NCBI RefSeq assembly: GCF_018682675.1
Contig: NZ_JAFMTR010000035.1
Location: forward strand, 1-64,000
DNA length: 64,000 bases
From: Sphingopyxis soli
GTDB taxonomy: Bacteria > Pseudomonadota > Alphaproteobacteria > Sphingomonadales > Sphingomonadaceae
Reading direction: 5' to 3'
The notes below the pieces were generated by a model. It ran no database searches and had not been told where the DNA came from. It saw only the letters and a program-made list of their open reading frames with translations. Positions within the stretch are counted from its first letter, which is position 1. Every line of letters starts with the position of its first letter. Position numbers and translations under genes: made by a program. Below are positions 1 to 64,000 of this stretch, one piece after another.

Positions 1-35
1 GGACCCGCCGACTGGGTGTCGGCGGGTCCTTTTTG
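1..35 (+). terminator. Intrinsic terminator hairpin at the left edge
   Basis: A perfect 12-bp stem (GGACCCGCCGAC pairing with GTCGGCGGGTCC) with a 5-base loop is followed by five T on the plus strand. The T tract suits a rightward transcript coming from outside the window; the preceding A-run on the other strand would let it also act on the leftward rpsT transcript, but the bases that would show this lie off the edge. Confidence 0.8.
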
Positions 36-72
36 TTCCCTTTCGGGACAATGGGTTCAGTCGATCGCGTCG

Positions 73-336
73 TCAGGCGATCGCGTTCACGCTCTTGGTC
101 AGGCGCGCATATTTGCGGGCGACCGTGTTCTTGTGGAGCACGCCCTTGGCGACGCCGCGCGCCATTTCGGGCTGGGCCGCCTTCAGCGCGGTCGCCGCGG
201 CGTCCTTGTCGCCCGAAGCGACGGCTGCCTCGACCTTCTTCACCAGCGTGCGAATGCGCGAAACGCGATTCTTGTTGATCGTGGCACGCGCCTGGTTGCG
301 GCGGATGCGCTTCTTTGCCTGCGGCGTATTGGCCAT
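73..336 (-). CDS. rpsT: 30S ribosomal protein S20
   Basis: This 87-residue protein is the S20 primary 16S rRNA-binding protein of the small subunit. It begins [15 protein letters not shown] and is rich in Lys/Arg and Ala helices, as expected of the S20 helical bundle. The start at 336 gives the canonical MANTPQ N-terminus; an upstream in-frame start would add 14 atypical residues. It is the downstream neighbour of mutM on the same strand, separated by about 180 bases. In many alphaproteobacteria rpsT sits beside dnaA, so dnaA may lie just off the left edge; that is inference. Confidence 0.97.
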
Positions 337-514
337 AAATTCCTCTAGTCTTTCAAACGGTCTACATGGTCGGAGCACAGCCTCAGCGGAGCAGCCGAAT
401 CGCGCATATGCAGCGAATCAATGTCCGGATGCGGCCGGTTCCGGACGACCGGACCCTGCTCGAAGGGTGCGCCCATAGCCAGATTGCCCCCTCGGGTCAA
501 CCGCGAAACGCCGC

Positions 515-1327
515 CTAACGCTGGCATTTCGGGCAATGGAAGGTCGAGCGGCCGCTCTGGATGGTGCGTACGATCGTGCCGCCGCATTCGCAAGCCTCGT
601 CCTCGCGGCCATAGACGCGCCAGTCCTTGGCGAAATAGCCCAGATCGCCCTCGGGGCTCAGGAAATCGCGCAAGGTCGATCCCCCCGCCGCAATCGCCGC
701 CGTCAGCACCGCCTTGATGGCGTGGACCAGCGGGGCGAGCTTGGCCCTGGGCACGTCGGCCGCGGGTTTCAGCGGCGAAATCTTCGCCAGGTTCAGCGCC
801 TCGCAGACATAGATGTTGCCAAGCCCGGCGACGATTGCCTGGTCGAGCAGCATCGCCTTGATCGGCGCCCGGCGTCCCGCCAGCGCGCGCGCCAGATAGG
901 CGGCGTCGAAATCGTCCGCCAGCGGCTCGGGTCCCAACGTCACGAAGGCGGGAAACAGCGCGAGCGGGTCGCCGTTCACCAGGTCGACCGATCCGAACCG
1001 CCGCGGGTCGTGCAGGAACAGCCGGTGCCCCGCGCCGGTTTCGAGCAGCAGATGGTCGTGCTTGCCCGCTTCGCCGCCTTCGGTCCGCCAGCGCCCCGAC
1101 ATGCCGAGGTGGAAGATCATATGGTCGTCGCGGTCGGTCGACACGATGCCATATTTGGCGCGGCGCGACAGGCTGGTGACCGTCGCGCCGGTCAACCGCT
1201 GCGCAAGGTCGGCTGGAAAGGGACGGCGAAGGTCGGGACGGAAGGTCGTGACGGCGACCAGCCTTTGTCCTTCGAGGAAGGGCGTCAGGCCGCGAACGGT
1301 GGTTTCGACTTCGGGAAGCTCCGGCAT
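515..1327 (-). CDS. mutM: Formamidopyrimidine-DNA glycosylase (Fpg/MutM)
   Basis: This 270-residue base-excision repair enzyme removes 8-oxoguanine and formamidopyrimidines and has AP-lyase activity. The start at 1327 was chosen because the protein must begin MPELPEVET: the Pro exposed after Met removal is the catalytic nucleophile and the next Glu the general acid. An upstream ATG would add 13 residues and bury it. The C-terminus carries the zinc finger with Cys at about 246, 248, 265 and 268 (ACECGG then HCPKCQR). It is divergent from ubiE across about 95 bases. With mutY at 53.7 kb, both arms of the GO oxidised-guanine repair system are in this window. Confidence 0.97.
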   Translation of the reverse strand: MPELPEVETTVRGLTPFLEGQRLVAVTTFRPDLRRPFPADLAQRLTGATVTSLSRRAKYGIVSTDRDDHMIFHLGMSGRWRTEGGEAGKHDHLLLETGAGHRLFLHDPRRFGSVDLVNGDPLALFPAFVTLGPEPLADDFDAAYLARALAGRRAPIKAMLLDQAIVAGLGNIYVCEALNLAKISPLKPAADVPRAKLAPLVHAIKAVLTAAIAAGGSTLRDFLSPEGDLGYFAKDWRVYGREDEACECGGTIVRTIQSGRSTFHCPKCQR

Positions 1328-1421
1328 ATCGACGAACCGGCTACGCGCCATTTGCTTGCGCTTCAACCCTTGGCTAAAGGCCGGTCAGACTTTGTTTCTC
1401 CCCGCATGAAAGCGCAATCGC

Positions 1422-2159
1422 ATGGCCACTCCCGACACCGTCAGCTTCGGCTATGAGCAAGTCCCCGCGGGCGAGAAGACCGCGATGGTCGGCGAAGTGT
1501 TCAGCCGCGTCGCGCGCAAGTACGACATCATGAACGATGCGATGTCGGGCGGTATGCATCGCCTGTGGAAGGATCGCTTCGTGCGCCGCGTCAAACCGCG
1601 CGAGGGCGAGACGATCCTCGACATGGCGGGCGGCACCGGCGACATTGCCTTCCGCATGGAGCGGTCGGGCGCCAGCATCACCGTCGCCGACATCAACCCG
1701 GACATGCTCGGCGTCGGCATGGAGCGCGCGGCCGGGCGCGGCATCGACACGCTCGTCTGGTCCGAACAGAATGCCGAGAAACTTTCCTTCCCCGACCAGT
1801 TTTTCGATGCCTATACGATCGCCTTCGGCATCCGCAACGTCACCGATATTCCTGCCGCGCTGAAGGAAGCGCACCGCGTGCTGCGCTATGGCGGCCGCTT
1901 CTTCTGCCTCGAATTCTCGACCAACGAATGGCCGGGCTTCGCGCAAGTCTATGACGCTTACTCGCACCACCTCGTCCCCAAGCTCGGCAAGCTGATTGCC
2001 GACGACGAGGACAGCTACCGCTATCTGATCGAATCGATCCGCCGCTTCCCGCCGATGCCCGAATTCGCGCGGATGATCCGCGAGGCGGGCTTCACCGCGG
2101 TGAAGGTCGAGCCGATCCTGGGTGGTCTCGTCGCGATCCACAGCGGGTGGAAGGCTTGA
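1422..2159 (+). CDS. ubiE: Ubiquinone/menaquinone biosynthesis C-methyltransferase UbiE
   Basis: This 245-residue SAM-dependent class I methyltransferase does the C-methylation step of ubiquinone (and demethylmenaquinone) synthesis. The N-terminal YEQVPAGEKTAMVGEVFSRVA and YDIMNDAMSGGMHRLWK stretches are UbiE hallmarks, and the SAM-binding loop is ILDMAGGTGDIAFRM near residues 65-80. The family signature FGIRNVTDIPAALKEAHRVL follows. The stop overlaps the proposed GTG start of ubiB by 13 bases, so the two are very likely co-translated. Confidence 0.97.
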   Translation: MATPDTVSFGYEQVPAGEKTAMVGEVFSRVARKYDIMNDAMSGGMHRLWKDRFVRRVKPREGETILDMAGGTGDIAFRMERSGASITVADINPDMLGVGMERAAGRGIDTLVWSEQNAEKLSFPDQFFDAYTIAFGIRNVTDIPAALKEAHRVLRYGGRFFCLEFSTNEWPGFAQVYDAYSHHLVPKLGKLIADDEDSYRYLIESIRRFPPMPEFARMIREAGFTAVKVEPILGGLVAIHSGWKA

Positions 2160-3700
2160 CTAGACCCGTCACCCATATCGCCCGCCTGCTGAAGTGGGGC
2201 CGCATCCTTGCGCGCCACGGCGCGCTGCGCGGCATCGAGAGCGCGCCGCAGACCCCGCCGGGGGTCAAGCGCTTGTGCCGCATTGCGCGCTTCGGGACGA
2301 TTCAGCCCGCGGTGCCCGACTATGCCGCGGCCTTTCAGGCGATCGGCCCCGCCGCGGTCAAGCTTGGCCAGACGCTCGCGACGCGTCCCGATCTCGTCGG
2401 CGAAGAGGCTGCCCGTAACCTGCTCACATTGCAGGACGCGCTCGCGCCCGTGGCCTTCGACCGCATCCGGCAGGAAATCGAAGCGACGTTCGAAGCTCCG
2501 CTCGAAAGCCTCTATAGCGAATTCGATCCCGACCCCGTCGGCTCGGCCTCGATCGCCCAGGTTCACCGCGCGGTGACGACCGACGGCCGCAGGGTCGCGG
2601 TCAAGGTCCGCCGCCCCGGCATCGACAAGCAGTTCGCGCGCGACATCGAAACCTATGAATGGGCCGCGGCGCATCTCGAGGCGCTCGGCGGCGAGGCGAG
2701 CCGTCTCCGCCCGCGGCAGGTCATCGCCAACTTCCGCCGCTGGACGCTGCGCGAACTCGACCTGCGCCGCGAGGCGGCGTCGGCGTCCGAACTCGCCGAC
2801 GCGATGGCGGCCGTGCCGACCTACGAGGTGCCGGCGATCGATTGGGACCGCACCGCCAATCGGGTGATGACGCTCGACTGGATCGACGGCATCAAGATTT
2901 CGCACCGCGATGCGCTGATCGCGGCGGGGCACGACATGGAGACGCTGTCGGCGAACCTCGTCAACGCCTTCCTGCGGCAGGCGATCGCCGAGGGCTTCTT
3001 CCACGCCGACATGCATCAGGGCAATTTGTTCGTGAAAGCCGACGGCACGATCGCCGCGGTCGATTTCGGGATCATGGGGCGGATCAACCGGCAGGCGCGC
3101 TACTGGCTCGCCGAAATCCTCTATGGCCTGACGACGGGCAATTACCGCCGTGTCGCCGAGATTCACTTCGAGGCGCAATATGTGCCCGACTATCATAGCG
3201 TCGAGGAGTTCGCGACGGCGCTGCGCGCGGTCGGCGAGCCGATGCGTGGCAAGCCGGTAAGCGAGCTCAGCGTCGGGCAGATGCTCGACGGCCTGTTCGC
3301 CATCACCCGCGATTTCGACATGCAGACGCAGCCGCACCTCCTCCTTCTTCAGAAGACGATGGTGATGGTCGAGGGCGTCGCGACGATGCTCAATCCGAAA
3401 ATCAACATGTGGGACGTTTCCGGCCCCTTCGTGAGCGAATGGATCCGCGACGAACTCGGCCCCGAGGCCGCGCTCGCCGACGGCCTGCGCGAACAGGGCA
3501 GGACGCTGGCGCTGATCCCCGACATCATTCGCCGCCTCGATCAGCAATTACCCAAAAAAGGCGCCGCGCCGCCCGCACCGCCGCTGCCCGACATTCCCCT
3601 GATGTGGGAAAAGCGCGCGACGCGGCGCTGGTGGCGGTATGCGCTGACCGCGCTGGCGGGCGCGGCCGCCGGGGCGGCGGCTCTGAACTGGATGGGTTGA
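2147..3700 (+). CDS. ubiB: UbiB family protein kinase-like ubiquinone biosynthesis factor
   Basis: This 517-residue ABC1/ADCK-type atypical kinase supports ubiquinone synthesis at the inner membrane. The family KxGQ motif (AAVKLGQTLATRPDLV), the VAVKVRRPGI lysine strand, the catalytic-loop-like HADMHQGNLF and the VDFGIMG metal-binding motif are all visible. A C-terminal hydrophobic helix pair from about residue 495 (YALTALAGAAAGAAALNW) would anchor it. The GTG at 2147 overlaps the ubiE end; a TTG at 2156 is an alternative. It is followed 44 bases later by ccdA. Confidence 0.95.
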   Translation: MEGLTRPVTHIARLLKWGRILARHGALRGIESAPQTPPGVKRLCRIARFGTIQPAVPDYAAAFQAIGPAAVKLGQTLATRPDLVGEEAARNLLTLQDALAPVAFDRIRQEIEATFEAPLESLYSEFDPDPVGSASIAQVHRAVTTDGRRVAVKVRRPGIDKQFARDIETYEWAAAHLEALGGEASRLRPRQVIANFRRWTLRELDLRREAASASELADAMAAVPTYEVPAIDWDRTANRVMTLDWIDGIKISHRDALIAAGHDMETLSANLVNAFLRQAIAEGFFHADMHQGNLFVKADGTIAAVDFGIMGRINRQARYWLAEILYGLTTGNYRRVAEIHFEAQYVPDYHSVEEFATALRAVGEPMRGKPVSELSVGQMLDGLFAITRDFDMQTQPHLLLLQKTMVMVEGVATMLNPKINMWDVSGPFVSEWIRDELGPEAALADGLREQGRTLALIPDIIRRLDQQLPKKGAAPPAPPLPDIPLMWEKRATRRWWRYALTALAGAAAGAAALNWMG

Positions 3701-3744
3701 ACGGGTGGCGATCTGCGCATAGATTATGCGCAAGGAGAATGGTG

Positions 3745-3990
3745 ATGAACCGTCCTGCGCGATTCGAAGGGCCCAAAAAGGCGACCAATGTTTCATTGAA
3801 TGCCGAGCTCGTCGAAGAGGCGAAAAAGCTGGGCATCAACGTCAGCGATGCCTGCCAGTCCGGCCTTGCCGCCGAGGTCAAGAAGGCGCGCGACGCCGCG
3901 TGGAAAGAGGAAAATCGCGCGGCCATCGAGAGCTGGAACGAATATATCCGCAAAAACGGCATGCCTTATGACAAATACCGGCAGTTTTGA
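3745..3990 (+). CDS. ccdA: CcdA-family antitoxin
   Basis: This 81-residue protein matches the type II antitoxin CcdA family: a short N-terminal DNA-binding segment (KKATNVSLNAELVEEAKKLG) followed by the conserved toxin-wrapping tail with WKEENRAAIESWNEYI and a final YRQF. The start at 3745 has an AAGGAG ribosome site 7 bases upstream; an ATG at 3739 is too close to that site. The TGA stop shares one base with the ccdB ATG, which gives translational coupling typical of toxin-antitoxin pairs. CcdA would bind and neutralise CcdB and repress the pair. The location, inside a ubiquinone/CoA/dUTP housekeeping run, is unusual. Confidence 0.9.
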   Translation: MNRPARFEGPKKATNVSLNAELVEEAKKLGINVSDACQSGLAAEVKKARDAAWKEENRAAIESWNEYIRKNGMPYDKYRQF

Positions 3991-4286
3991 TGGCGCGGTA
4001 CGACGTTTATCCGGGCTCGCGCGGATTGGGCTATCTGCTCGATTGTCAGAGCGAATTGCTTGGCGATCTCGTGACGCGTGTCGTGGTGCCGCTCATGCCG
4101 GCGAAGGGTTTTGAACCGGTTCCCCGGCTCAACCCGGCCTTTGCCATCAATGGCGAGGAACTGATAATGGCCACCCAATTGATCTTCGCGATCCCGCGAG
4201 ACCGTCTGCAACCTCCGATCGCCAATCTGGAGAGCGAGCATTTCACGATTGTCGGGGCGCTCGACGTCCTGCTGACGGGATACTGA
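3990..4286 (+). CDS. ccdB: CcdB-family toxin
   Basis: This 98-residue protein fits CcdB, which poisons DNA gyrase. The beta-barrel start ARYDVYPGSRGLGYLLDCQS, the VVVPLMPAKGF strand and the overall length agree with the family (F-plasmid CcdB is 101 residues). The killing tail of plasmid CcdB ends Trp-Gly-Ile; here it ends Leu-Thr-Gly-Tyr, keeping the Gly but not the Trp. Chromosomal CcdB proteins vary here, so activity cannot be read from sequence. The ATG overlaps the ccdA stop by one base and coaBC starts 5 bases after the ccdB stop. Confidence 0.88.
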   Translation: MARYDVYPGSRGLGYLLDCQSELLGDLVTRVVVPLMPAKGFEPVPRLNPAFAINGEELIMATQLIFAIPRDRLQPPIANLESEHFTIVGALDVLLTGY

Positions 4287-4290
4287 AACG

Positions 4291-5553
4291 ATGCCCAATC
4301 CCCGCATCCTGCTCATCATCGGCGGCGGCATTGCCGCGTACAAGAGCATCGAACTGGTGCGGCTGCTCCGCAAGTCGGGCTATGTCGTGCGCTGCGTGCT
4401 CACCCGCGCCGGCGAGCAGTTCGTGACCCCGCTGACGCTCGCCGCGCTCAGCGAGAATAAAGTATATACAAATCTTTTCGACCTGAAAGACGAGGTCGAA
4501 ATGGGGCATATCCAACTGAGCCGGGAGGCCGACCTGGTCGTCGTCGCGCCGGCGACCGCGGACCTGCTTGCAAAGATGGCGGCGGGCATCGCCGACGATA
4601 TGGCAACGACGCTTTTGCTCGCGACCGACAAGCCAGTGCTCGCCGCGCCCGCCATGAACGTCCGCATGTGGCTGCACCCCGCCACGCGCCGCAACGTCGC
4701 GACGCTGCGCGGCGACGGTGTCACCGTGATGGAGCCCGACGAGGGCGAAATGGCGTGCGGCGAATATGGCCCGGGCCGCTTGCCCGAACCCGAAGCGATC
4801 AAGGCGGCGATCGACCGGACGCTCGACAACGCGCCCGCCCCGATCCCGCTCGCCGGCCAGCCCGATTTCGCGCCCGCGAGCCATCGCCCGCTGTTCGGCC
4901 GCCGCATCCTGATAACCGCCGGCCCGACGCACGAGCCGATCGACCCGGTGCGCTACATCGCCAACCGCTCGAGCGGGAAGCAGGGCTTTGCGATCGCCGC
5001 CGCCGCCGCCGAGGCGGGCGCCGAGGTGCTGCTGATCGCAGGGCCGGTGCCGCTGCCGACGCCGCCCGGCGTGATCCGCGTCGATGTCGAGACCGCGCGC
5101 GAGATGGCGGCCGAGGTCGAAGCAGGCCTGCCGGTCGACGCCGCAATCATGGTCGCCGCGGTCGCCGACTGGCGCGCCGCCGACACCGCGGCGCAGAAGA
5201 TCAAAAAAGACGGCAGCGGCGCCGTCCCGCCGCTGGCGCTCGCCGAAAATCCCGATATCCTCGCCAGTGTCGCGAAAAGCCCGCAGCGCCCGCCGCTGCT
5301 GATCGGCTTCGCCGCCGAGACCAACGATGTGATCGGGCATGCCGAAGCGAAGCTTTCGCGCAAGGGCTGCGACTGGATCGTCGCCAACGACGTCTCCGTC
5401 GACCCGATGGGGGGCGAGACGAACCGGGTACATATCGTTAGCAAAGCGGGGGTAGATAGTTGGGACCGGCTGCCCAAAAACGCGGTCGCCCGCAAATTGA
5501 TGGAAAAGATCGCCGATGAGCTCACAGTCCGTGCACCCGCTAATTCCGATTGA
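4291..5553 (+). CDS. coaBC: Bifunctional phosphopantothenoylcysteine synthetase/decarboxylase
   Basis: This 420-residue enzyme makes 4'-phosphopantetheine for coenzyme A: the C-terminal CoaB half joins Cys to phosphopantothenate and the N-terminal CoaC flavoprotein half decarboxylates the product. The N-half starts with the flavoprotein strand [19 protein letters not shown] and has the PAMNVRMW motif and the substrate-clamp Cys in [17 protein letters not shown] near residue 155. The C-half begins around residue 195 ([18 protein letters not shown]) and has AAVADWRA. The coaBC-dut overlap of 38 bases is a common alphaproteobacterial arrangement. Confidence 0.96.
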
Positions 5554-6076
5554 GATCGCCATCCAGCGCCTGCCGAACGGCGGCGGCCTGCCGCTTCCGG
5601 CTTATGCGTCGGGCGGCGCAGCGGGGATGGACGTCGTCGCCGCCGAAACGCTGACCCTGCGGCCGGGCACGCGCCACGCGGTCGCGACCGGCTTCGCGAT
5701 GGCGATCCCGCCCGGCTATGAGGTGCAGGTTCGCCCGCGCTCGGGTCTGGCGCTCAAACATGGCATCACCTGTCTCAACACGCCGGGCACGATCGACAGC
5801 GACTATCGCGGCGAAGTGAAGGTGATCCTTGCCAACCTGTCGGAGGATAATTTCGAGATCACGCGCGGCGACCGCATCGCGCAGCTCGTCCCGGCGCCCG
5901 TCCAGCGCGCCGTCTTTGCCGAGGTCGAGACGCTCGACGAAACCGCCCGCGGGGCGGGCGGCTTCGGGTCGACCGGCGTCGCGAGCGGCACCGGTGACGA
6001 CGCGATCGAAGATGACAATATCCCCGAAAATGTGGGCTCGCTGTCGGCGATGAAACTCCGCCAGCCGGGCGAATAG
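5516..6076 (+). CDS. dut: dUTP diphosphatase with a C-terminal extension
   Basis: This 186-residue trimeric dUTPase hydrolyses dUTP to dUMP, keeping uracil out of DNA. All five motifs are visible in order: [42 protein letters not shown] and [10 protein letters not shown]. Usual family members end within a few residues of the last motif, but here an acidic tail of about 30 residues (starting [14 protein letters not shown]) follows. The start at 5516 lies inside coaBC. The tail is real coding sequence in frame, but its role is unknown. Confidence 0.95.
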
Positions 6077-6079
6077 GCG

Positions 6080-6829
6080 TTGCTGTCGGACGCCGAACTC
6101 GACCGCTATGCACGCCAGATCATCCTGCCCGCCTTTGGCGGCGCGGGGCAGGCGAAGCTGAAGACCGCGCATGTCGCGGTCATCGGCGCGGGCGGCATCG
6201 GCTGTCCGGCGATCACCTATCTCGCGGCCGCGGGGGTCGGCAGGCTCACGATCATCGACCATGATCAGGTCGAAATCAGCAATCTTCAGCGCCAGCCGCT
6301 TTTTACCGACGCCGATATCGGGTCGCTGAAGGTGGAGGTCGCGGCCGATGCCGCACGGCGGATCAATCCGCATGTCGAGGCGTTCGCCATCACGCGGCGC
6401 CTTGATGCGGACAATGCCGAAGCGCTGCTCGCGGGCGCGACGCTGATCCTCGACGGCTGCGACAATTTCGAAACGCGGCTGACCGTCAACCGCACGGCCG
6501 TCGCGCTGCGCATTCCGCTGCTTTCTGCCGCGATCGGCGCGTTCGAAGGGCAAGTCGCGCTCTACCAGGGCTGGCGCGCCGACAGCCCTTGCTATGCCTG
6601 CCTCGTCGGCGACGACCCCGACCGGCCCGGAATCAACTGTGCCGAGCAGGGGGTGATGGGTGCGCTTGCGGGGATGATCGGGACGATGGCGGCGCTTGAG
6701 GCGGTGCGCGCGCTCACCGGATGGGGGCAATCCCTGACCGGCAAGCTCGCGATCATCGACATGCTCGACCGACGCTGGCGCGAAGTCGCGGTGTCCCGGG
6801 ATCCCGAGTGTCCGATATGCCGGGGCTGA
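6080..6829 (+). CDS. moeB: MoeB/ThiF/HesA family E1-like adenylyltransferase
   Basis: This 249-residue protein adenylates the C-terminal Gly of a ubiquitin-like sulfur carrier (MoaD or ThiS type). It shows the family N-terminus RYARQIILPAFGGAGQ, the nucleotide-binding loop VAVIGAGGIGCPAITYLAA, the NLQRQ motif, and a split zinc site: SPCYACLVG near residue 175 and ECPICRG at the C-terminus. A TTG start at 6080 immediately after dut is proposed. MoeB and ThiF cannot be separated by eye, so the symbol is provisional. Confidence 0.88.
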   Translation: MLSDAELDRYARQIILPAFGGAGQAKLKTAHVAVIGAGGIGCPAITYLAAAGVGRLTIIDHDQVEISNLQRQPLFTDADIGSLKVEVAADAARRINPHVEAFAITRRLDADNAEALLAGATLILDGCDNFETRLTVNRTAVALRIPLLSAAIGAFEGQVALYQGWRADSPCYACLVGDDPDRPGINCAEQGVMGALAGMIGTMAALEAVRALTGWGQSLTGKLAIIDMLDRRWREVAVSRDPECPICRG

Positions 6830-7182
6830 GCATCATTGTCGCCTCGGCCGATGGCCAGCGCTTCTATGCCGCGCTCGAACTCGCGGCGGCGGCGGCGGCG
6901 CTCGGCCGATCGGCGCGCATCTTCCTGCAGGGCGAGGCGGCGGCACTGCTCCGAACGCCCGTCGCGTTCGACGGCGACCCGGCGCGGCGCGCGGCGGGGC
7001 AGCCCGATCTCGTCTCGCTGATCGCCGAGGCGATGGCGATGGACGTGCGGCTGATCGTCTGTCAGTCGGGCATGGCGCTGGTGCGGATGACGGCAAGCGA
7101 CTTGGTGCCGCAGGTCCGTGTGGGCGGCCTCGTCAGTTTTCTGGCCGAGGCCGGGCCGAACGACCAACTGCTGACCTATTAG
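6817..7182 (+). CDS. DsrE/DsrF-like family protein
   Basis: This 121-residue protein begins LSIIVASADGQRFYAALELA, the beta-alpha start of the DsrE fold used by small sulfurtransferases. It overlaps the end of the E1-like gene by 13 bases (GTG at 6808 is an alternative start). Coupling with a sulfur-carrier-activating enzyme fits a sulfur-relay role, but this is inferred from fold and neighbourhood. It ends about 10 bases before the convergent methyltransferase gene. Two Cys usual in active sulfurtransferases are not obvious: the only clear one is in LIVCQSGMAL. Confidence 0.7.
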   Translation: MPGLSIIVASADGQRFYAALELAAAAAALGRSARIFLQGEAAALLRTPVAFDGDPARRAAGQPDLVSLIAEAMAMDVRLIVCQSGMALVRMTASDLVPQVRVGGLVSFLAEAGPNDQLLTY

Positions 7183-7192
7183 CGTCCCGACC

Positions 7193-7909
7193 TTAAGGGT
7201 TTTTGCAGACCGTGATCGCGTCGGGCGCGGGGCGCTTGCCCTCGGGGACGAAGCGCGCGAGATAGCCGCCGGCGTGCGCCTTGTCGTCGTACGACACCAG
7301 CTTGTAGCCCACCGCCTCGAACTCGCAGACGAGCAGGCGGAAGGGGGTGCCGTGCTGCGCGATCGGACGATCGCCGTCGACGACGATCACCTGCCCGCCC
7401 GCGCGCAGCGCCGGGCGCAATCGCCAGAGGAAGGCATAGGGCTCGCCAATCTCGTGATACATATGGACCATGAACACGCGGTCGAAGCTGTTGGCGGGCA
7501 GTCGGGGGTCGTCCACCGCGCCGAGCTTGAGCGAGACATTGTCGAGCCGCTCGCGCGCGACGCGGTCGGCGAGGCGCTCGATCACGTCGGGCTGGATGTC
7601 CTGCGCGAGCACGCGGCCCGTCGCGCCGACCCGCGGGGCGAGGCGCACGGTGTAATAGCCGTCGCCCGCGCCGATGTCGGCGACGGTCATGCCCGGGCGG
7701 ACGTCGGCCGAATCCATTACATCGTCGGCCTCGTTGACGCGGTCGCGCGCTTCCTCGGTCGACCATTTGGTCGAGGTGATCGGCGCAACCGGACGATCGG
7801 CGGGCGGGAATTCGCGCGCGCTTTCGATACGGTCGCTGCCCTCGCTCCACGGGCCGTCGCAGCCGCCGAGCAGCAGCACAGCCAGCGCGGCGAGGGCGGT
7901 GCGCTTCAT
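7193..7909 (-). CDS. Predicted lipoprotein class I SAM-dependent methyltransferase
   Basis: The 238-residue product starts with a lipoprotein signal MKRTALAALAVLLLGGC (Cys 17 lipidated), with Asp at +2, which in enterobacteria favours inner-membrane retention. The mature part has a methyltransferase fold with the SAM loop VADIGAGDGYYTVRLAP near residue 75 and a post-II strand KLGAVDDPRLPANSFDRVF. Exported methyltransferases of this type recur in sphingomonads, with unknown substrate. The start overlaps the prfB stop by one base, so it is probably co-transcribed. Confidence 0.8.
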   Translation of the reverse strand: MKRTALAALAVLLLGGCDGPWSEGSDRIESAREFPPADRPVAPITSTKWSTEEARDRVNEADDVMDSADVRPGMTVADIGAGDGYYTVRLAPRVGATGRVLAQDIQPDVIERLADRVARERLDNVSLKLGAVDDPRLPANSFDRVFMVHMYHEIGEPYAFLWRLRPALRAGGQVIVVDGDRPIAQHGTPFRLLVCEFEAVGYKLVSYDDKAHAGGYLARFVPEGKRPAPDAITVCKNP

Positions 7910-9036
7910 CAGTCGATATCCTCGACCTCGACCTTTTCGCCGGTCACTTTCTGCGACAGCGCCGCCGCCATGAACGGATCGAGCGCGCCGTCGAGGACGT
8001 CGCCCGGCGCGGTCGAGGTCACGCCGGTGCGCAGGTCCTTCACCAGCTGGTAGGGCTGAAGGACATAGGAGCGGATCTGGTGGCCCCAGCCGATCTCGGT
8101 CTTCGCCTGATATTCGCCCGATGCCTCGGCCTCGCGCTTCTGCAGCTCGGCTTCATAGAGGCGCGCCTTCAGCATCCCCATCGCAGTCGCGCGGTTCTTG
8201 TGCTGCGAACGGTCGATCTGCGACGCGACGACGATGCCGGTCGGCATGTGGGTGATGCGCACCGCCGAATCGGTCGTGTTGACGTGCTGGCCGCCCGCGC
8301 CCGAGGCGCGATAGGTATCGATCTTGAGGTCGCTTTCCTTGATCTCGATCTCGATATTGTCGTCGATCACCGGATAGACCCACACCGACGAGAAACTGGT
8401 GTGGCGCCGCGCCGAGCTGTCGTAGGGCGAGATGCGGACGAGGCGGTGGACCCCGCTTTCGGTCTTGGCATAGCCATAGGCATTCTCGCCCTTGACCAGC
8501 ATCGTCGCCGATTTGATCCCCGCTTGCTCGCCCGCCTGATATTCGATCAACTCGACCTTCATGCCGCGCTTCTCGGCCCAGCGGCTGTACATGCGCTGGA
8601 GCATTTCGGCCCAGTCCTGGCTCTCGGTGCCGCCGGCGCCGGCGTGGACCTCGATATAGCAGTCGTAACTGTCGGCCTCGCCCGCGAGCAACGCCTTGAT
8701 CTTGTCGTCTTCGGCGCGCGCGGCGAGCGTCGCCAGCGAGGCGACGGCATCGTCGACCAGCGCTTCGTCGCCCTCCATCTCGGCGAGCTCGATCAGCTCG
8801 ACGGTGTCGCCCATCTCTTTCTCGATCGCGCGCGTCGCGGTGATTGCCTCGTCGAGGCGGCGGCGTTCGCGCATGACGTCCTGTGCCGCCTTGGGATTGT
8901 CCCACAGCGTCGGGTCCTCGACCTTCGCGTTGAGTTCGTCGAGGCGGCGCACCGCGCGGTCCCAGTCGAGGAAGCGGCGCAGCAACGCGAGGGCGGCATT
9001 GATGGTATCGACATGATCCTGCGCTTCGGCGCGCAT
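7909..9036 (-). CDS. prfB: Peptide chain release factor 2
   Basis: RF2 recognises UGA and UAA and triggers peptide release. The 375-residue protein has the catalytic GGQ in GAGGQHVNTTDSAVRITH and a stop-recognition loop reading ISPYDSSARRHTSF, with Ser-Pro-Tyr where the E. coli tripeptide is Ser-Pro-Phe. The start at 9036 (MRAEAQDHVDTINAAL) is preferred over one 17 residues upstream. The N-terminal region reads continuously, so the +1 programmed frameshift used by many RF2 genes is absent. Confidence 0.96.
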   Translation of the reverse strand: MRAEAQDHVDTINAALALLRRFLDWDRAVRRLDELNAKVEDPTLWDNPKAAQDVMRERRRLDEAITATRAIEKEMGDTVELIELAEMEGDEALVDDAVASLATLAARAEDDKIKALLAGEADSYDCYIEVHAGAGGTESQDWAEMLQRMYSRWAEKRGMKVELIEYQAGEQAGIKSATMLVKGENAYGYAKTESGVHRLVRISPYDSSARRHTSFSSVWVYPVIDDNIEIEIKESDLKIDTYRASGAGGQHVNTTDSAVRITHMPTGIVVASQIDRSQHKNRATAMGMLKARLYEAELQKREAEASGEYQAKTEIGWGHQIRSYVLQPYQLVKDLRTGVTSTAPGDVLDGALDPFMAAALSQKVTGEKVEVEDID

Positions 9037-9138
9037 GGTATTGCTCCTGAAACTAATGGCGTCCGGCCATAGATGGGCGGGCTCCAACTCTCAAGGCCAC
9101 ACCCGCGGCATGTGACGCGCCATGCTCAAAGTCCAGTT

Positions 9139-9228
9139 CGTGTGTCCCCGCGAAGGCGGGGACCCATCTCCCGCCGGTCCCATATCGAGCCGACCGGTGA
9201 TGGGCGCCCGCCTTCTCGGGCGCACACA
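9139..9228. repeat. Palindromic intergenic repeat, family C
   Basis: Two imperfect inverted arms of about 35 bases face each other: a left arm with GTGTGTCCCCGCGAAGGCGG and a right arm whose complement reads GTGTGCGCCCGAGAAGGCGG. Each arm holds its own small palindrome. The element fills the gap between prfB and the penicillin-binding protein gene. It looks like the REP/MITE-like elements that are common in sphingomonad genomes. No similar full copy was noticed elsewhere in the window. Confidence 0.6.
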
Positions 9229-9244
9229 GCCTATGTATCTCGCG

Positions 9245-11761
9245 TCAGATAATCCCGCCGCGGTCGTCGAGGAAGTCGGTGTCGGTGCGGCCCGACGATC
9301 CCTTCTGCGCCGGGCCGTTCGACCGTTTCTGCGTCTTGATCGGTTTGATCTCGTCCTCGCGGATCGTGCGGCGCGGTTCGCTTTCGGGCTTGAAGGCCTC
9401 CCAGATGATCGCCGCCTTGGGGTCGGTGCCCGGCCAGCTGCCATAGACTCGGCGGCCCGACTGGCGGTCGATGCGGACCATGCGGATGCCCTTCGGTGCG
9501 GTAAATGGCACCGGCGGCGCATCCATCAGCGCCCCCTGGAAGAATTCCTTGAAGATCGGCGCCGCCAGGCTGCCGCCCTGCGCATAGCCGCCCATGTTCC
9601 GCGGCTGGTCGAAGCCGATATAGACGCCCGCGATCACGTCGGGCGACCCGCCGACGAACCAGACGTCCTTCGGCCCCGAGGTCGTCCCCGTCTTGCCGAA
9701 CAGCGGGACGCCGAGGTCGCGGAGGCGCACCGCGGTGCCGCGCTGGACGACGCCCTCGAGCATGTGGACGACCTGATAGGCCGTCAGCGGGTCCATCAGC
9801 TGCTTGCCGGTCTTGGCGAAGCGCGGCATCGGCTTGCCGTCCCAGTCCTTCATGTTGCAGCCCTGGCACGGCCGCCAGTTCTTCGGGAAGATGACCTTGC
9901 CGCGGCGATCCTGCGCATAGTCGATCAGGCGAGGCTTGAGTTCGCGGCCATGGTTCGCGAGCATCGCATAGGCATTGGTGATTTTCTCGACCGTCGTCGA
10001 CCCGGCGCCGAGCGCAGTCGACAGATAGGGCTCGTGCTTGCCGATGCCCATCGTCTGGATCGTCTCGACGATCGGCTCCATGCCGATCTGGCTCGCGGTC
10101 CGCACCGTCATCAGATTGCGCGACTGTTCGAGGCCCCAGCGCATCGTATGCTCGCCCGATCCCGCGCTGCCGCCGAAGTTGCGAAAGCATTTGTTGCCGA
10201 AACGCGCGCCCTGATAGACGCAGAAAGGCCCGTCGACGATCATCGTTGCGGGCGTCATCCCGTTGTCGAGCGCGGCGGCATAGACGAAGGGCTTGATCGT
10301 CGAACCCGGCTGGCGCTCGGCCTGCGTCGCGCGGTTGAAGGGGGACAGGCGGACGTCGAAGCCGCCCTGCATCGCATAGATGCGCCCCGAATGCGGACTT
10401 TCGACGACCATCCCGCCCGACACTTCGGGGATGTTCCTGAGCTGATAGACGCCGGGCGCGGTCGCCCTGACCGCGATCAGGTCGCCGGGGCGCAGCGCCG
10501 AGAAGGCCGGGCCGCCGCTCTTGCGATAGCCGAGCTGCGCCGCGCTCGCGGGCAGGCTGCCCGTGTCGCCATTGGCGAAGCCGATCCGCGCGGCGCTTGC
10601 CGATTTCGACAGCACCGCCGCGATCCGCCACTGGTCGTAATCAATGCCGATGAAGCTCGACGCGAGGCGGCTCTGCCACTGGTCGTCGGCTTCGATCGTT
10701 GCGATCGGCCCCGACCAGCCCTTGCCTGCGTCGTAGCGGATGAGGCCGCGGCGCAGCGCATTGGTCGTCGCCTGCTGCATCTTGCCGTCGTAGGCGGTGC
10801 GCACCCACAGGCCGCCGCCATAGACCGACAGCGGGCCGTCCTCGGGCGTTTCGCCGAACTGGTCGATCAGCTGGCGCCGCACTTCTTCCATATAGTAGCC
10901 GCCGACCTGCGCGATCGCGGTGTTGCCGCTGTTGGTGAGGCCGAGCGGCTGCGCCTGCGCGGCGTCGCGCTGCGCCGCCGTGATCCAGCCGTTGCGGTAC
11001 ATTTCGGACAGCACGAAGTTGCGCCGCGCCATCGCCTTGCCGGCGTTGCGCGCGCGGCCATAGGTTTCAGGTGCCTTCGGCAGGATCGCGAGAAACGCCA
11101 TTTCATGGAGCGCGAGCTGGTCGACATCCTTGTCGAAATAGGCGCGCGCCGCCGCCTGCACGCCGAAACTGCGGCGGCCGAGCGGGATCTCGTTCAGATA
11201 GAGTTCGAGAATCTGCTCCTTGGTCAGCGCCGCCTCGATGCGCTTGGCGAGGATCGCTTCGCGAATCTTGCGCGTGTAGCTGACCTCGTTGGTCAGCAGC
11301 AGGTTTTTTGCGACCTGCTGCGTGATCGTCGAGGCGCCGACGGGGCGGCCGCTGTTGGTGAGGTTGGTGATGATCGCGGTGACGATGCCCGGATAGTCGA
11401 TCCCGCCATGTTCGAAGAAGGTGCGATCCTCGGCCGCGAGATAGGCGCGGACGAGCAGTTGCGGATATTCCGCATATTCCAGCTGGACGCGCCGCTCGCG
11501 CGCATAGCTGTGCACCGGCTTGCCCTCGGCGTCGCGGACCATCGTCGGCAGCGGCGGCTGATAATCGCGCAGCTGGTCGACCGACGGCAGGTTGCGCGCG
11601 AAAGCCACCCAGATCAGCGCCATGGCCAGCAGCCCCGCGCCCGCCAGATAGCCGAGGATGCGGAACCAGCGCCGCGTCCACATCTCGCGGAACCAGGCGA
11701 TGACGGCATTGCTGTCGCGGCGCAGGCGCAGGCGGAAATGGGACGCGGTCTCGGAAGTCAT
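9245..11761 (-). CDS. mrcA: Penicillin-binding protein 1A, bifunctional transglycosylase/transpeptidase
   Basis: This 838-residue class A PBP polymerises and cross-links peptidoglycan. A cytoplasmic tail and one membrane helix (about residues 35-54) lead to the GT51 glycosyltransferase domain with catalytic Glu 111 in AAEDRTFFEHGG. An OB-like region near 350-440 precedes the transpeptidase domain, whose motifs are SxxK (S487-TIK490), SRN (547-549) and KTG (690-692). It starts at an ATG at 11761, is monocistronic by appearance, and has about 100 bases upstream before the D-threonine-aldolase-like gene. Confidence 0.95.
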   Translation of the reverse strand: MTSETASHFRLRLRRDSNAVIAWFREMWTRRWFRILGYLAGAGLLAMALIWVAFARNLPSVDQLRDYQPPLPTMVRDAEGKPVHSYARERRVQLEYAEYPQLLVRAYLAAEDRTFFEHGGIDYPGIVTAIITNLTNSGRPVGASTITQQVAKNLLLTNEVSYTRKIREAILAKRIEAALTKEQILELYLNEIPLGRRSFGVQAAARAYFDKDVDQLALHEMAFLAILPKAPETYGRARNAGKAMARRNFVLSEMYRNGWITAAQRDAAQAQPLGLTNSGNTAIAQVGGYYMEEVRRQLIDQFGETPEDGPLSVYGGGLWVRTAYDGKMQQATTNALRRGLIRYDAGKGWSGPIATIEADDQWQSRLASSFIGIDYDQWRIAAVLSKSASAARIGFANGDTGSLPASAAQLGYRKSGGPAFSALRPGDLIAVRATAPGVYQLRNIPEVSGGMVVESPHSGRIYAMQGGFDVRLSPFNRATQAERQPGSTIKPFVYAAALDNGMTPATMIVDGPFCVYQGARFGNKCFRNFGGSAGSGEHTMRWGLEQSRNLMTVRTASQIGMEPIVETIQTMGIGKHEPYLSTALGAGSTTVEKITNAYAMLANHGRELKPRLIDYAQDRRGKVIFPKNWRPCQGCNMKDWDGKPMPRFAKTGKQLMDPLTAYQVVHMLEGVVQRGTAVRLRDLGVPLFGKTGTTSGPKDVWFVGGSPDVIAGVYIGFDQPRNMGGYAQGGSLAAPIFKEFFQGALMDAPPVPFTAPKGIRMVRIDRQSGRRVYGSWPGTDPKAAIIWEAFKPESEPRRTIREDEIKPIKTQKRSNGPAQKGSSGRTDTDFLDDRGGII

Positions 11762-11860
11762 ATGCGAAGAGCCTCTAAAGCCTGCGCGAACGAAAGGGAA
11801 GCTGCGTTGCGGCGGTTCGGATGCAGGAGGCCGGCGCAGATTCCTACGCTGGTCGGAAAA

Positions 11861-13006
11861 TCAACGCGCCCTGCCGCGAGCGCTCACGGGCCAGATGGCA
11901 ACCAGCGTGTCGCCCTCGACGACATGATAATGATCGTAGAGGTTCACGGTCGGGTCGCAGTGCGGAACCGTCAGCGTCACCGGGTCGCCGGGTGCGAGCT
12001 GCTCGCCAAGGCCTGGCGCGATCAGCGCCGCATGTTCGTCGCCCATGAAGGCGAAAAAGGCGGTTTCGGGTGCGCCGCGCCGCACCACCGCGACGCCGCC
12101 GTCGGTCGACAGCGACTTGAATCCGGCATCGATCGTGACGAGCCCCGAATGATTGGCGCTGACCACGCGCGCATCGACGCCGAGCGCGGTTTCGAACGGG
12201 ACATGGCCATCGCCGGTCAGGTCGCAGTCGAGATATTGCTTGTCCATGAAGATATAGGATCCGGCCTGCAACTCGGTGAAGACGCCGAGGTCGAGATCGA
12301 TCCGATGCGTTCCGGTGCCCGATCCGGTGACGATCTCGGGTTTGAATCCGGCGTCGGTCAGCGCCGCCACCACCGACGTCAGATAGCCGGTGCGCTCGGC
12401 GATCGCGGCGCGGCGTTCGGCATAGTCCTCGATATGCTGCTGCGAGCCGCAATAGAATTGGACGCCGCGCCAGTTGAGGTTCGGCAGCTCCGCAACCGCC
12501 TTCGCCAGCGCGACCGCCGCCTCCGCCGAGGCCACGCCGGTGCGCGCGATGCCGGGATCGATGTCGATGATGACGTCGAGCGTCGCGCCAGCTTCCGCAA
12601 GCGCCGCGTCGATACGCCGGGCCACCGCGGGGTGATCGACGACCGCCATCACTGTCCCGTCACGCGCCGCGAGCGCGGCAAGCCGCTCGATCGCGCGCGG
12701 CGCCGCAACGGGCGAGGTGATCAGGATGCCGCTGATCCCGCCATCGGCCAGCGCTTCGGCCTCGCCGATCTTGGCGCAGCACACGCCGAGCGCGCCCGCG
12801 CCGATCTGCCGCTGCGCGATGTCGATGCTCTTGTGCGTCTTCGCGTGCGGACGGAGCCCCACGCCATGCCGCGCCGCCAGTTCGGCCATCGCGGCGATAT
12901 TGCGGTCGAGCGCTTGCCGATCGAGCACCAGCACGGGCGTGTTGAGATCGGTGCGCGATCCCTGCCGACCGATCAGATGCGCGTGCAGGGTCAAATCGTC
13001 GCTCAT
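11861..13006 (-). CDS. D-threonine aldolase/D-serine dehydratase-like PLP enzyme
   Basis: This 381-residue fold-type III PLP enzyme has an alanine-racemase-like N-terminal barrel. The PLP lysine is expected at K56 in RPHAKTHKS. The C-terminal domain has the metal-site motif VPHCDPTVNLYDHYHVV, typical of the D-threonine aldolase and DSD1 families, which cleave or dehydrate D-hydroxyamino acids. Aldolase and dehydratase are not separable by eye. The start overlaps the stop of the upstream aldonolactone oxidase gene by 4 bases (ATGA), which suggests one transcript. Confidence 0.85.
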   Translation of the reverse strand: MSDDLTLHAHLIGRQGSRTDLNTPVLVLDRQALDRNIAAMAELAARHGVGLRPHAKTHKSIDIAQRQIGAGALGVCCAKIGEAEALADGGISGILITSPVAAPRAIERLAALAARDGTVMAVVDHPAVARRIDAALAEAGATLDVIIDIDPGIARTGVASAEAAVALAKAVAELPNLNWRGVQFYCGSQQHIEDYAERRAAIAERTGYLTSVVAALTDAGFKPEIVTGSGTGTHRIDLDLGVFTELQAGSYIFMDKQYLDCDLTGDGHVPFETALGVDARVVSANHSGLVTIDAGFKSLSTDGGVAVVRRGAPETAFFAFMGDEHAALIAPGLGEQLAPGDPVTLTVPHCDPTVNLYDHYHVVEGDTLVAIWPVSARGRAR

Positions 13007-14256
13007 GAAAACAGGCTCTCCAGATGCGCGTTGAGAAATTTGCCGTGCGGGTCGGCGGCGCGGCGTGCGGTGCGATAGTGTTCGGCCATCGGGTAAAGCG
13101 CATCGACGTCATCGCGCGTCAGCGTGTGACGCTTCGCCCAGTGCGGCCGGCCGCCGAAGCTCCGGAATATCGCCTCGGCGCCCGCAAAATGGCTTTGCCA
13201 CGGCATCCTGGCATATTGGTGCATCGATATCGCGGCGACCGGTCCCGCGTTCATCGGGCTCATCCAGATATCGTCGGCCGCGACGGTGCGAAATTCGAAG
13301 GGAAAGGTGACCGGAAGCCGATTTTTCCGGATCCACCCGACGACGTCATCCAGCGCCGCCAGACCCGCTGCGCGCGGCACTTCATATTCCATCTCCTCGA
13401 AGCGGATCGTCCGGTCGGACGGGAAGATCGCGTGGGCGGGGCCGCGGCGACGGCCGTCGAACCGCGTCCGCATCATCGCGCGCTGCAGGAAGGGGGTGAG
13501 GAAGGGCAGTTTTGCAGCGACATCGAGCACGCGGCGAAAGGCGCTTTCCTCCATGTCGGTCGTCGATGGCGGCGGATCGCAGGGATCGCACGGCGTGAGC
13601 GTCTTCAGGATCACGTCGTCGGCGTGCGGGAACAGCCAGAATTCGATGTGGCGGTGCTGCGAGGCAAGCTCGTCATAGCTTTCGCGCACCTCGCTCCAGC
13701 GCCTTTTCTCGATCCGCTCTTCGAGATGATAGGCGGGAACGACGGCGACCTCGATTTCAGTTGCGATCCCGAACATCCCGAGCGACAGCCGCTGCGCCTG
13801 ATAGAGGTCGGATTCGGTCGCGGCATCGCACCAGCGCGCGGTGCCGTCGGCGCCGACCAGACGAAAACCGCGCGCCATCGTCGCCAGCGAACCGAGGTCG
13901 ACGCCGGTGCCGTGTGTGCCGGTTGCCATCGCGCCTGCAAGCGACTGCGGATTGACGTCGCCCTGATTGGCGAGCGACAGCCCCTCCTCCCAGAGCGCTG
14001 CCGTCAACTTCCTGATGCTCCAGCCCGCCGGAATGTGCGCGGTGGTCCGGTCGGCCGCGATCCGCATCTCTCCCGCCAGCCGGTCGAGGCCGAGGATCAG
14101 CTCGTCGGACTGGCAGAGCGGCATGAAACTGTGCCCGGCGCCGGTCGCCCGGACCTTGCGCGCGCCGCGGATGAGCGCGGCCAGTTCGTCTTCGCTTTGC
14201 GGCCTTGCGACCTCGGCCCGCGCGGTCACGCTGCCCGACCAGTTGCTCCACCCCAT
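13003..14256 (-). CDS. FAD-linked aldonolactone oxidase (D-arabinono/L-gulono-1,4-lactone oxidase type)
   Basis: This 417-residue VAO-family flavoprotein carries RATGAGHSFMP, where the His is the usual covalent FAD attachment site, and QSLAGAMATGTHGTGVDLG for FAD binding. The C-terminal ALO domain ends DPHGKFLNAHLESLF as in the family. Relatives oxidise sugar lactones or alditols. It is translationally coupled to the D-threonine-aldolase-like gene by a 4-base overlap; what links a polyol/lactone oxidase with a D-amino acid enzyme is not known. Confidence 0.86.
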   Translation of the reverse strand: MGWSNWSGSVTARAEVARPQSEDELAALIRGARKVRATGAGHSFMPLCQSDELILGLDRLAGEMRIAADRTTAHIPAGWSIRKLTAALWEEGLSLANQGDVNPQSLAGAMATGTHGTGVDLGSLATMARGFRLVGADGTARWCDAATESDLYQAQRLSLGMFGIATEIEVAVVPAYHLEERIEKRRWSEVRESYDELASQHRHIEFWLFPHADDVILKTLTPCDPCDPPPSTTDMEESAFRRVLDVAAKLPFLTPFLQRAMMRTRFDGRRRGPAHAIFPSDRTIRFEEMEYEVPRAAGLAALDDVVGWIRKNRLPVTFPFEFRTVAADDIWMSPMNAGPVAAISMHQYARMPWQSHFAGAEAIFRSFGGRPHWAKRHTLTRDDVDALYPMAEHYRTARRAADPHGKFLNAHLESLFS

Positions 14257-14311
14257 CGATCTCTCCCGTCGCCGGCAAGCTGTCGGCGCGCCGGGCGATG
14301 GTCAAGGCGTT

Positions 14312-15232
14312 TCAGCGCGCGGCGGCGATCTTCCGTGCGAAATGAATCTGCACCGCGTCGCGCACTCCGCGCGCGACCTTTTTCTGCCCGCTCTTTGACG
14401 TCAGAAAGTCGGAATCGCCCCTGTTCGAGATGAAGCCCGTCTCGAACAGCACCGACGGCGTATCGGGCGCCTTGAGCACGACGAACGACGCGAACCGGTG
14501 CGCGGTCGTCCGGAAGGTCATCTCGTCCGATGCCTCGCGCTGCAGCAGCTTCGCGAAATCCGACGCGACATTCATCGTCTCGCGTTGCGTCAGGTCGAGC
14601 AGGATAGACGATACGTCGCTGCTGTGTGCGCCAAGGTCGACGCCGTTGATGATGTTCGCCTTGTTCTCGCGCGCCGCAAGCCGTGCCGCCTCGCGGTCGG
14701 AGGCGACTTCGGAGAGGGTATAGACCGAGGCGCCGTTCGCCTGGCTGTTCTCCGCGGCATCGGCGTGGATCGACAGGAACAGGTCGGCCTTGAGCCGCCG
14801 CGCGATGCCGTAGCGTTCTTCGAGCACGAGATAGCGGTCGTCCGAGCGGGTGAGCGCGACGCGGACGCGGCCGCCGGCGACCAGGTCGTCGCGGATCGCG
14901 CGCGCGAGTTCCAGCGTCAGGTCCTTTTCGCGCTTGCCGCTGTAGGGCGACGTCGCGCCGGGGTCGTGTCCGCCGTGCCCGGCGTCGATCACGACAAGCG
15001 GCAGGCGCGGATTGTCGGGGCCTTCGATCCGCGGCAGCGGTACCGCGGGCTTCGGCCTGCCGATCGGAACGGTGACGCTGTAGCGCTTTTTCGGGCGATC
15101 GGCCCGCAAGAAACCGGCGTGCCGCGTCGCTTCGCTCCGGCGAGGATGCAGAGCGGCCTCGACCGGAAGCGCCGGTGCGCTCGCCGCGAGGAGAAGGGGC
15201 AGGATCATCGTCATTCCATGGCGCCGGGGCAA
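14312..15232 (-). CDS. amiC: N-acetylmuramoyl-L-alanine amidase (Amidase_3)
   Basis: The 306-residue periplasmic zinc amidase cleaves the amide between MurNAc and the stem peptide during cell separation. A signal peptide (MTMILPLLLAASAPALPVEA) lies at the N-terminus; the ATG at 15232 keeps a basic n-region, and 15214 is an alternative. The metal ligands and catalytic Glu are in VIDAGHGGHDPGA, LEERYGIA, LSIHADA and LFETGFISN. An extra AMIN domain is not evident, so it is shorter than E. coli AmiC. It is divergent from rne across a long leader. Confidence 0.9.
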   Translation of the reverse strand: MPRRHGMTMILPLLLAASAPALPVEAALHPRRSEATRHAGFLRADRPKKRYSVTVPIGRPKPAVPLPRIEGPDNPRLPLVVIDAGHGGHDPGATSPYSGKREKDLTLELARAIRDDLVAGGRVRVALTRSDDRYLVLEERYGIARRLKADLFLSIHADAAENSQANGASVYTLSEVASDREAARLAARENKANIINGVDLGAHSSDVSSILLDLTQRETMNVASDFAKLLQREASDEMTFRTTAHRFASFVVLKAPDTPSVLFETGFISNRGDSDFLTSKSGQKKVARGVRDAVQIHFARKIAAAR

Positions 15233-15825
15233 TCGAGCAAGGCAAATCCCTTATTAGCCAGCCTGTGTCAAACGGCGGTTAACCACGCCGGACGCGGGCG
15301 GCAAAGACGGACGAACGCGGCGAGATGGTTGCAATGTGGCCACACTCTCCCATCTTTATCGGGTGGTGGAGGTTGCCGTCGGCCCATGCCGATGCTAGCA
15401 CCCTGCCACGACGGAGGACTTTCCGGCTCCGTCCGGCCTTTTGAGGGGAAGAGGCCTGATCTCGCGAATCGCGGATCATGGCCGCCCCGGTGCCGGACCT
15501 GCCGAAAACCTCGTTCCGTCGATCCACCCGGTTGATCGGGCGGCTGACGCGACCTTTCCCTGCGGAAAATCGCCCCGGCTTCCCGTCTGCCCCGAAACAG
15601 GTTGATGCCGTATGAGGCTTGCCATGCCCTCTTTCGATCGCGACGCGGAGGCTTTTGCTTCCGCAGGTGTCGCGGCGAAAGACCGCATGCGCGTCCACGA
15701 CCGGACGCGGGCCCCGCGCGGCAATAACGTCTTTTTTTCTTTGAACCCTATCGACCGCCGCCGTCCGCCAAGGATGGTAGCGGCCTTTTTGTTTGGCGCG
15801 CCGCTGCGCGCCTGGAGTGATACTA
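15233..15825 (+). promoter_or_regulatory. Long non-coding leader between the amidase gene and rne
   Basis: These 593 bases hold no convincing gene. They must contain the divergent promoters and probably a long rne 5' leader. Two hairpins followed by T-rich runs point rightward, at 15410-15442 and about 15757-15790, and a T7 run occurs near 15732. RNase E controls its own mRNA through the leader in enterobacteria (established there); a similar feedback element here is inference. Confidence 0.4.
15410..15442 (+). terminator. Terminator-like hairpin in the rne leader
   Basis: GACGGAG pairs with CTCCGTC across a 10-base loop and is followed by CGGCCTTTT. It lies upstream of and in the same direction as rne, so it could be an attenuator, the end of a small RNA, or a structural leader element. 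Confidence 0.4.
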
Positions 15826-18420
15826 ATGACCACGCGCATGTTGATCGACGCGCGGCACCGGGAAGAGACCCGGGTCGCCGTCACCAAGGGAAACCGCATC
15901 GAGGAGTTTGATTTCGAGTCCGCCGAGCACAAGCAGCTCAAGGGCAATATCTATCTGGCCAAGGTTACCCGCGTCGAACCGTCCCTGCAGGCGGCGTTCG
16001 TCGAATATGGCGGCAATCGCCACGGCTTCCTGGCCTTCAGCGAAATCCACCCCGACTATTACCAGATTCCGAAGGAAGACCGCGAAGCGCTGCTTCGCGA
16101 GGAAGCCGAGCATGCCGCCGCCGCGGCGCAGCGCGCCGAGGACGACCTCGACGAGCTGGAAGGCGATGTCGCCGACGTCGAATATCATGACGACGATAAT
16201 GGCGACGCCCCGCGCGCGCCCGAAACGGTGGGCGAAGACGGCGACGAGGAGCATGACGACGCCGACGACAACGGCGAGGCCGACGGCGAAGACGGCGGCG
16301 AAGAGGCCAAGGACGGCCGCGGCGATCGCCGCCGCGGGCGGGGCAAGGGCGGACGCAATGGCCGCAAGGGTGGCCGTGGCCGCCGGGGCGACGACGAAGA
16401 CGGCGAAAGCCGCATGTCGCTGCGCCGCCGCTACAAGATTCAGGACGTCATCCGCCGTCGCCAGGTGATGCTGGTGCAGGTCGTGAAGGAAGAGCGCGGC
16501 AACAAGGGCGCGGCGCTGACCACCTATCTGTCGCTTGCCGGCCGCTATTGCGTGCTGATGCCGAACACGATGCACGGTGGCGGGATCAGCCGCAAGATTT
16601 CGAACGGCGCCGACCGCCGCAAGCTGAAGGCGATGATCGACGAACTCAACCTGCCGCCGACGATGGGCTGCATCGTCCGTACCGCGGGGATGAGCCGCAC
16701 CAAGGTCGAGATCAAGCGCGACTTCGACTATCTTGCGCGCCTGTGGGACGAGATCCGCGAAAAAACCCTGGGATCGAGCGCGCCCGCGCTGATCCATTCG
16801 GACAGCGACCTCGTCAAGCGCGCGATCCGCGACATCTATCACAAGGATATCGAGGAGGTGCTCGTCGAGGGCGACGAGGGTTACAAGGCGGCGAAGCAGT
16901 TCATGAAATTGCTGATGCCGAGCCACGCGCGGCGCGTGAAGCAATATGCCGACCCGGTCTCGCTCTATCAGCGCTACGGCGTCGAGGACCAACTCGCGGG
17001 AATGCTCAATCCCGTCGTCCAGCTCAAGTCGGGCGGCTATCTGGTGATCAATCCGACCGAGGCGCTGGTGTCGATCGACATCAACTCGGGGCGGTCGACG
17101 CGCGAGCATAATATCGAGCAGACCGCGCTCAACACCAACCTCGAGGCCGCGCACGAGATCGCGCGCCAGCTCCGCCTGCGCGATATGGCCGGGCTGATCG
17201 TCATCGATTTCATCGACATGGATCATGGTTCGAACGTCCGCAAGGTCGAACGGGCGATGAAGGATGCGCTGAAGAACGACCGCGCGCGCATCCAGGTCGG
17301 CCGCATCTCGGGCTTCGGGCTGATGGAAATGAGCCGCCAACGCCTGCGCACCGGTGTGCTCGAAGCCTCGACCCGCCCGTGCCCGCATTGCGAAGGCACC
17401 GGTCTCGTCCGCACCGCATCGTCGGCCGGCCTCAGCGCCTTGCGGCTGATCGAAGAGGAGGCCGCACGCGGCAAGGGCAGCAAGATCATCCTGCGCGCCA
17501 GCCAGGAGGCGACCTTCTACCTCCTCAACGAAAAGCGTCGCGAGCTGCGCGAAATCGAAGAACTCTACGGCGTCAGCGTCGAAATCCTGCCCGATGGCGA
17601 AACCGAGGGCGCGCGCATGGCGATCGAGGTCGGCGGGCCGCCGCCGGTCGCCCGCCGCAGCTTCGCGCCGATTGCTCCGATCGAGGATGAAGACGACGAT
17701 TTCGTCGAAGAGGATGAGGAAGAGGAAGAGGCAGGGGAGACCGACGCCGAGGAGCGCCCTGCGCGCCGTGACCGGCAGGAACGCCCGGAGAGCGAGGATG
17801 GCGAGGGCCGCAAGCGCCGCCGCCGCCGCCGCCGTGGACGTCGCGGTCGCCGCGACGAGGAAGGCGGCGAAGCGCCTGAGGGTGAGGCTGCCGACGGTCA
17901 GGACGTTGGCGACGATCCCGGCGAAGCGCCCGCCGAAGAGGCTGCGCCGACCGCTGCCGAAGGGGAAGAGGCGAAGCCCAAGCGCCGCCGCGGCGGACGC
18001 GGTCGGAAGAAGGCCGAAGAGGCTGAAGCCGAGACCGTGACCGAGGAAGAATCGGTCCCCGCCGAAGCTGCGCCCGAGCCGGTTGTCGAGGAATCGCCCG
18101 CCGCCGAGGAGAAGCCGAAGCGCAAGCGCGCACCGCGCAAGACCAAGGCTGCTGCGGCTGCCGAGGCCGAGGTGCCCGAAGCCGTCGAGGTGCCCGCTGC
18201 CGAAGCGCCGGCGGTCGAACCCGAAGCCGACGCCGAAGTCGTCAAGCCCGCGCCCAAAAAACGTGCGAGCCGCGCGAAGAAGGCCGTCGCGGTCGAGGCT
18301 GCCCCCGAGGAAGCGATGACCAGCGACCGGGAAACGGTGGCCGCGGATGGCGAAGAGAATAGCACCGGTCCCGACGGCGAACCTCGTCGCGGTTGGTGGC
18401 AGCGCACCTTCGGCAACTGA
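15826..18420 (+). CDS. rne: Ribonuclease E
   Basis: This 864-residue endoribonuclease leads mRNA decay and rRNA processing. The start MTTRMLIDARHREETRVAV is canonical. The S1 domain is split after SEIHPDYYQIP by an acidic then Gly/Arg/Lys-rich insert of about 120 residues (roughly residues 85-200), as in other alphaproteobacteria. Catalytic aspartates lie in ALVSIDINSGRST and VIDFIDMDH, and the zinc-link is TRPCPHCEGTG. From about residue 620 a low-complexity acidic and Arg/Ala-rich tail would scaffold the degradosome and bind RNA. The next gene starts 116 bases after the stop. Confidence 0.96.
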   Translation: MTTRMLIDARHREETRVAVTKGNRIEEFDFESAEHKQLKGNIYLAKVTRVEPSLQAAFVEYGGNRHGFLAFSEIHPDYYQIPKEDREALLREEAEHAAAAAQRAEDDLDELEGDVADVEYHDDDNGDAPRAPETVGEDGDEEHDDADDNGEADGEDGGEEAKDGRGDRRRGRGKGGRNGRKGGRGRRGDDEDGESRMSLRRRYKIQDVIRRRQVMLVQVVKEERGNKGAALTTYLSLAGRYCVLMPNTMHGGGISRKISNGADRRKLKAMIDELNLPPTMGCIVRTAGMSRTKVEIKRDFDYLARLWDEIREKTLGSSAPALIHSDSDLVKRAIRDIYHKDIEEVLVEGDEGYKAAKQFMKLLMPSHARRVKQYADPVSLYQRYGVEDQLAGMLNPVVQLKSGGYLVINPTEALVSIDINSGRSTREHNIEQTALNTNLEAAHEIARQLRLRDMAGLIVIDFIDMDHGSNVRKVERAMKDALKNDRARIQVGRISGFGLMEMSRQRLRTGVLEASTRPCPHCEGTGLVRTASSAGLSALRLIEEEAARGKGSKIILRASQEATFYLLNEKRRELREIEELYGVSVEILPDGETEGARMAIEVGGPPPVARRSFAPIAPIEDEDDDFVEEDEEEEEAGETDAEERPARRDRQERPESEDGEGRKRRRRRRRGRRGRRDEEGGEAPEGEAADGQDVGDDPGEAPAEEAAPTAAEGEEAKPKRRRGGRGRKKAEEAEAETVTEEESVPAEAAPEPVVEESPAAEEKPKRKRAPRKTKAAAAAEAEVPEAVEVPAAEAPAVEPEADAEVVKPAPKKRASRAKKAVAVEAAPEEAMTSDRETVAADGEENSTGPDGEPRRGWWQRTFGN

Positions 18421-18536
18421 TCGACGCGGTTGACCGCAGAAACGACACGCTGACCTTGCGTCCGCGCGCGCTGAACCCCAATAAGCCTTTCATGGCTTCA
18501 CGCGAGGTTCAGGCGCGCGGCGCGAGACAGTCGGCG

Positions 18537-19940
18537 ATGACCGTTTCCCCGTCGTACAAGGCGCACCGGGCGCATGGCCCCCATGCGTTACTGCGAATCC
18601 TCATGACCTTGGTGGCGATGGTCGCCGTGGCGGTGCGGCCCGCAATGGCGCAGTCGATCCTGCGCGATGCCGAGACCGAGGCGCTGTTCCAGGACATGAT
18701 GGATCCGCTGCTCGTCGCGGCGGGGCTCCAGCCGGGGCAGGTGCGTGTTCACCTGCTCGGCGACCGCAGCATCAACGCCTTCGTTGCGGGCAGCCAGGAC
18801 ATCTATGTCTTCAGCGGGCTGATCGAGGCCGCCGACAGCGCCGAAGAAGTGCAGGGCGTGCTCGCGCACGAACTCGGGCACGTCATGGGCGGCCACGCGA
18901 TCCGGGCGAGCGAGGGCGCGAAAACCGCGACCGGCATTTCGCTTCTCAGCCTGCTGCTCGGCGCGGCGGCGATGGCGGCGGGCGGCGGCGAGGCCGGCAT
19001 GGGCATCCTGATGGCGGGTCAGCAGGCCGCGCTCGGCAAATATCTCGCTTTCAGCCGTGTCCAGGAATCGACCGCCGACGCCGCTGGCGCGCAATATCTG
19101 TCGAAGGCGGGGATCAGCGGTCGCGGCAGCCTGGCCTTCTTCAAGAAGCTTCAGAATCTCGAGTTCCGCTATGGCATCAAGCAGGACGACGATCAGGCCT
19201 ATGGCCGCACCCACCCGATGTCGGGCGACCGCATCCAGGCGCTGCGCGAAGTCTATGTCGTCGACCCTGCCTGGAGCAAACCCGCCGACCCGGCGATCGA
19301 AGCGCGTTTCCAGCGGATCAAGGCGAAACTGTCGGGCTATATCGCCGACCCCGACCGCACTTTGCGCAAATATCCCGAAAGCGACACGAGCATCCCGGCG
19401 CGCTACGCCCGCGCCTACGCCTGGCACAAGAGCGCGTACCCCGACAAGGCGCTCGGGGAGGTCGAGGGCTTGCTGAAAAGCAACCCGCACGACCCCTATT
19501 TCCTCGAACTCGAAGGGCAGGTCCTGCTCGAATCGGGGCGGCCCAAAGACGCGATTCCGCCGCTCCGCGAGGCAGTGGCCAACTCGCGCTCGCAGCCCCT
19601 GATTGCCGCAACGCTCGGTCACGCGCTGATCGCGACCGAAGATCCCGGCAATTTCGCCGAAGCGGAAAAGGTGCTCAAGACCGCGGTGGCGCTCGACAAT
19701 CAGAATCCCTTCGCCTGGTACCAACTGGGCATCGTCTATGCGAACAAGGGCGACCAGCCGCGCGCGGCACTCGCTTCGGCCGAGCGTTACAGCCTTGAGG
19801 GTGGACAGTCGGCGCTGGCGCTGCGTAATGCCGAAACCGCGATGCAGGGGTTGCCCGAAGGGTCGCCCGACTGGATCCGTGCACAGGATATTGCGCTGGT
19901 GTCGCGCGCCGAGGTGGAACAGGCGCGCAAAAGACGCTAG
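18537..19940 (+). CDS. M48-family metalloprotease with TPR repeats (BepA/YfgC-like)
   Basis: This 467-residue exported zinc protease has a signal ending about RPAMAQS and the metal motif HELGH at residues 111-115, with the third ligand in QESTADAAGAQYL. After the catalytic domain (to about residue 250) come TPR-like repeats (for example NPFAWYQLGIVYANKGDQPR). E. coli BepA works in outer-membrane protein assembly and LPS-transport quality control; the same role is inferred. ATG 18537 was preferred over 18492 because it leaves a normal signal sequence. Confidence 0.88.
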   Translation: MTVSPSYKAHRAHGPHALLRILMTLVAMVAVAVRPAMAQSILRDAETEALFQDMMDPLLVAAGLQPGQVRVHLLGDRSINAFVAGSQDIYVFSGLIEAADSAEEVQGVLAHELGHVMGGHAIRASEGAKTATGISLLSLLLGAAAMAAGGGEAGMGILMAGQQAALGKYLAFSRVQESTADAAGAQYLSKAGISGRGSLAFFKKLQNLEFRYGIKQDDDQAYGRTHPMSGDRIQALREVYVVDPAWSKPADPAIEARFQRIKAKLSGYIADPDRTLRKYPESDTSIPARYARAYAWHKSAYPDKALGEVEGLLKSNPHDPYFLELEGQVLLESGRPKDAIPPLREAVANSRSQPLIAATLGHALIATEDPGNFAEAEKVLKTAVALDNQNPFAWYQLGIVYANKGDQPRAALASAERYSLEGGQSALALRNAETAMQGLPEGSPDWIRAQDIALVSRAEVEQARKRR

Positions 19941-19956
19941 ATTCGAACAGGATACG

Positions 19957-21603
19957 ATGGGGACGCATCGCATCGGCGATGCTCAAGGGCGACAAGTGAC
20001 TGACAGCAAAGACGATTATTACCAGCCGTGGCTGCGCGACCCGGCCCCGACGCCGGGCGGCGTGCCCATGCGCGACGCGCTGGACCAGGGCGGACTGGCG
20101 AAGCCGAAGGAGGAACCGCCGGTCGGCATCGACCTCGCGCGCTACAAGGCGGGCGACAAGCCGCGTCAGCCGCTGGTCAAGCCCGAAGCAATCAAGGCGA
20201 GCGCCGCGAACCTGTGGGACCGCATCCGCGACGGCGCCGAAGCCTTCGCGGACTGGACGATCGACGTCGGAGAACGGGCCGACATTCCGGCGCGCGTCGA
20301 GGCGATGGAGATCCCGCGCCGCTCGCGCGACCTTGCTAAAAGAGCCGGCGACCTGACCGTGCGCGCTGCGCGCGCGGTGGGGCGTGGCTCGGCAAAAGCC
20401 AGCCGCGCGGCGGCCCGGGCGAGCGGCGCGGCATGGGACAAGATGGCACTCGGCGACAAGGTTTCGCGGTTGTCGAGCGAGGCGGGGCGCGGGCTGGGCG
20501 AGGTCGCCGACAAGGCGAAGGCCGGGCTCGGCAACGCCGCGAGGGCCGGCGGCGAAACGATCCGTGACGGGATCGGCGGCGCCGCCACCAGATTACGACC
20601 GGCGCCGCGCGAGGAACCGGCGCCGCCGCCGTCGGGGCTCGAGCAATTGCTCGCCCGCGAGGAAGCCGATGCTCGCATGGCCGAGACGCCGGTAGCGGCG
20701 CCCGATCTGCCGCTGTTCGCTGGCGAACCGATCGAGGCGGCTGCGCCGCGTCCCGCGAAATCGTCGCGGGCCAAGGCCGCATCGGCAACGCCGCCGCCCT
20801 CGCTGTCGGGGCCGGCCGACGACGAGCGCGCGCCCTACCGCCCGGCGGTCGCGACGCGCCCCGCACCGGCGGCGCCCGCGCTTCCCGCGCCGCTCTGGGC
20901 GATCGCGCTCGGCGCCGTGTTGCTGCTTGGCGCGACCTTCTGGCTCGGCGGCCGCTTCGGCGGCGGCATGAGCAAGGGCGAGGTCGAAACCATCGTCGCC
21001 GACTATATTCGCGCGCACCCCGAGATCGTGCCCGAAGCCTTCGAGGCGCAGCGGAACAAGGAAATGGCAAAGGCCGTCGACGCGGTGCGTCCGGCGCTCG
21101 AAAAGCCCTATGCCGGCGCCTGGGCGGGCAATGCCGACGGCGATGTCACACTCGTCGTCTTCACCGACTATGCCTGCGGTTTCTGCCGCGCGAGCGTCCC
21201 CGACGTCGACCGGCTGCTCCGCGAGGACAAGCGCCTGAAGGTCGTGTTCCGCGAACTGCCGATCATCTCGCCGCAGAGCCGCGACGCCGCGATCATGGCG
21301 CTCGCCGCCGCGCGGCAAGGCAAATATGACGCATTCCATCATGCAATGTTCCAGGCGTCGTCGCTCGACCCCTCGGCGATCGCGGCCGCCGCCTCGCGCG
21401 CCGGCGTCGTCACCGACGGCAGCGCCGACGCGACGGCGAACGAGGCCTTGTTCCAGCGCGAGATCGATTCGAACCTCGCGCTCGCAACGCAGTTGCAGCT
21501 GAACGCGACCCCGACCTGGATTGTCGGCGACCAGCTGTTCCAGGGCCAGGTCGGCTATGACGCGCTGCGCCGCGCGATCGCCAAGGCGCGGGACAAAGGC
21601 TGA
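19957..21603 (+). CDS. Membrane-anchored DsbA-like thiol oxidoreductase with long N-terminal region
   Basis: The 548-residue product has three parts. Residues 1-300 are low-complexity, with helical segments rich in Ala, Arg and Lys that would sit in the cytoplasm. One membrane helix follows at about 312-333 (LWAIALGAVLLLGATFWLGG). The periplasmic DsbA/thioredoxin domain has the active site CGFC at 407-410 and a cis-Pro region ATPTWIVGD. GTG 19996 is an alternative start. It lies 16 bases after the M48 protease, and the sulfotransferase gene follows 2 bases after its stop. The large cytoplasmic part is unusual for a DsbA-family protein and its role is unknown. Confidence 0.8.
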   Translation: MGTHRIGDAQGRQVTDSKDDYYQPWLRDPAPTPGGVPMRDALDQGGLAKPKEEPPVGIDLARYKAGDKPRQPLVKPEAIKASAANLWDRIRDGAEAFADWTIDVGERADIPARVEAMEIPRRSRDLAKRAGDLTVRAARAVGRGSAKASRAAARASGAAWDKMALGDKVSRLSSEAGRGLGEVADKAKAGLGNAARAGGETIRDGIGGAATRLRPAPREEPAPPPSGLEQLLAREEADARMAETPVAAPDLPLFAGEPIEAAAPRPAKSSRAKAASATPPPSLSGPADDERAPYRPAVATRPAPAAPALPAPLWAIALGAVLLLGATFWLGGRFGGGMSKGEVETIVADYIRAHPEIVPEAFEAQRNKEMAKAVDAVRPALEKPYAGAWAGNADGDVTLVVFTDYACGFCRASVPDVDRLLREDKRLKVVFRELPIISPQSRDAAIMALAAARQGKYDAFHHAMFQASSLDPSAIAAAASRAGVVTDGSADATANEALFQREIDSNLALATQLQLNATPTWIVGDQLFQGQVGYDALRRAIAKARDKG

Positions 21604-21605
21604 GG

Positions 21606-23201
21606 ATGACGGCGAACCACGCGCAACGATCGATCGAGCGGGGGCTTCGCAACCCCGAATTGCTTGCGGCGGCGCTCGCGCTTTCCGAAGGCCGGCTCCA
21701 CGACGCCGAACCGGTGCTGAAGGCGCATCTGAAGCAGGATCCGTTCGACGTTGCAGCGATCCGTATGCTTGCCGAACTCGCGGCGCGCATCGAACGCTAT
21801 CGTGACGCCGAGGCGCTGCTGCGCCGCGCACTCGAACTGGCGCCCGAATTTCTGGCGGCGCGCTCGAACCTCGCGACCGTCCTGCACCGGCAGGGGCGAT
21901 CGGGCGAGGCTGTCGAGGAGCTGGAAAAGTTGCAGATCGTCGACCCCGACAATCTGATGAACGCCAATCTGAAGGCCGCGGCGCTCGGGCGCGTTGGCGA
22001 ATTCGACGAAGCGCTCGAACTTTACGAGAAGGTGCTGCAGACCTTCGGCAAGCAGCCGAAGATATGGATGTCCTACGGGCATATGCTCAAGACGGTCGGG
22101 CGGCAGGCCGACGCTGTCGCGGCCTATCGCAAGGCGATCGAGCTTCGTCCTTCGCTCGGTGAGGTGTGGTGGAGCCTTGCCAACCTCAAGACTTTCCGTT
22201 TCGGCGACGCCGATCTGGCGGCGATGGAGGAGACGCTCGAACGTGGCGACATCGCGCCCGAGGATCGCTTCCACCTCCATTTCGCGCTGGGCAAGGCAAA
22301 TGAGGACCGGCAGCAGGCCGAAGCAGCCTTCGCCCATTACGACCGCGGCAATGCGCTGCGAAAGGCGATGCTCGATTATGACGCCGGTCAGACGCGCGCA
22401 TCGGTCGATCACGCGAAGGTGCTGTACACGGCGGCGTTTTTTGCCGAGCGTCCGGATCATGGCTGCGCCGCACCCGATCCGGTCTTCATCGTCGGGATGC
22501 CGCGCGCCGGATCGACGCTGATCGAGCAGATCCTGTCGAGCCATTCGATGATCGAGGGCACGATGGAACTGCCCGATATCCCGAAACTGTTCGCCAAGGC
22601 GCGGAACATGGGCGGGATCGCCCGGCTGACCGCCGCGGAGGCGCGCGAGTTTGGCGAGCAATATCTCCGCGACACGCAGGTACAGCGCAAGAGCGGCAAG
22701 CCCTTCTATATCGACAAGCTGCCGAACAACTGGCTGCATGTCGGCTTCATCCGGCTGATCCTCCCCCATGCCAAGATCATCGACGCGCGGCGTCATCCCA
22801 TGGATTGCTGTTTCTCCAACTTCAAACAGCATTTCGCGCGCGGGCAGGCATTCAGCTACAGCCTGACCGATATGGGGCGCTACTATGCCGATTATGTCGA
22901 GCTGATGGACCATTTCGACACGGTGCTGCCCGGTCACGTCCACCGCGTCTTTCATGAACGCGTGATCGGCGACCTCGAAGGCGAGGTGCGCGCGATGCTC
23001 GCCTATATGGACCTCCCGTTCGAGCAGGCGTGCCTGGACTTTCATGCCAACGACCGCGCCGTTCGTACCGCGAGCTCCGAGCAGGTGCGGCGCCCGATCA
23101 ACCGCGACGGCGTCGACCAGTGGCGCGCGATGGAACCGTGGCTCGGCCCGCTTGTCGAGGCGTTGGGGCCGGTTCTGACGCAATATCCGGTTCGCGCCTG
23201 A
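21606..23201 (+). CDS. TPR-repeat sulfotransferase family protein
   Basis: This 531-residue protein joins N-terminal TPR repeats (to about residue 270) to a sulfotransferase domain. The 5' PAPS-binding loop is GMPRAGSTLIEQIL near residues 297-310, and the 3' phosphate-binding segment is probably IDARRHPMDCCFSNF. Sulfotransferases transfer sulfate from PAPS; the substrate is not indicated. It is coupled to the DsbA-like gene and followed by a TonB-dependent receptor after 149 bases, a pairing often seen in sphingomonads and relatives. Confidence 0.86.
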   Translation: MTANHAQRSIERGLRNPELLAAALALSEGRLHDAEPVLKAHLKQDPFDVAAIRMLAELAARIERYRDAEALLRRALELAPEFLAARSNLATVLHRQGRSGEAVEELEKLQIVDPDNLMNANLKAAALGRVGEFDEALELYEKVLQTFGKQPKIWMSYGHMLKTVGRQADAVAAYRKAIELRPSLGEVWWSLANLKTFRFGDADLAAMEETLERGDIAPEDRFHLHFALGKANEDRQQAEAAFAHYDRGNALRKAMLDYDAGQTRASVDHAKVLYTAAFFAERPDHGCAAPDPVFIVGMPRAGSTLIEQILSSHSMIEGTMELPDIPKLFAKARNMGGIARLTAAEAREFGEQYLRDTQVQRKSGKPFYIDKLPNNWLHVGFIRLILPHAKIIDARRHPMDCCFSNFKQHFARGQAFSYSLTDMGRYYADYVELMDHFDTVLPGHVHRVFHERVIGDLEGEVRAMLAYMDLPFEQACLDFHANDRAVRTASSEQVRRPINRDGVDQWRAMEPWLGPLVEALGPVLTQYPVRA

Positions 23202-23350
23202 GCTTATTGTTGCAATTTTGTCATAGTGGTCGCGAAACTGCGAGCCGCAGCCGCCATTTTCATGCGCCTCGATTGACGATTGCCCGAAAGCTGGCACACC
23301 TTCCGCATTGCGCTGCAACAAACGGCGTCGGCATAAACAGGGGGGTCTGT

Positions 23351-25813
23351 ATGGGGTTTCGTTTTTCACGCCGCGCGGTGCTGCTGGCATCCTTGTCGAC
23401 GACGATGCTGTCGCCGGGGGCCGCGATGGCGCAAGGCGCTTCGGATGCGGGCGCCGACGACGAGATCATCGTCACCGCGCAGAAGCGCGAGGAAAATCTG
23501 CAGAATGTTCCGATCAGCATCCAGGCGCTCGGGACGCGCAAGCTCGACCAGCTGAACGTCGCCAACTTCCAGGATTTCTCGAAGCTCCTCCCGAGCGTTT
23601 CCTTCCAGTCGAGCCAGCCGGGCGTCACCACCGTCTATATGCGCGGCGTCGCGAGCGGCGGCGACGGCAACCATTCGGGCTCGCTGCCCAGCGTCGGCGT
23701 CTATCTCGACGAACAGCCGGTCACGACGATCGGCGGCACGCTCGACGTCCATATCTATGACATCGCGCGCATCGAATCGCTCGCGGGTCCGCAAGGTACG
23801 CTCTACGGCGCCTCGTCGCAGGCGGGCACGATCCGCATCATCACCAACAAGCCGAGCACGGCGGGCTTCGAAGGCCGCGTCGACGGCGAGCTGAACACGA
23901 TCAAGCATGGCGGCACCGGCGGCCGCCTCGAAGGCATGATCAATGCGCCGCTCAGCGAAATGGCCGCGGTTCGCCTCGTCGGCTGGTACCAGAAGGACGC
24001 GGGCTATATCGACAATGTGCCCGGAACCCGCTCGTTCCTGCCGACGCCCGGCGGCATCACTGTCGACAACGACGCCTTCGTCGAGAAGGATTTCAACGAT
24101 GCCGAAATCTATGGTGGCCGCGCCGCGCTGAAGGTCGACCTCGACGACAATTGGACGATCACGCCGACAGTCCTCTACCAGAAGCAAAAGAGCCACGGAA
24201 CCTTTGCGCAGGACCCGCTTGTCGGCGATCTGCAGGTCCAGCGCTTCTATCCCGACTCGCGCAGCGACAAGTTCATCCAGGCGGCGCTGACGATCGAGGG
24301 CAAGCTCGGCAATTTCGACGTCACTTATGCGGGCGCCTATCTCGACCGCAAGACGTACCAGATCAACGACTATACCGATTATGCCGAGGCCTATGACGCG
24401 CTCTATGCCTCTTATGGCGGCCTAGCCGGCTATTTCTATTTCCAGGACAATGCCGGCGACACGATCGACCCGCGCCAATATATCATCGGCACCGACCATT
24501 TCCGCAAGCTGAGCCAGGAACTGCGCATCTCGTCGCCGCAGGACTCGCGCTTCCGTGTCGTCGCTGGGCTGTTCTTCCAGCGCCAGAGCAACGAAATCCA
24601 CCAGGACTATATCGTCCCCGGCCTCGCCGACGCGCTGTCGGTCAACGGTCGTCCGGGCACGCTGTGGCTCACCGAGCAGAAGCGTGTCGACAAGGATTAT
24701 GCGGCGTTCGGCGAGGCGAGCTTCGACATCACCCCGACGGTCACGCTGACCGGGGGCGGGCGTTATTACAAATATGACAACAGCCTGATCGGCTTCTTCG
24801 GCTTCGGCCGCAATCCCAATGGCCCGCCGTTCAATGGCGCAGGCAGCTCGCGGACCGGTGTTGCCGGCTGCTACACCACGACGGGGGCGATCCTGCGCGA
24901 CAATCCGGGCGGTACCCTGCTCCCCGCCGAGGTCGAAGGCGGACCCTGTACCAACCTTGCCGATTATGTGAACGGCAAGCTGGTCCCCAAGCGGACGAAG
25001 GATACGGGCTTCACCCACCGTCTGAACCTGACGTGGAAACCCAGCGAGGATGTCCTGACCTATGCGACATGGTCGCGGGGGTTCCGGCCGGGCGGCATCA
25101 ATCGTCGCGCAACGATCGCGCCCTATGACGCCGATTTCCTCACCAACTATGAGCTCGGGATCAAGACTACGCTCGCCGACGGGATGGTTCGCCTGAACGC
25201 TGCCGTCTATCTGCAGAACTGGAAGCGTTTCCAGTTCTCCTTCTTGGGGCTCAACAGCTTTACCGAGATTCACAATGGTCCGAATGCCCGGATCAAGGGG
25301 ATCGAGGCGGACATCAATATTCGGCCCACCGACGGGCTGACGATCTCGGCGGCGGCGTCCTACACCGACGCCAAGACGCGCAACAATCTCTGCGCGATCG
25401 ACGATCCGACGTATCAATGTACCGCCGACCCCGACAATTCGATCGCGGCGCCGAAGGGGACGCGCTTGCCCGTCACGCCGAAGTTCAACGGCAATGCCAC
25501 CGTGCGCTATGCCTTCCCGGTCGGACCGGGCGAGTTGCACCTGCAGTCGGTGATCGCGCATCGCGGGTCGGCGAGTTCGGATATCCGGGTCGATGTCGCG
25601 AACGAGCTTGGCCGCATTCGCGGATCTACGACGGTCGATTTCGCGATCGGGTTCGACTGGAGCCGCTACAGCTTCGAGTTGTTCCTGCAGAATGCGTTCG
25701 ACGAGCGCGCCGAGCTGTCGCGCTTCTCGAACTGCGGGCAGTGCAACGGTCGTGTGCAGATCCTCGTGAACCAGCCCCAGACGCTCGGGGCGCGGCTGGG
25801 CGCCAAGTTCTGA
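23351..25813 (+). CDS. TonB-dependent outer-membrane receptor
   Basis: The 820-residue protein has a signal peptide (MGFRFSRRAVLLASLSTTML, cleavage near AMA-QG), a TonB box DEIIVTAQKREENLQNVPIS at about residues 36-55, a plug domain with GPQGTLYGASSQAGTIRI, and a 22-strand-type barrel ending QTLGARLGAKF. Such receptors import large or scarce substrates with TonB energy. No N-terminal STN signalling domain is present. The ligand is unknown; the adjoining permease and oxidoreductases suggest a small organic compound rather than iron, which is inference. Confidence 0.92.
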   Translation: MGFRFSRRAVLLASLSTTMLSPGAAMAQGASDAGADDEIIVTAQKREENLQNVPISIQALGTRKLDQLNVANFQDFSKLLPSVSFQSSQPGVTTVYMRGVASGGDGNHSGSLPSVGVYLDEQPVTTIGGTLDVHIYDIARIESLAGPQGTLYGASSQAGTIRIITNKPSTAGFEGRVDGELNTIKHGGTGGRLEGMINAPLSEMAAVRLVGWYQKDAGYIDNVPGTRSFLPTPGGITVDNDAFVEKDFNDAEIYGGRAALKVDLDDNWTITPTVLYQKQKSHGTFAQDPLVGDLQVQRFYPDSRSDKFIQAALTIEGKLGNFDVTYAGAYLDRKTYQINDYTDYAEAYDALYASYGGLAGYFYFQDNAGDTIDPRQYIIGTDHFRKLSQELRISSPQDSRFRVVAGLFFQRQSNEIHQDYIVPGLADALSVNGRPGTLWLTEQKRVDKDYAAFGEASFDITPTVTLTGGGRYYKYDNSLIGFFGFGRNPNGPPFNGAGSSRTGVAGCYTTTGAILRDNPGGTLLPAEVEGGPCTNLADYVNGKLVPKRTKDTGFTHRLNLTWKPSEDVLTYATWSRGFRPGGINRRATIAPYDADFLTNYELGIKTTLADGMVRLNAAVYLQNWKRFQFSFLGLNSFTEIHNGPNARIKGIEADINIRPTDGLTISAAASYTDAKTRNNLCAIDDPTYQCTADPDNSIAAPKGTRLPVTPKFNGNATVRYAFPVGPGELHLQSVIAHRGSASSDIRVDVANELGRIRGSTTVDFAIGFDWSRYSFELFLQNAFDERAELSRFSNCGQCNGRVQILVNQPQTLGARLGAKF

Positions 25814-25817
25814 TCTG

Positions 25818-27164
25818 GTGACCGATAGCGCGACCAGCACCGAAAGGCCGAGCCAAAAGCTCGGCCTTTTGATGTGCATCGCCCTCGGCATGGGCAATAT
25901 GATCGGGTCGGGGGTGTTCCTGCTTCCGCGCGACCTTGCCCCGCTCGGCTGGAATGCCGTGATCGGCTGGGGCGTGACGATCACCGGAACCCTCTGCCTC
26001 GCGCTGATCTTTGCGCGCCTGTCGCGCCGCCTGCCGGGCGGCAGCGCGGCGTTTACCTATGCCGACGCCGCCTTCGGCCCCGGGGTCGGTTTCATCGTCG
26101 CGTGGAGCTACTGGATCAGCTGCTGGACCGCGAACGCGACGCTGGCGGTGGCGGCGATCAGCAACCTGTCGATTGTCGCGTCACGGCTGGGCGAGAAGGG
26201 GCCGCTTGCGGCGCTGCTTGCGATCGGCTTTTTGTGGTTCTTCACCCTCATCAACCTCACCGGTGTGCGCCGCGCTGGGAACACGCAGGTCATCACCCTC
26301 CTGCTCAAGCTGGTGCCGGTTATCGGAGCCATCGGCGTCGCGCTGTGGCTACTCGGTACGGGGGAGGCGCGCGTCGAGGGGATGGCGCACACCGCGCCGG
26401 TCAGCCTGTCGGCGATCAGCGGCGCCGCGACGCTGACATTGTTCGCGCTGCTCGGCTTCGAAAGCGCGGCAATCGTCGGCGATCGCGTGAAGGATCCCGA
26501 ACGCACGATCCCGCGCGCGACATTAATCGCGGCGGCGGCGACCGGCCTGCTTTACCTCCTCTCCTGCACCGCGGTGACCTTGCTGCTGCCGGTCGACACG
26601 CTCCAGCAATCGAACGCCGCCTATGCGACCTTCTTCGGCGCCCTTGTAAGCCCGACGGCGGGTGACGTCGTCGCGATCTTCGCGGCGATCGCCGCGCTCG
26701 GCGCGCTCAACGGCTTCGTATTGCTGCAGGGCGAGATTCCCCGCGAGCTGGCGCACCGCCGCCTTCTCCCGTCGCTGCTCGGCCGCGACAACCGGTTCGG
26801 CTCGCCTCTCGCCGCACAGATCCTGTCGAGCGCGCTCGCGAGCGTCGTCGTTTACGCCAATTATTCGCGCGGCCTGGCCGGGCTCTTCACCTTCATGGTG
26901 CTGGTAACGACCTCGACAGCGATCATCCTCTACGTCGTCGGCAGCCTCGCTGCCCTGAAGCTCGAACGTCGCGGCGAGCTGCGCGTGTCGCCGGGCTTCG
27001 CGGCAGTAACGCTCGTCGGTGCCGCCTACAGCTGCTGGGCCTTTTACGGCGCCGGGCTGGAAGCGAGCCTGTGGAGCCTGGCGATGACCGCGGCGGGGCT
27101 TCCCATCTATGTCCTGATGCGTCGTTCAGCGCCAGCGCGGCGCGAAGAAGCCCCGATCGCGTAG
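25818..27164 (+). CDS. APC-family amino acid permease (AdiC/PotE-like)
   Basis: This 448-residue inner-membrane transporter has about 12 hydrophobic segments. TM1 reads KLGLLMCIALGMGNMIGSGV, with the helix-breaking GSG motif that binds substrate carboxylates in APC proteins, followed by FLLPRDLAPLG as in AdiC-like exchangers. TM6 has LTLFALLGFESAAIVGDRVK with a conserved FE. GTG 25818 is 4 bases after the receptor stop. ATG 25872, just past an internal terminator hairpin, is an alternative start but would cut into TM1. The 3' end overlaps the convergent oxidoreductase gene by 39 bases. Confidence 0.88.
   Translation: MTDSATSTERPSQKLGLLMCIALGMGNMIGSGVFLLPRDLAPLGWNAVIGWGVTITGTLCLALIFARLSRRLPGGSAAFTYADAAFGPGVGFIVAWSYWISCWTANATLAVAAISNLSIVASRLGEKGPLAALLAIGFLWFFTLINLTGVRRAGNTQVITLLLKLVPVIGAIGVALWLLGTGEARVEGMAHTAPVSLSAISGAATLTLFALLGFESAAIVGDRVKDPERTIPRATLIAAAATGLLYLLSCTAVTLLLPVDTLQQSNAAYATFFGALVSPTAGDVVAIFAAIAALGALNGFVLLQGEIPRELAHRRLLPSLLGRDNRFGSPLAAQILSSALASVVVYANYSRGLAGLFTFMVLVTTSTAIILYVVGSLAALKLERRGELRVSPGFAAVTLVGAAYSCWAFYGAGLEASLWSLAMTAAGLPIYVLMRRSAPARREEAPIA
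25843..25870 (+). terminator. Intrinsic terminator lying inside the permease start region
   Basis: AAAGGCCGAGC pairs perfectly over 11 bases with GCTCGGCCTTT across the loop CAAAA, ending in TTTT. It sits 30 bases past the TonB-receptor stop and would end that transcript. At the same time it reads in frame as codons 9-18 of the permease. Signal and coding sequence overlap. Confidence 0.8.
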
Positions 27165-28730
27165 GATCACCTGCGCCGCGTTATGCCCCGGCGCGCCGGT
27201 CACGCCGCCGCCCGGGTGCGTGCCGGCGCCGCACATATAGAGCCCCTTCACCGGTCCGCGATAGCCGCCGTTGCCGAGCACCGGGCGCGCGGCCCACAGC
27301 TGGTCGAGGCTCATATTGCCGTGCATGATGTCGCCGCCGACCAGGCCGAACTTGCGTTCGAGTCCCTTGGGCGACAGGCGCGTGCTGCCGACGATGCTGG
27401 CGCGGAAGCCGGGTGCGTGCCTTTCGACCGTGTCGAGGATCGCGTCGGCGGCCGCTTCCTCCTCATCGTCCCAATCTCTCCCATTGGGCAGCTCGGGGGC
27501 GAATTGCTGGCAGAAGAGGCTCGCGACATGGCAACCCTCGGGCGCAAGGCTGTCGTCGACGGTCGAGGGGATCAACATCTCGACGATCGGCGCCTTCGAC
27601 CAGCCATGCTGTTTCGCGTCGAGGAAGGCCCGGTCCATATAATCGAGCGTCGGCGCCAGGATGATCCCCGACTGATGATGCTCGCCCGGTTCGGGAAGGC
27701 AGGAGAATCTGGGGAGCTCCGACAGCGCGACATTCATGCGGAACGTGCCGCTGCCCGCCTTGAAGCCTTTGATCCGGCGCTCGAAGTCGGCCGGCAGGTC
27801 GCCGGTATCCATCAGCCGCTCATAAAGCAGCTTCGGCCCGACATTGGCGATGACGCGCGCCGCGGCAATCTCCTCGCCGCTCACCAGCTTGACCCCGACC
27901 GCCTTGCCCCCATCGACGAGGACTTTGTTAACGGGGCTTTCGAGGCTGATCTCGACGCCCAGGTCGCGGCAGACCTTCGCCATGATCTCGGTGATCTTGC
28001 CCATCCCGCCGACGCTGTGCCCCCACGCGCCCTTCTTGCCGTTCACCTCGCCGAAGACGTGGTGCAGGAGCACGTAGGCGCTGCCCGGGGTGTCTGGGCT
28101 GGCGTAATTGCCGACGACCGCGTCGAAGCCGAAGGCGGCCTTGACCGCTTCGCTCTCGAACCAGCTGTCGAGCATCGTGCGCGCCGACTTGGTGAACAGG
28201 TCGAGCACATCGCGTTGCTGTTCGAGACTGAGCGTGGCGAAGCGCCGCCCTTGCCGGGCGCCATCGAGAAGCGTGCGCATCCCTTCGCCGACATTGGGCG
28301 GCACGCGCAGCGCGAGGTCGCGGAGCAGTTCGGCGACATTTTCGAGCGCGTCATAATAGGCCGGGAGCACGTCGGCGTCGCGTCCCGAAAACTTGCGGAA
28401 CTCGGCCTGCGTGCGCTCCAGCCCACCGCCGAGCTTGAGGTAACCACCATCTTCCTGCGGGAGGAAATTGCTGATCGGGCGTTCGATGACGCGATAGCCA
28501 TAATCGGCGAGCTTCATGTCGGCGATCACCTTCGGCTGGAGCAGGCTGACCGTGTAGCTCGCGACCGAATTGCGGAAGCCGGGCGCGAATTCCTCCGTGA
28601 CCGCGGCGCCGCCGACGACATCGCGCGCCTCGACGATGCGCACTTTCAGCCCCGCCTTGGCGAGATAGAAGGCGCAGACGAGGCCGTTGTGGCCGGCGCC
28701 GATAATCAGGGCGTCATAGGCTTTGGTCAT
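27126..28730 (-). CDS. FAD-dependent oxidoreductase, phytoene-dehydrogenase/PYROXD2-like
   Basis: The 534-residue flavoprotein begins YDALIIGAGHNGLVCAFYLA, a GxGxxG dinucleotide fold, then VVGGAAVTEEFAPGF. The C-terminal FAD motif is GLYMCGAGTHPGGGVTGAPG. These are features of the carotenoid-desaturase-like CrtI/PYROXD2 branch. No phytoene synthase is near, so a carotenoid role is not supported; oxidation or reduction of another hydrophobic substrate is likelier. It is the last gene of a leftward set with the monooxygenase (4-base overlap) and Rieske oxygenase. Confidence 0.85.
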   Translation of the reverse strand: MTKAYDALIIGAGHNGLVCAFYLAKAGLKVRIVEARDVVGGAAVTEEFAPGFRNSVASYTVSLLQPKVIADMKLADYGYRVIERPISNFLPQEDGGYLKLGGGLERTQAEFRKFSGRDADVLPAYYDALENVAELLRDLALRVPPNVGEGMRTLLDGARQGRRFATLSLEQQRDVLDLFTKSARTMLDSWFESEAVKAAFGFDAVVGNYASPDTPGSAYVLLHHVFGEVNGKKGAWGHSVGGMGKITEIMAKVCRDLGVEISLESPVNKVLVDGGKAVGVKLVSGEEIAAARVIANVGPKLLYERLMDTGDLPADFERRIKGFKAGSGTFRMNVALSELPRFSCLPEPGEHHQSGIILAPTLDYMDRAFLDAKQHGWSKAPIVEMLIPSTVDDSLAPEGCHVASLFCQQFAPELPNGRDWDDEEEAAADAILDTVERHAPGFRASIVGSTRLSPKGLERKFGLVGGDIMHGNMSLDQLWAARPVLGNGGYRGPVKGLYMCGAGTHPGGGVTGAPGHNAAQVILRDRGFFAPRWR

Positions 28731-29947
28731 GAAAACTCTTTCGCAAGCGGGGACTGGACATGCTGGCGGTCGAAGCCGAGGCCGAGAATATGGCCCGGAA
28801 TGCGGCGGAGCAGCGGGATGGCGTCGAGCAGGCGCACCGCGAAGGGCACGCGGGTGATTTCACCGCGCAGCATCGGTTCGATGACGCGCTGGTGCGCAAA
28901 ACGCTGGATCGCCTGCATCCGCGTCGTTGGCTTCCAGCGCCGTTCCTGCACCGCTGCGAGCAGCGGATCGGGATCGCGCCCGGCAGCGAGCGGCGCGGCG
29001 AGGATGTTCGCGGTCGCGACGGCATCCTGCACCGCGAGGTTGATGCCGACGCCGCCCACGGGCGACATGGCGTGCGCCGCATCGCCGATCGCGAGCAGAC
29101 CGGGACGCGACCAGCGCGTCAGCCGGTCGAGCGCGACCGACAGCAGTTTGACGTCGTCGAAGCTCCGGATCGCGCCGATCCCGGCGGCGAGTCCAGGCGC
29201 GATCTCGACGATCCGCGCGCGAAAGGCCGCGATCCCGCGCGCCTCGATCGAAGCAAAGCCGCCCTTCTCGATGATCTGAGCGCATTGCCAATAATCGCCG
29301 CGCGGGATCGCAACGACCATCCCCCCCTTGTCGATCGTGCCGAGCGCGACGTCGGACATGTCCATGCCTGCGGGCACCGGAATACGGAACCAGAGCACGT
29401 CCATCGGCGCGCCGAGATCTTCGAGCGGCAGTTCGGCAGCGTCGCGCAGGACCGAGCGGCGTCCGTCGGCGGCGATGACGAGCCGCGCAGGCAAAGTTCC
29501 GCCGCTTGCCAGCGTCACGCCGCTGACGCGGCCGGTATCGTCATAGGTCAGCCCGGTCGCCTCGGTCGACATGCGCAGATCGAAGGTCGGGTAGCGCCTG
29601 CCCTGCCCCGCGATGAAATCGAGCAGATCCCATTGCGGCATCATCGCGACGAAGGGCGCCGCGACGGGCAGGTGCTTCATCGTCGCGATGGTATAGCGCC
29701 CGCCCAGCAGATTGAGCGTCATCGTATCGATCGCCGCGTGCGGCTCCTTCAGCAGCTCGCCGAGCAGTCCGATTTCGTTGAACAGTTCGAGCGTCGAGGG
29801 ATGTACCGTGTCGCCGCGGAAGTCGCGCAGGAAATCGGCATGTTTTTCGAGGATGGCGACGGGAACGCCGGCGCGGGCAAAGAGCAGCCCCGCGACCATG
29901 CCGGCGGGCCCGCCGCCGACGATGATGGCCCGGTGAACCTCAGCCAT
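28727..29947 (-). CDS. FAD-dependent aromatic monooxygenase (PHBH/UbiH type)
   Basis: This 406-residue flavin hydroxylase has the three family motifs: GGGPAGMVAGLLFARAG for ADP binding near residue 10, AADGRRSVLRDAAEL (DG motif), and AIGDAAHAMSPVGGVGINLA (GD motif). It would hydroxylate an aromatic or conjugated substrate with NAD(P)H and O2. The ATG at 29947 gives a clean N-terminus (MAEVHRAIIVGG); 17 extra upstream residues would run into a repeat. Its stop overlaps the phytoene-dehydrogenase-like start by 4 bases. Confidence 0.87.
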   Translation of the reverse strand: MAEVHRAIIVGGGPAGMVAGLLFARAGVPVAILEKHADFLRDFRGDTVHPSTLELFNEIGLLGELLKEPHAAIDTMTLNLLGGRYTIATMKHLPVAAPFVAMMPQWDLLDFIAGQGRRYPTFDLRMSTEATGLTYDDTGRVSGVTLASGGTLPARLVIAADGRRSVLRDAAELPLEDLGAPMDVLWFRIPVPAGMDMSDVALGTIDKGGMVVAIPRGDYWQCAQIIEKGGFASIEARGIAAFRARIVEIAPGLAAGIGAIRSFDDVKLLSVALDRLTRWSRPGLLAIGDAAHAMSPVGGVGINLAVQDAVATANILAAPLAAGRDPDPLLAAVQERRWKPTTRMQAIQRFAHQRVIEPMLRGEITRVPFAVRLLDAIPLLRRIPGHILGLGFDRQHVQSPLAKEFS

Positions 29948-29955
29948 ATCGGTCT

Positions 29956-30035
29956 CCGTTCGTGTCGAGCGAAGTCGAGACGCCGCGAGGCAGCGCACTC
30001 CCGATGGGCATCTCGACTTCGTTCGATGCGAACGG
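29956..30035. repeat. Palindromic intergenic repeat, family D
   Basis: A left arm CCGTTCGTGTCGAGCGAAGT and an inverted right arm whose complement begins CCGTTCGCATCGAACGAAGT face each other across about 26 bases. The arms of 27 bases have a few mismatches. It sits between the Rieske oxygenase and monooxygenase genes of the same direction, so it would fold in their mRNA and could separate their expression. Confidence 0.65.
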
Positions 30036-30046
30036 GAAAATTATCG

Positions 30047-31228
30047 TCATGCCCGGCTCCACCCCGGCGGCGGCGCCTGCTCCAGCCGCGCCTCGGGAAT
30101 GATCTCGCGCATCCGCGCGCAGAAATGTTTGAGGCAGACTTCCTTGTCGCTGAGCGGCCCCATCGAAAAGCTTTTCGATTGCATCCCCTGCTGCACGCGC
30201 GTGATCAGCTCGGTGTCCTCGGCATTGACCTGGCGGTTGATGCGCCAGTTGAGGTAGCGCGCCGCCTTCATCTCGCGGCGCTCGTCGGGTAGCACATAGC
30301 TGATCTCGCGGATCAGGCAGGTGGTCGGGCCGGTCGGCAGCCACTGCATGAAATCGACCTGATCGGGATAGATGTCGAAGGCGACGTTGGGCCAGAGCTT
30401 GAAATAGAGCCAGTGGCGTTGCCGGTCTTCGGGCAGATGCGGGACGGGCGGCAGCAGCCGCTGGTACATACGCTCCGACCAGTTGACCGACGGGCGGTCG
30501 ATCAGATCACCCCACATGCGGTCGACGCGATCCTCGGCCTCGACGCCATAGCTCTTGCCGAACAGGCGCGTGAGGCCGGGATGCGCGACGGGGATGTGGA
30601 GGCCATCCGAATAATTGTCGCCGACATTTTTCCAGTTCACCGCACGCGGGCGCAGGGTGACCCGGCCCAGCGCGCCCAGCTCCTCGAAACGGTACGGGTC
30701 GATCATCGCCTCATAGGGCGCCATCATGTGCGCAACCGACGGGCCGCCGTCATCGTCGAGCCGGACGAACCAGAAGCCGCGCCATTGCTCGAGCCCGACG
30801 GGTACGAGTCCGGCCTTGCCCTTGTCAAGGGTCGGATAGCTCGCGCTGTCGGGTACGCCAGAGAGCCGCCCGTCGAGTTCGTAGGTCCAGGCATGATAGG
30901 GACAGACGAGCTTCTTCGCGCAGCCCGCCGCGCCATCGACGAGGCGGGAGCCGCGGTGGCGGCAGACGTTGGTGAAGGCGCGCACGATGTGGTCGGTGCC
31001 GCGTACGAGAATCACGCTCTCGCCGCAATAGTCGATGCTATGCCAGTCGCCGGTGTTCGGGATGTCGCTGTCGTGGCAGGCGACCTGCCAGCTCGGGCGG
31101 AAGATGCGGTCCATTTCGGCGGCGTAGAAGTCGGGGTCGCTGTAGGTCCAGGCGGGGAGCGACCAGCCGTCCAGCGAATCGGTGGGGAGCGGGTCGATGG
31201 TGTCGAAGGTGTCGCGCAGCGTTGCCAT
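30047..31228 (-). CDS. Rieske [2Fe-2S] oxygenase, catalytic (alpha) subunit
   Basis: The 393-residue protein has the Rieske cluster motif C89-x-H91 and C109-x2-H112 (VCRHRGSRL and CPYHAWTYEL). The mononuclear iron site is in DNYSDGLHIPVAHPG with H211 and H216 and an Asp bridge near 208. The layout matches ring-hydroxylating and quaternary-amine (GbcA/CntA-like) oxygenases. A beta subunit, ferredoxin or reductase is not encoded nearby, so electrons must come from elsewhere. A BetI-type TetR gene is divergent across 33 bases, which might favour a methylated-amine substrate; the FAD hydroxylases point to aromatics. The substrate is open. Confidence 0.9.
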   Translation of the reverse strand: MATLRDTFDTIDPLPTDSLDGWSLPAWTYSDPDFYAAEMDRIFRPSWQVACHDSDIPNTGDWHSIDYCGESVILVRGTDHIVRAFTNVCRHRGSRLVDGAAGCAKKLVCPYHAWTYELDGRLSGVPDSASYPTLDKGKAGLVPVGLEQWRGFWFVRLDDDGGPSVAHMMAPYEAMIDPYRFEELGALGRVTLRPRAVNWKNVGDNYSDGLHIPVAHPGLTRLFGKSYGVEAEDRVDRMWGDLIDRPSVNWSERMYQRLLPPVPHLPEDRQRHWLYFKLWPNVAFDIYPDQVDFMQWLPTGPTTCLIREISYVLPDERREMKAARYLNWRINRQVNAEDTELITRVQQGMQSKSFSMGPLSDKEVCLKHFCARMREIIPEARLEQAPPPGWSRA

Positions 31229-31238
31229 GGTTCGTTCC

Positions 31239-31260
31239 TTGTTGTACGATTGTATAACAA
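31239..31260. promoter_or_regulatory. Candidate TetR operator between the Rieske and TetR genes
   Basis: TTGTTGTAC and GTATAACAA form an inverted repeat with one mismatch across a GATT spacer. It occupies most of the 33 bases between two divergent start codons. The regulator encoded beside it is the natural binding partner; binding there could block both genes. Confidence 0.65.
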
Positions 31261-31261
31261 C

Positions 31262-31855
31262 ATGACCGCCGCTCGCCAAGCCTTTACGCGCGAAAGCGCC
31301 GATGCCCGCCGGGCGGACCTGATCGAGGCGACCGCGGCGGTGCTGGCCGAACATGGCCTCGCGGGGACGAGCGTCCGCGCGATCTGCGCGCAGGCGGGGG
31401 TGTCGCCCGGGCTGCTGCGCCATTATTTCGAGGGAATCGACGACCTGGTCGCCGCGACCTATCAGGCGACGAGCGACCGGATGGACGCGATCTTCGCGGG
31501 CGCGGTGGAAGCGGCCGGCGCCGATCCGCGCGCGCGGTTGTCGGCTTACCTCACCGCGAGCTTCCGCGCGCCGGTGACCGATCCCGAACTGCTCGGCGCA
31601 TGGACCGCCTTCTGGGCGCTGGCGCGGAGTGACGCACGGATGGCGGCGATCCACGCGACGAGCTACGCCGGCTATCGCGCGCGCCTCGGCGAATTGCTCG
31701 TCGCGTGCGGCGCGCGCGATCCCGACCGGCTGGCGATCATGCTGACCGCGATGGTCGACGGTCTGTGGCTCGAACTCTCGCTCGACGCCGCGAGCTTCGG
31801 CGCCGACGCCGCGGCGCAGATGGTCGAACGCGCGCTGGCCGCGCTGCTGCCCTAG
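31262..31855 (+). CDS. TetR-family transcriptional regulator (BetI-like)
   Basis: This 197-residue repressor-type protein has an N-terminal helix-turn-helix (TSVRAICAQAGVSPGLLRHYF, about residues 35-55) and a ligand-binding C-terminal half of the BetI-like type. It is divergent from the Rieske oxygenase gene and only 33 bases away, with a palindrome in the gap, so it probably regulates itself and the oxygenase. Its TAG stop and the stop of the convergent TetR gene share the palindrome CTAG. Confidence 0.88.
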   Translation: MTAARQAFTRESADARRADLIEATAAVLAEHGLAGTSVRAICAQAGVSPGLLRHYFEGIDDLVAATYQATSDRMDAIFAGAVEAAGADPRARLSAYLTASFRAPVTDPELLGAWTAFWALARSDARMAAIHATSYAGYRARLGELLVACGARDPDRLAIMLTAMVDGLWLELSLDAASFGADAAAQMVERALAALLP

Positions 31856-32424
31856 CCGCCGGTTGCGTAACGCTGGACCGTCGCGCCGACCTCGGCGAGG
31901 ATCGTTTCGCGGTCGAGCGCGACGACGGGAGGCAGCGCGAGGACGTAGCGCGTGAGCGCGAGGCCGAGGATCTGGCTGGCGACGAGCCCGGCGCGTTGCG
32001 ACGCGGTTGCGGACGGACCGAGCGACAGCAGCACGGGCAGCACCTGGGCTGCGAACAATTGCTGGATTCGCGTCGCCGCGAATTCGTTCGACGCCGCCGA
32101 ACGGAGAAGGACCGGCAGGCCGCCGTTCGCGCTGTCGCCCTCCCACAGCGCCAGGAAATGCGCGACGAGCGTCCGCCCGACATGCGCGGGATCGATGCTG
32201 GCGACATCGGGCAGGCCCAGGTCGAAATCGGCGACCTCGGCAAACAGGCGGTCCTTGCTGCCGAAATAGCGGATCACCATCGCGGGATCGATCGCCGCCG
32301 CCGCGGCAATGTCGCGAATCCCCGTCCGCTCATAGCCATGCTCGGCGAACAGCCGCCGCGCGGCCGCTTCGATCGCCGCGCGCGTGCGTTCCGATTTCTT
32401 CATTTTCAACGGCTTGTCGACCAT
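31852..32424 (-). CDS. TetR-family transcriptional regulator
   Basis: This 190-residue regulator has the N-terminal HTH GIRDIAAAAAIDPAMVIRYF (about residues 33-52). The ATG at 32424 (MVDKPLKMKKSERTR) was chosen; 32403 (MKKSERTR) is possible. Further upstream in-frame sequence overlaps two palindromes that look like operators, so longer versions are unlikely. It is divergent from the second FAD monooxygenase and convergent, with a 4-base overlap, with the BetI-like gene. Confidence 0.87.
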   Translation of the reverse strand: MVDKPLKMKKSERTRAAIEAAARRLFAEHGYERTGIRDIAAAAAIDPAMVIRYFGSKDRLFAEVADFDLGLPDVASIDPAHVGRTLVAHFLALWEGDSANGGLPVLLRSAASNEFAATRIQQLFAAQVLPVLLSLGPSATASQRAGLVASQILGLALTRYVLALPPVVALDRETILAEVGATVQRYATGG

Positions 32425-32437
32425 GGCGCAACATTTA

Positions 32438-32451
32438 TCAACGATTGTTGA
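32438..32451. promoter_or_regulatory. Candidate operator 1 (TCAAC-N4-GTTGA)
   Basis: TCAACGATTGTTGA is a palindrome with 5-base arms lying just upstream of the TetR start at 32424. A near-identical palindrome lies 39 bases away, centre to centre, which supports a shared regulator. Confidence 0.6.
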
Positions 32452-32475
32452 CAAAAACAAGCTCATGTGAGAAAA

Positions 32476-32491
32476 GTCAACAAATGTTGAC
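32476..32491. promoter_or_regulatory. Candidate operator 2 (GTCAAC-N4-GTTGAC)
   Basis: GTCAACAAATGTTGAC has perfect 6-base arms and lies directly before the AAAGGAG ribosome site of the monooxygenase gene. It shares the TCAAC-N4-GTTGA core with operator 1. Confidence 0.65.
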
Positions 32492-32507
32492 AAAAGGAGT
32501 CGAGACG

Positions 32508-33749
32508 ATGAAGATGAAGACCGACGTGCTGATCGTCGGCGCCGGCCCCACCGGGCTCGCGCTCGCCACCGCGCTGCAGCAGGCGGGGATCGACCATCTG
32601 CTGATCGACCGGCTGGAGGCGGGCCTCAATCTGTCGCGCGCCGGGGTGATCCATGCGCACACGCTGGAAATGCTCGAACCGCTGGGCGTCGTGCCACAGA
32701 TGCTGGCCGAGGGCCTGAAGATGACGCGCTTTGCGGTGCGCGACCGGCGCCACCGGCTGATGTCGATCGATTTCGACCGGCTGCCGTCGCGCTATCCCTT
32801 CGTGCTGATGCTGCCGCAGGACGTCACCGAACGCATCCTGACCGAGCGGCTCGCCGCGCTCGGCGGCCGGGTGCATCGCGGCGTCGAGGCGCTGGACCTT
32901 GCGCAGGATGCGGACGGCGTGACGGTGCGCGTGATGACCGGGAGTGGCGAACGGACGATCCGCGCTCGCTACGTCGTCGGCGGCGACGGGATGCACAGCA
33001 AGGTGCGCGAGGCGTCGACCATCGCCTTCGAGGGCGGACGCTACGAAGAGAGCTTCGTGCTCGCCGATGTGAGCTTCGCGGTGCCCCCGCGCGAGCAGGA
33101 GGTGTCGCTGTTCTTCTCACCCGCGGGGATGGTCGTCGTCGCACCGCTGCCCGGCGGACGCCATCGTATCGTCGCGACGCACCGCCACGAAGGCGAGCGC
33201 CCCGATCGCGCCGCGATCCAGCATTTGCTCGACACGCGCGGCCCCGAGCGCGGCGGGCCGGCGGTCGTCCCGGTGGTCGCCGAAGTCCACTGGAGTTCGG
33301 CGTTCCGCGTCCACCACCGCGTCGCCGACACCTATCGGGACGGCCGCCTGCTCGTCATGGGCGACGCCGCGCACGTCCACAGCCCCGCGGGCGGGCAGGG
33401 GATGAACACCGGGATCGTCGATGCGATGCTGCTGGCACCGTTGCTGGCGCGCGTCGTGCGCGGCGCGCCCGAAAGCCTGCTCGATGCGTATGGCGCGCGG
33501 CGCCGTCCGGCCGCCGAGGCGGTGCTGGGGCTGGCGGGACGGCTGACGAAACTGGCGCTGGTTCGCGGGCGGGTCCGGCGCGGGGTGCGCAACCTGTTGC
33601 TGCGGGCACTCGACCGGGTGCCGCCGTTCAAGGCGAAGCTGGCGCTGCAACTGTCGGGGATCGCGCGGCGCGAGCTGGCGGTGGCCCCGGGCGGAGACGC
33701 GGGTTCGGCGGGGGAGGGTGATGCGACGGGGTGGCGGCTTGCGGCCTGA
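32508..33749 (+). CDS. FAD-dependent monooxygenase (PHBH family)
   Basis: The 413-residue flavoprotein carries VLIVGAGPTGLALATALQQA near residue 7, VVGGDGMHSKVREA, and LVMGDAAHVHSPAGGQGMNT, the three signature motifs of aromatic hydroxylases such as PHBH, phenol and polyketide hydroxylases. The ATG at 32508 has AGGAG 8 bases upstream. A tail of about 25 residues rich in Gly and Ala ends the protein. It faces away from its likely TetR regulator with two palindromic operators between. Confidence 0.88.
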   Translation: MKMKTDVLIVGAGPTGLALATALQQAGIDHLLIDRLEAGLNLSRAGVIHAHTLEMLEPLGVVPQMLAEGLKMTRFAVRDRRHRLMSIDFDRLPSRYPFVLMLPQDVTERILTERLAALGGRVHRGVEALDLAQDADGVTVRVMTGSGERTIRARYVVGGDGMHSKVREASTIAFEGGRYEESFVLADVSFAVPPREQEVSLFFSPAGMVVVAPLPGGRHRIVATHRHEGERPDRAAIQHLLDTRGPERGGPAVVPVVAEVHWSSAFRVHHRVADTYRDGRLLVMGDAAHVHSPAGGQGMNTGIVDAMLLAPLLARVVRGAPESLLDAYGARRRPAAEAVLGLAGRLTKLALVRGRVRRGVRNLLLRALDRVPPFKAKLALQLSGIARRELAVAPGGDAGSAGEGDATGWRLAA

Positions 33750-33815
33750 AGGTGGCCGAGTGCGTCACCGGGGCCCTACAGCGTTGATGACCGCTATGGG
33801 GTGGGGGAGCGGACG

Positions 33816-34265
33816 TTAACCGCGTAATTTCTGGCGCTGCCAATTTTCTCGACGGGCAGTTTGAGAGATCGACCTGAAGTGACTCGCGCCTGCCCAAAGA
33901 TAGTAAAGCAAGATGGGCACGAAGATGAATGCGACTACCCAGCCATCGTCTGGTAAAAGATTGTAGCCGCCGCGACCAAAGAAAACGGCTGAAGCGCCGA
34001 AGCAACCTAGATAACAACACCGAAGCATTGCCCCGCGGGGCCTATATGACAGCCGCTCGACCTCGTCGCGGTCCTTATCAAGAAGCATCGCCCCAATTTG
34101 CGCCGCCGTCTGAGATGTCGATGCCTCGACAAGCGTGGCAAATGCAACGACGAGCAGTGCCCACGCCACCGGAATTTCGCCGCGCAATAGAAATATCCCA
34201 ATGCTCGCCGCGATGGCTAGTGCGCCAACAGTCCATAGAAATTTGGGCGAGCGGAAGTTAAACAT
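33816..34265 (-). CDS. Hypothetical four-helix membrane protein
   Basis: This 149-residue protein is not recognised. It has four hydrophobic segments: about 11-29 (TVGALAIAASIGIFLL), 33-50 (AWALLVVAFATLVEA), 82-97 (CCYLGCFGASAVFF) and 107-125 (WVVAFIFVPILLYYLW). A charged loop, KDRDEVERLSYRPRG, sits in the middle. Base composition is clearly lower in GC than its neighbours and the reading frame on the other strand is not better, which suggests a recent arrival. It stands alone between the oxygenase cluster and a block of repeats. Confidence 0.6.
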   Translation of the reverse strand: MFNFRSPKFLWTVGALAIAASIGIFLLRGEIPVAWALLVVAFATLVEASTSQTAAQIGAMLLDKDRDEVERLSYRPRGAMLRCCYLGCFGASAVFFGRGGYNLLPDDGWVVAFIFVPILLYYLWAGASHFRSISQTARRENWQRQKLRG

Positions 34266-34290
34266 GGTGTGTCTGTGGCTCGTAATTTAG

Positions 34291-34364
34291 ACGTCCGCAA
34301 CCGGTCGATTCCGGTCATTCGATCCGAATCCACACGAATGGCCGCAAACGACCGGTAGCGGACA
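34291..34364. repeat. Palindromic repeat, family F (full length)
   Basis: The left arm ACGTCCGCAACCGGTCGATT and the right arm, whose complement begins TGTCCGCTACCGGTCGTTTG, are inverted copies of about 30 bases ending in CATTCG. A compact version of the same unit lies near 38440-38470, inside another repeat. Confidence 0.6.
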
Positions 34365-34369
34365 TAAGC

Positions 34370-34504
34370 TCCTCCCTGTCGTGCAGCGATGGGGAGGTGG
34401 CAGCGCGGAGCGCTGACGGAGGGGCTTTTGCGCCGACGTCGCGGCCCCTCCACCACTCGCTTCGCGAGCGGTCCCCCTCCCCATGGCTGCGCCACAGGGA
34501 GGAT
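34370..34504. repeat. Palindromic repeat, family B, copy 1
   Basis: The element starts TCCTCCCTGTCGTGCAGCG and ends GCGCCACAGGGAGGAT. It contains GGGGAGGTGGCAGCGC, CGCTGACGGAGGGGC, GCCCCTCCACCA and GGTCCCCCTCCCCA, which make nested stems. A second copy with the same order of blocks is at 56897-57028. Confidence 0.7.
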
Positions 34505-34515
34505 AATTCCCTCTT

Positions 34516-34588
34516 CGTCATCCCGGACTTGATCCGGGATCCATGGCCACCCTCGCCTTCTGGACCCCGGATCAAGTCCGGGGTGACG
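34516..34588. repeat. Palindromic repeat, family A, copy 1
   Basis: Two 28-base arms face each other: CGTCATCCCGGACTTGATCC onward and, inverted, TGGACCCCGGATCAAGTCCG onward. Each arm is itself palindromic around CCGGACTTGATCCGG. A near-identical copy is at 35633-35705; the 17-base spacers differ. Confidence 0.8.
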
Positions 34589-34690
34589 AGTGTCTGGAAA
34601 CACCCCAAAGCGGACATGCGCGATCGTCGGTTCGGGCGTGCCGAACTGCTTTATCCTTGCAACACGCCGCAGGCTCCCCACATCGCCCCT

Positions 34691-34999
34691 ATGGCGAAAC
34701 GGAGCCTCTACCAGCGCTTGCGGCGTAATGCGCAGGTTCGCCTCGCGCTCTTCCTGCTCGGCGTGCTGCTGATCGTCGCCGCGCCGGTCGTCGGCGTGCT
34801 TCCCGGCCCCGGCTTCATCATCCTCTTCCCCGTCGGCCTGATGCTCTGCCTCCAGAACAGCGCGTGGGCCAAGCGGCGCTATGTCCGCTTCAAGCGCAGT
34901 CACCCGCGCTACGGCGAGCGCGCCGACCGGATCATGCGCCGCGTCAGCGCCGCGCGGCGGCGGGCACGTGCCGCCCTGGAGTCGCTTGATGGCGATTGA
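34691..34999 (+). CDS. Small PGPGW-type transmembrane protein
   Basis: This 102-residue protein has a basic N-terminus (MAKRSLYQRLRRNAQ), a hydrophobic helix (LALFLLGVLLIVAAPVVGVL), then PGPGFIILFPVGLMLCLQNS, close to the PGPGW motif of a family of small membrane proteins of unknown function, and a basic C-terminal tail. ATG at 34691 follows the repeat block. A good terminator follows at 35038, before rpmH. Confidence 0.75.
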   Translation: MAKRSLYQRLRRNAQVRLALFLLGVLLIVAAPVVGVLPGPGFIILFPVGLMLCLQNSAWAKRRYVRFKRSHPRYGERADRIMRRVSAARRRARAALESLDGD

Positions 35000-35037
35000 C
35001 TTTGCCCCGAATCCCGCTTATCGGCGCGTCCAACAGT

Positions 35038-35063
35038 GGCCGCCCACGTCTGGCGGCCCTTTT
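35038..35063 (+). terminator. Intrinsic terminator before rpmH
   Basis: GGCCGCC pairs with GGCGGCC across CACGTCT and is followed by CTTTT. It ends the PGPGW gene transcript and separates it from the rpmH operon. Confidence 0.75.
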
Positions 35064-35100
35064 CTGTTACGGCATTTGACAAGATCTAGGGAAAACCGCG

Positions 35101-35235
35101 ATGAAGCGCACCTATCAACCGAGCCGCCTCGTGCGCAAGCGCCGTCACGGCTTCCGCGCCCGCAAGGCCACCGTCGGCGGCCGCAAGGTTCTGGCCGCTC
35201 GCCGCGCCCGCGGCCGCAAGAAGCTGTCGGCCTAA
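35101..35235 (+). CDS. rpmH: 50S ribosomal protein L34
   Basis: The 44-residue protein reads [20 protein letters not shown] and ends GRKKLSA, which is unmistakable L34, a small basic protein of the large subunit. It heads the conserved rpmH-rnpA-yidD-yidC-engB run, which in many bacteria lies near the replication origin. The rnpA start follows 29 bases after its stop. Confidence 0.97.
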
Positions 35236-35264
35236 GCGCCGGCGCTTCTGCGCCAGCCCGTCTG

Positions 35265-35612
35265 GTGCGAACGCTATCGAAACGCAGCGAATTTCTGGCC
35301 GCCAACCGCGGCCTTCGCTTCCCTATGCCCGGCTTTGTCCTCCTCGTCCGCCCGCGCGGCGACGGCGACGATGAGCCGGGCGTCGGCTTTACGGTCAGCA
35401 AGAAGGTCGGCAACGCCGTCACCCGCAACCGGATTAAGCGCCGCTTCCGCGAACTTGCGCGCGCCGCGCTTCGCGAATCGGGCATCGCCGGCGCCGACCA
35501 TGTGCTGATCGGGCGCCCCGGCGGCAACGACATCGCCTTTGCCGAACTCGGCGAGCATCTCGATTCGGCGCTAAAGCGCGCGGCGAAGAAGCTGGCGGCG
35601 AAGGCGTTATGA
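35265..35612 (+). CDS. rnpA: Ribonuclease P protein component
   Basis: The 115-residue basic protein assists RNase P RNA in maturing tRNA 5' ends. It begins with GTG at 35265 (VRTLSKRSEFLAANRG) and has the RNR motif region NAVTRNRIKRRFRELAR. Its length and gene order after rpmH agree with the family. A family A repeat separates it from yidD. Confidence 0.95.
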   Translation: MRTLSKRSEFLAANRGLRFPMPGFVLLVRPRGDGDDEPGVGFTVSKKVGNAVTRNRIKRRFRELARAALRESGIAGADHVLIGRPGGNDIAFAELGEHLDSALKRAAKKLAAKAL

Positions 35613-35632
35613 GCGTTGCCCTTCTCCCTTAT

Positions 35633-35705
35633 CGTCACCCCGGACTTGATCCGGGGTCCATAACCACCGCGGTCGCATGGACCCCGGATCAAGTCCGGGG
35701 TGACG
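35633..35705. repeat. Palindromic repeat, family A, copy 2, inside the rnpA-yidD gap
   Basis: Perfect 28-base inverted arms (CGTCACCCCGGACTTGATCC onward and its inverse) lie 20 bases after rnpA and 49 bases before yidD. It is the same element as at 34516-34588, one kilobase away and in a conserved operon. Confidence 0.85.
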
Positions 35706-35754
35706 AACAAAGGGCAATCGCGAATGAAGTTCGGCAGTTTTCCGGTCTTTGTTC

Positions 35755-35967
35755 ATGATCGCAAAGCTGCTCATCCTGATCGCCCGCGGCTGGCAACTCG
35801 GCCCGTCGCGCATCCTGCCGCCGACCTGCCGCTACGCCCCGTCGTGCAGCGAATATGCGATCGTCGCGTTCAAACGCCATGGTGCGATCAAGGGTGGCTG
35901 GCTGGCGACAAAGCGGCTATTGCGCTGCCATCCTTGGGGCGGTCACGGCTACGACCCGGTTCCGTGA
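35755..35967 (+). CDS. yidD: Membrane protein insertion efficiency factor YidD
   Basis: The 70-residue protein has the YidD signature: an amphipathic N-terminus, [20 protein letters not shown] with the conserved cysteines, and [14 protein letters not shown]. It aids YidC-dependent membrane insertion. ATG 35755 lacks an obvious ribosome site. yidC follows 44 bases after its stop. Confidence 0.95.
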
Positions 35968-36011
35968 AGCCGTATTCCCGACATTTTTGAGACGAAGAGA
36001 GACCGAAGAGC

Positions 36012-37754
36012 GTGGACGACAAGCGTAACTGGATCACGGCAATCTTGCTGTCGGCGGCCATCCTGCTGGGCTGGAACTTCGTCGCGCAGAAATTCTTCCC
36101 GACCCCGACGAAGCCCGACGTGACCAAGACGGTTGCGGGTTCGCCGACCGCGGCGACCGCCACGCCGGGCACGCCCGCCACGCCGCCGGCAACGGGTGCG
36201 ACCCCCGCCGCGCCCGCCGTGCAGGCGATCGTCCCCGTCGAAACCGCCGTTGCCTCGGCCAACCGCGTGCCGATCGAGACCCCGGCGCTCGCGGGCTCGA
36301 TCAACCTCGCCGGCGCGCGCATCGACGATGTGACGCTCACCAAATATCGCCAGACGATCAAGAAGAACGCGCCGCCGGTGCGCCTCTTCGCGCCCGGCAA
36401 CACCAAGGCCGCCTATTTCGCGAGCGTCGGCTGGGCCGCGCAGGGCATCGAGGTTCCGGGCCCCGCGACGATCTGGACCGCGTCGGGTGCGAAGCTCACG
36501 CCGACGACGCCGGTGACGCTGAGCTGGTCGAACACGACCGGCCAGACGTTCCGCATCGAATATAGCATCGACGCCGATTATCTGATCACCGCGAAACAGA
36601 CGATCGCCAACAGCGGCGCGGCACCGGTCAGCGCAAGCAGCTTCGCGCTGATCGACCGGCTCGGCAAGCCGACCGATCCGCACGAACAGGACAGCTGGAC
36701 GATCCACGTCGGGCCGACCGGCTATCTCGGCGGCAAATCGGTGTTCGACGTCAATTACACCGACCTCGACGACGGTACTGCGGCGAAATATGATTCGGCC
36801 GGCTGGCTCGGTTTCACCGACAAATATTGGCTCGCGGCGGTCGTCCCGGCCAAGGGCGAACGCGTCAGCGCGTCGATCACCTCGCCCGCAGCCAACAATT
36901 ACCAGACGCTGTTCGCCCGCAATTTCGCCGAGGTCGCACCCGGCAAGCAGATCACGACGACGACGCGCATCTTCGCGGGCGCGAAGGAGGTCTATACCCT
37001 CCAGCGCTATGAGAAGGACCAGGGCATTACCCGCCTGTCGAACGCGATCGACTGGGGCTGGTTCGAATTTTTCGCGGTGCCGATCTTCAAGCTGCTCGAC
37101 TGGCTGTTCCGCATGGTCGGCAATTTCGGCGTCGCGATCATGCTGCTGACGCTGATCATCCGCGGCCTGATGTTCCCGATCGCGCAGCGTCAGTTCCATT
37201 CGATGGCGCAGATGCGCCTCGTCCAGCCGAAGATGAAGGCGCTGCAGGAACGCTACAAGGACGACAAGCCGCGCCAGCAGCAGGAGCTGATGAAGCTCTA
37301 CAAGGACGAGAAGATCAATCCGCTCGCGGGCTGTCTGCCGATCGTCATCCAGATTCCGATCTTCTATGCACTCTACAAGGTGCTGATGCTGACGATCGAA
37401 ATGCGCCACCAGCCCTTCGCGCTGTGGATCAAGGATCTGTCGGCGCCCGATCCGGCGCATTTCCTGAACCTGTTCGGGCTCCTGGACTTCACGCCGCCGT
37501 CGCTGCTCGCGCTCGGGCCGCTCGCGCTGATCCTCGGCATCACGATGTTCCTCCAGTTCCGCCTCAACCCGCAGGCGACCGATCCGGTGCAGCAGCAGGT
37601 GTTCAAGATCATGCCGTGGATGTTCATGTTCATCATGGCGCCGTTCGCGGCGGGCCTGCTGCTCTACTGGATCACGAACAACTGCCTGTCGATCGCGCAG
37701 CAGCAGTTCATGTATCGCAAGTTCCCGCAGCTGAAGGCGGCCCCGGCGAAGTGA
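36012..37754 (+). CDS. yidC: Membrane protein insertase YidC
   Basis: This 580-residue insertase integrates proteins into the inner membrane with or without Sec. The start is GTG at 36012 ([22 protein letters not shown]1), followed by a Pro/Ala/Thr-rich linker, a periplasmic beta-domain (about residues 95-350), and the conserved five-helix core with [40 protein letters not shown] and [20 protein letters not shown]. The stop overlaps the engB GTG start by 4 bases. Confidence 0.97.
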
Positions 37755-38401
37755 GCGAGATCGATCCGGGCGCGGAGGACAGGGAGGAACGGGCACGCAA
37801 GCTGTTTGCTGGCCCGATCGCCTTCCTGAAATCGGCCCCCGCGCTCCAGCATCTGCCGGCGCCAAGCGTGCCCGAGATCGCGTTCGCGGGCCGCTCGAAC
37901 GTCGGCAAATCGTCGCTGCTCAACGCGCTGACGAACCGCAACGGACTGGCGCGCACCTCGGTCACGCCGGGGCGGACGCAGGAGCTCAACTATTTCGACG
38001 TCGGCGAACCGCTGGTGTTCCGCCTCGTCGACATGCCGGGCTATGGTTTCGCCAAGGCGCCGAAGGATGTCGTCAGGAAATGGCGCTTCCTCGTGAACGA
38101 TTATCTGCGCGGCCGCCAGGTGCTCAAGCGCACGCTCGTGCTGATCGACAGCCGCCACGGGATCAAGGATGTCGACCGCGAGGTGCTCGAAATGCTCGAT
38201 ATCGCCGCGGTCAGTTACCGCCTCGTCCTCACCAAGACCGACAAGATCAAGGCGAGCGACCTCGCCGCGGTGCAGGCCGCGACCGAGGCCGAAGCCCGCA
38301 AGCACCCCGCCGCGCACCCCAAGGTGATCGCGACCAGCAGCGAGAAGGGCATGGGCATCGCCGAGCTGCGCACCGCGGTGCTGGAGGCGGTCGAGAGTTA
38401 G
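37751..38401 (+). CDS. engB: Ribosome biogenesis GTP-binding protein EngB/YihA/YsxC
   Basis: The 216-residue GTPase is needed for large-subunit assembly. All G motifs are present: [14 protein letters not shown] (G1), [11 protein letters not shown] (G2), DMPGYGFA (G3), TKTDKI (G4) and ATSSEKG (G5). The GTG start at 37751 overlaps the yidC stop. A compound repeat follows the gene. Confidence 0.96.
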
Positions 38402-38409
38402 TGCGGATT

Positions 38410-38593
38410 TATCCTCTCCCCTTGGGGGAGAGGATGGTGCAGGTTGCGGACGTGTCCGCTACCGGAACCTGGAGAGGGGTAGCGGCCCGCCGGGCCGCGC
38501 GAGCCTTTGGCTCGCATCACCCTCTCCCAGCTTCGACTAGCCAGAAGGCTGGCAAGTCTACACAACCCTCCCCCGTTGAGGGGGAGGGAGGAG
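38410..38593. repeat. Compound repeat between engB and the glutathione transferase gene
   Basis: It starts with TATCCTCTCCCCTTGGGGGA, a palindromic unit ending GAGAGG, passes a GGTTGCGGACGTGTCCGCTA unit related to family F, then the ACCTGGAGAGGGGTAGCGG and CACCCTCTCCC halves, and ends with ACCCTCCCCCGTTGAGGGGG. The F-like unit interrupts the outer repeat at its centre, which looks like one repeat inserted in another. Confidence 0.55.
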
Positions 38594-38600
38594 AATTTGC

Positions 38601-39272
38601 ATGAAACTGTTCATCGGTAACAAGGCCTATTCGAGCTGGAGCCTGCGCGGCTGGCTCGCGGTCAAGCATAGCGGCCTGCCCTTCGAGGAGGTGACCGTCC
38701 CGCTCTATGACGAGGACTGGTCGAAACGCCGCGAGGGCGACGAATTCGCGCCGTCGGGCGGCAAGGTGCCGATCCTGTGGGACGGCGACGACATCGTCGT
38801 CTGGGACAGCCTGGCGATCATCGACTATCTCAACGAAAAGACCGGCGGCACGCGCGGCTTCTGGCCCGAGGACATGGCCGCCCGCGCGATGGCGCGGTCG
38901 ATGGCGGCCGAAATGCATTCGAGCTTCGCCGCGCTCCGCCGCAACCACAGCATGAACATCCGCCGCATCTACCCCGCGGCCGAGCTGCTGCCCGAGGTGC
39001 AGGCCGATGTCGTCCGCATCCTGCAGATCTGGGCCGAAGCGCGCGCGCGCTTCGGCGGCGAGGGGGATTATCTGTTCGGCGAATGGTCGGCGGCCGACAT
39101 CATGTTCGCCCCCGTCGTCACGCGCTTCCTGACCTATTCGATCCCGCTCCCGCGTTTCGCCATCCCCTATTGCCAGGCGGTGATCAGCCACCCCTGTATG
39201 CAGGAGTGGATCGGCGGCGCGCAGGCCGAGGACTGGGTTATCGAACAATTCGAGATGGCCGGGCCGGACTGA
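38601..39272 (+). CDS. Glutathione S-transferase family protein
   Basis: The 223-residue protein has a thioredoxin-like N-terminal domain: LFIGNKAYSSWSLRGWLAVK with a candidate catalytic Ser near residue 11-12, GKVPILWDGDDIVVWDSLAI with the cis-Pro and the glutathione-binding DS, then an all-helical C-terminal domain. It may conjugate glutathione to electrophiles or be a maleylacetoacetate-isomerase-like enzyme. It faces the gshA gene tail to tail, but co-function is not implied by the convergent layout. Confidence 0.9.
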   Translation: MKLFIGNKAYSSWSLRGWLAVKHSGLPFEEVTVPLYDEDWSKRREGDEFAPSGGKVPILWDGDDIVVWDSLAIIDYLNEKTGGTRGFWPEDMAARAMARSMAAEMHSSFAALRRNHSMNIRRIYPAAELLPEVQADVVRILQIWAEARARFGGEGDYLFGEWSAADIMFAPVVTRFLTYSIPLPRFAIPYCQAVISHPCMQEWIGGAQAEDWVIEQFEMAGPD

Positions 39273-39385
39273 GGCCGTCGCCGGGTTGCGGGCGATGGCT
39301 GGCCGTTATCTCACCGCCCGCAGGCGGGAGGGGAAATATGGGCTCGCTTCCAAAGGCAGGTCCCCATCCGATCGGGACGGTGCGA

Positions 39386-40759
39386 TCAGAAGCTCAGCTC
39401 GTCGTAGATTTTCGACAGGTCGTGATCCCACGGCCCCTCGTAACGGTCGAGCAGGTCGTGGGCGGGCGATTTGCCCGTCGCCGCGATGCGGCGCAGCGGT
39501 TCGAGGAAGCCGACCTCGTTGTCGCCCATCGAATTGACCTGTCCGCGCGCCGCGAGCCCCGCTGCGGCGATGTCGAGCACGCGGTGCGCGAGCTGGCCGA
39601 CGGAGCCGCCGCCGGGCGCGGGGGCGTCGAGGCCTTCGCTGGGGACGGCATCGCGCAGCGCCTGCTGCTCCTCGATGCTCCAGCCCTTGACGAGATCCCA
39701 GGCGGCGTCGAGCGCGCCCTGGTCGTAGAGCAGGCCGACCCACAGCGCGGGCAGCGCGCAGATGCGGTACCACGGGCCGCCGTCGGCGCCGCGCATTTCG
39801 AGGAAGCTCTTGAGCCGCACCTCGGGGAAGGCGGTCGAGAGATGGTCGGTCCAGTCGGAAAGCCGCGGCAGTTCGCCGGGCAGAGCCGACAGCTCGCCTT
39901 TCAGGAAATCGCGGAAGCTGAGACCCGCCGCATCGATATATCGGCCGTCGCGGAAGACGAAATACATCGGCACGTCGAGCATATAGTCGACATAGCGGTC
40001 GTAGCCGAAGCCGTCCTCGAACACGAAGGGCAACATGCCGGTGCGCGCGGGGTCGGTGTCGGTCCAGATATGGCTGCGATACGACATATAGCCGTTGGGT
40101 TTGCCCTCGGTGAAGGGCGATGAGGCGAAGAGCGCGGTCGCGAGCGGCTGGAGTGCGAGGCTGACGCGGAACTTCTGCACCATGTCGGTCTCGGACGAAT
40201 AGTCGAGGTTGGTCTGGATGGTGCAGGTGCGCAGCATCATGTCGAGCCCCATGCTGCCGACGCGCGGCATATGCTCCAGCATGATCTTGTAGCGGCCCTT
40301 GGGCATGATCGGCAGCTCGGCGCGCGTCTTGTCGGGCCACATGCCGAGCCCGAGGAAACCGAGCCCGAGTTCGGCGCCTACTTCCTTCACCTGCTTGAGG
40401 TGGCGGCCGGTTTCGGCGCAGGTCTGATGGAGATTCTCGAGCGGGGCGCCCGAAAGCTCCAACTGCCCCGCGGGTTCGAGGCTGACGGTGCCGTCGCTGC
40501 CGGCGAGCGCGATGACATTCCCGCCCTCGATCACCGGCTCCCAACCGAAGCGCGTGAGCGCCATCAAGAGGTCGCGGATGCCGCCGGGCTCGTCATAGGA
40601 GGGGGCGCGGTGGTCGGCGGTGCGATAGACGAATTTTTCGTGCTCGGTACCGATCCGCCAGCGATCGCTCGGCTTCTCGCCCCTGGCCATGGGCGCCGCG
40701 AGCTGGTCGCGACTTTCGATGATCGGATCGTGGCTGTCGGAAGCGGTGCGCGTGCTCAT
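39386..40759 (-). CDS. gshA: Glutamate-cysteine ligase (plant/alphaproteobacterial type)
   Basis: The 457-residue enzyme makes gamma-glutamylcysteine, the first step of glutathione synthesis. It has RIGTEHEKFVYRTADHR near the N-terminus, GTVSLEPAGQLELSGAPLEN for glutamate/metal binding, and RTCTIQTNLDYSSETDM, typical of the class shared by plants and alphaproteobacteria. It appears monocistronic; the next gene upstream starts from a different promoter region beyond 60 bases. Confidence 0.95.
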   Translation of the reverse strand: MSTRTASDSHDPIIESRDQLAAPMARGEKPSDRWRIGTEHEKFVYRTADHRAPSYDEPGGIRDLLMALTRFGWEPVIEGGNVIALAGSDGTVSLEPAGQLELSGAPLENLHQTCAETGRHLKQVKEVGAELGLGFLGLGMWPDKTRAELPIMPKGRYKIMLEHMPRVGSMGLDMMLRTCTIQTNLDYSSETDMVQKFRVSLALQPLATALFASSPFTEGKPNGYMSYRSHIWTDTDPARTGMLPFVFEDGFGYDRYVDYMLDVPMYFVFRDGRYIDAAGLSFRDFLKGELSALPGELPRLSDWTDHLSTAFPEVRLKSFLEMRGADGGPWYRICALPALWVGLLYDQGALDAAWDLVKGWSIEEQQALRDAVPSEGLDAPAPGGGSVGQLAHRVLDIAAAGLAARGQVNSMGDNEVGFLEPLRRIAATGKSPAHDLLDRYEGPWDHDLSKIYDELSF

Positions 40760-40821
40760 TTCGCGCCATCTAGACTATTCGGTATAGAATGCAATCGGGG
40801 TCATGAGGGGCGCCGACGGTG

Positions 40822-42804
40822 TCAGTTCACCGTGACGTCGAACGTCACCGCCATCGCTGCCGCGGGGGCCAGGGTCGCGGTGCTGGCGGACACGGTGGTT
40901 CCACCGATCGCCGCGCCGAAGGGGTCGCTTTCGTCCGCTCCCGCCGCATCGTCGTCCTCGGCCGTGGTCGCGCCCGCGCAGCTCGTCCCGCTGCGCAGCG
41001 ACCCCGGAACGAAGGTGGTGGTGGCGGGCAGGGGATCGGAAACGAGGATGCCTGTCGTGGTCGCGCTGCCGCCGTTGGTGACGAGCAGGCAATAGCGCAT
41101 CGTCGCGCCGGGGACCGCCTTGGGGTTGGTAGTGCCGTTCGACGGGTCGCTGACGACGCTGCTCGTCTTGGCGATCAGCAGATTGCCGACCGGACGGCAG
41201 AAGAGAAAGTCGTGGATCGCCATCCCCTGCTGCCCCGGATTGGCCGGAGCAAGGCTGTGGCTGCCATAGTCGATGGTGATGCTGTCCACCGGCGCCGCGA
41301 AGGTCACGGTCACGGTGCCGTCGGCGCTGGCGTCGGCGGACAGGACATCGCCATAGGCGGTGCTGCCGATGACATAGTTGGCGGTGCCGTTCGTCAGCAC
41401 CGGCGTGACGTTCGTGCCGTTGAAGCTGCCGGTCACCGTGACGCGGTCGGCGAACTGCCCCGCCGCATAGTCGACGTCGAACAGCCGGAACTGCGCGCCG
41501 GGGACTGCGGTGGGCAGGGTGATCGTCGAGGCGACGGAGCCCGCCTGGCTGGTGAAATCGACCAGCTCGAAGATCGAATATTGCGCCGGCGACAGCGCGC
41601 CGGTGACGATATTCTGCCGCGTCGGCGACTGGCCGCCATAGGTCGCGTTGTTGAGGAACGCGCCGCCGCTGATCGCGATGTTGAAGCCGGTCGTTCCGAT
41701 CGCGGTCAGCGCATAGCTGCCGCTGGTCGCCCCCGCGCTCCACGTCACGCTGTCCCAGTCGAGCGTCGTCGTCCCGGCCGGGCAGACGAGCGTCGGCGGG
41801 GTTCCGGCGGTGCGCGTTCCGGCGACGGTGAAGCTCGCCGCGGCATAATCGTCCTCGCCCGCGGCGCCGTTGCCGGGGGTCGAATCATAATCATAGGCAG
41901 AGGAGGCGCTGACCTCCGCGACATTGGTGATCGTCGCGCCCGCGGTTGCCGAGACGGTGCCGCTGATCGTCAGCGTGCGCGTCGTGCCCGGCGGGATGCT
42001 GCCGACGCTCCAGACCCCGGTGGTGCTGTTATAGCTGCCGAACCCCGATGCGCCGGTGAAGGTGACGCCGGCGGGTAGCATGTCCTGCACCGTCACGCCG
42101 GTGGCGGTCAGCGCCGAGCCCGCGGCATTGGTCACGCTGAGGGTATAGCTGATGCTGGCCCCCGCCGAAGGGTTCGCGTTGCTCACCGATTTCGCGAGCG
42201 ACAGGTCGGCATAAGGCGACAGCGGCACGCTGGTCAGGGTCAGGTCGGCGCGCGTGAAACTGCCGCTGTCGCCGTTCAGCGAGTCGCAGATCGACAATTG
42301 CCACGTTCCCGCCGTTCCCTGTCCGTTGAAGTCGGCAAGCGCGCCCTCGGGGCGGAAGCTCCGCTGGTACGGCGGCGCCGCCGCCGTGTTGTCGTTCGCC
42401 GTGTGGGTCGAGATGCTCGCCGCCGCGCTGTCGTCGAACAGCACGTTCAGATTGTCGGCGCCGGTCCCGACATTGGTGATCAGATTGACGACGGTCCCCG
42501 CCGGCGAGGTCAGCGTGATGCGAAGGTCGCCGCGATAGCTGTGGCCGAGCTGGACGCCGATATTGACGTCGGTAACCTGCGTGTTCGACGCGACGGTGAA
42601 ATTGCGCACCATCGGCCCGGTGCAGGGGGTGGCGGTTTCGCTGATCGCGCCGGCTGCCGTGTTGCTGTAGGTCGCGCTGGTCTGGGCCGCAGCGGGTGCA
42701 ACGACGAGAGCCAGCGCCAGCCAGGCAAGCATGGTCGCCGCCCGCCTCAGCAGTGCCCGCTGGCCCCCACGCCAGCGATCTCGGCTCTGGTCCCGCCGTT
42801 GCAT
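40822..42804 (-). CDS. Exported P-domain/DUF11 repeat protein
   Basis: The 660-residue protein has a long basic N-region and signal peptide ending about VVAPAAAQ. Next comes a proprotein-convertase-type P domain (about 45-190: GHSYRGDLRITLTSPAGTVV and FNGQGTAGTWQLSICD). Two DUF11 modules, about 198-330 (ADLSLAKSVSNANPSAGAS) and 545-660 (NLLIAKTSSVVSD), flank a beta-rich middle. There is no C-terminal anchor, LPxTG or PEP-CTERM tail visible. Surface or secreted adhesive roles are common for such mosaics, but the function is unknown. Confidence 0.8.
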   Translation of the reverse strand: MQRRDQSRDRWRGGQRALLRRAATMLAWLALALVVAPAAAQTSATYSNTAAGAISETATPCTGPMVRNFTVASNTQVTDVNIGVQLGHSYRGDLRITLTSPAGTVVNLITNVGTGADNLNVLFDDSAAASISTHTANDNTAAAPPYQRSFRPEGALADFNGQGTAGTWQLSICDSLNGDSGSFTRADLTLTSVPLSPYADLSLAKSVSNANPSAGASISYTLSVTNAAGSALTATGVTVQDMLPAGVTFTGASGFGSYNSTTGVWSVGSIPPGTTRTLTISGTVSATAGATITNVAEVSASSAYDYDSTPGNGAAGEDDYAAASFTVAGTRTAGTPPTLVCPAGTTTLDWDSVTWSAGATSGSYALTAIGTTGFNIAISGGAFLNNATYGGQSPTRQNIVTGALSPAQYSIFELVDFTSQAGSVASTITLPTAVPGAQFRLFDVDYAAGQFADRVTVTGSFNGTNVTPVLTNGTANYVIGSTAYGDVLSADASADGTVTVTFAAPVDSITIDYGSHSLAPANPGQQGMAIHDFLFCRPVGNLLIAKTSSVVSDPSNGTTNPKAVPGATMRYCLLVTNGGSATTTGILVSDPLPATTTFVPGSLRSGTSCAGATTAEDDDAAGADESDPFGAAIGGTTVSASTATLAPAAAMAVTFDVTVN

Positions 42805-42846
42805 GAGCAGGCCTTGCGGCCGATATCCCTAATTTGGAGTTAATAA

Positions 42847-42861
42847 CTGCCAGACTGGCAG
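42847..42861. promoter_or_regulatory. Perfect palindrome upstream of the DUF11 gene
   Basis: CTGCCAGACTGGCAG has 6-base arms and lies between the DUF11 gene start and the rsmE end. It may be an operator or a short stem in the DUF11 mRNA leader. Confidence 0.35.
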
Positions 42862-42885
42862 CAACAATGTCCAGTTTTGGGACAG

Positions 42886-43626
42886 TTACCTCCAATCGCC
42901 GTTTGCCGCCATCCACACCCCGATGGCCGCGATAGCCGCGGTCTCGGCGCGCAGGATGCGCGGGCCGAGCGCGATGCGCCGGACTGCGGGGTGTGCGAGC
43001 AGCAGATTGCGCTCGGCGGTGGTGAAGCCGCCCTCGGGTCCGGTCAGGATCGCGGCCGGCGGGGGCGCCGCGGCGGCGGCGAGCGATTCGCCGCCTTGTT
43101 CGTCGGCGAAGAGCAGCGACCGTCCGGCGGGCCATGTTTTCAGGAGCTGCGGCAGCTTCACCGGCTCGGCGAGTTCGGGAAGCGCGGTGCGCCCGCATTG
43201 CTCGCACGCCTCGACGATCTGCGCCTCGAGCCGTTCGTGCCTGACCCATTCGACGATCGTCCGTTCGGTGATCACCGGCTGCAGCCGCGCGACGCCGAGT
43301 TCGGTCGCCTTTTCGATGATCCAGTCGAGCCGCGCCTTCTTCACCGGCGCGAAGCAGAGCCAGAGGTCGGGCACCGCCTCGCGCGGGCGCATCAGCGCCT
43401 CGATGGCGATGTCGAGCGAGCGCTTGCCCGCGTCGGCGATGCGTCCGAGCCATTCGCCGCTGCGATTGTCGAACAGCAGCAGCGGGTCGCCCACCTTCAG
43501 CCGCATGACGTTCAGCAGATAGTGCGCAGCCGCGCCGTCGATGTGCGGCGCGGCTTCGGGGCCGAGCGGCTGGTCGATATAGAGGCGGGGAGTACTGGCA
43601 GGCGGCCAGGCGGGTGTTGCGGGCAT
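42886..43626 (-). CDS. rsmE: 16S rRNA (uracil-1498-N3)-methyltransferase RsmE
   Basis: The 246-residue SPOUT methyltransferase has an N-terminal PUA-like domain (AAHYLLNVMRLKVGDPLLLF) and the SPOUT knot motifs KKARLDWIIEKATELGV, LTGPEGGFTTAERNLL and ALGPRILRAETAAIAAIG. The start at 43626 (MPATPAWPPASTPRLYID) was chosen; an upstream extension of 29 residues is not conserved-looking. Confidence 0.94.
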   Translation of the reverse strand: MPATPAWPPASTPRLYIDQPLGPEAAPHIDGAAAHYLLNVMRLKVGDPLLLFDNRSGEWLGRIADAGKRSLDIAIEALMRPREAVPDLWLCFAPVKKARLDWIIEKATELGVARLQPVITERTIVEWVRHERLEAQIVEACEQCGRTALPELAEPVKLPQLLKTWPAGRSLLFADEQGGESLAAAAAPPPAAILTGPEGGFTTAERNLLLAHPAVRRIALGPRILRAETAAIAAIGVWMAANGDWR

Positions 43627-43843
43627 GGCGCCGCGATAGCAGAGCGCGCAGCGCGGCGCATCTGCCGCGTTGGCGCCGTGCCGGGATCGCCGATCTGTCC
43701 CGATACGGGTCAAAATTCCCGCCGATACGCGCGCATGTCGAGGGGGCCGATTAGCGATTTGGTAAGCAGTTTCCCCCTAGGTGCGAGGATACCAGTCGCG
43801 CATCTGGGTGGGTGGTGCGTCTGGACCAAGAGGGGTTTAGACC

Positions 43844-45760
43844 ATGCGAGGGACCATTTTGAACGGCCTCAGGGCCGGCGCCTCGAAACTTCTGCGCGAC
43901 CAGCGCGGCAACGCCATGATGCTGACGGCGGCGGCGATCATCCCGGTGATCGGCATTGTCGGTTCGGCGGTCGACATCGGCCGCGCCTATATGGCGCAGC
44001 TCCGCCTGCAGCAGGCGTGCGACGCGGGCGTGCTCGCCGGCCGCCGCGCGATGGCCGGCGGCAGCTATGGCGACCCGCAGAAGGCCGAAGCGAACAAGAT
44101 GTTCAACTTCAACTATCCCACCGGAATGTACGGCAGCACGGGCATATCCTTCTCGTCGGTGCCGGTCGGGACGTCGTCGGTCGGCGGCACCGCGGCGGCG
44201 ACGCTGCCTACACTCGTGATGACGATGTTCGGCAAGGAGAATTTCGCGCTATCGGTCAATTGCGAGGCGAAGCTCGAGATCTCGAGCACCGATGTGATGC
44301 TCGTGCTCGACGTCACCGGGTCGATGGACGATCCGATCGCCGACAATGATGCGGGCGGCGGCGCGACGATCGCGAAAATCGCGGCGCTCCGCAACGCGGC
44401 CAACCTGTTCATGACGACGATCACCTCGGCCGAACGTGGCGACGGGCGCCTGCGGATCGGCGTCGTCCCGTACAGCGGCACGGTCAATGTCGGGGGGATC
44501 CTGCAGTCGAGCTGGATTGCCGACACCGTTACCGTGCCGTCGCGGCAGCCGAACACCGCCGCGCTGTGGACGACGACGGGGAACACGAGCAACAACAGCA
44601 GTACGAATCCAACGAGCTGGTCGGGCTACACGTCGCAAACGGTCAACAACACCACGTCAGCCAATTGTCTGAAGAGCAGCGAAACGGTCGCCGGAACGTC
44701 ATCGACGACGGTGAACGGTCCGAACACGTCCGGCGACACGCGGACGACGACGACGACGACGACGACGCCCTACACCGAATATCAGTATCGCAACCAGTCC
44801 TTCAACAACTCGACCAAGGTCTGCACCCGTCAAGTGCGGTCGCGGACCTATAGCGATAGCACGGTCCAGACGAAGACCGAGAAATATACCTACACCTATC
44901 TCGACCGCACCTTCAACGTGTCGTCGGGGAAGAACATGTCCACGTCGCTGTCGTTCAACACGGGGACGGCGGGCGCGAGCCAGTCCGCGCCGTGGACCGG
45001 CTGCGTGATGGAGCGCGCCACCAACGCCTTCGCGTCGAACGCCGCGCCGCCGGCGAACACCTATGACATGGATATCGACCTGGTGCCGACGGCGAACGAC
45101 GACACCAAGTGGCGGATGTTCATTCCCTATTTCGTCTATTCGCGTTCGTCGCCGGCCAACGTGAATTCGACCACCAACAGCACCAATTTCGGCAAGCAGT
45201 CGGAGAATTTCGGCGACACCGGCGCCTGTCCGGTACCGGTCATGAAGCTGACCAACATGGATGCTGCCGGCAAGACCGCGTTCACCAACAAGATCAACGG
45301 CCTCAAAGCCCAGGGTTATACCTATCACGACGCCGGCATGGCGTGGGGCGCCCGGCTGATCTCGCCCGACGGTCTGTTCGCCGCCGAGAACGGCAATTAC
45401 ATGGGCCGCCCGGTCGGACGCCACATCATCTTCATGACCGATGGCGAAATGAACACGCCGCGCACCAACTATTCGCATCAGGGCCTTGAGCAGGTGATGC
45501 AGCGCATCGGTGCGACCGATAACGCCGACGCCATCGCGCGCCACACCAACCGTCTGAGCTATCTGTGCTCGGCTGCGAAGCAGAAGGGCATCGTGGTCTG
45601 GATCATCGGCTTTGGCGTCGACCTCGATGACCCCAAGAATGCGAAGCTTGTCGCCTGCGCCTCGTCGGGCAAGGCGTATGAAGCGGGCAGCAGCGCGCAG
45701 CTCGCCAGCATCTTCTCGCAGATCGCGCAGCAGATTTCGCGCCTGAGGCTGTCGCAATGA
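43844..45760 (+). CDS. TadG-like pilus protein with von Willebrand factor A domain
   Basis: The 638-residue protein begins with a Flp/Tad minor-pilin-like N-terminus (RDQRGNAMMLTAAAIIPVIG) with one helix near residues 22-42. The VWA domain starts near residue 150 with the metal-site motif DVTGSMDD (156-163). A large Thr/Asn/Ser-rich insert (about 240-400) contains eight consecutive Thr from an (ACG)8 tract. The VWA fold resumes with RHIIFMTDGEMNTPRTNYSH. It is the first of three Tad-like genes. Confidence 0.85.
   Translation: MRGTILNGLRAGASKLLRDQRGNAMMLTAAAIIPVIGIVGSAVDIGRAYMAQLRLQQACDAGVLAGRRAMAGGSYGDPQKAEANKMFNFNYPTGMYGSTGISFSSVPVGTSSVGGTAAATLPTLVMTMFGKENFALSVNCEAKLEISSTDVMLVLDVTGSMDDPIADNDAGGGATIAKIAALRNAANLFMTTITSAERGDGRLRIGVVPYSGTVNVGGILQSSWIADTVTVPSRQPNTAALWTTTGNTSNNSSTNPTSWSGYTSQTVNNTTSANCLKSSETVAGTSSTTVNGPNTSGDTRTTTTTTTTPYTEYQYRNQSFNNSTKVCTRQVRSRTYSDSTVQTKTEKYTYTYLDRTFNVSSGKNMSTSLSFNTGTAGASQSAPWTGCVMERATNAFASNAAPPANTYDMDIDLVPTANDDTKWRMFIPYFVYSRSSPANVNSTTNSTNFGKQSENFGDTGACPVPVMKLTNMDAAGKTAFTNKINGLKAQGYTYHDAGMAWGARLISPDGLFAAENGNYMGRPVGRHIIFMTDGEMNTPRTNYSHQGLEQVMQRIGATDNADAIARHTNRLSYLCSAAKQKGIVVWIIGFGVDLDDPKNAKLVACASSGKAYEAGSSAQLASIFSQIAQQISRLRLSQ
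44744..44767 (+). repeat. (ACG)8 trinucleotide tract in the TadG-like gene
   Basis: Eight ACG units in a row code for eight threonines. Copy-number change would alter length without breaking the frame. Confidence 0.85.
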
Positions 45761-46353
45761 CGCGCCGGTCCAGCCTGCTCCGTCGGCTTCGCGACAGCGA
45801 GCGTGGCGCGGCGCTCGTCGAGTTCGCCTTCACCGGGCCGCTCTTCATCCTGCTGCTGATGGGCATCTTCGACTATAGCTGGCAGATGTACGCAAAGCAG
45901 GTGTTGCAAGGCGCCGTCGCAAAAGCGGGGCGCGATTCGACGCTTGAAACGGGCAGCAACAGCCAGACGGCGCTCGACAATGCGGTGAAGGCGTCGGTGC
46001 TGAAAGTATTTCCTCACGCTGAAGTGACCTTCGCCCGCCGGGCCTACGACAATTTCAGCGAGGTCGGGAATCCCGAACCGTTCAACGACGACAATGGCGA
46101 CGGCGCGCACCAGAACACCGAATGCTTCGAGGATGTGAACGGGAACGGCGTCTGGGACAGCGACCGCGCGCGCGGCGGCAACGGCGGCGCCGACGACGTC
46201 ATCCTCTACACCGTGGAGATGAAGTTCGATCGCGTCCTGCCCGTGTGGCGGATGCTGGGTCAGCCGCAGGAAACCACGTTGAGGGAGACAACCGTGCTGC
46301 GCAACCAGCCCTTCGCCGTCGGTTCCGACGCCAGCCCGGTGCGCTGCCCATGA
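45757..46353 (+). CDS. TadE-like pilus assembly protein with Ca-binding-like loops
   Basis: The 198-residue protein has the TadE N-terminus ERGAALVEFAFTGPLFILLL with one membrane helix and an exported remainder. Around residues 110-130 it carries DDNGDG and DVNGNGVWDSD, which resemble EF-hand/dockerin calcium loops. The ATG overlaps the TadG-like stop by 4 bases and its own stop overlaps the next gene by 4, so the three are translated as a unit. Confidence 0.85.
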   Translation: MTRRSSLLRRLRDSERGAALVEFAFTGPLFILLLMGIFDYSWQMYAKQVLQGAVAKAGRDSTLETGSNSQTALDNAVKASVLKVFPHAEVTFARRAYDNFSEVGNPEPFNDDNGDGAHQNTECFEDVNGNGVWDSDRARGGNGGADDVILYTVEMKFDRVLPVWRMLGQPQETTLRETTVLRNQPFAVGSDASPVRCP

Positions 46354-47009
46354 GCGCCCGGCGGACCATCATGCGCGCGATCGTGCGGCGGCTGCGCCGC
46401 GATCGCCGCGGCGCCGTGCTCGTCGAAATGGCGTTCACCGTGCCCTTGCTCGTTCTGCTCGGCTTCGGGGGGATCGAGATCGCCAACCTGGTGCTGGTGC
46501 ATACGCGGGTCAGCCAGATCGCGCTCGGCGCGGCGGACAACGCGTCGCGCATCGCGACGGGCGATTCCCTGTCGCAACCGATCATTCGCGAGATCGACAT
46601 CAACGAAGTCTTTTCGGGTGTCGAGAAACAGGCCCGCAACATGGATTTCGAGCGCCGCGGCCGCGTCATCCTGTCGAGCCTTGAGCGCAACGCCGACGGC
46701 GGGCAGTGGATCCACTGGCAGCGCTGTTACGGCGACCTTGGGGTTCAGTCGAGCTTCGGCGCCGCCGGCGCCGGCGCGACGGGCAACGTCTTTCCCGGCA
46801 TGGGGCCGACGGGCAAGGAAGTCACCGCCGCCGCGGGCACCGCAGTGATGTTCGTCGAAGTCTATTACGACTATCAGCCTTTGCTTTATGGCAAATGGCT
46901 CGGACCGCGGCGCATCCACACGACGGCCGCGTTCAACGTCCGCGAAGCACGCGATCTTAGGGAAGGGTTCAACCCGACCCCCACGGGCACGGTCGCCAGC
47001 TGCACCTGA
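46350..47009 (+). CDS. TadE-like pilus assembly protein
   Basis: This 219-residue protein has the TadE signature RDRRGAVLVEMAFTVPLLVL and a single N-terminal membrane helix (LLVLLGFGGIEIANLVLV). The rest is exported and unlike the preceding TadE-like protein. It is coupled to that gene by ATGA. The motor (TadA), platform (TadB/C) and secretin (RcpA) genes are not in this window. Confidence 0.84.
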   Translation: MSARRTIMRAIVRRLRRDRRGAVLVEMAFTVPLLVLLGFGGIEIANLVLVHTRVSQIALGAADNASRIATGDSLSQPIIREIDINEVFSGVEKQARNMDFERRGRVILSSLERNADGGQWIHWQRCYGDLGVQSSFGAAGAGATGNVFPGMGPTGKEVTAAAGTAVMFVEVYYDYQPLLYGKWLGPRRIHTTAAFNVREARDLREGFNPTPTGTVASCT

Positions 47010-47073
47010 TCGCGGCCGGATCGATCCAATCAACCATTTATCCGGCTCGCGCCGCCTGCTAGGCCGCGAGCCG

Positions 47074-47994
47074 ATGACCGCCGCGCCACCCGACAGCCAG
47101 TTCCAGGGTTTCGTCGCCCTCCTGCCGACCGGCGCGAGGCCTTACGCGCTGCTCGCGCGCTTCGACCGGCCGATCGGCTGGTGGCTGCTCTATTGGCCGT
47201 GCGCCTTCGGGCTCGCGCTTGGCGGTGGTGCGCTCCGTCACTGGCCCTTGTTCCTTTGGCTGCTGCTCGGTGCGATCGCGATGCGCGGTGCGGGCTGCGT
47301 CTATAACGACATCGTCGATCGCGATCTCGACGCGAAGGTCGCGCGCACCGCGTCGCGGCCCATCGCGAGCGGGGCGGTGCCCGTGCGGAATGCGCTGCTG
47401 TGGACGATCCTGCTTTCGCTGGTCGGCCTGCTCGTGCTCGTCCAGTTGCCGCGCGGGGCGCAGATCGTCGCGCTGGCCAGCCTCGCGCTCGTTGCCGCCT
47501 ATCCCTTCATGAAGCGCATCACCTGGTGGCCGCAGGCGTGGCTCGGCCTGGTCTTCAGCTGGGGTGCGCTTGTCGGCTGGATCGCGGTTGGCGGCGGCGC
47601 CAATAATGCAGACGGGGGACTCGGGCTGCCGCTTCTCTATGCCGGATGTATCGCATGGGTGATCGGCTATGACACCATCTATGCATTGCAGGATATCGAG
47701 GATGATGCGCTGGTCGGCGTGAAGTCGAGCGCGCGCGCGATGGGCGCCCATGTGAAGGGCGGCGTGGGTTTCTGCTATGCCGCGGCGCTCGCCTGCTGGG
47801 CGGGCGCGCTGTGGAGCGTGCGGCCCGATCCGCTAGTGTTCGTCGCGCTCGTCCCCGCGGCACTGCACCTGACGGGGCAGGTCGTGACGCTGAACCCGGC
47901 CGATGGCGCCGATGCGCTCGCCAAGTTTCGCAGCAATCGCTTTGCGGGCCTGCTGGTGTTCGCGGCGATGCTGGTGGTCGGCAGCGCGCCCTGA
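47074..47994 (+). CDS. ubiA: 4-hydroxybenzoate polyprenyltransferase
   Basis: The 306-residue integral membrane prenyltransferase joins the polyprenyl tail to 4-hydroxybenzoate in ubiquinone synthesis. The two Asp-rich motifs are NDIVDRDLDAKVARTASRP and YDTIYALQDIEDDALVGVKS; about eight hydrophobic segments surround them. The ATG at 47074 is preferred. It is convergent with smc, and a short GC-rich hairpin fills the 34-base gap. Confidence 0.94.
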   Translation: MTAAPPDSQFQGFVALLPTGARPYALLARFDRPIGWWLLYWPCAFGLALGGGALRHWPLFLWLLLGAIAMRGAGCVYNDIVDRDLDAKVARTASRPIASGAVPVRNALLWTILLSLVGLLVLVQLPRGAQIVALASLALVAAYPFMKRITWWPQAWLGLVFSWGALVGWIAVGGGANNADGGLGLPLLYAGCIAWVIGYDTIYALQDIEDDALVGVKSSARAMGAHVKGGVGFCYAAALACWAGALWSVRPDPLVFVALVPAALHLTGQVVTLNPADGADALAKFRSNRFAGLLVFAAMLVVGSAP

Positions 47995-48000
47995 GCAGGA

Positions 48001-48027
48001 ATCCTCCACGGCTCCGCCGTAGGGGGG
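48001..48027. repeat. Short palindrome between ubiA and smc
   Basis: ATCCTCCACGG and CCGTAGGGGGGAT fold around CTCCG. The ends match the outer ends of the family B repeat, so it may be a remnant. It could help end both convergent transcripts, but there is no T tract. Confidence 0.4.
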
Positions 48028-48028
48028 A

Positions 48029-51000
48029 TCATTCCGCCGCGAGCAACTCCTCGGCGCCGCCGAGATCGACCGAGACGAGGCGGCTGACGCCCTTCTCGAT
48101 CATCGTCACGCCGAACAACCGGTGCATCCGCGCCATGGTGACGGCATTGTGGGTGACGATCAGGTAGCGCGTGTTCGTCTCGCGCGTCATGCGGTCGAGC
48201 AGATCGCAGAAACGCTCGATATTCGCGTCGTCGAGCGGCGCATCGACCTCGTCGAGGACGCAGATCGGCGCGGGGTTGGTGAGGAACAGGCCGAAGATCA
48301 GCGCGACCGCGGTCAGCGCCTGCTCGCCGCCCGACAGCAAGGTCAGCGTGCCGAGCCTTTTGCCCGGCGGCTGCGCCATGATTTCAAGCCCGGCCTCGAG
48401 CGGATCGTCCGAATCGACGAGTTCGAGATGCGCCTGGCCGCCGTTGAACAGCGTCGTGAAGAGCCGCTGGAAATGCCCGTTCACCGTCTCGAACGCCGCG
48501 AGCAGGCGGACCCGCCCCTCGCGGTTCAGATTGCCGATCGAGCCGCGCAGACGGTTCACCGCCTGCGTCAGTTCCTCGATCTCGGCGGCGTTCCGCTCGC
48601 GCTCGGTGTCGAGTTCGGCAAGCTCATCGGCGGCGACGAGATTGACCGGGCCGAGCCGCTCGCGCTCGGCGATCAGCCGGTCGTGCTGCGCCGATTCGTG
48701 CATCGCGTCGTCGACGCTGTCCTCCTCGAAGCCGGCCTTTTTGGGCAGCAAAGGCGGCGGGCATTCGAAGCGCTCGCCCGACAGGCGGCCCATCTCGACG
48801 CGGCGCAGTTCGGCGTTTTCGGAACGGGCGACCGCGCCCGCGCGGGTCTCGCGCGCCGCGGCGACGCGCTCGCGGATCGCGGTGAGCGCGGTTTCGGCTT
48901 CGCGGAGCGCGGCCTCCGCCTCGCGCTCGCGCGATTCGGCGGCGCTCACCTGTTCGCGAAGGGTGACTTGTTGCGTCTCGGCCGCGCTGCGTTCGGTGGC
49001 GAGCTTTTCGGGGAGGTCGGCGAGTTTCGCGGCTTCGACGGCGAGGGCTTCGGCGCGTTTGTCCATTTCGGTGACGCGGCGCGCGGCCTCACCGGCGCGG
49101 GCTTTCCAGCTCTTGATCTCGGCGCTCACGACCGCCTGCCGTTCGCTCAAGGCCGCGAGGGTGCGTTCGTGTGCCGCCAGCGCGTCGCGGGCTTCGCCGG
49201 CGTCGGTGCGCGCGCGCTCGGTTGCGGCTTCCTCGGTGTCGAGCGCGGCGCGCGCGATGCTGTCGTCCGGCAATGCGGCCAGCGCGGCTTCCTGCGCCGC
49301 GAGCGCGTCGGCGGCTTCCTTCGCGGCCGCGGCAACCTCGGCAAGGCGACGATCGAACATCGCGGTCGCGTCGCGGTGGCGATCGAGCGCGGCCTGTGCC
49401 TGGTCGGCGGCGCGCAGGGCGGCGCGGCGCGCCTCGTCGGCCTGCGCGAGCCCCTTGCGGGCCGCCGCGGCGGCTTCGGCGAGTTCGGCCGCCCTGGCAG
49501 CCGCGGTATCGCGGCGATCCTTCAGTTCCTGCACGCCGAGTTCGACTTCAGGACGCTGCGCGGCGAGCGCGTCGAGGCGGTTCCGGCGTTGCAGCCGCTC
49601 GGTCGCCGTCGCGCCGTCGCCGCGGGTGACGAAACCGTCCCAGCGCCGCATCATGCCGCCGGTCGTGACGAGGCGTTGGCCGACCGCGAGCCGCTGGCCG
49701 TCGTCGTTTTCGGCAACGGCGACCTGCGCGAGGCGGCGGGCGAGTGCCGCAGGCGCGGTGACGAAATCGGCGAGCGATTGCGTTCCTGCGGGAAGCGCCG
49801 GATCATCCTTGCCCTTGTCGGCGCCGCCCCAACTCCGCGCCGCATCCCTTGCGGTGCCGGCATCGAGATCGTCGCCGAGCGCGGCGGCGAGCGCGGCTTC
49901 ATAGCCCGGGGTCACGCGAAGCTGGTCGAGGATGCGGTCGTCGCCGCTCTTCGCGGCGGCAAGCGCGCGTTCGAGCGTCGCCGCCTCTCCGTCCAGCGCG
50001 GCGAGCGCGGCGCGGGCTTCGGCGAGACCGGCTTCGATGGTGGCGAGATCGGCGGCGGTCGCTTCGCGGTCGGCTTCGGCGTTCTGCAAGGCGGCTTCGG
50101 CCTCAGCGATCGCGGCTTCGGCCGCTTCGGCCGCCCTGGCGCTTTCGGCCCCGGTCGCGGCGAGCGCGGCGCTGTCGCCGAGCGCGGCGATTTCGGCATC
50201 GACGCGCGCCTTGTCCTGCGCCACGCGGCGGACGGCAGCTTCGGCGGTGTCGCGGGCAGAGACAGCGATGCGGCGGTCGGCGGCCTCGCTCGCGGCCTTG
50301 GCGCGCGCCTGCGCCAACGCGACCTCGGCATCGCGAAGGCGCGTCTGCGCGGCCTGATTGGCCTCGACGAGCGCGGCCTTGTTCGCGTCGTGCGCGGCGA
50401 TGTCGCGCTCCAGCGTTTTGCTCTCGGCGTCGAGGCCGGTGAGCGCGGCGTGCGCCTCGCGCGCGAATTCGCCTTCGCGGGTCCGATCGTCGGCGAGCCG
50501 CGCCTGTTGCGCTGCCAGATCGTCCAGACGCTGTCGCGCCGCGCGTTCCTCGCCCTGCAGGCGGACGAGCGTCGCGGTCGCCTCGGCGAGCGTATCGCGC
50601 CGCGCCTGCGCCTCGGCGCGCGCGGCGCCGACGCGCGTCGCGACCTCGACTTGCGCCGCCGAGACGGTCTCGAGTTCGGCCTGCGCGGTTTTCACCGCGG
50701 CTTCGGCGGCGTCGGCGTCGCGGCGCGCCTGATCGGCGGCTTCGGCGGCGTCGCGCCAGCGCGCATAGATCAGCCGTCCTTCGGCGACGCGGATCTCCTC
50801 GGACAGTTTCTTGTATTTTTCGGCCGCGCGCGCCTGACGCCGGAGCGCGTTCGCGCGCACCTCCATATCGGCGACGATTTCGGAGAGGCGATTGAGGTTG
50901 GTTTCGGTCGCGCGCAATTTCTGCTCGGCGTCCTTGCGGCGGACGTGCAGGCCGGCGATGCCCGCCGCTTCTTCGAGCATTGCGCGGCGGTCGGTCGGCT

Positions 51001-51472
51001 TGGCGGCGATGACATTGGCGATCTTGCCCTGGCTGACCAGCGCCGGGCTGTGCGCGCCGGTCGCGGCGTCGGCGAAGATCAGCGCGACGTCCTTTGCGCG
51101 CACGTCGCGGCCGTTGGCGCGATAGGCGCTGCCCGCGCCGCGCTCGATACGGCGGATGATTTCGATCTCGTGGCCGTCGCTCGCGTCCGAAAGCCCCGCG
51201 ACCACGCCGCCCTCGGTATCGCAATGGATCGCCACCTCGGCGAAATCGCGGGGCGGGCGCCGCGTGGTGCCGGCGAAGATCACATCCTCCATCCCGCCGC
51301 CGCGCATCGACTTCGGCGAGGATTCCCCCATCACCCAGCGGATCGCCTCGAGCAGGTTCGACTTGCCGCAGCCATTGGGGCCGACGACCCCGGTGAGGCC
51401 GGGTTCGATGCGCAGTTCGGTGGGTTCGACGAAGCTTTTGAAACCGGTCAGGCGCAGCCGCTTTATCTGCAC
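48029..51472 (-). CDS. smc: Chromosome segregation protein SMC
   Basis: The 1147-residue condensin ATPase organises and separates chromosomes. The Walker A is GPNGCGKSNLLEAIRWVMGE near residue 31. Long Ala/Glu/Arg-rich coiled coils (about 170-490 and 640-950) flank the hinge (about 500-620). The C-terminal head has the signature LSGGEQALTAVALIFGLFLT and Walker B CVLDEVDAPLDDAN. The coiled-coil parts create long spurious frames on the other strand because of high GC at codon third positions. Confidence 0.96.
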   Translation of the reverse strand: MQIKRLRLTGFKSFVEPTELRIEPGLTGVVGPNGCGKSNLLEAIRWVMGESSPKSMRGGGMEDVIFAGTTRRPPRDFAEVAIHCDTEGGVVAGLSDASDGHEIEIIRRIERGAGSAYRANGRDVRAKDVALIFADAATGAHSPALVSQGKIANVIAAKPTDRRAMLEEAAGIAGLHVRRKDAEQKLRATETNLNRLSEIVADMEVRANALRRQARAAEKYKKLSEEIRVAEGRLIYARWRDAAEAADQARRDADAAEAAVKTAQAELETVSAAQVEVATRVGAARAEAQARRDTLAEATATLVRLQGEERAARQRLDDLAAQQARLADDRTREGEFAREAHAALTGLDAESKTLERDIAAHDANKAALVEANQAAQTRLRDAEVALAQARAKAASEAADRRIAVSARDTAEAAVRRVAQDKARVDAEIAALGDSAALAATGAESARAAEAAEAAIAEAEAALQNAEADREATAADLATIEAGLAEARAALAALDGEAATLERALAAAKSGDDRILDQLRVTPGYEAALAAALGDDLDAGTARDAARSWGGADKGKDDPALPAGTQSLADFVTAPAALARRLAQVAVAENDDGQRLAVGQRLVTTGGMMRRWDGFVTRGDGATATERLQRRNRLDALAAQRPEVELGVQELKDRRDTAAARAAELAEAAAAARKGLAQADEARRAALRAADQAQAALDRHRDATAMFDRRLAEVAAAAKEAADALAAQEAALAALPDDSIARAALDTEEAATERARTDAGEARDALAAHERTLAALSERQAVVSAEIKSWKARAGEAARRVTEMDKRAEALAVEAAKLADLPEKLATERSAAETQQVTLREQVSAAESREREAEAALREAETALTAIRERVAAARETRAGAVARSENAELRRVEMGRLSGERFECPPPLLPKKAGFEEDSVDDAMHESAQHDRLIAERERLGPVNLVAADELAELDTERERNAAEIEELTQAVNRLRGSIGNLNREGRVRLLAAFETVNGHFQRLFTTLFNGGQAHLELVDSDDPLEAGLEIMAQPPGKRLGTLTLLSGGEQALTAVALIFGLFLTNPAPICVLDEVDAPLDDANIERFCDLLDRMTRETNTRYLIVTHNAVTMARMHRLFGVTMIEKGVSRLVSVDLGGAEELLAAE

Positions 51473-51579
51473 GGAAAGCTCCCGTGCAGGTCGTCGAATC
51501 GCGGCTGTTGCAACCTTTGCGTCACAATTCCCCCTCGCACCGTCATGACGCGCCGGAGGGGGAGTCGCAAGGGGTTAGA

Positions 51580-51614
51580 AAACCTCCTCCCCGCGGGCTC
51601 GCCGCAGGGAGGAT
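51580..51614. repeat. Half-copy of family B near the DsbA-like gene
   Basis: AACCTCCTCCCCGCGGGCTC followed by GCCGCAGGGAGGAT resembles the closing stem of the family B repeat. It lies between smc and the convergent-side end of the DsbA lipoprotein gene. Confidence 0.4.
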
Positions 51615-51623
51615 CGCCGGCGT

Positions 51624-52370
51624 TCAGCGGGCGCCCATCGTGCGCAGGCGGTCGCGCAGCAGGCCCCAGGTCGCGATACCCTCGGCGACCTGGCCGTTGA
51701 TGACGAAGGTCGGGGTGCCCTGGATCGTATATTTCTCGACCGCGGCGTTGGTGCCCTGTTCGAGCTTCGAGATATTGTCGATATTGCCGAGGCACGCGTT
51801 GATCTGTTCGGCGGTGACGCCGCGCGACTGGAAGAAGGCGTCGAGCTTCCACGCCTTGGCGAGCGCCGGGAAACGCTGCGCCGGAGGCAGCTTCATCGCC
51901 GCTTCGCCGCCCGCGGCATTCGCCTGCGCCCCGGCGAAGAGGTCGGCCTGCGAGGCGAAGACATTTTCCTGCAGCGGGAAATAACGGTCGACCGGGCCGC
52001 AGCGGATCACCGCCGCCGCCATCGCGTCGAGCGGATCGCGGATGAAGTTGCGGACCTCGAGGCTCACCCGGCCGGTGTCGATGAAGTCGCGCTTGATCTC
52101 CTCGTGGCTTTCCTTTGAAAATTCGGCGCAGTGCGAGCAGGTGAGCGAGGCGAATTCGATAACCTTGATCGGCGCGTCGGGGTTGCCCATCAGATAGCCG
52201 CCGTCGGCGGTCTGGCTGACCGTCGCGGACCAGCTCTTGCCCGCGGGCGCCGCGACCTTGGCAATGACATCCTGTTCCTTGGCGGGGTCGGTCTTGCTTT
52301 CGCCGCAACCCGCGAGTGCGAGCGCGCCGAGCGAGGACAGGAGGAGGATACGCAGCGGGGCCTTCGTCAT
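51624..52370 (-). CDS. DsbA-family thiol oxidoreductase lipoprotein
   Basis: The 248-residue protein has a lipoprotein signal MTKAPLRILLLSSLGALALA ending with Cys 22. The thioredoxin fold has the redox site CSHC at 78-81 and the cis-Pro loop GTPTFVING. It probably works on disulfides of exported proteins. It is downstream of a second DsbA-family gene on the same strand (gap 38 bases), so the two are a likely tandem duplication that diverged: one lipid-anchored, one soluble or N-anchored. Confidence 0.88.
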   Translation of the reverse strand: MTKAPLRILLLSSLGALALAGCGESKTDPAKEQDVIAKVAAPAGKSWSATVSQTADGGYLMGNPDAPIKVIEFASLTCSHCAEFSKESHEEIKRDFIDTGRVSLEVRNFIRDPLDAMAAAVIRCGPVDRYFPLQENVFASQADLFAGAQANAAGGEAAMKLPPAQRFPALAKAWKLDAFFQSRGVTAEQINACLGNIDNISKLEQGTNAAVEKYTIQGTPTFVINGQVAEGIATWGLLRDRLRTMGAR

Positions 52371-52408
52371 GGTCGGTTTCTCTCCGGACAGGGGGATAGA
52401 ATGGCTTC

Positions 52409-53122
52409 TTAGGAGCCCTTCAGGGCGGCGTCGAGTTTCGTTTTGAGCGCGGTCCACTGGACCACGGCGGCGTTGCGGCCGTTGATGAAAAAGGTCGGGG
52501 TGCCCGCGACGCGATCGGCGTTCTGCCCGATGTTGGTCATCCCTGCGATCTCCGCCTGCGCGACCTCGCTGTCGAGGCACGCGCCGATCTGCGCCGTTGT
52601 ATAGCCCCGCTTCTGCATGATCGCGGTGAGCCCGGTGTCGGCGGCGATCCTGCGCGCGCGGTCGCCGAGGCTGCCCTGATACCAGCTTTTCCTCTGCGCT
52701 TCGGTGGCCTTGGCGACCTTGCCGAGCCAGACCGGCTGCGCGGCGAAGATCGCGTCGTGATTTCCGGCGAAGGCAGCCGGCGCGCCGCAGCGCGCGAGCA
52801 GCGCGGCGGTCATGTCGACGGGGTCGCGGACCAGGTTGCGATATTCGAACAGCACCAGCCCCTTGTCGATGTAGAGGGTGCGGAGCGGGACGGTGCCGGC
52901 TTTGGCGAATTCGGCGCAATGGCTGCACGTATAGCTGAAATATTCGACGAGCCGGACCTTCGCGTTCGGGTTGCCGACGATATAGGCGCCGATCGGGCTG
53001 GTTTCGACCTTCGCCGACCAGCGGACGGGCTGCGCGGGCGTCGCGGCGGCGAACAGTGCGAGGGCGGCGGTGGCGGCAACTGCGACGGCGATGCGGCGGG
53101 AGGTCGGGCGAAGTCGGGACAT
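52409..53122 (-). CDS. DsbA-family thiol oxidoreductase, periplasmic
   Basis: The 237-residue protein has a signal-like N-terminus (RRIAVAVAATAALALFAAAT), active site CSHC at 66-69 and cis-Pro loop GTPTFFING. It resembles its downstream neighbour in layout but lacks a lipobox. It starts 9 bases after the DciA-like gene stop, so all three genes may share a transcript. Confidence 0.88.
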   Translation of the reverse strand: MSRLRPTSRRIAVAVAATAALALFAAATPAQPVRWSAKVETSPIGAYIVGNPNAKVRLVEYFSYTCSHCAEFAKAGTVPLRTLYIDKGLVLFEYRNLVRDPVDMTAALLARCGAPAAFAGNHDAIFAAQPVWLGKVAKATEAQRKSWYQGSLGDRARRIAADTGLTAIMQKRGYTTAQIGACLDSEVAQAEIAGMTNIGQNADRVAGTPTFFINGRNAAVVQWTALKTKLDAALKGS

Positions 53123-53131
53123 GCGTGGCCT

Positions 53132-53701
53132 TCAACTGATCCGGGGGAGCTTCGGCGCCGACGCCAGCCCCGCCGCCATGCGTTCGAGCACGGTACGCAG
53201 TTCCGGGTCGCCGATATCGCGAAGGCTATCCCCCAATTCTTCGGGTACGGGTTTGAGCATTGCGGGCGGCTGAACGGGGGCGGCGGGGGTCACCTGGCCG
53301 TGCGTCATCCGCACCGCGGCGATCGCGGCATAGCCGAAGAAGCGGTTCACCGCGGCGATGATGTCGGGCGACACGTGCTGGAGCATCGGGGCGTGCGCGC
53401 CGCTGATCGTCAGGTGCAACGTGCCGCCCGCTTTCTGCCCGGCGGGGAAGCGGATCATCGCGGGCTGGGTGACGTCGGCGAGCCGGTCGCCGACGATCTC
53501 GCGCCAGCGGCTGACCACCGATGACTGGATGAAGCCGAATTTGCGAAAGGCGGTGCGGCCGATTTCGGGGACGAGGTCGGCGATCGAGCGCGCCTCGCCG
53601 CCGCGTGGGCGCTCATAGGGCTTGGCGTCGGGCTTTTTTGCCGCCTTCTTCTTGGGGCTTTCGCCTTTGGGAGTGTCCGCTTTCGCCATCGCCGCCGCCA
53701 T
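53132..53701 (-). CDS. dciA: DUF721/DciA-like protein
   Basis: The 189-residue protein has a Lys-rich N-terminus and a DUF721 core (IGRTAFRKFGFIQSSVVSRW, REIVGDRLADVTQPAMIRF, GTLHLTISGAHAPMLQ). DciA proteins load the replicative helicase where DnaC is missing (established for this family). The start at 53701 was chosen; 53689 (MAKADTPKG) is equally possible. It is divergent from mutY with 14 bases between starts. Confidence 0.82.
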   Translation of the reverse strand: MAAAMAKADTPKGESPKKKAAKKPDAKPYERPRGGEARSIADLVPEIGRTAFRKFGFIQSSVVSRWREIVGDRLADVTQPAMIRFPAGQKAGGTLHLTISGAHAPMLQHVSPDIIAAVNRFFGYAAIAAVRMTHGQVTPAAPVQPPAMLKPVPEELGDSLRDIGDPELRTVLERMAAGLASAPKLPRIS

Positions 53702-53715
53702 GCCATAGGCGGGGG

Positions 53716-54744
53716 GTGAGCGTCCAGACTTCAGGCAGCATCGACAGTTTCGCCGCGCGTCTGCTCGGCTGGTACGACCGGTCGGCGCGCGCGCTTCCAT
53801 GGCGCATTCCGCCGGGGAGCGATGCGGTGCCCGATCCGTACCGCGTGTGGATGGCCGAAATCATGCTGCAGCAGACGACAGTCGCGGCGGTCGCCGGCTA
53901 TTTCGAGCGTTTTGTCGCGCGCTGGCCGACGGTTGCCGATCTGGCGGCGGCCGACGACGCCGACGTGATGGCGGCCTGGGCCGGGCTCGGCTATTACGCC
54001 CGCGCCCGCAATCTGCTCGCCTGCGCGCGCGCCGTCGCCCGCGACCATGGCGGGCATTTTCCCGATAGCGAAGCGGGGTTACGCGCGCTGCCTGGGGTCG
54101 GGGATTATACGGCCGCCGCCGTCGCCGCGATCGCCTTCGGCCGCCCGGCGGTGGTGATCGACGCCAATATCGAACGCGTGATCGCCCGGCACCGGCTCAT
54201 CGAAATCCCGCTTCCCGCCGCCAAGCGCGCGATTCGTGCCGAGCTGGCGCCGCTGGTTCCCCGCGGCCGCCCCGGCGACTTCGCGCAGGCGCTGATGGAC
54301 CTCGGCGCGACGATCTGCACGCCGCGTGCGCCCGCGTGCGGCCTCTGCCCGCTGATGGCCGACTGCGCGGCGCGCGGCCGCGCCGATATCGAGCGCTTGC
54401 CGGTCAAGCCTGCGAAAAAGGCGAAGCCGCAGCGCTATGGCGTCGCGCACTGGATCGAGCGCGACGATGCCATCTGGCTCGTCCGCCGTCCCGACAAGGG
54501 GATGCTCGGCGGGATGCGCGCGCTGCCCGGCGGCGCCTGGACCGACGTGCCGCCCGCCGAGTCCGGTATCGCCCAGGTCGATCATGGTTTCACCCATTTC
54601 GACCTTCGCCTGACGCTCGTTGCCCGCGAAAGCGAGGATGCCGCAGGGGAAGGCGAGTGGTGGCCGCTTTCGGCGCTTGACGCCGCCGGATTGCCGACGC
54701 TCTATCGCAAACTGACCGACAAGATGCGGGAGAGAATTTCATGA
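53716..54744 (+). CDS. mutY: A/G-specific adenine DNA glycosylase
   Basis: The 342-residue enzyme removes A mispaired with 8-oxoG. It has WMAEIMLQQTTVAAV with the catalytic Glu, the helix-hairpin-helix PGVGDYTAAAVAAIAFG followed by VIDANIERV with the catalytic Asp, and the [4Fe-4S] site C201, C208, C211, C217. A NUDIX-like domain that reads 8-oxoG follows. GTG 53716 was chosen. The last codons overlap the serine hydrolase start by 4 bases. Confidence 0.95.
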   Translation: MSVQTSGSIDSFAARLLGWYDRSARALPWRIPPGSDAVPDPYRVWMAEIMLQQTTVAAVAGYFERFVARWPTVADLAAADDADVMAAWAGLGYYARARNLLACARAVARDHGGHFPDSEAGLRALPGVGDYTAAAVAAIAFGRPAVVIDANIERVIARHRLIEIPLPAAKRAIRAELAPLVPRGRPGDFAQALMDLGATICTPRAPACGLCPLMADCAARGRADIERLPVKPAKKAKPQRYGVAHWIERDDAIWLVRRPDKGMLGGMRALPGGAWTDVPPAESGIAQVDHGFTHFDLRLTLVARESEDAAGEGEWWPLSALDAAGLPTLYRKLTDKMRERIS

Positions 54745-56027
54745 CCATGATGGTTTCGCGCCGGGCGTTGATGGGCGGTTTCGCGCTGGGCGGCGCAGGG
54801 CTGATGCTGCCGGGCGCGGCGCTGGCGTGGAAAGCCGATGGCGCCGCCGCCTACCCGGCGACCGCGGCCTTCATCAAGGGCTTCGTCGACCGGCGCGAAC
54901 TGGCCGGGACGCTCGCCGCGATCGGCAGGGGGCAGGGCGCGCTCGACGTCTTTGGCGCGGGCACGCAGGCGATGGATTCGGCGCGGGCGGTCGACGGCGA
55001 CACGATCTGGCGCCTCTATTCGATGACCAAGCCGGTGACCGGCATCGCCGCGATGATCCTGATCGAGGACGGCAAGCTGGCACTCGACCAGCCGATCGCC
55101 GACATCCTGCCCGCCTTTTCGAAGATGAAGGTTCAGAACATTCCCGACGGTTCGCTGACCGACGTGCGCGATGCGAAGACGCCGATCACGGTGCGCCACC
55201 TGCTGACGCACACCGCGGGCCTTGGATACGGGATCGTCCAGAAGGGACCGCTGCGCGACGCCTATAACGAGCAGGGGATTTTGGGCGGGCAGGTCAGCCG
55301 CCTGCCGATTCCGGGGTTCCCTCCCGCGACCCCGGCGCCGAGCCTCGCCGAATTCGCCGACCGGCTCGCGAAGCTGCCGCTGGTCTATGAACCCGGCACG
55401 CAGTGGAGCTATTCGGTCGGGCTCGACCTGCTCGGCCGCGTGATCGAGGTCGTGTCGGGTCAGCCGTTCGACCTGTTCCTGAAGGCGCGCCTGTTCGATC
55501 CGCTGGGGATGAAGAGCACGGGGTTTCAGGTTGCGGCGGCCGACGTCGGCCGGCTTTCGACCAACTATGCCCCCTTTGGTGGCGCCTTGCTGCCGATCGA
55601 TCCCGCGACGAGCTCGATCTATCTCGACAAGCCGCCGATCCCTTATGGCGGCGGCGGGCTGGTTTCGACCGCGCGCGACTATGACCGCTTCCTCGCGATG
55701 CTGCTCGGCGAAGGCGAGACCGACGGCGTGCGGATCCTGAAGCCCGAGACCGCCAGGCTCGCGATGTCGAACCTGTTGCCCGCGGGCGCCTCGACAAAGA
55801 ACAGCTTCGTCGAGGGCGAAGGGTTCGGCGCGGGCGGGCGCGTGTCGCTGCCGACCTCGCCGACGGGCGAAGGCGTTTTCGGCTGGGGCGGCGCGGCGGG
55901 AACGATCGGCTTCGTCGATCGCGCGCGCGGCTACCGCGTCGGTGGCTATGCCCAATATATGCCCGCCGAGGCGCTGCCCTTCCAGCGCGACTTCGGGAAG
56001 AATTTCTACAAGGATGCGATGGCCTGA
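54741..56027 (+). CDS. Serine hydrolase, class C beta-lactamase/esterase fold
   Basis: The 428-residue exported protein has a twin-arginine-like start (SRRALMGGFALGGAG). The active site is S94-M-T-K97 (SxxK) with Tyr 224 in WSYSVGLDLLG. The third motif (KTG-like) reads FGWGGAAGT. Relatives include esterases and D-aminopeptidases more often than true beta-lactamases. Its stop overlaps the nudC start by one base. Confidence 0.85.
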   Translation: MTMMVSRRALMGGFALGGAGLMLPGAALAWKADGAAAYPATAAFIKGFVDRRELAGTLAAIGRGQGALDVFGAGTQAMDSARAVDGDTIWRLYSMTKPVTGIAAMILIEDGKLALDQPIADILPAFSKMKVQNIPDGSLTDVRDAKTPITVRHLLTHTAGLGYGIVQKGPLRDAYNEQGILGGQVSRLPIPGFPPATPAPSLAEFADRLAKLPLVYEPGTQWSYSVGLDLLGRVIEVVSGQPFDLFLKARLFDPLGMKSTGFQVAAADVGRLSTNYAPFGGALLPIDPATSSIYLDKPPIPYGGGGLVSTARDYDRFLAMLLGEGETDGVRILKPETARLAMSNLLPAGASTKNSFVEGEGFGAGGRVSLPTSPTGEGVFGWGGAAGTIGFVDRARGYRVGGYAQYMPAEALPFQRDFGKNFYKDAMA

Positions 56028-56896
56028 TGCCGCTGCCGCTTGGTTTCACCGGGGCGCGGATCGACCGCGCCGATCGCCTGCGTACCGATGCGGAAGCGTT
56101 TGCCGCGGCAACGCAGGATCCGCGCGCGACCTGTCTCGCGATGGACGGGATCGATCCGGTGCCCGGCGAGCGGGGCGGGCTGATCTGGGAACCGCTGGAC
56201 CCCGCCGACGACCGCGCGCTGCTGTTGCTCGGGATCGACGATGCCGGGGCGCCGCGCTTCGTCCGCGCGCCCGCGCCCGGCGCGCGCATCGACGCGCGCT
56301 CGCGGACGGTGATGCGGCTGATCCCCTTGCTGTCGCCCGAGGAGGCGGCGCTTTACGGCGGCGCACGCAGCCTTGTCGACTGGCACGCGCGGCATGGCTT
56401 CTGCGCGGTGTGTGCGGCGCCGACTGCGATCTTTCGCGGCGGCTGGGGGCGGAAGTGCGGCAATTGCGGTTCGGAGCATTTCCCGCGCGTCGATCCCGTG
56501 GTGATCATGCTCGCCGAATATCAGGACCGTGTGCTCGTCGGGCGCCAGCCGGGCTTTCCGCCGGGCTTCTTCTCGGCGCTCGCGGGGTTCGTCGAGCCGG
56601 GCGAATCGCTCGAAGAGGCGGTGGCGCGCGAATTGTTCGAGGAGGCGGGGATCCAGGTGTCGGACGTGGTGTATGTGGCGAGCCAGCCCTGGCCCTTCCC
56701 CTCGTCGCTGATGATCGGCTGCCGCGCGGTCGCGCATGATACCGCGCTGACGATCGATACGACCGAGCTCGAGGCGGCGATGTGGGTCGAGCGCGCCGAG
56801 GTGCGCGCGGCGCTCGCCGGCGAGATGGGGGCGAGCTTCATGGCGCCGCCGCCGCTGGCGATCGCGCGTTATTTGCTGGAGGATTGGGCGGGGTAA
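56027..56896 (+). CDS. nudC: NAD(+) diphosphatase / decapping NudC
   Basis: The 289-residue Nudix enzyme hydrolyses NADH and removes NAD caps from RNA in E. coli. A zinc ribbon (GFCAVCAAP and KCGNCGSEHFPR) precedes the Nudix box GFVEPGESLEEAVARELFEE and the NudC signature SQPWPFPSSLMIG. The ATG overlaps the serine hydrolase stop. Confidence 0.95.
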   Translation: MPLPLGFTGARIDRADRLRTDAEAFAAATQDPRATCLAMDGIDPVPGERGGLIWEPLDPADDRALLLLGIDDAGAPRFVRAPAPGARIDARSRTVMRLIPLLSPEEAALYGGARSLVDWHARHGFCAVCAAPTAIFRGGWGRKCGNCGSEHFPRVDPVVIMLAEYQDRVLVGRQPGFPPGFFSALAGFVEPGESLEEAVARELFEEAGIQVSDVVYVASQPWPFPSSLMIGCRAVAHDTALTIDTTELEAAMWVERAEVRAALAGEMGASFMAPPPLAIARYLLEDWAG

Positions 56897-57028
56897 CCTC
56901 CTCCCTGTGGCGAAGCCATGGGGAGGTGGCAGCGCGAAGCGCTGACGGAGGGGCGGCAAGGCGCGCTTCCGCCCCTCCACCATCCTTCGGATGGTCCCCC
57001 TCCCCACCGCCTTGCGGCAGGGAGGATT
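56897..57028. repeat. Palindromic repeat, family B, copy 2
   Basis: It starts CCTCCTCCCTGTGGCGAAGC and ends TTGCGGCAGGGAGGATT, with the same ordered blocks as copy 1 (GGGGAGGTGGCAGCGC, CGCTGACGGAGGGGC, GCCCCTCCACCA, GGTCCCCCTCCCCA). It separates nudC from the convergent PopZ-like gene. Confidence 0.7.
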
Positions 57029-57035
57029 ATAAGTA

Positions 57036-57473
57036 TCAGAATTTCTTGCCGGTAATCCGGCTGATTTCCCTGGCGACCATCGCCTCGACCATCGTCGGAA
57101 GGTTGGCGTCGAGCCATTCCTTCAGCATCGGACGAAGTGCCTCGATCACCACGTCTTCCATCGTGCGGCCGCCGGTCGGGGTGGCCGGGATAGCAGCGGT
57201 GACCGCGGGCGCGACCGCGGCCGTCAGCGCGTCGAGCGACTGGCGCGTGGCATCGGCGCTGGCGGCCGAGAGCAGCTCTTCCTCGGTCGGGATCACGGGC
57301 GGTGCATCGGCCATCGCATCATCTGGCGCTTCCCCTTCGTGAAGGTCGAGAACATCCTCGTTCGCCGCAGCGACGCGCTGGGCGCGGGCACCGGGAGCCT
57401 CGTCGCGCGCGATCACGCGCCGAATCGACGACAGGATGTCTTCCATCGATGGTTCCCGCGACAGATCGCCCAT
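57036..57473 (-). CDS. PopZ-like DUF2497 polar organising protein
   Basis: The 145-residue protein has the short N-terminal motif EPSMEDILSSIRRVIARDE, an Asp/Glu/Pro/Ala-rich flexible middle, and the C-terminal helical module LRPMLKEWLDANLPTMVEAM ending REISRITGKKF. This is the layout of PopZ, which self-assembles at the cell pole in Caulobacter and tethers the origin. ATG 57485 is an alternative start; 57473 has a G-rich ribosome site. It is slightly shorter than the Caulobacter protein, mostly in the middle. Confidence 0.8.
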   Translation of the reverse strand: MGDLSREPSMEDILSSIRRVIARDEAPGARAQRVAAANEDVLDLHEGEAPDDAMADAPPVIPTEEELLSAASADATRQSLDALTAAVAPAVTAAIPATPTGGRTMEDVVIEALRPMLKEWLDANLPTMVEAMVAREISRITGKKF

Positions 57474-57573
57474 TACTGCCCCCATTTGCCCATTGCGGGC
57501 CCCACGATATCAGGGTCGCCCTTACAGGCGGTTAACCATCATCTTACCGGCCGGGGGCGGCCTTTGCCAAGCC

Positions 57574-59061
57574 TTATTGTTTCGGGCCGATTTCGACATA
57601 GGCAGGCACGCCGGCGTCGGCGGCCGGAATCGCCCTGGTGTCGGTTGCCTGCTGCTGCGGCTTCGGATCGTCGGCCCAATCCCAGAGCTGGCCCTTCACG
57701 CGGCGATAATTGACCTCGGGGTCATAAAGCGCGCCGCCCTCGATCCCGAGGTCGCGCGCTTCGGCCTTGCCCATTGCGGCGAGGACCGAGAAAGCGGCGA
57801 CATAGCTGTTGCGCCGTGCCGAGACGAGCTGGACCTGCGCGTTCAGATATTCCTGCTCGGCGTTCAGTATGTCGAGGATCGACCGCGTGCCGACGCTGTT
57901 CTCGGCGCGAACGCCCTCGAGCGACAGGCCGTTGGCGCCGACCGCCTGTTCGGTCGCGGCGATGATCCGCTCGTTCGCCTGCCACGCGGCATAGGCGCCG
58001 CGCGTCTGGGCGATCACGTCGCGTTCGACCGCGACATAATTCTCGATCGCCTGGCTGGTCTGCGCCTGCGCCTGGCGCACGCGCGCCGAGGCGCGGCCGC
58101 CCTGAAAGATCGGCAGGGTCATCGACACGCCGGCGATCGTGCTCGTCGTCGTATTGTCCGACGTGGTGTTGCCGGCAGGGATCGAGTTGAGATTGTTGTT
58201 GTAGCCGCCGCTGACCGTCGCCGAAACCTTGGGCGCGCGGGTCGCCCGCGCGGCGCCGATGTCGGCGCGCGCGGCGCTGAGGCGCTGGTTCGCGGCATCG
58301 ATGTCGGGGTTGTTGGTGAGCGCGATCGCCACCGCTTCCTCCGCCGTCGTCGGCAGGTTCGGCAGCACCGGCGGCGGTTGCAGGTCGGTCGGCGCGTCGC
58401 CGACCAGGCGGATATAGGCTTCGCGGCTGCGGATCAGGTTCGATTCGGCGGTGCGCAGGTCGCCCTCGGCAAGCGCGAGGCGCGCCTGCGACTGCGCGAC
58501 GTCGGTGCGCGTCAGGTCGCCGATCTCGAACCGGTCGCTCGTCGCCTGCAAATTGGTCTTGAGGACCGACACATTCTTCTGGTTCAATTGGACGATCGCG
58601 ATGTCGCGGATGACGTCCATATAGGCGCCGACGACCTGCGAGAAGATGCTCGCCTCGGTCGCGCGGAGGTCGGCCTGCCCCGCCTCGACGCGATATTTGG
58701 CGGCCTTCACCGCGTTGCGCACCGCGCCGCCCTGATAGAGCGGGACCGACAGCTGCGCGCCGGTCGAAACCGAGCGGCCGGGGGTGAAGAAGCTGTTGCC
58801 GGGGACGACCAGATTTTCCTGATAGTCGACGCTGGCGCCGACCGAGGGCAGCCCGGCCGCCTTCTGGATCGGCACATTCTCGTCGTTCGCGCGCTGCCCC
58901 GCGCGGGCGCCGGTCAAGGTCGGGTTGTTCTCATAGGCCTTGGCGAGCGCGCCCTGCAGCGTTTCGGCGTGCGCGGGCGATGCGGCGACCAGCGCGCCGA
59001 AGGCGAGACCGGCAAGCCAGCGGGCGCGGCGACCGGTTGCGATAGTCATCTTGTCATGCAT
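57574..59061 (-). CDS. tolC: TolC-family outer membrane efflux protein
   Basis: The 495-residue protein has a signal peptide ending about ASPAHA-ET and the duplicated helical hairpins of TolC (LQGALAKAYENNPTLTGARA and AEEAVAIALTNNPDIDAANQ). It would form the outer-membrane channel for type I secretion or efflux. Start 59061 (MHDKMTIATGRR) is proposed, 59049 possible. It follows the isoaspartyl-methyltransferase-like gene by 41 bases on the same strand, an order also seen in other alphaproteobacteria. Confidence 0.92.
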   Translation of the reverse strand: MHDKMTIATGRRARWLAGLAFGALVAASPAHAETLQGALAKAYENNPTLTGARAGQRANDENVPIQKAAGLPSVGASVDYQENLVVPGNSFFTPGRSVSTGAQLSVPLYQGGAVRNAVKAAKYRVEAGQADLRATEASIFSQVVGAYMDVIRDIAIVQLNQKNVSVLKTNLQATSDRFEIGDLTRTDVAQSQARLALAEGDLRTAESNLIRSREAYIRLVGDAPTDLQPPPVLPNLPTTAEEAVAIALTNNPDIDAANQRLSAARADIGAARATRAPKVSATVSGGYNNNLNSIPAGNTTSDNTTTSTIAGVSMTLPIFQGGRASARVRQAQAQTSQAIENYVAVERDVIAQTRGAYAAWQANERIIAATEQAVGANGLSLEGVRAENSVGTRSILDILNAEQEYLNAQVQLVSARRNSYVAAFSVLAAMGKAEARDLGIEGGALYDPEVNYRRVKGQLWDWADDPKPQQQATDTRAIPAADAGVPAYVEIGPKQ

Positions 59062-59102
59062 CGTCTTGTTCAGCCTGAAACGGGGGAGGGGGCGGGCAAC
59101 GC

Positions 59103-59765
59103 TCAGAACCGGAAGCCCTTGGGCGCGGCAAATCCGGGCAGCGGCGCGACGTCCATGTCGGCGAAGGCGCGCAGCGCGACGGCGCCGCCCGCCTTCACGC
59201 CCTGGACGAGCCGGGTGACGCTGCCGTCGCGGCGCGCGGCGACGATCCGCCCGCCCTCGGCGAGCTGTGCGACGAGCGCGTCGGGCAGCGTTTCGACCGC
59301 ACCCTCGATGACGATGCGATCGAAGGGGGCGGCGTTCGGCGCGCCGGCGGCGAGCGGGCCCTGGGTCCAGGCGATCGCCGAATCGCCCGCCGCGGCGCGC
59401 GCGGCCTCGATCAGGTCGGCGCGTTCCTCGACCGCATGGACCTCGGCGCCCAGCTTCGCGAGCAGCGCGGCGGTATAGCCCGTCGCGGCGCCGACCAGCA
59501 GCACGCGCATTCCGGGCCGCACCGCCGCCTCGACGAGCAGGCGGCCGGTGACGAGCGGCGGATTGAGCGCGCGGCCGTCGCCGAGCGCGATCGCGCGGTC
59601 CATATAGGCGACGCCGGAAAGCGCGGCGGGCACGAACGCCTCGCGCGGCACCGCGGCCATCGCGGCGACGACGTCGGGGTCGATGACGTCGTTGGTGCGC
59701 AGCTGGCTGTCGATCATCGCGGCGCGCATCGCGGCCGCACCCGTCTCGCTCAATTTCGTTGCCAT
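59103..59765 (-). CDS. Protein-L-isoaspartate O-methyltransferase-like protein
   Basis: The 220-residue protein has the PCMT N-terminus MIDSQLRTNDVIDPDVVAAM and FVPAALSGVAYMDRAIALGD, a SAM loop LLVGAATGYTAALLAKLG, and PFDRIVIEGAVETLPDALV. The usual Gly-x-Gly-Ser-Gly SAM loop reads VGAATGY, so catalysis may differ from repair of isoaspartate. It lies upstream of the tolC-like gene. Confidence 0.85.
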   Translation of the reverse strand: MATKLSETGAAAMRAAMIDSQLRTNDVIDPDVVAAMAAVPREAFVPAALSGVAYMDRAIALGDGRALNPPLVTGRLLVEAAVRPGMRVLLVGAATGYTAALLAKLGAEVHAVEERADLIEAARAAAGDSAIAWTQGPLAAGAPNAAPFDRIVIEGAVETLPDALVAQLAEGGRIVAARRDGSVTRLVQGVKAGGAVALRAFADMDVAPLPGFAAPKGFRF

Positions 59766-60003
59766 CCGTCTCTATCCGATTCCCTGGGCCCAAGCCTGTA
59801 TCGCGCGGTTCTAGCCCAAGCATGGCTGTATTGCAATAGTAATACAGCCAAAAGACCCCGCCGCGCCGCGCATAGCGGGCAAAGGGGATGGAGCCAAGTG
59901 CGCATCGATGCGCGTGCCGGATGATGCAGATTGCGAAACGAACGGATTGCCAGTGCGAAACAAAGCGGCTAGGGGCGCTGTCTCCACGCAATTCTGCGCC
60001 TGA

Positions 60004-60077
60004 GGCCCGATGGCGGAGTGGTGACGCAGCGGACTGCAAATCCGTATACGCCGGTTCGATTCCGGCTCGGGCCTCCA
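60004..60077 (+). tRNA. tRNA-Cys (anticodon GCA)
   Basis: The acceptor stem pairs GGCCCGA with TCGGGCC, with discriminator T and an encoded CCA. The anticodon GCA is at 60036-60038 in the loop CTGCAAA, and the T arm is CCGGTTCGATTCCGG. Everything to the right up to thiC looks acquired or degraded. Confidence 0.96.
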
Positions 60078-60358
60078 TCCTTATTCAATAAACCGCGACG
60101 CGGGCGTCGATCTCCCGCGATGCGCGCCATTGCGCGCCGCCTGCCCGCGTCGACGTGTCTCCGCCTTCGCAGGCGATGCCGGGCGCGGGCGGCCGCCGAT
60201 TCCGGGGATGCACGGCGCGCTCCCTGCATCCAAAGTTCAGGAAAGTTCAGCCCAATGACGATCGCTTGCCGGTCCGCTGCGGAAGGATGGCGCGGCGTAA
60301 AGGAAAGGATGCTGCTCACCCGCCAGCTTGAAGCATGGCGGGATAATGTAGGAAAGCC
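60078..60358. other. Intergenic stretch after tRNA-Cys
   Basis: No gene is seen. It has a hairpin at 60319-60342 where CCCGCCA pairs with TGGCGGG and GCTT with AAGC inside, without a T tract. Confidence 0.4.
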
Positions 60359-60586
60359 TTATCTTGCGGGTGGGGCCGCAGCGAAGCCGCCCGGCGCGGC
60401 GCCAAGGTTTGAGGCGCGCGCGGGCAGCCACTCGGGCGGCGCATGGTGCAGGTCGTAGAGCGAGATGAGCGTGACATGGAGGAGGTCGGTCCCGCGCGAC
60501 GGATCATTGCGCGGCAGCGCCGCGATCCGCGCCTGAACCTCTGGCGGCGGCTTGGCCATGATGTAGAGCGGGTTGCGGGCGCGCAT
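60359..60586 (-). pseudogene. Truncated 2'-5' RNA ligase-like (RNA 2',3'-cyclic phosphodiesterase family) gene
   Basis: From an ATG at 60586 the frame reads RNPLYIMAKPPPEVQARIAA then GTDLLHVTLISLYDLHHAPP, which carries the first HxT motif (HVT) of the 2H phosphoesterase fold. The second HxT half and about two thirds of the usual length are missing; the last 20 or so residues are low-complexity and lack family features. It is a remnant beside the tRNA, broken at its 3' end. Confidence 0.6.
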
Positions 60587-60670
60587 GGGTGCGAGTTTAG
60601 CATGGTGTGAGCGGTTACATGCAAGTTGGTCCGCGGCTGGGTGAGCGGAATTGCCCTTTGAAGCCAAATG

Positions 60671-62143
60671 CTAGCTCTCGCCCTTTAGCTTTGTGAGAAA
60701 CTCGGCAACGATTTGCGGATTGGACTGGGCCCATTGTGCGCAAAATGCTTGGGCGACGGTTTGTGCTGGGACCAATCCCAGTTTTTCGCCGACTTGGGCA
60801 AACAGCAGGTGTGGATCATGATTTGTCGTTCTGACAGTGCGACAAATTTCCTCCACTTTTTCATTGTCCTCGAACTTTTGGAGCATTGTCACGGCCAGCT
60901 TTCCGCCAATCTCTGACCACTTTTCCATGCATTGATCAAAAATATATGCCTCAGGGGATTCTCCTGGGAGTCTATATACCTTCTCTTGCTCGTTTTCATG
61001 CTGCTTTGAATCACCATCGATAAAACACAGGGATGGTACTTTAATTGATGGGTTTTTGTTGTGATAGCGGTTCATGGCGACGGCAGTTCCGTCCCCTGCC
61101 ATTGGGTGCACTTCAAAATGATCCGCTGGTAGGTCGCCGCAACGTAAAATCGATTCTATCCATATTTTGGCGAACGCGTCTTCGACAAATATTACGGAAT
61201 CTGTTTCTATCTGTCCCGTAATAGCTCTGAGAGATTTTACATCCAACTTCCCTTGGAATGCCTTGTCGCTAGTCATGGCCCAAACGGCTTTATCAGGAAG
61301 AGGAAGAAGCGCTTCGTTGGAGTGAGTTGTGAATATTACTTGGACTTTTTTTCTATTTGCAGCATCAATAAGATATTCAACGAGGCGAATAGTCGCGACG
61401 GGATGAAGCCCATTTTCAATTTCTTCAATAAGGACAATGGCATTCTCACCAGCCGCCTCGATCGCGGAAATCATGCGGATAACGCTCGATTCCCCGGCGC
61501 CAAAATGAAACTCGGAGTATTCTACATCGGCTTTTGTGCGACCGGTTAGAAGGGTAACATCAAGATTTTGAGCTATTTTTAACTGGCGAAAGCCCGAAAC
61601 ATCCTTACCAAGCACCCGAGATATCGCTGTGGCTGCACTCTCCGATAGTGCAGTTACCCTGCTATCAGGAACCACGAACTTTCTCGCGGTGCACCGAAGA
61701 AGTTCTTTACGCTCGCTTGCCGGTACAGTTCTGGAAACACCAAAAACCAGAACCTCCCTACTCATGGCATCTCGGTTCCATTTCAGGCTCTTGAAGCTTG
61801 CTGTACGTTGAACGGCCGCCTTGGGTGAATTTTCGCGATCAGTAACCTCGTATTCAATTGACCAGTCTTGCATCCCCGCGTCATATTTTCCGCTTTTGGC
61901 AAAGAACATTCGCGGTGGAATGTCGCGATAAATAATTCCCGCGGCGCCAAGTACCGTAGTTTTTCCACCCCCGTTCGGGCCGATTAACGCAGTAACGGGA
62001 AAATCGAAACTTATCGGTTCATCTTTGAAGCCGCGTAGATTGCGAAGAGTCAGTCGTGGTAAGTATTTTCCGTAGTTACGTTCTCTGGCTTTCTCCAGCA
62101 GCGAATTGATAATCGTATCTCGCACTTCGCTTTTGAACGCCAT
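60671..62143 (-). CDS. ABC-type ATPase with TOPRIM-like domain (OLD-like, candidate defence protein)
   Basis: The 490-residue protein has Walker A GPNGGGKTT (55-63), an ABC signature GAGESS (215-220), Walker B IVLIEEIEN (236-244) and H-loop His 274 (IFTTHSNE). It then has a TOPRIM-like part with Glu 321 (VIFVEDAF) and Asp 376/378 (CFIDGDSK), and a helical C-terminus. That order matches overcoming-lysogenisation-defect (OLD) nucleases and related defence ATPases such as GajA and the PARIS pair. A GGAGG site precedes the ATG at 62143; 16 upstream residues were rejected. Base composition is visibly AT-richer than all neighbours. No helicase or toxin partner gene lies beside it, so it appears to act alone. 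Defence is inference. Confidence 0.8.
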   Translation of the reverse strand: MAFKSEVRDTIINSLLEKARERNYGKYLPRLTLRNLRGFKDEPISFDFPVTALIGPNGGGKTTVLGAAGIIYRDIPPRMFFAKSGKYDAGMQDWSIEYEVTDRENSPKAAVQRTASFKSLKWNRDAMSREVLVFGVSRTVPASERKELLRCTARKFVVPDSRVTALSESAATAISRVLGKDVSGFRQLKIAQNLDVTLLTGRTKADVEYSEFHFGAGESSVIRMISAIEAAGENAIVLIEEIENGLHPVATIRLVEYLIDAANRKKVQVIFTTHSNEALLPLPDKAVWAMTSDKAFQGKLDVKSLRAITGQIETDSVIFVEDAFAKIWIESILRCGDLPADHFEVHPMAGDGTAVAMNRYHNKNPSIKVPSLCFIDGDSKQHENEQEKVYRLPGESPEAYIFDQCMEKWSEIGGKLAVTMLQKFEDNEKVEEICRTVRTTNHDPHLLFAQVGEKLGLVPAQTVAQAFCAQWAQSNPQIVAEFLTKLKGES

Positions 62144-62290
62144 GTTTCCTCCGGTGCATTTTGTCCAACACTTCGGTTTTGCGGGCTTCACTTCTGCCGA
62201 ATAAGGCAGAACGGCAAGGTGAAATGAGCGCAGAAGAAACTCAAGTCAAAGTTGCGCCCAATCTTGGCTCTTCGCCTTCGCTATCCAAGT

Positions 62291-64000
<1,710 letters not shown>

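Follow-up and report, generated by a model that had tools for sequence, protein, structure and literature searches.

A conserved TetR-Rieske oxygenase-flavoenzyme locus of Sphingopyxis soli and its possible role in the demethylation of a cationic N-methylated amino acid

A 64,000-nucleotide stretch of the Sphingopyxis soli genome (hereafter the window) raises the question of what a group of adjoining oxidoreductases is for and whether it is governed as one unit. According to the original prediction, a Rieske oxygenase (RO), two FAD hydroxylases (FMO1 and FMO2), a PYROXD2-like flavoenzyme (PYROXD2) and two TetR genes divergent from the oxygenases form a single locally regulated cluster that fits no nameable catabolic route. 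The gene set itself is borne out by the gene coordinates and by the Pfam and NCBIfam curated models on which the family calls are based:

21606-23201, + strand: TPR-sulfotransferase (ST), left of the TonB receptor (PF13469)
23351-25813, + strand: TonB-dependent receptor (PF00593/PF07715)
25818-27164, + strand: APC permease (PF13520)
27126-28730, - strand: PYROXD2-like/CrtI-like FAD enzyme (PF01593)
28727-29947, - strand: FMO1, FAD hydroxylase (NF004834 (PRK06185), passed with 530.9 bits against a cut-off of 500)
30047-31228, - strand: RO, Rieske oxygenase alpha subunit (PF00848 and PF00355)
31239-31260, no strand: predicted TetR1 operator TTGTTRTACNNNNGTAYAACAA, between the start codons of RO and TetR1, which are 33 bp apart
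31262-31855, + strand: TetR1, BetI-type repressor, divergent to RO (PF13977 at the C-terminus, PF00440)
31852-32424, - strand: TetR2, TetR_C_16 (PF17920, PF00440)
32437-32452, no strand: TetR2 operator-like palindrome 1, with 3 mismatches to copy 2
32476-32491, no strand: TetR2 operator-like palindrome 2 GTCAACAAATGTTGAC
32508-33749, + strand: FMO2, class A FAD monooxygenase, rifampin-/PgaE-like (PF01494)

Each TetR gene is divergent from an oxygenase gene, TetR1 and TetR2 are convergent with a 4-nt overlap, and FMO1 and PYROXD2 also overlap by 4 nt. The TonB receptor and the APC permease lie directly to the left, as had been noted, and the Pfam scan of 19 window proteins showed no ring-cleavage enzyme, carotenoid gene or beta-subunit, in agreement with the earlier statement that neither a ring-cleavage enzyme nor a carotenoid synthase is nearby. 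The permease is nearest to the basic amino acid/polyamine antiporters (TIGR00905, 253 bits against a cut-off of 409, below every cut-off shown). FMO2 has PgaE and rifampin monooxygenase among its solved relatives; it reaches 291.6 of the cut-off of 476 for NF004832 and fails the rifampin monooxygenase model (205.5 of 800 bits).

Conserved core and its regulation

Relatives were collected by a contig scan in which 594 stretches matched and 585 were confirmed, the best 80 of 585 being used. Genes in the fetched loci were called with a home-made codon-score caller, which misses genes (TetR1 was called in 24/30 genus loci vs 30/30 by tblastn, and RO in 85/86 non-genus loci); the loci L179-L181, in which no genes were called, were left out of the neighbourhood data. 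The 85 non-genus loci include L067, with a Rieske protein outside the RO clade, and paralogs in L146 and L147. Some neighbours in relatives were named by profile scanning, the rest by eye or from clustering.

The neighbourhood search that the original prediction had called for gave a divided answer. TetR1, RO, PYROXD2 and the APC permease stand together in all 30 same-genus RO loci (the permease being partial in one), and this recurrence argues that the TetR1/RO/PYROXD2 set is not a chance association. FMO1, present in 17 of the 30, is an optional member of the core, and TetR2-FMO2, found in 1/30, is a rare, separate accessory unit; FMO2 occurs in 2/60 genomes, its own counted. A single cluster under two switches is thus not supported, and one regulon with both was rejected, as TetR2/FMO2 is missing in 29/30 loci and the predicted TetR1 operator occurs once in the S. 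soli genome. The genes on the left are part of the conserved neighbourhood: the TonB receptor was found in 29/30 same-genus loci, the remaining one (L042) being cut off by the end of its contig, and the sulfotransferase in 24/30; in several of the six loci where it was not seen, the fetched stretch stops close to its position. Among the matches listed, the RO/PYROXD2 pair extends across sphingomonads and to Caulobacteraceae, Inquilinus and the gammaproteobacterial Steroidobacter (L119), and SAR86 and Porticoccaceae have RO, APC and DDAH-type genes with PYROXD2 not nearby. PYROXD2 lies at most 400 bp downstream of RO in 60/115 loci, and it is kept without RO in three genomes (G015, G017 and G022).

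The predicted local regulation holds well for TetR1. Its predicted operator is the sole such site in the 3.63 Mb genome (up to 3 mismatches allowed) and was found in 30/30 same-genus and 33/86 other loci, 61 of the 63 sites adjoining RO. A wider TetR1 regulon covering a reductase or DDAH was rejected, since the site occurs once in the genome. TetR1 was also considered as BetI, the choline-responsive repressor, with which it has the C-terminal domain PF13977 in common, though it fails the curated models (107 bits, under the cut-offs of 118 and 201.3). A promoter scan gave a single promoter-like site, oriented towards TetR1; for an RO promoter the sequence was inspected by eye only. For TetR2, local control is plausible, given the two operator-like palindromes: the palindrome has 4 window matches (up to 3 mismatches, both strands) vs 0.10 expected in shuffles, and L051, the sole relative with the TetR2-FMO2 pair, has sequence similar to both copies. 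TetR2 likely regulates FMO2.

The oxygenase, its electron supply and the flavoenzyme

RO is the only PF00848 match in the genome and has the CxH-CxxH motif and the 2-His-1-Asp iron site of a Rieske alpha subunit; C89, H91, C109, H112, H211, H216 and D338 are invariant in the RO alignment (A1) and aligned to CntA. Its best solved relative is CntA (6y8j), matched over the full length, with the Fe ligands H211/H216/D338 kept and Y206 corresponding to the cation-binding Tyr203 of CntA; Tyr or Phe occupies this position in 100/106 RO-cluster proteins. The two differ at the bridging position, where most Rieske enzymes use Asp: CntA has Glu205, RO has D208, and the Glu is missing in the RO clade. The Cys-x-x-Cys pair of CntA (Cys206/Cys209) is replaced by G209/I212 and is absent in all 100 clade-type proteins. 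PMC7948474 lists an aromatic residue at CntA position 203 and the bridging Glu205 as features of group V, which acts on quaternary ammonium compounds, and reports CntA E205D as inactive; the Cys pair is said in PMC10952381 to be unique to some group V members.

In the RO tree (57 rows, 2 atypical ones dropped beforehand) the RO clade stands apart, CntA being an adjacent, weakly placed long branch, while Stc2 and GbcA-like rows and the other included Rieske proteins of the genus and order fall elsewhere. Judged by sequence, RO is a member of a distinct clade that is nearest to CntA, and it would act as an oxygenase/demethylase of a cationic N-methyl compound. With 7 input sequences, AlphaFold gave a poor model of RO (pLDDT 52.7). 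Stachydrine demethylase Stc2 (3vca), likewise a Rieske N-demethylase of the same broad set, scores 111 bits against RO; the phmmer match, however, covers RO residues 18-236 only, and Stc2 has the Cys pair that RO does not have. Glycine betaine catabolism (GbcAB followed by dimethylglycine and sarcosine oxidation) is alike in combining a BetI-type repressor with a Rieske oxygenase and then a flavin enzyme. It differs in that RO reaches 151.8 against the GbcA cut-off of 670 and in that no Sox gene was seen among the window neighbours scanned.

No reductase or ferredoxin was found among the 19 window proteins, as the original prediction had stated, and the domain search of the genome gave seven Fer2 matches and one Reductase_C protein, all on other contigs. 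No protein with an FAD_binding_6 domain (FNR-type, as in CntB/GbcB) was found in this genome, and electrons for RO are therefore probably supplied in trans.

The fold of PYROXD2 is shared with the CrtI/CrtISO/CrtO flavoenzymes. The top structural match of its predicted model (pLDDT 90.3) is the carotenoid desaturase 4rep (Z 35.6), amine oxidases coming later (Z about 22-25), and by sequence its best relative among PDB entries is CrtI. The scores for the curated carotenoid families, however, reach none of the cut-offs shown (CrtO 260 of 1000, crtI_fam 130.8 of 238.1), and a carotenoid role, which the fold permits, gains no support from the neighbours seen. We infer that PYROXD2 would be an N-methyl amine dehydrogenase carrying out a second demethylation.

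Neighbours in relatives and the proposed pathway

Neighbouring genes in relatives allow the route that could not be named to be narrowed to N-methyl amine catabolism with a putative substrate. AdhC is encoded downstream of RO-PYROXD2 in the same orientation in L065 and L066, and no more than 8 kb away in L143 (3/85 non-genus loci in total), and in L178 AdhC and FghA, both above cut-offs, are divergent from an orphan PYROXD2 that is 61% identical. A 37%-identical PYROXD2 paralog of L163 accompanies SoxB and PurU (both above cut-off), a SoxA-like protein and an ECYHC Rieske protein, and this sarcosine-oxidase cluster has the same arrangement in L164. The AdhC/FghA genes and the sarcosine-oxidase cluster together suggest N-demethylation with formaldehyde release. 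Tandem PYROXD2 paralogs accompany GcvT-like proteins in L146, L147, L162 and L165-L168; the L146 protein, the sole one profile-scanned, has a GcvT score of 217 of 300. AdhC above cut-off is also encoded by the S. soli genome.

As to the substrate, two subfamilies of DDAH-type proteins, with 26-33% identity between them, share an operon with RO and APC in 8/85 non-genus loci, which suggests a guanidino or basic amino acid; the RO of one such locus (L077) and that of the window belong to one starred four-row group of the RO tree. DDAH is absent within 8 kb in the other 77/85. The second subfamily is held by 11/385 alphaproteobacterial genomes, and in 0/11 was RO, APC or PYROXD2 detectable within its 1.5-kb flanks, so that an obligatory DDAH-RO linkage was rejected. 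RO and DDAH are found together in 26/30 vs 0/5 genomes of the genus, a difference that is not significant, with 1-2 independent contrasts (G031, 73% complete, was excluded from the count, and G009 and G018 are missing from the tree), and it was not taken as proof. In contrast to the bacterial dimethylargininase pathway, the window cluster has no DDAH; the homologue of this genome lies outside it among housekeeping-looking genes and scores 154.6, below the curated cut-off of 450. Some guanidine N-methyl groups are not known to be hydrolysed by DDAH.

Beyond the gene order, its conservation and the operator site, which are shown above, we infer the following scheme for import, induction and chemistry. 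A cationic N-methylated amino acid, perhaps peptide-derived, would be admitted by the TonB receptor, which likely takes the substrate or its peptide across the outer membrane, and by the APC permease, the likely inner-membrane importer. Once inside, it would free TetR1 from its single predicted operator, so that RO, FMO1 where present and PYROXD2 are expressed. RO, fed by trans-encoded ferredoxin and ferredoxin reductase, would hydroxylate one N-methyl group, from which formaldehyde would leave; PYROXD2 would oxidise off the next, and the formaldehyde would enter the glutathione pathway through AdhC. FMO1 would be an optional tailoring enzyme and TetR2/FMO2 a separate unit. More speculatively, the substrate may be a guanidino compound, either methylated arginine or another one; DDAH, encoded in cis in some relatives and in trans in this genome, would then open its guanidine.

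That the TetR1-controlled core demethylates a cationic N-methylated amino acid, with methylated arginine as the leading guess, we consider an even bet. Counting against it are the missing bridging Glu and Cys pair, the closeness of PYROXD2 to 4rep, the reported loss of activity in CntA E205D, the DDAH counts given above (0/11 seen from DDAH, none within 8 kb in 77/85, and the homologue of this genome among housekeeping-looking genes), the presence of AdhC near RO in only 3/85 loci, the genomes that keep PYROXD2 without RO, and relatives whose neighbours (kynureninase-like proteins, prolidases) suggest other routes. A bolder version, in which we place little confidence, is a novel oxidative catabolism of symmetric or monomethyl arginine, in which a non-group-V Rieske clade and a PYROXD2 amine dehydrogenase would remove the DDAH-resistant guanidine N-methyls, and bacterial PYROXD2 proteins would be N-demethylases and not carotenoid enzymes. 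Among the titles and abstract openings listed from the open-licence PMC literature, we found no function for the RO/PYROXD2 pair and no Rieske enzyme acting on methylarginine. Demethylation of a methylated basic amino acid, if true, would connect the turnover of protein methylation with the carbon and nitrogen nutrition of bacteria. It would also assign an activity to the PYROXD2-like flavoenzymes of bacteria, for which the matching family models are those of carotenoid enzymes. The single conserved predicted operator of TetR1 opens the substrate question to direct ligand screening.

Alternative readings and further neighbours

The nearness of CntA as a full-length solved relative and the retained cation-pi tyrosine would also suit an RO that hydroxylates the carbon beside a cationic N, splitting the C-N bond into methylamine and a semialdehyde, with PYROXD2 and an aldehyde dehydrogenase to finish; ALDH lies within 8 kb of RO in 6/85 non-genus loci. 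Such chemistry is unlikely in our estimation, as the RO clade is without the bridging Glu and the Cys pair, and the AdhC/FghA and sarcosine-oxidase context favours formaldehyde over amine release. Equally doubtful is that methylated arginine gives way as substrate to an amino-acid betaine (that of histidine, tryptophan or proline) or to a lineage-dependent compound. Kynureninase-like (L145), kynA/kynU-like (L169, L171), Xaa-Pro dipeptidase (L082) and ErtE-like (L063) neighbours speak for it, as does the place of Stc2 among the best solved relatives of RO; every such link, however, is limited to one or few lineages, the DDAH links are tighter and more numerous, and the permease is closest to basic amino acid antiporters.

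Oxidation of an aromatic ring or an (apo)carotenoid, in which RO would be ring-hydroxylating and PYROXD2 a CrtI-type desaturase acting beside the FAD hydroxylases, would agree with the fold and PDB relatives of PYROXD2 and with FMO1 and FMO2 as class A hydroxylase relatives. We nevertheless regard it as highly improbable: the scanned window proteins include none of the expected ring-cleavage, beta-subunit or carotenoid genes, both FAD hydroxylases are dispensable, the included genus and order Rieske proteins, whatever their own substrates, lie outside the RO clade, and no neighbour support for either route was found in relatives.

Some neighbours may be described further. The L169 Rieske protein had no solved-structure match at 1e-30 (phmmer), and the kynA/kynU-like proteins of L169 and L171, named by eye, lie beside PYROXD2. 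The kynureninase-like protein of L145 is divergent from APC-RO and scores 227.6 vs a cut-off of 246.4. In L063 a hydantoinase/carbamoylase-family protein adjoins RO (ErtE score 424.8 of 520), and the Xaa-Pro dipeptidase of L082, above cut-off, lies less than 4 kb from RO.

Gene content and the conserved core

All genes of the original prediction are present in the window (contig 56, positions 1-64000), which comes from a genome of 3.63 Mb that is 99.99% complete. Judged by the Rieske oxygenase alpha subunit (RO), the closest named record among the matches listed is Sphingopyxis terrae (93%).

Features of the oxidoreductase region (coordinates, strand, description)
23351-27164: TonB receptor and APC permease, left of PYROXD2
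27126-28730, minus: PYROXD2-like FAD enzyme (PYROXD2)
28727-29947, minus: FAD hydroxylase (FMO1)
30047-31228, minus: Rieske oxygenase (RO)
31239-31260: predicted TetR1 operator, palindrome TTGTTRTACNNNNGTAYAACAA, in the 33 bp that separate the start codons of RO and TetR1
31262-31855, plus: BetI-type repressor (TetR1)
31852-32424, minus: second regulator (TetR2)
32508-33749, plus: FAD hydroxylase (FMO2)

RO is the only protein in the genome matching PF00848. At a threshold of at least 800 bits, orthologs were found in 30/35 same-genus genomes, and relatives of 52-54% occur in 5/24 genomes from other families of the order. The RO surroundings were fetched for all 30 same-genus loci (L032-L061) and six others. 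TetR1, RO and PYROXD2 keep their order in all 30; the APC permease is likewise always present, once interrupted by a contig end, and the TonB receptor is missing (29/30) only at that same contig end. A sulfotransferase accompanies 24/30 loci. FMO1 separates RO from PYROXD2 in 17/30, its presence requiring at least five changes on the poorly resolved PYROXD2 tree, and the TetR2-FMO2 pair recurs in one locus only (1/30, L051), FMO2 being found in 2/60 genomes, the source genome included. These counts therefore delineate a conserved core, TetR1-RO-PYROXD2 plus transporters; FMO1 is an optional member, and TetR2-FMO2 forms a rare unit of its own. The proposal of one locally regulated cluster thus holds as to a real, conserved and locally regulated module, which is smaller than first drawn.

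In the relatives TetR1 is usually followed by an M20 peptidase and then nth, dapB and cobB (after FMO2 in L051). In the window rnpA-yidC-yihA (34691-38401) stand in their place, and a rearrangement breakpoint to the right of FMO2 is likely.

The transporter slots are kept, the versions filling them differ (TonB receptor 49-89%, APC 42-82% identity), as if transporters had been swapped; RO (85-94%) and PYROXD2 (86-96%) vary little across the same loci. A 637-666 aa protein, by eye a double AAA ATPase, lies between APC and PYROXD2 in 10/30 same-genus loci (L032, L033, L035, L040, L041, L043, L049, L050, L052, L055). Most of the RO-FMO1 gap is filled by an inverted repeat (29956-30035; 29 nt, 86% complementary, 22 nt between arms), which could represent a mobile element of the REP type or form a hairpin in the transcript. 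In locus L170 (genome G022) PYROXD2-FMO1 and the M20 flank persist in the absence of RO, TetR1 and operator, a case of natural oxygenase loss.

Probable local regulation

At up to three mismatches the operator is the sole match in the genome, where the reversed-pattern control gave zero matches. Among 123 loci (2.08 Mb) there are 63 sites, 61 with an RO start within 200 bp; the operator is found in 30/30 same-genus loci and 33/86 others, and shuffled sequence (40 loci, both strands counted) gave two matches. It is retained where the projected RO-TetR1 gap has widened from about 33 to about 145 bp. Because the operator is unique in the genome and conserved beside RO, TetR1 would most likely be a purely local repressor of RO. 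The TetR2-FMO2 gap holds two palindromes, with similar sequences in L051.

The oxygenase and the flavoenzyme

Among solved structures RO matches carnitine monooxygenase CntA best, with 130.7 bits in a phmmer search and 171 bits in a profile search whose alignment spans almost the full length. In the profile alignment, where by our count the CntA chain index equals the published number plus 20, RO H211/H216/D338 align with the CntA Fe ligands H208/H213/D323, and Y206 with Y203, a tyrosine to which binding of the quaternary ammonium group is attributed (PMC7948474). The bridging E205 corresponds to D208 in RO, and G209/I212 stand at the Cys pair, a group V mark according to PMC10952381. The motif [DE]N[YF]xDxxH without the Cys pair occurs in 100/106 RO-cluster proteins (360-412 aa). 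The six exceptions are three with ECYHC/ECLHC (L078, L119, L146), one from L067, a Rieske protein outside the clade, and one paralog each from L146 and L147 with DNYLESYH. In a tree of 55 rows (two of 57 were dropped beforehand as atypical) RO falls in a clade of 33 (support 91/99), with L146/L147 next (89/98); CntA forms a long, weakly placed branch beside it with the long row L188 nearby, and Stc2, GbcA-like and other Rieske rows lie elsewhere. RO is therefore similar to group V enzymes in its probable mode of recognition, yet lacks two of their hallmarks, the bridging Glu and the Cys pair.

The FAD_binding_6 domain was not found in the genome, the identical search being positive in 8/14 control genomes. 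Fer2 has seven matches, all on other contigs, and Reductase_C one protein, also on another contig. The likely donor would be a ferredoxin acting in trans, together with a ferredoxin reductase of the Reductase_C type.

A scan of GTDB genomes supplied 80 named loci of relatives, the best 80 of 585 confirmed.

Genes called within 8 kb of RO (same-genus loci; other loci)
PYROXD2: 30/30; 56/85
APC: 30/30; 47/85
M20 peptidase: 26/30; 21/85
Dimethylargininase-type protein (DDAH): 0/30; 8/85
Xaa-Pro-type amidohydrolase: 0/30; 8/85
ALDH: 0/30; 6/85
AdhC: 0/30; 3/85

PYROXD2 starts at most 400 bp downstream of RO in 60/115 loci. It is read as a putative N-methyl amine dehydrogenase, with formaldehyde as the carbon released, because of its neighbours in relatives. 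AdhC-like genes follow RO and PYROXD2 in L066 and L065, the latter with a gamma-glutamyltransferase (over cut-off) before RO and an FghA-like gene at the end. In L178 a 61%-identical PYROXD2 without RO is divergent from AdhC and FghA, each over cut-off. In L163 a PYROXD2 lies beside SoxB (638.7 against a cut-off of 529), SoxA-like (986 of 1164) and PurU (330 of 286), with a Rieske protein carrying ECYHC; L164 is arranged alike. At 37% identity the L163 case carries over to the window only loosely. Further paralogs are tandem, with GcvT-like proteins.

The closest structure to the predicted PYROXD2 model (pLDDT 90.3) is 4rep, a gamma-carotene desaturase, at Z 35.6 (rmsd 2.9, 477 aligned). Two uncharacterised oxidoreductases and a phytoene desaturase from a plant come next at Z 26-29, followed by renalase and putrescine oxidase at about 24-25 and by monoamine oxidases at about 22-23. 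The comparison leans to the CrtI side. A common fold leaves the reaction undecided.

Reaction and substrate

The known kin of the module are quaternary and N-methyl amine Rieske systems. The odds are about even that the mechanism is an oxidative N-demethylation acting on a cationic compound that resembles an amino acid.

Methylated arginine or another guanidino compound would be the leading guess for the substrate, owing to the DDAH operons and the APC permease, which is closest to basic amino acid antiporters (under cut-off). In eight loci RO and APC share their operon with a DDAH-type protein; these proteins form two subfamilies (L064, L130, L135, L137, L138, L141; and L077, L144), 26-33% identical to each other. 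L077 is ordered RO-PYROXD2-DDAH-APC, and its RO falls with that of the window in one starred four-row group (98/91). Since the members scanned stay under curated cut-offs (L138 85.1 of 340, L077 202.9 of 450), 'dimethylargininase' denotes relationship, not identity. Against the guess, the L064/L138 subfamily occurs in 11/385 alphaproteobacterial genomes (E 1e-50) with RO, APC or PYROXD2 within 1.5 kb in 0/11, and the DDAH homologue of the source genome lies, by eye, among asd, rplS and trmD-like genes. RO and DDAH co-occur in 26/30 versus 0/5 genus genomes, which amounts to no more than one or two independent contrasts (G009 and G018 being incomplete). Methylated arginine itself has a fairly low probability. 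The substrate may instead be an amino-acid betaine, in line with neighbours resembling kynureninase and prolidase that are seen in other relatives.

In L169 and L171, from two genomes without an RO ortholog, PYROXD2 adjoins kynA/kynU-like genes (by eye), and in L145 a kynureninase-like gene is divergent from APC-RO, a possible link to tryptophan. Elsewhere in alphaproteobacteria (L205-L208, L210), DDAH-type proteins lie, by eye, beside formate-tetrahydrofolate ligase-like and PotA-type ABC ATPase-like genes in several of L205-L208, and beside an arginase-like gene in L210.
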